NCBI GenBank assembly: GCA_023443925.1
Contig: JAEZSL010000137.1
Coordinates: forward strand, 1 to 24,349
Source of the DNA: Bacillota bacterium
GTDB taxonomy: Bacteria; Bacillota_A; Clostridia; Lachnospirales; Lachnospiraceae
DNA length: 24,349 nucleotides
Direction of reading: 5' to 3'
Below, piece after piece: positions 1 through 24,349 of this stretch; positions within the stretch are counted from its first letter, which is position 1; each line of letters starts with the position of its first letter. The position numbers were made by a program, and so were the translations under genes. Under the pieces are notes generated by a model. It saw only the letters and a program-made list of their open reading frames with translations. It ran no database searches and had not been told where the DNA came from.

Positions 1-951
1 TACTGTCCCCAGGGACTTGATTTTAAGGAACGTACCCGCATGCTGACAGAAGAAAAGGAAAGGTTTAAAGAACTGGTCAACAAAACACTTCGCCGTCATT
101 ATGAACTGATCTGCCGTTTGACAGAAAGAGGAACTTATTTCTTTGACTATGGCAACAGTTTTATGAAGTCTGTATTTGATGCCGGAGTATCCACTATCTG
201 CAAAAACGGCAGGGATGAAACGGAAGGCTTTGTATTTCCGTCTTATGTAGAGGATATTTTAGGACCTCAGTTATTTGACTATGGTTATGGCCCCTTCCGT
301 TGGGTCTGCCTAAGCGGAAAACAGGAGGATCTGGCTGCGACCGATCTGGCTGCCATGAGCTGTATAGATGTTACCAGGCGGTACCAGGATCTGGATAATT
401 ACAACTGGGTAAGAGACGCGGCAAAAAATAAGATGGTTGTCGGTACAAAAGCCCGCATTTTGTATCAGGATGCTATGGGCAGAACCAGAATAGCCCTGAA
501 ATTCAATGAAATGGTCCGCAATGGGGAAATCGGCCCTGTTATGTTAGGCAGAGATCATCATGACACCGGCGGAACGGATTCCCCTTTCCGGGAAACTTCT
601 AATATTAAGGACGGTTCCAATATTATGGCAGACATGGCTGCCCAGTGTTTTGCCGGTAATGCAGCCAGGGGAATGAGTATGATTGCCTTGCATAACGGCG
701 GTGGAGTAGGGATCGGGAAAGCCATCAACGGCGGCTTCGGAATGGTTTTAGACGGCAGTGAACGGGTTGATACCATACTAAAAATGGCAATGCCCTGGGA
801 TACAATGGTCGGCGTGTCCAGAAGAGCCTGGGCCAGGAACGAAAATTCTATGTCTACATGTGTAGAATATAATCAGATTTTCGGAGAAAATAACCACATT
901 ACACTTCCTTATATCGTTTCAGACCGCATTATCAGTAAGATTACCGGATAA
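1..951 (+). CDS. hutU: Urocanate hydratase, C-terminal part (5' end outside window)
   Basis: Urocanate hydratase converts urocanate to imidazolonepropionate, the second step of histidine degradation, in the cytoplasm. The frame is open from base 1, and the first ATG at position 40 is internal (the codons before it read YCPQGLDFKERTR), so the true start lies upstream. About 316 residues are visible, roughly the C-terminal half of the long form of the family. Recognisable stretches include GYGPFRWVCLSG, with the Cys expected near the active site, DHHDTGGTDSPFRET, and a glycine-rich segment ALHNGGGVGIGKAINGGFG. The gene ends in TAA at 949-951. No other hut gene follows, so any hut operon must lie to the left. 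Identification is by motif recognition and is firm. Confidence 0.93.
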   Translation, partial: YCPQGLDFKERTRMLTEEKERFKELVNKTLRRHYELICRLTERGTYFFDYGNSFMKSVFDAGVSTICKNGRDETEGFVFPSYVEDILGPQLFDYGYGPFRWVCLSGKQEDLAATDLAAMSCIDVTRRYQDLDNYNWVRDAAKNKMVVGTKARILYQDAMGRTRIALKFNEMVRNGEIGPVMLGRDHHDTGGTDSPFRETSNIKDGSNIMADMAAQCFAGNAARGMSMIALHNGGGVGIGKAINGGFGMVLDGSERVDTILKMAMPWDTMVGVSRRAWARNENSMSTCVEYNQIFGENNHITLPYIVSDRIISKITG

Positions 952-1207
952 TTAGTAGCTATTATTCTTGTTTGAATAAAATCTATGATTTCCCAGACGA
1001 TACCAAAAGACTATGAATTCCAGACGGAGTCAGAAGAAAAGATCATTTTATAAAATAAGACTAAGGATTAAGTAAGGATATGGATTAAACTGGATTTAAA
1101 TAATGTTTTTCGGATACATTTTTAAATTATAAGCAAATGGATAAGAGAATAAAATAAATACAGAACACAGAATAATTGCTGGCGAAAGGACAATCAGGAT
1201 AACTTAA
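952..1207. other. Intergenic region with small dyad and repeated 28-nt element
   Basis: No gene is seen here. Just after the hutU stop there is a perfect 6-bp inverted repeat, TTATTC at 962-967 and GAATAA at 974-979, around a 6-nt loop. It has no T-tract, so it is a weak terminator candidate. The surrounding 28 nt (961-988) recur with about five mismatches at 3232-3259, downstream of the next gene. The rest is AT-rich with several GGATTA-like words. An AGGAT at about 1197-1201 could serve as a ribosome site for the ATG at 1208. Confidence 0.4.
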
Positions 1208-3202
1208 ATGAAACCCATTAAAAAACAGGCAGACACGGTGTATGATGGTAAGAATAATCATGATGGTAAGAATAATCATGATGGTAAAGAAAATCATGAT
1301 GGTAAAGAAAATCATGATGGTAAGGAGAATCAGGAAAGTAAGGACAATCAGAATAATAATGACAGTCAAGATAATTTGAATAGCAGTTGTATTTTAGATC
1401 ATATGGATAAAAAAGGCAGTCAGGACAGTACGGATAATAAAGAGGATACTTGTAATAAAAAGAATACGGTTAATAAAAGGAATACAGCTAATCTAGAGGA
1501 TATAGATCCTATGGATGATACGGATAACAGCGAAGCGAAGGAACCTAAGAATAAACTGTTAAACGTAGCCCAGATGTTAATAAAGTGCCTGGAACAGGAA
1601 GGCGTGGAATACATATTTGGCATTCCGGGGGAAGAAAACCTGGAACTCATGCTTGCTTTAAGAAATTCCAGCATTAAATTCATCACCGTTCGTCATGAAC
1701 AGGGAGCCGCCTTTATGGCAGACGTATACGGAAGACTTACCGGCAGGGCGGGGGTATGTATGTCGACCTTAGGGCCGGGAGCTACGAACCTGGTGACCGG
1801 AGTAGCCGATGCGGATAGTGACGGCGCACCGTTAATTGCAATAACCGGTCAGGTAGGAACAGAACGTATGCACATTACTTCCCACCAGTATCTGGACCTG
1901 GTCAAGATGTTTGAACCCATAACCAAGCGAAGCAAACAGGTTGTACGACCGGATACCGTTACGGAAATTGTCCGGCTGGCCTTTAAATATGCGGAAAGTG
2001 AAAAACCCGGTGCCTGTCTGATTGATTTGCCGGTTAATATCTCAAAAATGCCGGTACCAGCTGATGAAAAACCCATGTTAAAAAGAGTGATACCCAAGGA
2101 ATATGCGGAAAGAGAGGCCATAGAAATTGCAGTCAGGGAAATAGAAAAAGCCTGCAATCCGGTCATACTTGCCGGAAACGGGGCAATTAGGGGAAACGCC
2201 GGTAAGGCTTTAACGGATTTAGCTATGATTTTAAAAATACCTGTTATCAATACAATGATGGCAAAAGGTATCATATCCTGGGATAACCCTTACTCCCTCT
2301 GGACGATTGGAATTCCTCAGAAGGATTATGTGAATATGGTAATAGAAAATGCAGACCTGGTTATTACGGTAGGTTATGACATCGTAGAATATGCTCCGTT
2401 GAAATGGAATAGTACCCGGGATAAAAAGATCATACATATTGATGCACGCCCGGCCCATATTAACAAGTATTATCAACCGGTAGTAGACGTTATCGGAAAT
2501 ATTCCCGATTCCCTCCAGCAGATCACTCTGAATACGGTGAGGGATACCATTCCAGCCAAAGCCCTTTCAATCCGGGACAGAATTTTTAAGGAGTACGGCC
2601 AGTCGGCAGATGATAACGCGTTTCCTATGAAGCCTGCCAGAATTCTCTATGATGTCCGGAAAGCCATGGATTCCGACGGTATTGTAATTTCCGATGTTGG
2701 AGCCCATAAAATGTGGATTGCCAGGCATTATAACTGTTATAAACCCAATACCTGTATTATATCCAACGGTTTTGCTTCCATGGGAATTGCCATTCCGGGA
2801 GCAATCGTTACAAAACTCATATATCCGGATAAAAAGGTGCTGGCCATTACCGGTGACGGCGGCTTTATGATGAACTGCCAGGAATTTGAAACAGCTGTCC
2901 GGATCGGTACTCCTTTTGTCACGCTGATTTTTAATGACAGCAGCTATGGGCTGATTAAATGGAAGGAAGAAGACCAGTACGGCACCTCCTGTTTTGTAGA
3001 CTTTAACAACCCGGATTTTGTTAAATTTGCGGAAAGCTTCGGCTGCAAGGGCTACCGGATTCATAAAGCAGACGAATTGATACCGGTATTAACGGAAGCC
3101 TTTGAACAAAAAGTTCCTTCTATTATAGACTGTCAGGTGGACTATGGGGAAAATGTCAAGCTGACGGCTCATTTGAAAAAAATCTACGCAGAAGAGTATT
3201 AA
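1208..3202 (+). CDS. alsS: Acetolactate synthase, catabolic (AlsS-like), with repeat-rich N-terminal extension
   Basis: A thiamine-pyrophosphate enzyme that condenses two pyruvates to acetolactate, used for acetoin/butanediol formation or branched-chain amino acids. The core starts near residue 118 (LLNVAQMLIKCLEQEGVEYIFG). The catalytic Glu is E164 in RHEQGAAF, and the TPP/Mg motif GDGG is at 549-552 followed by NDSSYGL. The segment ISDVGAHKMWIARHY resembles AlsS more than biosynthetic IlvB. Residues 1 to about 115 are hydrophilic (Asp, Asn, Lys) and begin with five 6-residue repeats, DGKNNH/DGKENH. This extension is not part of the family. An alternative ATG at 1511, with AGAGGA at 1495-1500 ten bases upstream, would give 563 residues, which is the normal family length. 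The start is therefore uncertain, while the core is secure. No alsD or ilvN neighbour is present. Confidence 0.85.
   Translation: MKPIKKQADTVYDGKNNHDGKNNHDGKENHDGKENHDGKENQESKDNQNNNDSQDNLNSSCILDHMDKKGSQDSTDNKEDTCNKKNTVNKRNTANLEDIDPMDDTDNSEAKEPKNKLLNVAQMLIKCLEQEGVEYIFGIPGEENLELMLALRNSSIKFITVRHEQGAAFMADVYGRLTGRAGVCMSTLGPGATNLVTGVADADSDGAPLIAITGQVGTERMHITSHQYLDLVKMFEPITKRSKQVVRPDTVTEIVRLAFKYAESEKPGACLIDLPVNISKMPVPADEKPMLKRVIPKEYAEREAIEIAVREIEKACNPVILAGNGAIRGNAGKALTDLAMILKIPVINTMMAKGIISWDNPYSLWTIGIPQKDYVNMVIENADLVITVGYDIVEYAPLKWNSTRDKKIIHIDARPAHINKYYQPVVDVIGNIPDSLQQITLNTVRDTIPAKALSIRDRIFKEYGQSADDNAFPMKPARILYDVRKAMDSDGIVISDVGAHKMWIARHYNCYKPNTCIISNGFASMGIAIPGAIVTKLIYPDKKVLAITGDGGFMMNCQEFETAVRIGTPFVTLIFNDSSYGLIKWKEEDQYGTSCFVDFNNPDFVKFAESFGCKGYRIHKADELIPVLTEAFEQKVPSIIDCQVDYGENVKLTAHLKKIYAEEY
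1244..1333. repeat. Five tandem 18-bp repeats near the acetolactate synthase 5' end
   Basis: Units of the type GATGGTAAGAATAATCAT occupy 1244-1261, 1262-1279, 1280-1297, 1298-1315 and 1316-1333 with a few substitutions (AAGAAT changes to AAAGAA or AAGGAG). The period is a multiple of three, so the frame from 1208 stays open and would encode DGKxNH repeats. The purine-rich, quasi-repetitive character continues less regularly to about 1510. The array is either a coding low-complexity tail or an untranslated leader upstream of the start at 1511. Confidence 0.85.
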
Positions 3203-3231
3203 GTATTTTTGATTTAACAGAAGTGATTGGC

Positions 3232-3259
3232 ATTATTCTTATCCGAACAAAATTTATGA
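3232..3259 (+). repeat. Second copy of the 28-nt element found after hutU
   Basis: It matches 961-988 at about 23 of 28 positions, by eye. Shared words are ATTATTCTT, GAA, AAAAT and TATGA. Both copies lie just downstream of a gene, so the acetolactate synthase gene is flanked by them. The small dyad of the first copy is weakened here (TTATTC versus GAACAA). The function is unknown. It could be a remnant of a duplication or a shared 3' end element. Confidence 0.4.
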
Positions 3260-3311
3260 GAAATAATAAAAGTTACATCATAAAAATTACATGAAATGAA
3301 ATTAGTGAAAT

Positions 3312-3357
3312 AAGCTGCGCTATTAGACCGTACTGTACCGGTAAAATAGTGCAGCTT
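3312..3357 (+). terminator. Stem-loop after acetolactate synthase
   Basis: AAGCTGCGCTATT at 3312-3324 pairs with AATAGTGCAGCTT at 3345-3357. This gives a 13-bp stem with one G-T wobble around a 20-nt loop. Only three T follow, then AAAT, so it is a weak intrinsic terminator by the T-tract rule, but it is well placed about 110 bases after the stop codon. It may instead be an RNA processing or stability element. Confidence 0.55.
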
Positions 3358-3423
3358 TAAATCGTAATAAATGATGAAACGTAAATCGTAATACATGATA
3401 ATACCTAAATCGTAATACATGAT
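3358..3423. repeat. Three direct repeats on a 24-bp period
   Basis: Copies of TAAATCGTAATACATGAT start at 3358 (one difference, AATAAATG), 3382 and 3406. The 6-bp linkers between them differ. The array directly abuts the stem-loop ending at 3357 and lies about 120-180 bp upstream of the consensus promoter at 3540. The spacing and position would suit binding sites for a regulator, but no function can be assigned from sequence. Confidence 0.7.
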
Positions 3424-3539
3424 AAACCTAATTCTATCCTCTGAATAACGCTCGTTTTAGTACATGAAATCCCGAAAGCCATTTTGGTTTATATTGGGCA
3501 GTAATGAATAATAATAAATATATATTCATACAAAACCTA

Positions 3540-3568
3540 TTGACAAAGTATGAAAATAATATTATACT
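3540..3568 (+). promoter_or_regulatory. Consensus SigA-type promoter for the first uptake set
   Basis: TTGACA at 3540-3545, a 17-bp spacer, and TATACT at 3563-3568. Transcription would start near 3575. Related inverted words lie around it (ATATTCATA just upstream, GTATGAA inside the spacer, TATGAATATA downstream at about 3593-3602) and could form an operator. It is the best promoter upstream of the nitrogenase-like locus. Confidence 0.75.
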
Positions 3569-3574
3569 TACAAA

Positions 3575-3745
3575 AAATCATACATATACTATATGAATAT
3601 ATGGAAAAGGTTATAGGAGATTGAGTTACTAAGTTCATAATTAAGGTTGACCAGTTACCTGGAGGCTTTAGAAAACAGTTTAAATCGTTTTCTATTGCCT
3701 TTTTTTATTATTCTGATCAGGAAATGTTTATGATTTCAATGAAAA
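3575..3745 (+). promoter_or_regulatory. Structured leader with attenuator, class not recognised
   Basis: Between the inferred transcription start and the lipoprotein gene there are about 190 untranslated nucleotides. They hold a small hairpin, CCAG-TTAC-CTGG at 3651-3662, immediately followed by an intrinsic terminator at 3663-3706. The word AGTTAC occurs twice (in GAGTTACTAAG and in CCAGTTACCTGG). This arrangement is typical of a riboswitch or a protein-controlled antitermination leader. I could not match it to the S-box, purine, THF, guanidine, T-box or ANTAR two-hexaloop patterns, so the ligand or factor is unknown. Confidence 0.5.
3663..3706 (+). terminator. Intrinsic terminator inside the leader (attenuator)
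   Basis: AGGC (3663-3666) pairs with GCCT (3697-3700), and AGAAAAC (3670-3676) pairs with GTTTTCT (3687-3693), separated by a 3x3 internal loop. Seven T follow at 3700-3706. It lies upstream of the start codon at 3767 and downstream of a good promoter, so it can only stop transcripts before the uptake genes. It is therefore a likely control point. Confidence 0.75.
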
Positions 3746-3766
3746 ATGACAAAAGGAGAACGCAAA

Positions 3767-4723
3767 ATGAAAAAATTAAAGAAAATCATGCTAATTATTT
3801 TAGTTCTGGTATTTACTTTGACGGCTGGTGCCTGTGGAAAAAAGGAGTCTGAATCCGAAACAGCAGCAGTAAAGCAGCCTGAAACTACCACGGCAACTGA
3901 AGCAGAACCAGTCAATGCAACTGAATCTGAACCAGTCACAGCAACTGAATCGAAAGCTTCCGAAACGAAAGAAGCTGAGACTTCCGATGGAACAGTTAAA
4001 GTACGTCAGATTGTTGTCGGCACAGGTAATGCCTTTAATCCCTTGTGTTACTTAGATGATAAAGGTAACCTGACCGGCTTTGAATATGAATTTTTAAAGA
4101 AAGTCGATGAAGCACTTCCGCAATATGAATTTACTTTTGAATCAGCTGAGTTTGCAAGTATATTAGTTGGACTGGATGCAGGCAAGTATGATATAGCGGC
4201 ACATTATTATGCTAAAAATCCGGAACGGGAAGAAAAATATCTTTACGGAAAAGAACCTTACCAGTCAAGTGCGTACCGGATTGCTGTTTTATCGGGAAAC
4301 ACAGCTCTGTCCACGTTAAAAGACCTGGAAGGAAAAACGATAGAAGTATCCACAGGAAGTAATGTTGCTTATCTTTTGGAGACTTATAATGAAACAGCCG
4401 AAACAAAAATTAATTTAATATATGGGGACGGAACTACGGAAGTAGTTCTTAAAAATCTCAAGGATGGAAGAACGGATGCCTATATTACTACGGAAAGAAG
4501 TATTAATGATATCAATAAAAGTTATGATGTAAAACTGGAGGCAAACGGTGATGTACTGCTGCCGGTATATACCTATTATATTTTCTCCAGAGAGGATACT
4601 CAGCTTAGAGATGATGTGGATGCTGTTATCAGTCAATTCAGGGAAGACGGCACACTGACCCAGGTCAGCATAGATACAATGGGCGGAGATTATACGCAGT
4701 TAATACCCGGATTGGAGAAATAG
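3767..4723 (+). CDS. ABC transporter substrate-binding lipoprotein, polar amino acid type (copy 1)
   Basis: A periplasmic-binding-protein-like lipoprotein (solute-binding family 3) expected to capture a small amino-acid-like solute outside the membrane. I chose the ATG at 3767 over 3746 because AAAGGAG lies at the right distance and the signal peptide then starts MKKLKK. The hydrophobic core is followed by a lipobox, TAGAC, with acylated Cys23. A Thr/Glu/Ser-rich linker runs to about residue 75, then the binding domain begins with VGTGNAFNPLCYLDDKGNLTGFE. It is clearly paralogous to the lipoprotein at 13096 (shared LPQYEF, ILVG and EYE words). The usual TITPER segment is replaced by AHYYAKNPER, so the ligand may not be an ordinary amino acid. 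318 residues, normal for the family. Confidence 0.88.
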   Translation: MKKLKKIMLIILVLVFTLTAGACGKKESESETAAVKQPETTTATEAEPVNATESEPVTATESKASETKEAETSDGTVKVRQIVVGTGNAFNPLCYLDDKGNLTGFEYEFLKKVDEALPQYEFTFESAEFASILVGLDAGKYDIAAHYYAKNPEREEKYLYGKEPYQSSAYRIAVLSGNTALSTLKDLEGKTIEVSTGSNVAYLLETYNETAETKINLIYGDGTTEVVLKNLKDGRTDAYITTERSINDINKSYDVKLEANGDVLLPVYTYYIFSREDTQLRDDVDAVISQFREDGTLTQVSIDTMGGDYTQLIPGLEK

Positions 4724-4733
4724 AAGGTTAGTG

Positions 4734-4786
4734 GTAACCAAAGGAGTAAAAAGTTATTATAGGTACTCCTGTTAAAACCTGGTTAC
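4734..4786 (+). promoter_or_regulatory. Nested intercistronic stem-loop
   Basis: GTAACCA (4734-4740) pairs with TGGTTAC (4780-4786), and inside it AGGAGTA (4742-4748) pairs with TACTCCT (4764-4770). It lies between the lipoprotein stop and the amidohydrolase ribosome site and has no T-tract. Such hairpins often protect the upstream mRNA so that binding protein is made in excess over permease. That role is inferred. Confidence 0.6.
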
Positions 4787-4817
4787 TTATATATGTTTGC
4801 AGGAAGGAATATCAAAG

Positions 4818-6011
4818 ATGACAATATTGGAGCAGACAAAAATATATGAAAAAGAATTAATAGAAATCAGAAATCATCTTCATGAACATCCTGAACTTTC
4901 AACAAAAGAATATGAAACTTTAGAATTTATAAAGAACAAATTAAAGGATTACCAAATCGAATACATAGAGGTAGAAGACGGAGGAATATTGGGATTTCTT
5001 GAAAACGGAACGAATCAAAATACCCTTCTGCTTCGTGCAGACATGGATGCACTTCCCATTCAGGAAAATGAAAAAAATCTAAACAGGAATAAGACCGTGG
5101 TTTCCAAAAATCCGGGAGTGGCACATGCCTGCGGTCATGACTCCCATACGGCTATGTTATTGATAGCAGCAAAAATATTAAAACAAAATCTTGATAAGAT
5201 TAACGGGAAGATTATTTTATGCTTTGAGCGTGCGGAAGAAGTAGGTGGAGGAATCCGGAATTTACTTGACTACTTCGATAAGAAAGAATTAAGGATTGAC
5301 GGCTGTTTTGGCCTCCATGTCAATCCACAGTTAAAAACCGGATTCCTGTCAGTTAATCCCGGCCCGGTAATGGCAGGTGCATGTGGCTTTGAAGTTAAAA
5401 TTATCGGAAAAGACGGTCATGGTTCCAGACCGGATATTGCTAACAATCCGCTGGATTGCTTTGTTGCAATTTATAATGCTCTGAATATGATCCGTCTAAA
5501 ATACATAAGCCCCCTGGAAAAACTAACGGTATCCGTTGCCAAGATATCAGGCGGAACCCGTGGAAATATTATAGAAAAGGAATTTGTCTTTGGAGGATCC
5601 GCCAGATTTTTTAAAGAAGAAATCGGTATAAAATTCAGGGAAGAGTTTCTTAATATATTGGAGAATATGACAAAAGCATATCACTGTAACTATTCCAATG
5701 CTTCCCTTTTTATCGGCTCACCGGTTATTAATGACCATTACTTAAGTAATTTAGCCAGAGAGAGTATAACCCGGAATCTGGGTCAGGAATATGTTACCAG
5801 CTCAGAACCATATATGGGCTCGGAAAGTATGTCTTGGTATTTGAAAAGATATCCTGGTGTATTTGGATTTTTAGGAATCAAAAATGAAGAGTATGGATCG
5901 GGAGCAGATTTACATAATGAATTTTTTGATATAGACACAGCTGCATTAAAAAATGGTGTGACAGCTACGGTAGGATATGCTTTAAAATTTCTTGACGAGG
6001 TCAGAGGATGA
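4818..6011 (+). CDS. M20D family amidohydrolase / N-acyl amino acid deacylase
   Basis: A zinc or manganese metallo-amidohydrolase of the M20D group, which typically removes acyl groups from N-acyl amino acids in the cytoplasm. ATG 4818 is preferred to 4797 because AGGAAGG at 4801-4807 sits just upstream of it. Visible metal-site motifs are RADMDALPI (residues 73-81), HACGHD (103-108, with His103, Cys105 and His107), FERAEE (where relatives usually read FQPAEE), FGLHVNP and the late LHNEFFDID. 397 residues, normal length. It sits between a binding lipoprotein and two permeases and overlaps the first permease by ATGA, so it is probably co-translated. It may process the imported solute. In Bacillus subtilis the same pairing (YtnL or YxeP with cystine-type transporters) serves sulfur-containing acylated amino acids. 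Confidence 0.88.
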   Translation: MTILEQTKIYEKELIEIRNHLHEHPELSTKEYETLEFIKNKLKDYQIEYIEVEDGGILGFLENGTNQNTLLLRADMDALPIQENEKNLNRNKTVVSKNPGVAHACGHDSHTAMLLIAAKILKQNLDKINGKIILCFERAEEVGGGIRNLLDYFDKKELRIDGCFGLHVNPQLKTGFLSVNPGPVMAGACGFEVKIIGKDGHGSRPDIANNPLDCFVAIYNALNMIRLKYISPLEKLTVSVAKISGGTRGNIIEKEFVFGGSARFFKEEIGIKFREEFLNILENMTKAYHCNYSNASLFIGSPVINDHYLSNLARESITRNLGQEYVTSSEPYMGSESMSWYLKRYPGVFGFLGIKNEEYGSGADLHNEFFDIDTAALKNGVTATVGYALKFLDEVRG

Positions 6012-6715
6012 GCAGCTTATTTGATTTTAAGTTAGTGATTGAGTATTTTCCGCAAATTCTTTCAAGATTACATATAACTTTGATTATCGTGATTACAGCC
6101 ACTTTATTTGGAGTAATTTTTGGGGCATTGATTGCATTGGTCAGAATTAACAAATTATTGATATTGAGTCAGATCGCCGGCGTATTTGTTTCATTTATCA
6201 GAGGAACGCCGATTATAGTCCAGTTATTTATCGTATTTTATGGATTACCTATGCTGCTGTTAAAAATAGGGATTAATGTTGTCAGATGGGATGAATTTTA
6301 TTTTGTCATTATAACCTATGCTTTAAACGCATCAGCTTTTCTATCTGAAATCATAAGGGGTGCCATTAAGGGTGTTGATACAGGCCAGAGTGAAGCCGCC
6401 TACTCTGTCGGACTTACTAAATTCCAGACCTTTTACAGAATAGCTGCACCCCAGGCATTCGCGACGGCTTTACCCAGTTTTTCTGCAAGCACCGTTAATT
6501 TGCTGCAGAATACTTCCTTAGGTTTTACCATTGGAGTAATTGACATTATAGGCAAAGTAAAGGCAATCGGGGTAAGGACCTATCATACGGTTGAAGGTTA
6601 TATCGGAGCTGCAGTTATTTTTGTAATTCTTAGTCTGTTATTACAAAGATTATCTAATATTTTGGAAACGAAAGTGAATTTTTATCAAAAACAGGGGCGA
6701 AGACAGGAGGGTTAA
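6008..6715 (+). CDS. Polar amino acid ABC transporter permease, copy 1a
   Basis: An integral membrane subunit of the His/Glu/Gln/cystine permease family (235 residues). Several hydrophobic helices are evident, with the conserved RGTPIIVQLFIVFYGLP segment and the cytoplasmic coupling loop [20 protein letters not shown] followed by APQA. The start overlaps the M20 stop by four bases (ATGA), implying translational coupling. It is paralogous to the permease at 14031 (shared VEYFP-ILSR-HIT N-terminus). It probably pairs with the next gene to make a heterodimeric channel fed by the lipoprotein at 3767. Confidence 0.92.
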   Translation: MSSLFDFKLVIEYFPQILSRLHITLIIVITATLFGVIFGALIALVRINKLLILSQIAGVFVSFIRGTPIIVQLFIVFYGLPMLLLKIGINVVRWDEFYFVIITYALNASAFLSEIIRGAIKGVDTGQSEAAYSVGLTKFQTFYRIAAPQAFATALPSFSASTVNLLQNTSLGFTIGVIDIIGKVKAIGVRTYHTVEGYIGAAVIFVILSLLLQRLSNILETKVNFYQKQGRRQEG

Positions 6716-7423
6716 ATGAATTTTGATATTGCTTTTATGGGTGAAGCATTAAAAAGCGCAATTCAATATATTCCTGTCACCTTTCAATTAGCCGGAATAT
6801 CTTTTCTGATATCCTTATTAATCGGAATCGCTATTGCAGTCATTAGAGTATTTAAAGTTAAAGTACTGGCAGGTGTGCTGGAAATTATTATTACGGTGCT
6901 AAAAGCTGTACCGATGGTTCTGATATTATACATTTTATTTTTTGTGATGACGGATGTTTTTGATTTTCTGGCAGAATCCCTTGATTTAACCATCAGGTCC
7001 AAAGACTTAAGTACAAATTTTATAGGAATTACCGCCCTTTCTGTTTTCGGAACCGTAATAATTTCAGAAACGATACGGGGTGCTTTTATGGCGATTGATT
7101 ATGGACAGTATGAAGCTGGATACTCCATAGGGCTGACAAAATTACAAACCATGAGAAGAATAATCCTTCCCCAGTCCATCCTGGTTGCCACTCCAGTTCT
7201 GTGCAATAATCTGATTGCACTTGTGAAAGCATCCTCTATTACCTACATGATAACCATCATGGATATTATGAACGGTGCGTTAAAAGCGGCAACAAAAAAT
7301 TATGCATACTTAGAAGCATATATAGCAGCCGCAATTATTTACTGGGTCATATGTTTATCCATTGAACAACTGGCAAGAGCCTTAGAAATCAGGATGGGTA
7401 AGTTTAGGAAACGAATGTTATAA
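6716..7423 (+). CDS. Polar amino acid ABC transporter permease, copy 1b
   Basis: Second membrane subunit of the same family (235 residues). Its ATG directly follows the TAA of the preceding permease, with GGAGG inside the upstream gene. The coupling loop reads GQYEAGYSIGLTKLQTMRRIILPQ. Its counterpart in the second set is at 14802 (shared TIRGA, SIRSKD and YWxxxxxIE words). No ATPase gene follows: the next gene is the nitrogenase iron protein, 400 bases on. The ATPase at 15506 is the natural candidate to energise this pair. Confidence 0.92.
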   Translation: MNFDIAFMGEALKSAIQYIPVTFQLAGISFLISLLIGIAIAVIRVFKVKVLAGVLEIIITVLKAVPMVLILYILFFVMTDVFDFLAESLDLTIRSKDLSTNFIGITALSVFGTVIISETIRGAFMAIDYGQYEAGYSIGLTKLQTMRRIILPQSILVATPVLCNNLIALVKASSITYMITIMDIMNGALKAATKNYAYLEAYIAAAIIYWVICLSIEQLARALEIRMGKFRKRML

Positions 7424-7501
7424 CAAATCAATGTATTCGTATAAACCATGTTTAATAAGAAAGTTTTCTAAGCTGATATATAAAAAGAAAAGGATAAGTT
7501 T

Positions 7502-7760
7502 AAAAGAAATATAAAAATCAAAAGGATGCCACATTACGATTCTTTCAAAGGTTGAAAGAAAATATAAAAATCGAAAGGATACCACGTTACGATTCTTTCA
7601 AAGGTTGAAAGAAAATATAAAAATTGAAAGGATGCCACATTACGATTCTTTCAAAGGTTGAAAGAAAATATAAAAATCGAAAGGATGCCACGTTACGATT
7701 CTTTCAAAGGTTGAAAGAAAATATAAAAATCGAAAGGATGCCACATTACAATTCTTTCAA
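7502..7760. repeat. 53-bp tandem repeat array upstream of the iron protein gene
   Basis: About five units at 7502-7554, 7555-7607, 7608-7660, 7661-7713 and 7714-7760 (the last truncated or diverged), almost identical apart from CAC/CGT and ATC/ATT changes. At each of the four junctions there is a perfect dyad: TTCTTTCAA, then AGG, then TTGAAAGAA. The array fills most of the 404-base gap between the second permease and the iron protein. There are no spacers, so this is not CRISPR. In RNA each junction would form a hairpin, and in DNA it would make four evenly spaced operator-like sites. Near-identity of units implies recent expansion. Confidence 0.92.
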
Positions 7761-7762
7761 CC

Positions 7763-7778
7763 GTGAAACTTGTTTCAC
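7763..7778. promoter_or_regulatory. 16-bp dyad, operator or hairpin candidate
   Basis: GTGAAAC at 7763-7769 and GTTTCAC at 7772-7778 form a perfect inverted repeat with a 2-bp centre, immediately after the last 53-bp unit and about 50 bp before the iron protein start. The tight centre suits a protein-binding operator better than an RNA hairpin. Confidence 0.45.
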
Positions 7779-7788
7779 ATTTGTGGCA

Positions 7789-7812
7789 GTATCGCAAGCA
7801 TGCTTGGGATAC
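7789..7812. promoter_or_regulatory. 24-bp near-perfect palindrome at the iron protein start
   Basis: GTATCGCAAGCA (7789-7800) and TGCTTGGGATAC (7801-7812) are reverse complements except for one position. The palindrome ends four bases before an in-frame ATG at 7816 and sixteen before the preferred ATG at 7828, where a ribosome site should be. No AGGAGG-like sequence is visible there. It may be an operator, or an RNA structure that limits translation. Confidence 0.5.
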
Positions 7813-7827
7813 GCAATGGGTGTAAAA

Positions 7828-8706
7828 ATGTCTAAAAAAATAACACAAATCGCAATTTATGGAAAAGGAGGTATTGGTAAATCTACCACGACTTCCAATA
7901 TAACAGCAGCCTTATCTGAACAGGGTTATAAAGTAATGCAGTTTGGCTGTGACCCCAAAAGTGATTCCACCAATACCCTTAGAGATGGTAAATATATCCC
8001 AACCGTACTGGATACCCTTCGTGAGAAATCTTCGGTAAAAGCACAGGATGTTATTTTTCGGGGATTTAACGGGATTTATTGTGTGGAAGCCGGCGGGCCG
8101 GCACCTGGGGTAGGCTGTGCAGGCAGAGGAATCATCACCGCGGTGGAACTGTTTAAACAGCAGAAAGTCTTTGAGGAATTAGAGCTGGATTATGTAATAT
8201 ATGACGTGCTGGGGGATGTAGTCTGCGGCGGTTTTGCAGTACCCATACGGGAAGGCATAGCAGAACATGTATTTACCGTATCTTCCGCAGATTTCATGTC
8301 CATCTATGCTTCCAATAATTTATTTAAAGGGATACATAAATATTCCAATTCCGGCGGTGCATTACTGGGAGGAGTCATAGCAAATTCTATCAATGCTCCT
8401 TATGCCAGAGAAATCATTGACGATTTCGCCCAAAAAACAAATACCCAGATCATGGAATACGTACCTCGCTCCGTTACGGTAACACAAAGCGAATTACAGG
8501 GCAAGACAACAATTGAAGCTGCACCGAAATCCAAACAGGCAGAGGTATACCGTTCCCTTGCAAGTAAAATAGCAAACCACACCGAGTCGAAAGTACCGTC
8601 CCCTCTTGAAATCAGTGAACTGAGGGAATGGGCGGCGAAATGGGGAGACTATCTCTTAGCTTTGGAAACGAGTACGATAAAACCTGAATTAGCGGCTAAT
8701 TTGTAG
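7828..8706 (+). CDS. nifH: Nitrogenase iron protein family (NifH-like) reductase
   Basis: A homodimeric ATP-dependent reductase that passes electrons from a bridging [4Fe-4S] cluster to its D/K partners. Residues 12-20 are the P-loop GKGGIGKST. GCDPKSDST follows at 40-48. The cluster ligands are Cys97 (GVGCAGRG) and Cys133 (GDVVCGGFA), and Arg100 is kept. 292 residues from ATG 7828, the usual length. The open frame reaches far upstream through the 53-bp repeats (from 7624), but the family begins at this Met. ATG 7816 or 7738 remain possible, because none has a good ribosome site. The C-terminal tail (ELREWAAKWGDYL) differs from Mo-nitrogenase NifH. It is the only iron protein in the window and probably serves both D/K pairs. 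Confidence 0.93.
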   Translation: MSKKITQIAIYGKGGIGKSTTTSNITAALSEQGYKVMQFGCDPKSDSTNTLRDGKYIPTVLDTLREKSSVKAQDVIFRGFNGIYCVEAGGPAPGVGCAGRGIITAVELFKQQKVFEELELDYVIYDVLGDVVCGGFAVPIREGIAEHVFTVSSADFMSIYASNNLFKGIHKYSNSGGALLGGVIANSINAPYAREIIDDFAQKTNTQIMEYVPRSVTVTQSELQGKTTIEAAPKSKQAEVYRSLASKIANHTESKVPSPLEISELREWAAKWGDYLLALETSTIKPELAANL

Positions 8707-8718
8707 GAGGTAATTAGA

Positions 8719-10185
8719 ATGGCATTAAACTTAAAGGTATCGAGTGTAGGAACCAGGGAAAACAGATTGGGTTCCATAACTGGTTATAACGGTGATTTAC
8801 AGGACCTAGTGAATCAGTCCAGATGCGGGACTTTAAAGAACAGAGAACGTTGTTTCAGCCAGTCCAGTACCTGCTTATCCGGGTGTGCGCTTGGTCAGTT
8901 ATCCGGTATCCGGGATGTGGCAATTATTAATCATGCACCGGCAGGCTGTACGGCGACGGCTGCGGGAGCTATCGTATTAAATCATCAGCTTGCGGCTAAG
9001 ATAGGCGTTACAAACGATACCGTATATGTGGGAACTGATATGGATGAAAGGGATACTGTGTTTGGAGCTACCGAGACCCTGCGGGATATTATTATAAAAA
9101 CTTATGAAGTATATAAGCCAAAAGCTATTTTTGTAGGAACTTCCTGCGTAACCGGGATTATTGGCGAAGATGTCGATAGTATCGTAGCGGATTTAAGGGA
9201 AGAAATTGATATTCCCATTGCTGCCGTACATTGTGAAGGTTTTAAGTCAAGAATATGGGCTTCCGGGTTTGATATATCCGATCATGCGGTTTTACAGACA
9301 CTGGTGAAACCACCAAAAGAGAAAAGGAATGTGATTAACTTTAAAAATTTCTTTGAAAGTGAAAGAAACCAGATTACGGAAATCTTTGCTGAATTTGGTG
9401 TGAAGACACAATTTCTGTTTCAAAATGCAACGGTAGAAGAATTGGAACACATTTCTGAATCCTTAGCAACCGTCTGTATCTGCGGAACCCTTGGCACATA
9501 CCTGGGAAATGGCCTGGAACAGTTATATGGGGTTCCCTATATCCGTACTATTAATCCTTTGGGGGTTACCGGCTTTGAAACCTGGCTTCGTGAAATTGGA
9601 AAGACAATCGGTAAAGTGGAAGCGGTGGAAGCTTATCTTGAAAGGGAGAGAGCAATCTATCTGCCTCAAATTAACGAAATAAAAAAGGAATTAAAAGGAC
9701 TTAAGGCAGTCATTGGTATGGGACCCGGATATACCTATGAAGTATCCAGGGTACTACAGGAGCTGGATATGGAAGTTGTATGGGCAGCGGCCTGGCATTA
9801 TGACGGTAAGTATGATAATGATCAGGTTCCGCCGGCACTTGACTATCTTTCGAAGACCTCACCAAATAACATAAACTTAAGCGTTGCTGACCAGCAAAAC
9901 TTTGAAGTATTAAATATTTTAAATGAATACCAGCCGGATATTTACTTTTCCAGACATCCGGGAACTACCGTATGGGCCATTAAGCAGGGAATCGCAGCCT
10001 TATATGTGGCGGATGAATATATGATATTCGGCTATAAAGGAACTCTGAATTTTGCAAAATCGGTACTGGATACGATACGAAACAGAAGTTTTGAAAAAAA
10101 TCTGGCTAAAAGGGTGAAGCTTCCTTACACAGAATGGTGGTATCAACAAAATAATGGTGCGCTCTTAAAGGAGGTTTCTGAGTAA
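8719..10185 (+). CDS. NifD-like nitrogenase-superfamily subunit, pair 1
   Basis: Alpha-type subunit (488 residues), 12 bases after the iron protein with GGAGG in between. P-cluster-type cysteines are Cys52 (25 residues before the next one, as in the family), Cys77 (PAGC) and Cys143 (TSCVTGIIGED). Cys255 (CICGTLG) is exactly 18 residues before the Pro of GVPY, as is the cofactor ligand Cys275 in Azotobacter NifD. The region that carries His442 there reads ALYVADEYMIFGYKG, with no His. Positions equivalent to Gln191 and His195 are Trp180 and Phe184, and Arg96 is not kept. It is therefore a nitrogenase-like protein able to hold clusters but unlikely to reduce N2. It could be catalytic for another substrate or act as a NifE-like scaffold. 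Confidence 0.9.
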   Translation: MALNLKVSSVGTRENRLGSITGYNGDLQDLVNQSRCGTLKNRERCFSQSSTCLSGCALGQLSGIRDVAIINHAPAGCTATAAGAIVLNHQLAAKIGVTNDTVYVGTDMDERDTVFGATETLRDIIIKTYEVYKPKAIFVGTSCVTGIIGEDVDSIVADLREEIDIPIAAVHCEGFKSRIWASGFDISDHAVLQTLVKPPKEKRNVINFKNFFESERNQITEIFAEFGVKTQFLFQNATVEELEHISESLATVCICGTLGTYLGNGLEQLYGVPYIRTINPLGVTGFETWLREIGKTIGKVEAVEAYLERERAIYLPQINEIKKELKGLKAVIGMGPGYTYEVSRVLQELDMEVVWAAAWHYDGKYDNDQVPPALDYLSKTSPNNINLSVADQQNFEVLNILNEYQPDIYFSRHPGTTVWAIKQGIAALYVADEYMIFGYKGTLNFAKSVLDTIRNRSFEKNLAKRVKLPYTEWWYQQNNGALLKEVSE

Positions 10186-11483
10186 TGGCAAAAATCTTAG
10201 ATCAGCCAAGATATAAATGTGCGCTGGCAGCGATGCAGACGGTACAGGCAATTCAAAGAGCCCTTCCGATTCTGCACTCCGGACCGGGTTGTGCGGAAAA
10301 GTTAAGCGGAAGTGTAGGAAGTTCGGGGCTTTATTCCCCCCACATTTTCCCCTGTACCAGCATTAGTGAAAAAGAGGTTATTTTTGGCGGTGATGATAAA
10401 TTAGAAGAAACCATTGAAAATTCCTTAAAAGTGATTGATGCGGATCTATATGTGGTATTAACGGGATGTACTTCTGAAATTGTAGGTGACAATGTAGAAG
10501 ATGTGGTGGGGAAATTTAAAAATAATGATAAACCGGTAATCTATGCTTCTACAGCAGGTTTTAAAGGAAATAATTACAGAGGCCATGACTGGATTCTAAA
10601 AGCAATCTTTGACCAATATTTAAAACCGGTTGACCAAATAGAAAAAGGACTTGTAAATATTTGGAGCGGAATCCCCATGCATGATCCTTTTTGGCTGGGT
10701 AATTTGAGGGAGCTTGAGAGGCTGGTGGCGGAACTTGGATTAAAACCTAATATAATCTTCGGCCATGGCAAAGGAATTAAGAATATAGATAAAATTCCGG
10801 CGGCAGAATTTAATTTATTAGTTTCCCCCTGGGTAGGACTTGAAAGCGTAAAGTTTTTAGAAGAAAAATTCGGAACCCCTTATCTGCACTATCCGGTGCT
10901 ACCCATTGGAGCCTTTGAAACAACCAAATTCCTGCGTACCGTAGGAGAATATGCAGAGGTTGATTCTGTTAAAGTTGAGGAAATTATTACAAAACATGAA
11001 GAAGATTACTATTACTATATTGAACGGTATGCGGATGTATTTTTAGAAACCCGTGTTATGGCAAAAAGGTTTGTTACCGTGTCCGATGCACAGAACAGCC
11101 TTGCCCTGACTAAATTTCTGGTAAATGATTTAGGACTTTTTCCTTCCAAGCAATACATAATTGATGATACCCCGGAAGAATACCGGGGATTAATAGCAGG
11201 TTATTTTAATGATTTAAATTACGGTATCAAAGCAGAAGCCGGGTTTAGCAGCGACGGACATGAAATACATAGTGAAATTGAAAGTGCTGATTTTAATGGA
11301 TATCCTTTAATTCTTGGCAGCAGCTGGGAAAAAGTTTTAGCAAAAAAATTGAATGCGCATTATCTAAACGTTTCCTATCCTGTGGTAGAGAGATTAATTA
11401 TTAACAGCAGTATCGCAGGATATAATGGCGGGTTGAAACTGTTAGAAGATATTTACTCGGTGGTACTTACAAGATTTAACTAA
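10185..11483 (+). CDS. NifK-like nitrogenase-superfamily subunit, pair 1
   Basis: Beta-type subunit (432 residues). Its ATG shares one base with the upstream TAA, and AAAGGAGG lies inside the end of the D gene, so the two are coupled. The three P-cluster-type cysteines are Cys12 (YKCALAAM), Cys36 (SGPGC) and Cys95 (TGCTSEIVGD). The protein begins only about 11 residues before the first cysteine, so it lacks the long N-terminal arm of NifK, and it is about 90 residues shorter than Mo-NifK. Other family words are VFGG-like IFGGDDKL, HDPFW and PVLPIGAFETTKFLR. It should form an alpha2beta2 complex with the preceding D protein. It resembles the K protein at 19490 throughout. Confidence 0.9.
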   Translation: MAKILDQPRYKCALAAMQTVQAIQRALPILHSGPGCAEKLSGSVGSSGLYSPHIFPCTSISEKEVIFGGDDKLEETIENSLKVIDADLYVVLTGCTSEIVGDNVEDVVGKFKNNDKPVIYASTAGFKGNNYRGHDWILKAIFDQYLKPVDQIEKGLVNIWSGIPMHDPFWLGNLRELERLVAELGLKPNIIFGHGKGIKNIDKIPAAEFNLLVSPWVGLESVKFLEEKFGTPYLHYPVLPIGAFETTKFLRTVGEYAEVDSVKVEEIITKHEEDYYYYIERYADVFLETRVMAKRFVTVSDAQNSLALTKFLVNDLGLFPSKQYIIDDTPEEYRGLIAGYFNDLNYGIKAEAGFSSDGHEIHSEIESADFNGYPLILGSSWEKVLAKKLNAHYLNVSYPVVERLIINSSIAGYNGGLKLLEDIYSVVLTRFN

Positions 11484-11544
11484 AAAGATTGGTTTTATTA
11501 ACAAGTTCTTTACTTAATTCCAGAAACAGAGTATGACATGTTAA

Positions 11545-11567
11545 TTTCATTACTTAAGTTAATGAAA
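11545..11567. promoter_or_regulatory. 23-bp palindrome between the K1 and nifB genes
   Basis: TTTCATTA (11545-11552) and TAATGAAA (11560-11567) are perfect complements around CTTAAGT, itself nearly symmetric. It lies in the 142-base gap before nifB and is followed by TTGACA at 11571-11576, for which I find no matching -10 at the proper distance. It is an operator candidate or a weak hairpin with no T-tract. Confidence 0.4.
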
Positions 11568-11625
11568 GTTTTGACATTTGATTCAAGCTTAATAAAGCTT
11601 TAACATTCTAATCAAGGTTCATGAT

Positions 11626-12522
11626 ATGAGAAATAGAAAGAAGGCTTGCATATTGAAGAATTATGAAAATTTGAAAAATTCCCACCCTTGCTTTGGCGGA
11701 CAAAAGAAGAATAAAGGCAGGATACATTTACCGGTCAGTCCGGGTTGTAATATTGAATGTAAATTTTGTGACAGAAAAATTAATGATTATGAGCAAAGAC
11801 CCGGAGTGACTTCTTCTATTATTAAGCCGCAGGAGGCTCTTGCTATAATTAAACGGTCTCTGGAACTATGTCCGGATATTACAGTTGCAGGGATTGCAGG
11901 ACCCGGAGACACTCTCGCAACGAATTATGCCCTTGAAACTTTTCGGCTTATAAAGGAAGAGTTTCCTGAAATAATTAAATGCATGAGTACCAATGGTTTA
12001 TTGTTAAACGAAAAGGCTGAGGAATTAATAAGAGTAGGAATCGATTCCCTGACCGTTACTGTCAATGCAGTGGATAAAAGAATTTTGGCAAAGCTGTGCA
12101 GCGGTATTCTTTATCACGGGGTAAGGTATGAAGGCGAAGAAGCAGCCGGGATTTTAATTAAGAATCAGCTGGCTGGGATTAAAAAGATAGCTGCCGCCGG
12201 AATTACAATTAAAGTAAATACAGTATTGGTTCCTGGCATTAATGACGGACATATAGAAGAAATTGCAAAAACAGTCAGTGAAGCCGGAGCAGCCATCTAT
12301 AATATTATTCCTTTAATTCCCCAGCATGAATTATCTGATTGTGAGTCTCCTTCCTGCAGTCAGATTGATGGGGCGAGACTGAAAGCAGAAAAATATATTG
12401 ATGTCTTCAGACATTGTCAAAGATGCAGAGCCGATGCGATTGGAATACCGGGTGAACAAGATTTTGGCGATCAAATCTATTTTAACAGAATTGCACTTAG
12501 AGAAACTTTTTCTCATGGATAA
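11626..12522 (+). CDS. nifB: NifB, radical SAM cofactor-core synthase (no fused NifX domain)
   Basis: NifB uses S-adenosylmethionine to fuse two [4Fe-4S] clusters and insert a carbide, giving the Fe8 core (NifB-co) of nitrogenase cofactors. The radical SAM motif CNIECKFC is at residues 41-48. NifB hallmarks are HPC (20-22), QRPGVTS, AGPGDTLA, MSTNGL, TVTVNAVD, VLVPGINDGH and near the end RHCQRCRADAIG (Cys264, Cys267). 298 residues, so it is the short form without the C-terminal NifX-like domain, which here is the separate next gene. The ribosome site is weak (AAGG about 9 bases upstream), and no better start is seen. Its presence inside this operon implies that at least one D/K pair carries a NifB-derived cluster, not just a simple [4Fe-4S] cluster. 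Confidence 0.94.
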   Translation: MRNRKKACILKNYENLKNSHPCFGGQKKNKGRIHLPVSPGCNIECKFCDRKINDYEQRPGVTSSIIKPQEALAIIKRSLELCPDITVAGIAGPGDTLATNYALETFRLIKEEFPEIIKCMSTNGLLLNEKAEELIRVGIDSLTVTVNAVDKRILAKLCSGILYHGVRYEGEEAAGILIKNQLAGIKKIAAAGITIKVNTVLVPGINDGHIEEIAKTVSEAGAAIYNIIPLIPQHELSDCESPSCSQIDGARLKAEKYIDVFRHCQRCRADAIGIPGEQDFGDQIYFNRIALRETFSHG

Positions 12523-12617
12523 ATCTTTATCCTGTTACCATCAATTACACTTACAAAGTTTTCAGGTAAAGGGTATGAATGCTGATTAGGTAAGAATTAT
12601 GCAGAAAGGAAGTAAAT

Positions 12618-12974
12618 ATGTCATACAAAATAGCAGTTGCAAGTACGGATGGTAAGGTTGTAAATCAGCATTTTGGAAGAGCTGAAAAGTTTTATGTCCT
12701 GGAAGTAAATGATGATAATGAGTTTTATTATGTGGAGGAGAGAGATAATATTGCTGCCTGTAATGGAGGAACACACAGTGAGGAGGGGTTAGACCTTACT
12801 GTACAATTGCTTTCAGATTGCAAATATGTATTGGTCAGCCAGATTGGACCGGTAGCTGAATATGCACTCAGCAAAAAAGGAGTTACGGCATTTGCTATTT
12901 CACATTATGTTGAAGAAGCAGTAAAGAAATTAATTCACTTTAATAGTGAAATCATAATTAATAAATTAAGTTAA
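12618..12974 (+). CDS. NifX/NifB-C-terminal domain protein (cofactor carrier family)
   Basis: A small (118-residue) cytoplasmic protein of the dinitrogenase iron-molybdenum cofactor biosynthesis family (NifX, NafY, VnfX and the NifB C-terminus), which bind and carry cofactor precursors. The start is well set by AAAGGAAG upstream of the ATG. Family features are the opening KIAVASTDGKVVNQHFGRAEKFYV, with the typical HFGRA segment, and CKYVLVSQIGP. It lies 95 bases after nifB and probably performs the task of the NifB C-terminal domain or carries NifB-co to a D/K pair. Identification to family is firm. The exact role is inferred. Confidence 0.88.
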   Translation: MSYKIAVASTDGKVVNQHFGRAEKFYVLEVNDDNEFYYVEERDNIAACNGGTHSEEGLDLTVQLLSDCKYVLVSQIGPVAEYALSKKGVTAFAISHYVEEAVKKLIHFNSEIIINKLS

Positions 12975-12975
12975 G

Positions 12976-13072
12976 AGTATTCTCAGAAACCAGTTGAGGG
13001 TTTAGAAGCAAGTTTTAATAACCTCATTTATATATCTGGAAATATAAGCTTTGAAAAGTTTCTGAGAGTACT
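12976..13072 (+). promoter_or_regulatory. Candidate three-way-junction RNA before the second uptake set
   Basis: The arms 12976-12990 and 13058-13072 pair over 15 bp with a single G-T wobble. Enclosed are a second stem, TGAGG (12995-12999) with CCTCA (13022-13026), and a third, TATAT (13029-13033) with ATATA (13042-13046). It fills the gap between the NifX-like gene and the lipoprotein gene, ending 11 bases before its GGAGG. There is no T-tract, so it is not a plain terminator. It could be a processing/stability element or an aptamer. It does not match the purine riboswitch core or any class I know. Confidence 0.5.
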
Positions 13073-13095
13073 TAATAAAAAATGGAGGATAATAT

Positions 13096-14013
13096 ATGAA
13101 GAAAATTGTCAGAATTAAGAAAAGTATATTAGCTTTAGGGATTCTTTTATTAATAGGGATGGTAGCAACCGGTTGCGGTACAAAGAAAACGGTAGAAACG
13201 GTAGAAGATAAAACGCCTGCCAACAGTGCGGATATTAGTGGTGATACAACTACCACAGGTGATACTGCTGCCACAGCAGATGAAAATACTGCAAGCGGCG
13301 AAGTTAGGAAAGTTATTATCGGAACCGGAACCGCTTTTAAACCTTATTGTTACCTGGACGAGAACGGAAAACTTGCCGGATATGAGTATGAAGTTTTATC
13401 AGCGGTAGATGAACTGCTTCCTCAATATGAGTTTGAATTTCAGACATTTGAATTTGCTAATATATTAGTTGGTATCGATGCCAAAAAGATTGATGTAGGC
13501 GCCCATCAATTTGAGCTGAATGAAGAGCGGCAGGCAAAGTACCTCTTTTCCAATGAAAGTTATACCACCTTTATTTTAAGAATTACGGTTGATAAAAGCC
13601 GTGATGATATAAAGAGTCTGGAGGATCTGCAGGGGAAAAAAGTCCAGACCGGAACCGGCAGCAATGCTTCCTATATACTAGAACAATATAATAAAGAACA
13701 TGCCAATTCTCCGATTAACCTGATTTACTCCAGTGAGACTTCGGAGCAGCAGGTGAATAATATTGCAAACGGAACCTATGATGCAATTATTTCAATTACC
13801 AGAGTAGTTGAAAATCTGAATAAGGAATTTGGAGATCACTTAAAAACCGTTGGTGAGCCAATTGCAAATTCTAATACTTACTTTGTTTTAAATAAGGATG
13901 ATGTACAACTAAGGGATGATATCGACGGTGCACTGAAAACCTTAAAGGAAAACGGTAAATTAGCTGAACTCTCTATTAAAATCATTGGTGCAGATTATAC
14001 GACAAATGATTAA
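13096..14013 (+). CDS. ABC transporter substrate-binding lipoprotein, polar amino acid type (copy 2)
   Basis: Extracytoplasmic solute-binding lipoprotein (305 residues), with GGAGG at 13084-13088 before the ATG. The signal peptide ends in the lipobox VATGC with Cys27, then a Thr/Ala/Asp-rich linker to about residue 70. The mature domain begins IIGTGTAFKPYCYLDENGKLAGYE and aligns throughout with the lipoprotein at 3767 (EYE, LPQYEF, EFA-ILVG-DA). The shared and unusual segment AH-x4-N-ER replaces the TITPER of typical amino-acid binders. The two lipoproteins are thus paralogs, possibly with related but distinct ligands. It heads a complete uptake operon with the next three genes. Confidence 0.88.
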   Translation: MKKIVRIKKSILALGILLLIGMVATGCGTKKTVETVEDKTPANSADISGDTTTTGDTAATADENTASGEVRKVIIGTGTAFKPYCYLDENGKLAGYEYEVLSAVDELLPQYEFEFQTFEFANILVGIDAKKIDVGAHQFELNEERQAKYLFSNESYTTFILRITVDKSRDDIKSLEDLQGKKVQTGTGSNASYILEQYNKEHANSPINLIYSSETSEQQVNNIANGTYDAIISITRVVENLNKEFGDHLKTVGEPIANSNTYFVLNKDDVQLRDDIDGALKTLKENGKLAELSIKIIGADYTTND

Positions 14014-14030
14014 AAGAAGGGAAGCAGAAA

Positions 14031-14723
14031 ATGTCAGATTTTTTTTCTTTCAGCAGAGTAGTGGAGTATTTTCCTAAAATACTATCCAGAATCCATATCA
14101 CGTTAAGCATCGTTTTAACAGCTACCATAATCGGACTTTTTCTGGGAGTTGCTTTCGCCTTTATACGTATTTATAGAATTATAGTGTTAAATCAGCTGGT
14201 TCAGATTTTTATATCCTTTGTCAGAGACACTCCAATTATAGTGCAGATGTTTTTAGTCTATTATGGATTGCCGATATTTGTGGAGTTTGCTTTTAAAATA
14301 GATATTAACAGGTGGGATAAATTAATATTTATTATTATTACATATGGTTTAAATGAAGCGGGATTTATGACGGAGATAATCAGAGCTTCCATCTTAGCAA
14401 TACCGGCCGGGCAGACGGAGGCCGGATATTCTGTCGGCTTATCCGGCCGGCAGACATTCCTTAGAATTGTAGCACCTCAAGCTTTGCGGGTTGCAATTCC
14501 ACCGCTTGGAACTAATTTTGTCGGGTTATTTCAAGGTACTTCTTTAGCTTATCTGCTTGGAATTATTGATATTTTAGGTAAGGTGAATGTTATTGGTGCA
14601 AATACCTATCATTATCTGGAGGGTTATACCTGTGCCGCAGTCATCTTTGTAGTTATCAGTATTATCCTGGAAAAAGTATTTAAATTACTTGATAAACATT
14701 TAAAGTGTACTCTTGGAAAGTAA
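14031..14723 (+). CDS. Polar amino acid ABC transporter permease, copy 2a
   Basis: Membrane subunit (230 residues) of the His/Glu/Gln/cystine permease family, paralog of the one at 6008. It has the conserved RDTPIIVQMFLVYYGLP segment and the coupling loop GQTEAGYSVGLSGRQTFLRI followed by APQA. GAAGGGAAG precedes the ATG, 17 bases after the lipoprotein stop. It should pair with the permease at 14802. Confidence 0.92.
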   Translation: MSDFFSFSRVVEYFPKILSRIHITLSIVLTATIIGLFLGVAFAFIRIYRIIVLNQLVQIFISFVRDTPIIVQMFLVYYGLPIFVEFAFKIDINRWDKLIFIIITYGLNEAGFMTEIIRASILAIPAGQTEAGYSVGLSGRQTFLRIVAPQALRVAIPPLGTNFVGLFQGTSLAYLLGIIDILGKVNVIGANTYHYLEGYTCAAVIFVVISIILEKVFKLLDKHLKCTLGK

Positions 14724-14730
14724 AAATAAT

Positions 14731-14788
14731 TCAGGCTATGTAAAAAATCTGTTTCATCCGTCCTGATTTTATAGTGTGCCAACGCACA
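14731..14788 (+). promoter_or_regulatory. Small intercistronic hairpins between the two permeases
   Basis: TCAGG (14731-14735) can pair with CCTGA (14762-14766). A tight hairpin follows, TGTGC (14775-14779) with GCACA (14784-14788) around CAAC, three bases before the TAGGAG ribosome site of the next gene. There is no T-tract. It may tune translation or mRNA decay, but the evidence is only the dyads. Confidence 0.35.
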
Positions 14789-14801
14789 GATAGGAGTCAA
14801 T

Positions 14802-15509
14802 ATGAGTATTAATTATCCTCAGATACTGGTCAGTTTAAGTTATGCCGTAAAGTTTATTCCGGTGACCTTATTGTTAACCGCAGTACCTTTGTTATTCGGA
14901 ATTTTAATCGGTGGAATTATTGCAATTGTACGGGTATTCAGGATTAAAATCCTGTCATCTGTTTTAGACGTTGTTGTTACGATTTTTAAAGGAATACCCT
15001 CCACACTTATTATACTGATATCAAGTTTGTTTTTCACCAATGCTTTTGATAATTTTGCAAAATCATTAAATTGGTCAATAAGGTCAAAAGATATTAATGT
15101 AATTTATATAGCATTATTTGCCCTTTCAATTTCAGCAACCGTATCAATTTCAGAAACCATCCGGGGTGCCTTGCTATCCATTGATCATAATCAATATGAT
15201 GCAGCTTATTCCATAGGGTTAACAAAATTTCAAACCTTTCAAAGAATTATACTTCCTCAGATGTTTTTAGTGATTATACCAACCCTTTCAGGTAATTTAA
15301 TTGGCCTGTTAAAAGGCTCTTCCATTGCATTTTTAATCGGTGTATCTGAGATTTTAAATAGTTCATTAAGGACTGCCAATGCTACCTATGCTTTTTTAGA
15401 GGCTTATATTGCTGCGGCTGTTATATACTGGGGATTAGGTATTCTAATTGAAATTTCAGGAAAATTCATAGAAAAGAAATTCAGCTGTTACAGGAGGAAT
15501 TTAGCATGA
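14802..15509 (+). CDS. Polar amino acid ABC transporter permease, copy 2b
   Basis: Second membrane subunit of the copy-2 importer (235 residues), paralog of the permease at 6716. The coupling loop reads [24 protein letters not shown], and it shares SIRSKD and [12 protein letters not shown] with its paralog. TAGGAG precedes the ATG. Its stop overlaps the start of the ATPase by four bases (ATGA), so the two are translationally coupled. Confidence 0.92.
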
Positions 15510-16258
15510 TAGAAATAAAAAATATCCATAAGGCATTTGGTAAAAACAAAGTCTTAAGGGGAGTGGATATAAAAGTGGAAAAGGGAGATGTTGTAGTAAT
15601 CCTCGGCTCAAGCGGCTCCGGAAAAACAACTCTTTTACGATGTATTAATTTTCTTGAAAAAGCGGATGATGGGGAAATCAGAATTAATGATATGCAGGTA
15701 AAATTTAAGAATGCCAGTAAAAAAGAAATACTTGATATCAGAAAGAAAACAGCTTTTGTGTTCCAGAACTATAATCTGTTTAATAATAAAACCGCACTGG
15801 AGAATGTAACAGAAGGGCTTATAGTTGCCAGGAAGGTTCCAAAAAAGGAAGCGGAAGAGAGAGCGAAGGATGCACTTAACAAGGTTGGCCTGTCACAGAA
15901 ATATGATTCCTATCCCAGCCAGTTATCAGGCGGACAGCAGCAGCGGGTTGGGATAGCCAGAGCACTTGTGTTAAATCCGGAAGTGATTTTATTTGATGAA
16001 CCTACCTCAGCCTTGGATGCGGAGTTGATCGGAGAAGCCCGGGCAGTTTTTAAAAAAGTTGGAAAAGAAGGAATTACCATGATTGTCGTAACACATGAAA
16101 TGTCTTTTGCTTCTGATGTTGCAAATCATGTAATATTTATGGATGAAGGAGTAATCGTAGAGGAAGGAACTCCAAATGAGATTTTTACACATCCGAAAGA
16201 AGAACGGACGAAGCAATTTTTAAAGAGAATTCTGCCGGAAGCAGTATATTATATTTAA
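15506..16258 (+). CDS. Polar amino acid ABC transporter ATP-binding protein
   Basis: ATPase of the GlnQ/TcyN type (250 residues) powering import. It is complete by motif: Walker [10 protein letters not shown] at 34-42, Q-loop FVFQNYNLF, signature [15 protein letters not shown], Walker [13 protein letters not shown] and the switch His in [13 protein letters not shown] precedes the ATG at 15506. It is the only intact ATPase of this type in the window, while two permease pairs of this type are present, so it may energise both the copy-2 pair and the ATPase-less copy-1 pair. Confidence 0.94.
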
Positions 16259-16296
16259 TGTATTACTTAATTTTAGGAACGAAACAGATCTTAATT

Positions 16297-16321
16297 TTAA
16301 ATATTAATTATTAATATTTAA
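16297..16321. promoter_or_regulatory. 25-bp AT-only palindrome
   Basis: Twelve-base arms (TTAAATATTAAT and ATTAATATTTAA) are perfect complements around a single T, in the 91-base gap between the ATPase and the sulfonate-type permease. It consists only of A and T, so as RNA it is weak. As DNA it is a striking dyad that may be an operator or a melting site. Chance occurrence in AT-rich DNA is possible but unlikely at this arm length. Confidence 0.4.
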
Positions 16322-16349
16322 TTATTAATTGAGATGGGAGGATAGCGTA

Positions 16350-17147
16350 ATGACGAATAAAACGAAACCAGCGAAAAAAGCATCTGAAATAATTCTGCCG
16401 ATTATACTGCCGGTGTTATTCATTATAGTATGGTTTGTATGGATTACCATAATAAACCCCAATACTAACCTGCCATCTCCTATTGATATTATAAACAGGG
16501 CGGTTTCTATGAGTATCCATGGCCAAATTGTCCGTGGACAATTGGCAGAATACACATGGATAACTTCAAGACGTGCAATAATCGGACTTATAGCCGGAGG
16601 AGGAGCCGGGTTCCTCTTCGGCATCATAAACTCTATATTCCGTTTGATGGATATCAGTCTGAATGCAACAATACAAATTCTGAAGAATATTCCGGTTCTG
16701 GCTTTTATAGCCCTTGTGCTTGTACTGTTTGGCATAGGAGAAAATGTTAAAATTGCCCTGATCGCCTGCGATGTATTTTTCTCAGTTTATATCAGTATTT
16801 ATGGTGGTATTAAATCAATCGATGCCGGACTGTTTGAAATGGGGAAAGCTTACGGTTTAAACAAGGCTACTCTATTTAAAGAAATCATTCTTCCGGCTGT
16901 TTTTTCTTATTTTAGTATTGGTCTACGGCTCTCACTTAGAACGATGTGGCTGGTCTTAATTACTGTGGAGTTAATTGCACCCGAAGACGGAATTGGATAT
17001 ATGGCTATGGATGCAGTAAAATCTTCACAAATGGATCAGTTAGTATTAAGTGTTATTATATATGCATTATTAAGTAAATTGTCTGATAGCATGGTAAGGG
17101 CACTTGAACGAAACGTATTAAGCTGGCAGGATACTCAGGTGATTTAG
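16350..17147 (+). CDS. ABC transporter permease, sulfonate/nitrate/taurine (SsuC/TauC) type
   Basis: Integral membrane protein (265 residues) of the family importing aliphatic sulfonates, taurine, nitrate or thiamine precursors. ATG 16350 is preferred over the upstream TTG 16329 because GGGAGG lies at 16336-16341. It has five or six hydrophobic segments, an early PNTNLPSP motif typical of SsuC-like proteins, and the coupling loop SIDAGLFEMGKAYGLNKATLFKEIILPAV. A matching ATPase follows, but no SsuA/TauA-type binding protein is in the window. The ligand cannot be read from the sequence. Confidence 0.88.
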   Translation: MTNKTKPAKKASEIILPIILPVLFIIVWFVWITIINPNTNLPSPIDIINRAVSMSIHGQIVRGQLAEYTWITSRRAIIGLIAGGGAGFLFGIINSIFRLMDISLNATIQILKNIPVLAFIALVLVLFGIGENVKIALIACDVFFSVYISIYGGIKSIDAGLFEMGKAYGLNKATLFKEIILPAVFSYFSIGLRLSLRTMWLVLITVELIAPEDGIGYMAMDAVKSSQMDQLVLSVIIYALLSKLSDSMVRALERNVLSWQDTQVI

Positions 17148-17251
17148 AAAATCCTAATTGATAATACGCTGCCTAATTTGTTGCAAGTAAATAGAAAATA
17201 ACCGGAGTGTTCTTCTGCTTTCAAATTAATAGCAGCTAAGAGGTGAATTTA

Positions 17252-18028
17252 ATGTATAAAAATAAAGAAGGTTTTCAAATCGATATAAGTGGTCTTAACA
17301 AAAATTATGGCAGCAAAAAAGTGCTTAATAATCTAAATATTACAATTGAGGCAGGTGACTTTGTAGCGATAGTAGGCCGCAGCGGTTCTGGAAAGAGTAC
17401 ATTATTACGTATGATATCGGGTCTTGACAGTTTTGATTCCGGCAGCATGAAAGTGGAGGGGAATGAAGTATCTGGTGTTGATAAAAATGTACGGGTTCTA
17501 TTTCAAGAAGCGAATCTGATTCCCTGGAGAAATATAATTAAAAATGTAATTTTGGGAACAACCGGTAAGAGTGAAGCAGCGGCAGCACAGATTCTGGAGA
17601 AGGTCGGACTTATTAATAAAAAATATGCATGGCCCAAGGTTTTAACGGAAGGGGAGAGGCAAAGAGTCTCCTTAGCCAGGGCACTTGCCGGAAAACCAAA
17701 GGTTCTTCTGCTGGATGAACCGTTAGGCACGCTGGATTCACTAACGAAACTGGATATACAAAGTTTAATCGAAAAGCTTTGGCTGGAACTTGGCTTCACA
17801 GCAGTGCTTGTCACCCGTGATGTAAGTGAGGCGGTCAGACTGGCAAACAGGGTGATTATATTAGACGATAATAGTATAACTATAGATTTACAAATAACCT
17901 TACCCCGGCCCAGAATAAAAGATAATGATGCTGATTTTTTTGAACAGTATATTTTTAATAAACTCATGGAAAAAGATAAAGTGCAGGTCGAACTATCTAA
18001 ACTTGAATATGTGAATTTAAGGAGGTAA
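17252..18028 (+). CDS. ABC transporter ATPase, SsuB/TauB type, with degenerate signature and switch motifs
   Basis: Nucleotide-binding subunit (258 residues) expected to work with the preceding permease. I chose ATG 17252 over GTG 17243 because AGAGGTG directly precedes it. Walker A is intact (GRSGSGKST, 42-50), as are the Q-loop (LFQEANLIPW) and Walker B (VLLLDEPLGTLD). The signature reads LTEGERQRV instead of LSGGxxQRV, and the switch His of VTHD is Arg (LVTRDVSEAV; codon CGT). These two changes usually impair ATP hydrolysis. The protein may be a weak or regulatory ATPase, or one half of a heterodimer with another ATPase. It ends just before the second NifD-like gene. Confidence 0.87.
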   Translation: MYKNKEGFQIDISGLNKNYGSKKVLNNLNITIEAGDFVAIVGRSGSGKSTLLRMISGLDSFDSGSMKVEGNEVSGVDKNVRVLFQEANLIPWRNIIKNVILGTTGKSEAAAAQILEKVGLINKKYAWPKVLTEGERQRVSLARALAGKPKVLLLDEPLGTLDSLTKLDIQSLIEKLWLELGFTAVLVTRDVSEAVRLANRVIILDDNSITIDLQITLPRPRIKDNDADFFEQYIFNKLMEKDKVQVELSKLEYVNLRR

Positions 18029-18036
18029 TTATTAGT

Positions 18037-19485
18037 ATGAGTAATACCTATTCCGGTATACGTGAAAGCCGTCCCAATACCTTTAATGATTGCGGGGGTA
18101 ACAGCCATGAATTATCCTCAGAATTTGGTAAACGTTGTTTAAAATCAGCAGACCGAACCTTCAGTCAGGGACTTCAGTGTCAGCAGATTAACAGTATGTC
18201 TGCATTGATGTCACTGGAGGATTCTGTCTTTATAGCCCACTCACCCCAAGGTTGTGTTGGATGTACCACAATGGCAAGTGATATGTACCGGGTCGGACAG
18301 GCACACCGAGGTGCTAAAATTATTAAAAGTCCCAGAATCATTGTGTCGAATCTTGATCAGCGGGATGTTATTTTAGGTGGTGAAAATAAGTTGAAAGAGG
18401 CCATCGGGTATGCGTCGGAACGTTATAATCCCAAAGTGATTTTCGTATTTACTTCCTGTGCCTCCGGAATTATCGGAGATGATATCGATGCCATCGTCCG
18501 GGATATGCAGTCTAAAACAGAAGCTTTAATTATACCAATCCATTGTGATGGCTTTAAATCTAAAATATGTGCCTCCGGTTTTGATTCCGCATTTTTATCC
18601 ATATCCAAATATATTTTAAAAGGAGAAAAGTCCGAAAAGCAGAAGGGGCTTATCAATCTTTTTGCACCAACCTCTATCAGCTATAAAGATCAGCTTGAGA
18701 TGGAACGGATGCTTAACCTTCTTGGGTTAACGGTAAATTACATACCTTTTTACAGCACTCTTGAAAAAATTAAAACCATACCGGCGGCACAGGCTTCTAC
18801 CTCAATTTGCAAGGTATTTGCAGATGAGTTTATGAAAGAACTGGAGGAAGATTATGATATTCCCTATTCCCATACGGTAATGCCCATAGGTGTACGGAAT
18901 ACGGATAAATGGTATAAAAGTGTTGCGGCCCTCTTTGGAAAAGAAGCAGATGCGGAGGCATACATAGAAAAAGAACATGCCAGAATATTACCGGAAATAG
19001 AAAAAATAAAAGCACGTCTTCAGGGAAAACGGGTTTTCATCTGCGGCGGAACCGGGCGCTCTTTTGCAGCTGCAGCCTTAATTGATGATTTTGGTATGAA
19101 ACTGGTGGGTTTGGAAACTCCTACCTATGACGACGATGCACAGCTTGATATTGAATATCTAAATGAAATTCATGGCGACTATGTTATAGATATTGCAAAC
19201 ATGCAGCCCTTTGAACAAGTCAATATTGTTAACCGGTTAAAACCCGATGTGTTTATCGGTGTTGCCAGCTGGTCCGCAAGATTAGGGATTCCAACCACTC
19301 ACGTTTTGGATATGAAACGTCCTACGATGGGTTATGATGGTATTTTATATCTTGGCAATAAAATAGCCGATCAAATTGAAAACCCCGGCTTTAATAAAAA
19401 ACTGGCCGCACATGCCCGTTTACCATATAAAAAAACCTGGTATGATTCCAATCCATTTAAATTCATAAAACCCTTAGGAGAGTGA
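18037..19485 (+). CDS. NifD-like nitrogenase-superfamily subunit, pair 2
   Basis: Alpha-type subunit (482 residues), preceded by AGGAGG. The P-cluster-type cysteines are Cys48, Cys73 (SPQGC) and Cys141 (TSCASGIIGDD). Both cofactor-ligand positions of Azotobacter NifD are kept: Cys258 (SIC), 18 residues before the Pro of DIPY like Cys275, and His422 (TTHVLD), ten residues before GYDG like His442. However, the Gln191 and His195 positions are Cys178 and Phe182 (HCDGFKSKICASGF), and Arg96 is not kept. This predicts a protein that holds a NifB-derived cofactor but performs chemistry other than N2 reduction. It is separated from the iron protein gene by nine genes, an unusual layout. Confidence 0.9.
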   Translation: MSNTYSGIRESRPNTFNDCGGNSHELSSEFGKRCLKSADRTFSQGLQCQQINSMSALMSLEDSVFIAHSPQGCVGCTTMASDMYRVGQAHRGAKIIKSPRIIVSNLDQRDVILGGENKLKEAIGYASERYNPKVIFVFTSCASGIIGDDIDAIVRDMQSKTEALIIPIHCDGFKSKICASGFDSAFLSISKYILKGEKSEKQKGLINLFAPTSISYKDQLEMERMLNLLGLTVNYIPFYSTLEKIKTIPAAQASTSICKVFADEFMKELEEDYDIPYSHTVMPIGVRNTDKWYKSVAALFGKEADAEAYIEKEHARILPEIEKIKARLQGKRVFICGGTGRSFAAAALIDDFGMKLVGLETPTYDDDAQLDIEYLNEIHGDYVIDIANMQPFEQVNIVNRLKPDVFIGVASWSARLGIPTTHVLDMKRPTMGYDGILYLGNKIADQIENPGFNKKLAAHARLPYKKTWYDSNPFKFIKPLGE

Positions 19486-19489
19486 TAAT

Positions 19490-20776
19490 ATGTCCGTTGT
19501 AACAGAAAGCCCACGTGGCAATTGTGTACTTGGCGGTATTAATGCCGTATTAAGTGCTGTAGATAAAGTATGTCCCATCTTTCATTCTGGTCCGGGCTGC
19601 TGTATGCAGACTTCGGCAGGCGAATCTGGGCAGGCCGGAGGCCGCACCCCCCACTTTTTATCCAGTGTATCCCTGCCTTCGTCAAATATGCTGGAAAGAG
19701 AAGTTGTATTTGGTGGGGTTAATAAACTTCGTTCTACAATTGAGGGTGCCCTTGAAATTATTGATGCGGATGCTTATTTTATTCTGACCGGATGTACGGC
19801 AGGTATTATTGGGGATGATATAAAGAGTGTGGCAAATGAATTCACTGTAAAGGGAAATAAAGTTTATCCCATTGAAACCCCGGGCTTTGCCGGAGACAGC
19901 TACTTAGGTTATGAAGCAGCCTTTAAAACCTTTTTGGATTATATTGTGGAAGAGAATCTTCCGAAACAGGATAATTTGGTTAATTTATTTGGTATTATGC
20001 CTTATCATGATCCATTCTGGGAAGGTAATTTTGAAGAACTAACCAGAATACTGAAAAAACTCGGTTTAAAGGTAAATACCTTCTTTACGGAACATCAGGG
20101 AATAGAAACCATACGAACTTCATCGAAAGCAGCTCTTAACATTATTGTAAACCCCTGGTTGTTAAAAAGTGCAGCCGCAGAATATCAAGAACGTTTTGGA
20201 ATACCCGCCCTTAGAATACCTGGACTGCCAATCGGTGCAACGGATACGACAGAATTTGTACGCCAGGTTGCCGGAGCACTTAAGCTGGATAAAGATTTAG
20301 TGGAAAAAGTGATAGAAGAAGAGGAAACTTATATATATAACTATTTAGAAACTGCCATAGGAGCTCTTAGCTGGAAGCGGTTTGCAGTGGTAGGCGATGC
20401 AAACACCGCTGCCGCAGTAACAAGATTTCTTGCCAATGATTACAGTTTCACACCTATTATAACAATCATAACCGATCCGGTGTTTCGTGATGAGGATAAA
20501 ACCCGCATTATAAAACAAATTTCAGATTTAGAATATGCAAAACCGCCGGAAATAATATTTGAAACAGATCAATACAAAATAACCAAAGCCTTAGAAGCCC
20601 ATAGTGAAATAACCCTTTTAATCGGCAGTACTAACGAAAGAGAATTTGCCATGTCAAAGGATATCCAATGCAGTGTGATCTCATTTCCTATTACAGACCG
20701 GTTAATCTTTAACCGGACTTATGCAGGTTACAGGGGCAGCCTGACCTTTATTGAAGATCTGTATGATAATCTGTAG
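19490..20776 (+). CDS. NifK-like nitrogenase-superfamily subunit, pair 2
   Basis: Beta-type subunit (428 residues), starting 4 bases after the D2 stop with AGGAGAG inside the D2 end, so translation is coupled. P-cluster-type cysteines are Cys12 (GNCVLGG), Cys37 (SGPGC, followed by a second Cys38) and Cys102 (TGCTAGIIGDD). Like the K1 protein it has a very short N-terminus. Shared words with K1 include VVFGG, YHDPFW, LPIGATDTTEFVR and the GDAN/SDAQN segment near 300. The C-terminus is FIEDLYDNL. It should form the alpha2beta2 complex with D2 and is the last gene of the locus. Confidence 0.9.
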   Translation: MSVVTESPRGNCVLGGINAVLSAVDKVCPIFHSGPGCCMQTSAGESGQAGGRTPHFLSSVSLPSSNMLEREVVFGGVNKLRSTIEGALEIIDADAYFILTGCTAGIIGDDIKSVANEFTVKGNKVYPIETPGFAGDSYLGYEAAFKTFLDYIVEENLPKQDNLVNLFGIMPYHDPFWEGNFEELTRILKKLGLKVNTFFTEHQGIETIRTSSKAALNIIVNPWLLKSAAAEYQERFGIPALRIPGLPIGATDTTEFVRQVAGALKLDKDLVEKVIEEEETYIYNYLETAIGALSWKRFAVVGDANTAAAVTRFLANDYSFTPIITIITDPVFRDEDKTRIIKQISDLEYAKPPEIIFETDQYKITKALEAHSEITLLIGSTNEREFAMSKDIQCSVISFPITDRLIFNRTYAGYRGSLTFIEDLYDNL

Positions 20777-20925
20777 AATTTATTTGATTAAAAATAATGG
20801 ATAGATAAGGATAGATTAATCCTAATATCTTTAAGGTATATTCCGTTCATTATACCCTGGAAAATATACATGTTATCTCCTGTTACGGGTTCATAGTTCT
20901 GGAAAAACAGCAGAACGGTGAACCC
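20777..20925. other. Region after the second K gene with small dyads
   Basis: No gene is seen. Dyads are AGGAT/ATCCT (20808-20823) and GGTATA/TATACC (20835-20856). Both are short and without a T-tract, so no convincing terminator for the long upstream operon can be named. The strong hairpin starting at 20886 may play that part. Confidence 0.4.
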
Positions 20926-20926
20926 G
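20886..20926 (+). terminator. Strong two-part hairpin next to the 21-bp array
   Basis: CGGGTTCA (20886-20893) pairs with TGAACCCG (20919-20926), then after a 2x2 internal loop GTTCTG (20896-20901) pairs with CAGAAC (20911-20916). The total is 14 bp around a 9-nt loop. No T-tract follows on either strand, so a terminator role is uncertain. The last base of the stem is the first base of the 21-bp repeat array. Confidence 0.45.
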
Positions 20927-21072
20927 CAAAACGCTTTAAGATGCCTGCAAAACGCTTTAAGATGCGTGCAAAACGCTTTAAGATGCCTGCAAAACGCTTT
21001 GAGATACCTGCAAAGCGCTTTGAGATACCTGCAAAACGCTTTGAGATGCCCGCAAAACACTTTGAGATGTCC
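20926..21072. repeat. Seven tandem 21-bp repeats upstream of alaS
   Basis: Units of the type GCAAAACGCTTTAAGATGCCT begin at 20926, 20947, 20968, 20989, 21010, 21031 and 21052. An eighth decays after 21073. Later units change TTAAG to TTGAG. Each contains the dyad AAACGCTTT (perfect AAAGCGCTTT in unit 5), repeated at two helical turns. All reading frames on both strands stay open because the period is a multiple of three, so short open frames here are not evidence of genes. The array ends about 55 bp before the alaS promoter. Confidence 0.9.
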
Positions 21073-21126
21073 ACAAAACGCAGATACCGCATTTTGGAAC
21101 GTCACATATCCCTCCTCGCTATTTTA

Positions 21127-21155
21127 TTGACAAATAATAAATTAATCCTTATAAT
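21127..21155 (+). promoter_or_regulatory. Perfect consensus promoter for alaS
   Basis: TTGACA at 21127-21132, a 17-bp spacer and TATAAT at 21150-21155, an exact SigA consensus. The leader to the start codon at 21231 is only about 70 bases and has no T-box (no specifier stem or TGGNACCGCG). Confidence 0.85.
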
Positions 21156-21230
21156 AAAATACTAGCGATTCCCTAATCAGAACCGGGAATTAACATAAAA
21201 TGATAAATGATGCGCAGGAGGCAAAATAGA

Positions 21231-22679
21231 GTGAAGGCATATGGAGTAAATGAACTAAGGAAGATGTACCTGGAGTTCTTTGAAAGTAAAGATCATCTTA
21301 AAATGAACAGCTTTTCCCTTGTTCCCAGTAATGATAAGAGTCTGCTATTGATTAATTCAGGTATGGCACCTTTAAAACCGTATTTTACAGGACAGGAAAT
21401 ACCGCCTCGTAAAAGAATTACGACCTGTCAGAAATGTATCCGCACCGGCGATATCGAAAATGTAGGTAAGACCGCAAGACACGGTACTTTTTTTGAAATG
21501 CTTGGTAACTTCTCTTTTGGAGATTACTTTAAAACAGAAGCAATTCACTGGTCCTGGGAGTTCTTAACGGATGTGGTGGGAATTGATCCAAACCGTTTAT
21601 ATCCTTCCGTTTATCTGGATGATGACGAAGCTTTTGATATATGGAATAAAGAAATCGGAATACCGGCAGAGAATATCTTCCGTTTCGGAAAAGCCGATAA
21701 TTTCTGGGAACACGGCGCCGGCCCCTGCGGTCCCTGTTCTGAAATCTACTATGACCGCGGTGAAAAATATGGCTGCGGAAAGCCGGACTGTACGGTAGGC
21801 TGTGATTGTGACCGCTATATCGAAGTATGGAATAATGTATTTACCCAGTTTGAAGGAGACGGTAACGGTAATTATACGGAACTGGATAACAAGAACATCG
21901 ATACCGGTATGGGTCTTGAGAGACTTGCTACCGTAGTTCAGGATGTAGATTCTATTTTTGACGTAGACACCATTAAGGCTCTTCGCAGTAAAGTATGTGA
22001 AGTAGCAGGTGTTACTTACAAAAAGGACCCGAAAACCGATGTATCCATCCGTCTTATCACTGACCACATCCGTTCCGTAACCTTTATGATTTCCGACGGT
22101 ATCATTCCTTCCAATGAAGGCAGAGGCTATGTTCTTCGCAGGCTTTTAAGACGTGCGGCCAGACATGGCAGATTATTAGGCATTAAAGACCGCTTTTTAG
22201 CTACTTTAAGCAAAACGGTAATTGCAGAATCCAAAGACGGATATCCCGAACTGGAAGAGAAAAAGGATTATATCTTAAAATTATTAACAATAGAAGAAGA
22301 TAACTTTAATAAAACCATTGACCAGGGTCTGAGCATTCTGGCGGAATTAGAAGAAGCCATGGTAAAAGAGGGCGTTAAGACTTTATCCGGTGAGGATGCC
22401 TTTAAATTGTACGATACCTATGGATTCCCCTTAGACCTGACGAAAGAAATTTTGGAAGAAAAGGGCTTTTTAATCGATGAGGAAGGCTTCCAGAAAGCCA
22501 TGAAGGTACAGAGGGAAACAGCCAGAAGTGCCCGTGCGGTAACAAATTATATGGGTGCGGATGAAACCGTTTACCAGCAGCTGAATCCGGGACTTACCTC
22601 TTCCTTTGTCGGATATGATCAAACCGTTAATACCTCAAAAATTACAGCTTTGACTACAGAATCCGAGATTGTGGAGTAA
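21231..22679 (+). CDS. alaS: Alanyl-tRNA synthetase, N-terminal part ending at an in-frame TAA
   Basis: It charges tRNA-Ala with alanine. The GTG at 21231 is the start: CAGGAGG at 21215-21221 precedes it, and the protein then begins [17 protein letters not shown] as in the family. It contains the class II catalytic core ([58 protein letters not shown]) and the tRNA-recognition helices. The reading stops at TAA 22677-22679 after 482 residues, although the same frame continues without a shift into the rest of AlaRS. A single substitution (for example GAA to TAA) would explain it. E. coli AlaRS fragments of about 461 residues keep charging activity, so this part might work alone without editing. 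Confidence 0.9.
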
Positions 22680-23870
22680 TTAGTTGCCGGACAGAGCGGT
22701 ACTATCTTTGTAGAAGAGACCTGTTTTTATGCGACCAGCGGCGGACAGTCTGCAGATACCGGTATTATTTCAACTGCGGAGGCAGAATTTGAAGTTGAAG
22801 ATACCGTTAAATTACAAGGCGGTAAAATTGGTCATGTAGGAAAAGTAACCAGAGGTATGTTTAAAGTAACCGAAGAGGTTAAATTAGCGATTGATCTGGA
22901 AAAAAGGCTGGCAACCGGCAAAAACCACAGTGCTACCCATCTGCTTCAGAAAGCTCTCCGTCTGGTGTTGGGATCCCATGTTGAACAGGCTGGTTCCCTG
23001 GTTACCAGTGACAGACTCCGTTTTGACTTTACCCACTTTTCAGCTCTGACCAGAGATGAAATCAGCAGAGTTGAAGCAATTGTCAATGAAGAAATAGCGA
23101 AATCCCTGCCGGTTCATACGGATATCATGACAGTGGAGGAAGCCAAAAAAACCGGTGCCATGGCATTGTTTGGTGAGAAGTACGGTGACAGTGTAAGAGT
23201 TGTTACGATGGGCGATTTCAGCAAGGAACTTTGCGGCGGTACCCATGTTAGCAATACCGGTTCTATTATGGTATTAAAAATCGTATCCGAAACAGGCGTT
23301 GCAGCCGGTGTAAGAAGAATTGAAGCACTTACTGCGGCAGGGGTATTTTCCTATTATAGTGAGTTAGAGAATGAATTAAATCATGCGGCGAAAACAGCCA
23401 AAACCGAACCGGTTAATCTGGCAAAACGTATTGAAACATTGCAGGATGAAATTAAGGCCTTACAGTCTGAGAATGAAAAACTGAAAAATAAACTGGCAAA
23501 AGATGCCCTGGGTGATGTTATGGATCAGGTAACGGATGTCAAAGGGGTTAAACTGCTGGCTGCCAAAGTGCCGGACGTTGACATGAACGGATTGCGTAAC
23601 CTTGGTGACCAGTTAAAAGATAAACTGGGAGACGGAGTTGTTATTCTGGCATCTGCAAAGGAGGATAAAGTAAATCTTATTGCAATGGCAACGGATAACG
23701 CAATGGCAAAAGGAGCCCATGCCGGCAACCTGATAAAGGAACTTGCTGTTTTAGTCGGCGGTGGCGGCGGCGGACGCCCTAATATGGCACAGGCCGGCGG
23801 CAAAAATCCTGCCGGAATGGATGCGGTAGTTGAAGCGGCACCAAAAGCTTTGGAGAACCAACTGAAATAA
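22680..23870 (+). pseudogene. alaS: Alanyl-tRNA synthetase, editing and C-terminal part after the in-frame stop
   Basis: This continues in the same frame directly after the TAA: LVAGQSGTIFVEETCFYATSGGQ, then the editing site HSATH (in GKNHSATHLLQ) and CGGTH (KELCGGTHVSNTG), a coiled-coil stretch, and a glycine-rich C-terminal domain (GGGGGGRPNMAQAGG). With the first part it makes 879 residues, the normal AlaRS length, with no sign of decay. As a separate gene its first standard start is ATG 22857, with AGAGG only one base away from it and the beginning of the editing domain lost. Readthrough, a sequencing error or a recent nonsense mutation is more likely than an evolved split gene. Confidence 0.8.
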
Positions 23871-23880
23871 ATTATCCTTT

Positions 23881-23915
23881 CTTGTCTCAGAGGAAAGTTC
23901 GTCCTTTGAGACAAG
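23881..23915 (+). terminator. Long hairpin after alaS
   Basis: CTTGTCTCAGAGGA (23881-23894) pairs with TCCTTTGAGACAAG (23902-23915) over 14 bp with one G-T wobble and a 7-nt loop, ten bases after the alaS stop. There is no T-tract, so it is probably a 3' end stabiliser or a terminator of non-standard type. Confidence 0.6.
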
Positions 23916-23997
23916 AACCCGGCCGGGGATGCACATGAACACGCACAAGGCTATATCCTTTAAAAGATTGTCACTGTTGTGACAGCGCGTCAGTACT

Positions 23998-24024
23998 AGA
24001 GTCTGACAAATCAGACTCTTTTTT
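23998..24024 (+). terminator. Intrinsic terminator
   Basis: AGAGTCTGA (23998-24006) and TCAGACTCT (24011-24019) form a perfect 9-bp stem with a CAAA loop, followed by TTTTT. It is a standard intrinsic terminator for the alaS transcript. A smaller hairpin, TGTCAC/GTGACA (23969-23984), lies just before it. Confidence 0.88.
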
Positions 24025-24349
24025 ACCTCTGATTATGATATACTTATTTATTTGTATATATTGCACAGAAATACATGTGATTCCCGGTGTTTTACATCAG
24101 CCTGCATAAAGAATAATCGGGGGGAAGAAAATTCCTGTCATTCTGCAGTGAGATCTGTTAACGTTTGTTATTCCCTGTTGATCACATTGCTTATTTGTCA
24201 AAAAGTTTCGGCGAAATTTTTACTAAATTATTCATAAAAAATTATTTTCATGAATAAAAAATGGTTGACGAAACAGAAATTTATGCTATAATCTAAATAG
24301 TGCTATTCAAAAAATACCCAAACAGTTGTATAGGCACAATACACAACTG
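24025..24349. other. Intergenic region to the window end; dyads and outward promoter
   Basis: No gene is supported; the one short open frame here has no ribosome site or recognisable product. An inverted repeat, TTATTCAT (24228-24235) and ATGAATAA (24250-24257), lies just before the promoter at 24265 and could be its operator. At the very end CAGTTGT (24323-24329) and ACAACTG (24343-24349) could form a hairpin at the 5' end of the next transcript. Confidence 0.4.
24265..24292 (+). promoter_or_regulatory. Promoter reading out of the window
   Basis: TTGACG at 24265-24270, a 16-bp spacer and TATAAT at 24287-24292. It would drive a gene to the right of the window, with transcription starting near 24300. 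Confidence 0.65.

Follow-up and report, generated by a model that had tools for sequence, protein, structure and literature searches.

Among described nitrogenase-like systems, methylthio-alkane reductase (MAR; MarBHDK, Group IV-C, PMC12552129) offers the closest comparison with the locus studied here. Both have P-cluster cysteines, a Cys270-type residue (present in our D1 and D2), and a NifB-type maturase encoded within an operon that has no EN-like pair, and Mar and other Group IV pairs are reported to adjoin sulfur-amino-acid genes. Isethionate reductase (Isr; IsrBHDK, PMC11423573) is likewise a Group IV system that combines HDK and a radical SAM protein with SsuCAB-type transport in sulfur assimilation. 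In IsrD, by contrast, a single P-cluster Cys remains and Cys275 and His442 are both missing, and IsrB resembles BciD. The B, X, H, D, and K set without NifEN recalls Nfa (Group IV-A; Endomicrobium and Heliophilum NflDK1). Mo-nitrogenase (NifHDKENB) shares the fold, the P-cluster cysteines, and Cys275. The original prediction knew of no characterized system with this exact gene set, but Dos Santos 2012 (PMC3464626) had already described, in Syntrophobotulus, two linked four-gene sets, along with Group IV pairs that keep Cys275. These sets also join two D/K-like pairs, and that paper assigns them no function; P0031, a protein from Syntrophobotulus, shares 77% identity with D1. Among the literature matches listed, with most subscription journals outside the scope, we found no functional study of twin loci of this kind and no biochemistry on the D1 or D2 clade.

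We analyzed a stretch of 24,349 nucleotides from a Lachnospiraceae bacterium (contig JAEZSL010000137.1), hereafter the window. It encodes the following features:

3746..4723, + strand: second cystine-type substrate-binding protein (SBP), upstream, possibly associated
4797..6011, + strand: M20 amidohydrolase, upstream, possibly associated; resembles YxeP (173 bits)
6008..6715 and 6716..7423, + strand: two permeases, upstream, possibly associated; no ATPase in the 3746..7423 group
7828..8706, + strand: H, iron (Fe) protein; Fer4_NifH 338.6 bits, TIGR01287 nifH equivalog 414 bits (above the cut-off of 394)
8719..10185, + strand: D1, putative MAR-type catalytic subunit with Cys255 and Arg412-His413; best PDB match MarD
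10185..11483, + strand: K1, partner subunit of D1; best PDB match MarK (379 bits)
11626..12522, + strand: NifB-like radical SAM cofactor synthase without a NifX domain; matches NifB structures 7bi7/7jmb/7jma
12618..12974, + strand: NifX/NifB-C-terminal-type cluster carrier; PF02579 68 bits (cut-off 26.3)
13096..14013, + strand: cystine/polar amino acid-type substrate-binding lipoprotein; NCBIfam cystine SBP 109 bits (below the cut-off of 312)
14031..14723, + strand: ABC permease, amino acid-type
14802..15509, + strand: ABC permease, amino acid-type
15506..16258, + strand: ABC ATPase, amino acid-type, TcyN-like; L-cystine ATPase TcyN 322 bits (below the cut-off of 406)
16329..17147, + strand: SsuC-like permease; SsuC 179 bits (below the cut-off of 347)
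17243..18028, + strand: SsuB-like ATPase; sulfonate ATPase 268 bits (below the cut-off of 395)
18037..19485, + strand: D2, putative catalytic subunit of a separate Group IV clade (Cys258, His422, Cys178)
19490..20776, + strand: K2, partner subunit of D2; best PDB match MarK (250 bits)

Profile matches confirm the predicted set of one NifH, two D/K pairs, a NifB-like protein, and a NifX-type protein, all on the + strand, with six ABC transporter genes between the pairs (13096-18028). The transporters had been predicted without distinguishing the cystine-type from the SsuBC-type genes, and the upstream genes at 3746-7423 (second cystine-type SBP, two permeases, and M20 hydrolase) had been omitted. 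As predicted, no nifE-, nifN-, nifV-, or mod-like gene occurs among the scanned window ORFs. The window has no SsuA beside the SsuBC-type genes and no CysK-, MetY-, or PatB-like gene; it contains importers but no sulfur-assimilation enzyme. Residues 13-280 of the NifB-like protein align with the NifB structures at 285 bits, and its TIGR01290 score of 263.6 bits lies under the cut-off of 343.65.

The trees place both pairs outside nitrogenase. In the D tree, D1 and D2 lie in a 51-row set (99/97) from which the Nif-, Anf-, and NifE-type rows are excluded, and the K tree concordantly sets K1 and K2 apart from these rows (95/95); the references are few and, apart from the NifE of L236, which carries an annotation, were labeled from motifs and gene order. 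D1/K1 make up a clade adjoining the MAR group but distinct from the MarD/MarK clade, while D2 forms a separate deep clade, with D2/K2 apart from both the MAR group and D1/K1. The best PDB match of D1 is MarD, at 313 bits versus 111 bits for NifD. Judged from sequence, the nearest kin of both pairs is MAR, not nitrogenase. The expectation that the pairs are not nitrogenases thus holds for the Mo-type and alternative-type rows, the trees containing no verified Vnf (V-type) row. As for Nfa, the comparison covered P0348 from Heliophilum fasciatum, which shares 76% identity with the L207-type group, outside D1 and D2. Of the relatives with complete genomes, the nearest, Anaerocolumna sp. AGMB13025 (G001), carries a nif-type cluster with H, D, K, an E-like gene, and an N-B-like ORF, adjoined by a split nifV-like pair; neither D1/K1 nor D2/K2 duplicates this cluster. 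The window H is 98% identical to that of AGMB13025 and 84% identical to that of C. aminobutyricum, but only 49-50% identical to two NifH proteins from nif clusters.

We examined cluster and active-site residues in alignments with relatives, window included. The P-cluster-type cysteines are complete in both pairs, as anticipated: C77 and C143 of D1 in 54/54 sequences and C52 in 53/54 (one gap), C12/C36/C95 of K1 in 59/59, C48/C73/C141 of D2 in 81/81, and C12/C37/C102 of K2 in 77/77. D1 Cys255 and the loop-I Arg412-His413, which correspond to the MAR ligands (compare Cys270 and Arg428-His429), are invariant (54/54), and D1 also shares Trp195, Phe199, and His375 with MAR. It has no His442 equivalent, and the Gln191 and His195 positions are occupied by Trp and Phe (54/54). 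D1 differs from MarD in overall sequence (34% identity) and in the replacement of His194 by Ile and of Cys73 by Gly, Ser, or Asn.

Unlike MAR, D2 lacks the loop-I Arg-His, which is a gap in 81/81 sequences. Cys258, at the position equivalent to Cys275, and His422 are invariant (81/81). His422 is aligned to nitrogenase His442 by hhalign and by an equal spacing to the next Gly; MAFFT set D2 loop II off NifD loop II. The Gln191 and His195 positions hold Cys (79/81) and Phe (80/81), respectively. D2 and Mo-nitrogenase also agree at the His442 position and at one Arg of NifD (Arg359). A first structure model of D2 (21 sequences) was poor (pLDDT 68.5) and was set aside. By alignment, none of the other groups in our comparison has the combination of active-site residues seen in the D2 clade.

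We then compared gene neighborhoods. Cysteine synthase and cystine-type importers are far more common in the loci of relatives than in control stretches (20 stretches from eight genomes; these same relatives' loci supplied the query set, and p-values are therefore indicative). No significant enrichment over the 20 controls was seen for Ssu-type genes (12/47 loci vs 3/20), NifS (1/47 vs 1/20), GNATs (7/47 long loci vs 0/20, p 0.09), or serine acetyltransferase; some D2 loci, such as that of G015, carry SsuABC. The link to sulfur rests on these relatives, since the window has no sulfur-assimilation enzyme of the CysK, MetY, or PatB kind. Sulfite as a general product is not supported: AsrC, an anaerobic sulfite reductase subunit and the sole such marker scanned, is not systematic, exceeding its cut-off in 5/25 D2 genomes, 0/9 D1-only genomes, and 2/19 others. 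The resemblance of the window M20 protein to YxeP and the GNATs in some loci had suggested that S-alkylcysteine is salvaged by an anaerobic version of the ytm/yxe route of Bacillus; this reading is weak given the GNAT counts and the occurrence of M20 relatives in 0/80 D2 loci, and the single GNAT tested against NCBIfam gave no match. No riboswitch reached the gathering score in 14 related loci, which yielded one tRNA only, and the window contains no credible regulatory RNA (two chance-level microRNA matches).

D2K2 could alternatively act like NifEN, as a scaffold on which the cluster of the other pair matures, a role raised by Dos Santos 2012 (PMC3464626) for the Syntrophobotulus sets. At class level D2 is too rare for statistics, with two matches among 291 genomes (AGMB13025 itself and one at 44%), and we therefore used a family sample, in which D1 occurs in 21, D2 in 13, and both in 11 of 329 genomes. 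This strong co-occurrence (Fisher 2.5e-13) favors a scaffold, and the best NCBIfam match of D2 is nifE, albeit at 182.6 bits, under the cut-off of 505. Of the clostridial rows labeled NifE-type, 15/17 likewise have a His spaced as His422 is, so that His422 alone is no mark of a catalytic subunit; the aligned NifD Arg of D2, however, is absent from the NifE rows. Moreover, D1K1 occurs without D2K2 in 8 of the 15 genomes examined and D2K2 without D1K1 in one (G015), the single-pair genomes being mostly drafts, and each pair decays where the other is absent. Lachnospiraceae bacterium MC2017 is a D2K2-only strain. From this gene content, neither pair looks like a scaffold for the other. The marBHDK operon itself contains no EN-like pair, although its description does not state that nifEN is absent from the host. 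We consider the scaffold role unlikely.

A minimal NifEN-free nitrogenase, as proposed for Endomicrobium Nfa, would account for the D2 residues at the Cys275 and His442 positions and for B, X, and H in the locus, and PMC9147875 cites 15N2 incorporation by E. proavitum without NifEN. We judge it very improbable for either pair: both clades have other residues at the positions of Gln191 and His195, which N2 reduction is said to require (PMC12552129), no nifV exceeded its cut-off in 19 genomes (the split nifV-like pairs next to nif clusters score under it too), and the neighborhood consists of sulfur genes. That the pairs are plain MAR and Isr orthologues is suggested by the MAR hallmark Arg-His of D1 and by SsuABC in D2 loci such as that of G015, as with Isr. 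This seems improbable, as closer MarD relatives co-exist in Propionispira (G004), C. aminobutyricum (G003), and G014 (823-849 bits to MarD vs about 313 for D1), and D2, in contrast to IsrD, has three P-cluster cysteines and Cys258 (D1 likewise has three and a Cys275 equivalent), alongside a NifB-like rather than BciD-like B. Finally, the pairs might reduce imported non-sulfur substrates, with the sulfur genes serving cluster building. A NifS-type gene is present in 5/10 D1-only loci versus 1/20 controls. CysK, however, is found in 0/2 nif-type clusters, and CysK, cystathionine-type enzymes, and PatB are not known as cluster-assembly genes; we regard this explanation as quite unlikely.

With moderate confidence, we instead propose that the locus encodes two independent, ATP-driven nitrogenase-like reductases that share H and one NifB/NifX route and probably cleave C-S bonds of imported organosulfur compounds. 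H would act as the common iron protein, a [4Fe-4S] ATPase reductase delivering electrons to both D1K1 and D2K2, and the NifB/NifX route would supply an [Fe8S9C]-type cluster to both pairs. D1K1 is expected to bind this cluster in MAR fashion, through Cys255 and His413 in loop I, while D2K2 may bind it through Cys258 and His422, at a site where Cys replaces Gln191 and Phe replaces His195. Substrates would enter through the cystine-type and SsuBC-type transporters, and their reductive cleavage could supply anaerobic sulfur assimilation with sulfide or a thiol (or sulfite). We infer the cluster and its ligands, the reaction, the substrates, and the products from the gene set, the conserved residues, and the sulfur genes of relatives. 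Two non-nitrogenase pairs with a NifB-like maturase agree with the original prediction of one or more dedicated reductases using a NifB-derived cofactor on an imported small molecule, which the gene neighborhood may narrow to organosulfur compounds. The window differs from the MAR system in having two pairs with one H and amino-acid-type importers.

More tentatively, and on balance doubtfully, D2K2 may represent a new class of nitrogenase-like C-S reductase in which a nitrogenase-type Cys/His pair holds the cluster facing a conserved Cys that replaces Gln191; it would act on a second organosulfur substrate beside the MAR-type D1K1, with one exchangeable iron protein. If true, the proposal would add a clade with a distinct active-site combination to the short list of nitrogenase relatives that have an assigned function. 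Should His422 be a ligand, one operon would harbor both loop-I and loop-II cluster binding, and what defines a nitrogenase could be examined there.

Under the same tentative proposal, the NifH genes of canonical appearance in many rumen Lachnospiraceae and Treponema would encode the iron proteins of this sulfur system rather than those of nitrogenase. In seven genomes, the sole NifH match above 400 bits adjoins, or shares a contig with, such pairs. According to PMC6776011, a NifH screen scored 23% of 501 rumen genomes as nitrogenase carriers, and rumen N2 fixation is described as negligible; pseudo-nifH genes are already known (PMC8597730). If our reading is true, the twin loci would give some pseudo-nifH genes a definite job and would bear on the rumen nitrogenase puzzle.

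The original prediction placed one iron protein, two NifD/NifK-like pairs, NifB, a NifX-type carrier and transporters in a single locus, and the window's predicted genes and their family matches bear out this list:

7828-20776, operon-like run: NifH-like iron protein (H), D1, K1, NifB-like radical SAM protein, NifX-type carrier, transporters, D2 and K2

The transporters in this run are an SBP, two permeases and an ATPase of a cystine-type ABC system, together with SsuC-like and SsuB-like genes; the quoted matches lie below curated cut-offs, and "cystine-type" and "Ssu-type" denote families, not substrates. The organism is near Anaerocolumna, with D2 at 97% to that of Anaerocolumna sp. AGMB13025. 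Adjoining H upstream (7496-7760), a 53-bp unit containing a CTTTCAA-AGG-TTGAAAG inverted repeat occurs five times in tandem (93% match); an exact 22-base piece of it was found in 0 of 256 fetched loci. Short tandem arrays also lie within the N-terminal region encoded by the acetolactate synthase ORF (1242-1350, 18-bp units) and between K2 and alaS (20926-21081, 21-bp units). One in-frame stop interrupts alaS (22677-22679), an 889-codon open frame in AGMB13025; sequencing error and a nonsense change cannot be told apart here.

Both pairs resemble methylthio-alkane reductase (MAR). MarD is the best PDB match of D1 (313 bits; best non-MAR match, 111) and D2 (252 bits; 119), and MarK is that of K1 (379 bits) and K2 (250 bits). 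In the D tree (61 rows), D1 groups with a three-row sister (support 100/98), together they adjoin the MAR group (100/99), and D2 forms a separate clade. Nif-, Anf- and NifE-type rows are excluded from this set (99/97), in line with the predicted non-nitrogenase placement of D1 and D2. The K tree (56 rows) is consistent with the D tree; several rows in these trees are long, leaving deep branches uncertain, and reference rows were labelled by their motifs and gene order, the annotated NifE of locus L236 excepted. One of the rows labelled D, L215 9142, probably represents a K protein. Because Propionispira (G004), C. aminobutyricum (G003) and Ruminiclostridium hungatei (G014) hold nearer MarD relatives (823-849 bits to MarD), D1 is ruled out as MAR itself and represents a sister group. 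The R. hungatei genome, source of L068, has 28 PF00148 matches; a nif-type cluster is among them, and so are D1K1, D2K2 and MAR-like genes. An additional six-row Group IV clade (L222, L227, L204, L213, L203 and L226) has a His at the loop-I position of MAR and lacks the Arg; its loci contain Ssu-type transporter genes.

D2K2 is the more unusual half of the locus. Its fold is nearest MAR, the MAR-type His is absent, an invariant His aligns with the nitrogenase position, and D2 has a Cys at the Gln191 position.

Each pair also occurs without the other. Among the best 80 of 186 confirmed D2 loci, 44 include D1, counting contig-edge fragments. A D1-clade gene (at least 64% identity) lies elsewhere in 23 of the 36 remaining genomes (one partial); full D1 is absent from the other 13, of which AGMB13025 keeps a remnant and 12 have no D1 at all (11 labelled MAG; one with K1 at a contig edge). 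In the family survey of 329 genomes, 21 have full-length D1, 13 have D2 (one partial) and 11 have both; the D1 count leaves out two more fragments as well as the AGMB13025 remnant. Exactly two PF00148 proteins, D1 and K1, are present in 8 of 15 genomes picked from these D1 matches. In Lachnospiraceae bacterium MC2017 (G015) the only two are D2 and K2, in the operon-like order B-X-SsuA-SsuC-SsuB-GldA-like dehydrogenase-HisC-like aminotransferase-D2-K2-H. Decay can likewise be one-sided: D1 of AGMB13025 (L001 1758-2158) has lost approximately residues 50-403 through an internal deletion while K1, D2 and K2 are kept, and in genome G596 D2 is in pieces while D1, K1 and K2 are kept. Taken together, single-pair genomes and one-sided decay speak against either pair acting as a scaffold, a reading tempered by the draft state of most of these genomes.

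In the H tree, whose bootstrap had not settled, the window H falls in a 12-row clade (98/94) made up of H that accompany Group IV pairs, and the H next to D1/D2 pairs in the Lachnospiraceae sampled fall in a 23-row clade (99/97). The larger clade also takes in nif-cluster NifH and AnfH-type rows, as well as H from some further Group IV loci. Four of its members beside D1/D2 pairs share 75-79% identity with two nif-cluster NifH and 48-52% with the window H; the nifH equivalog cut-off is passed by the window H and by all six such Lachnospiraceae H tested. Judged by sequence, this association of D1/D2 pairs with H of different clades in different relatives may reflect iron protein exchange. A single NifH match above 400 bits was found in 7 of 17 genomes searched (G006, G009, G012, G013, G015, G016 and G017), which are not labelled MAG and are presumably of rumen origin. 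It adjoins D1/D2-type pairs in five; in G016 and G017 it shares a contig with them at a distance of about 18-26 kb. Among the matches listed, these seven have no PF00148 match above 275 bits; nine genomes do carry a nif-type cluster of four genes, and there the cluster's PF00148 matches reach at least 337 bits.

In relatives' loci, single representatives exceed the cut-offs for cysteine synthase A (444 bits against 351), PatB C-S lyase (453 against 340) and NifS (600 against 531); other representatives, cystathionine-type enzymes and SsuA-family proteins, all fall below, and a serine-acetyltransferase-like protein has weak Pfam matches. When 47 D2 loci of at least 15 kb are set against 20 control stretches taken from eight of these genomes, a CysK-type gene occurs in 27 versus 0, a cystine-type SBP in 23 versus 0, and any sulfur or importer family in 41 versus 4. 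The gene immediately upstream of D1 is CysK-type in 9 of the 10 D1-only loci; at D2 loci this holds for 18 of 39 D1 copies. The cystine-type SBP is commoner at D2 loci (23/47) than at D1-only loci (1/10; p 0.03). Plasmid pTS2 of Treponema saccharophilum bears D1K1 together with annotated cysK, an ABC transporter set and an O-acetylhomoserine enzyme; the other D/K pair of this species is MAR-like, not D2K2. A plasmid of Candidatus Chlorohelix allophototropha (L235) holds two nitrogenase-like pairs, situated among insertion sequences, with NifB, NifX, NifH and an O-acetylhomoserine enzyme. Of this sulfur context, the window itself has importers only. On balance, we lean toward a locus encoding two Group IV reductases, separable in occurrence, that draw on one iron protein and one NifB/NifX supply and probably function in organosulfur assimilation.
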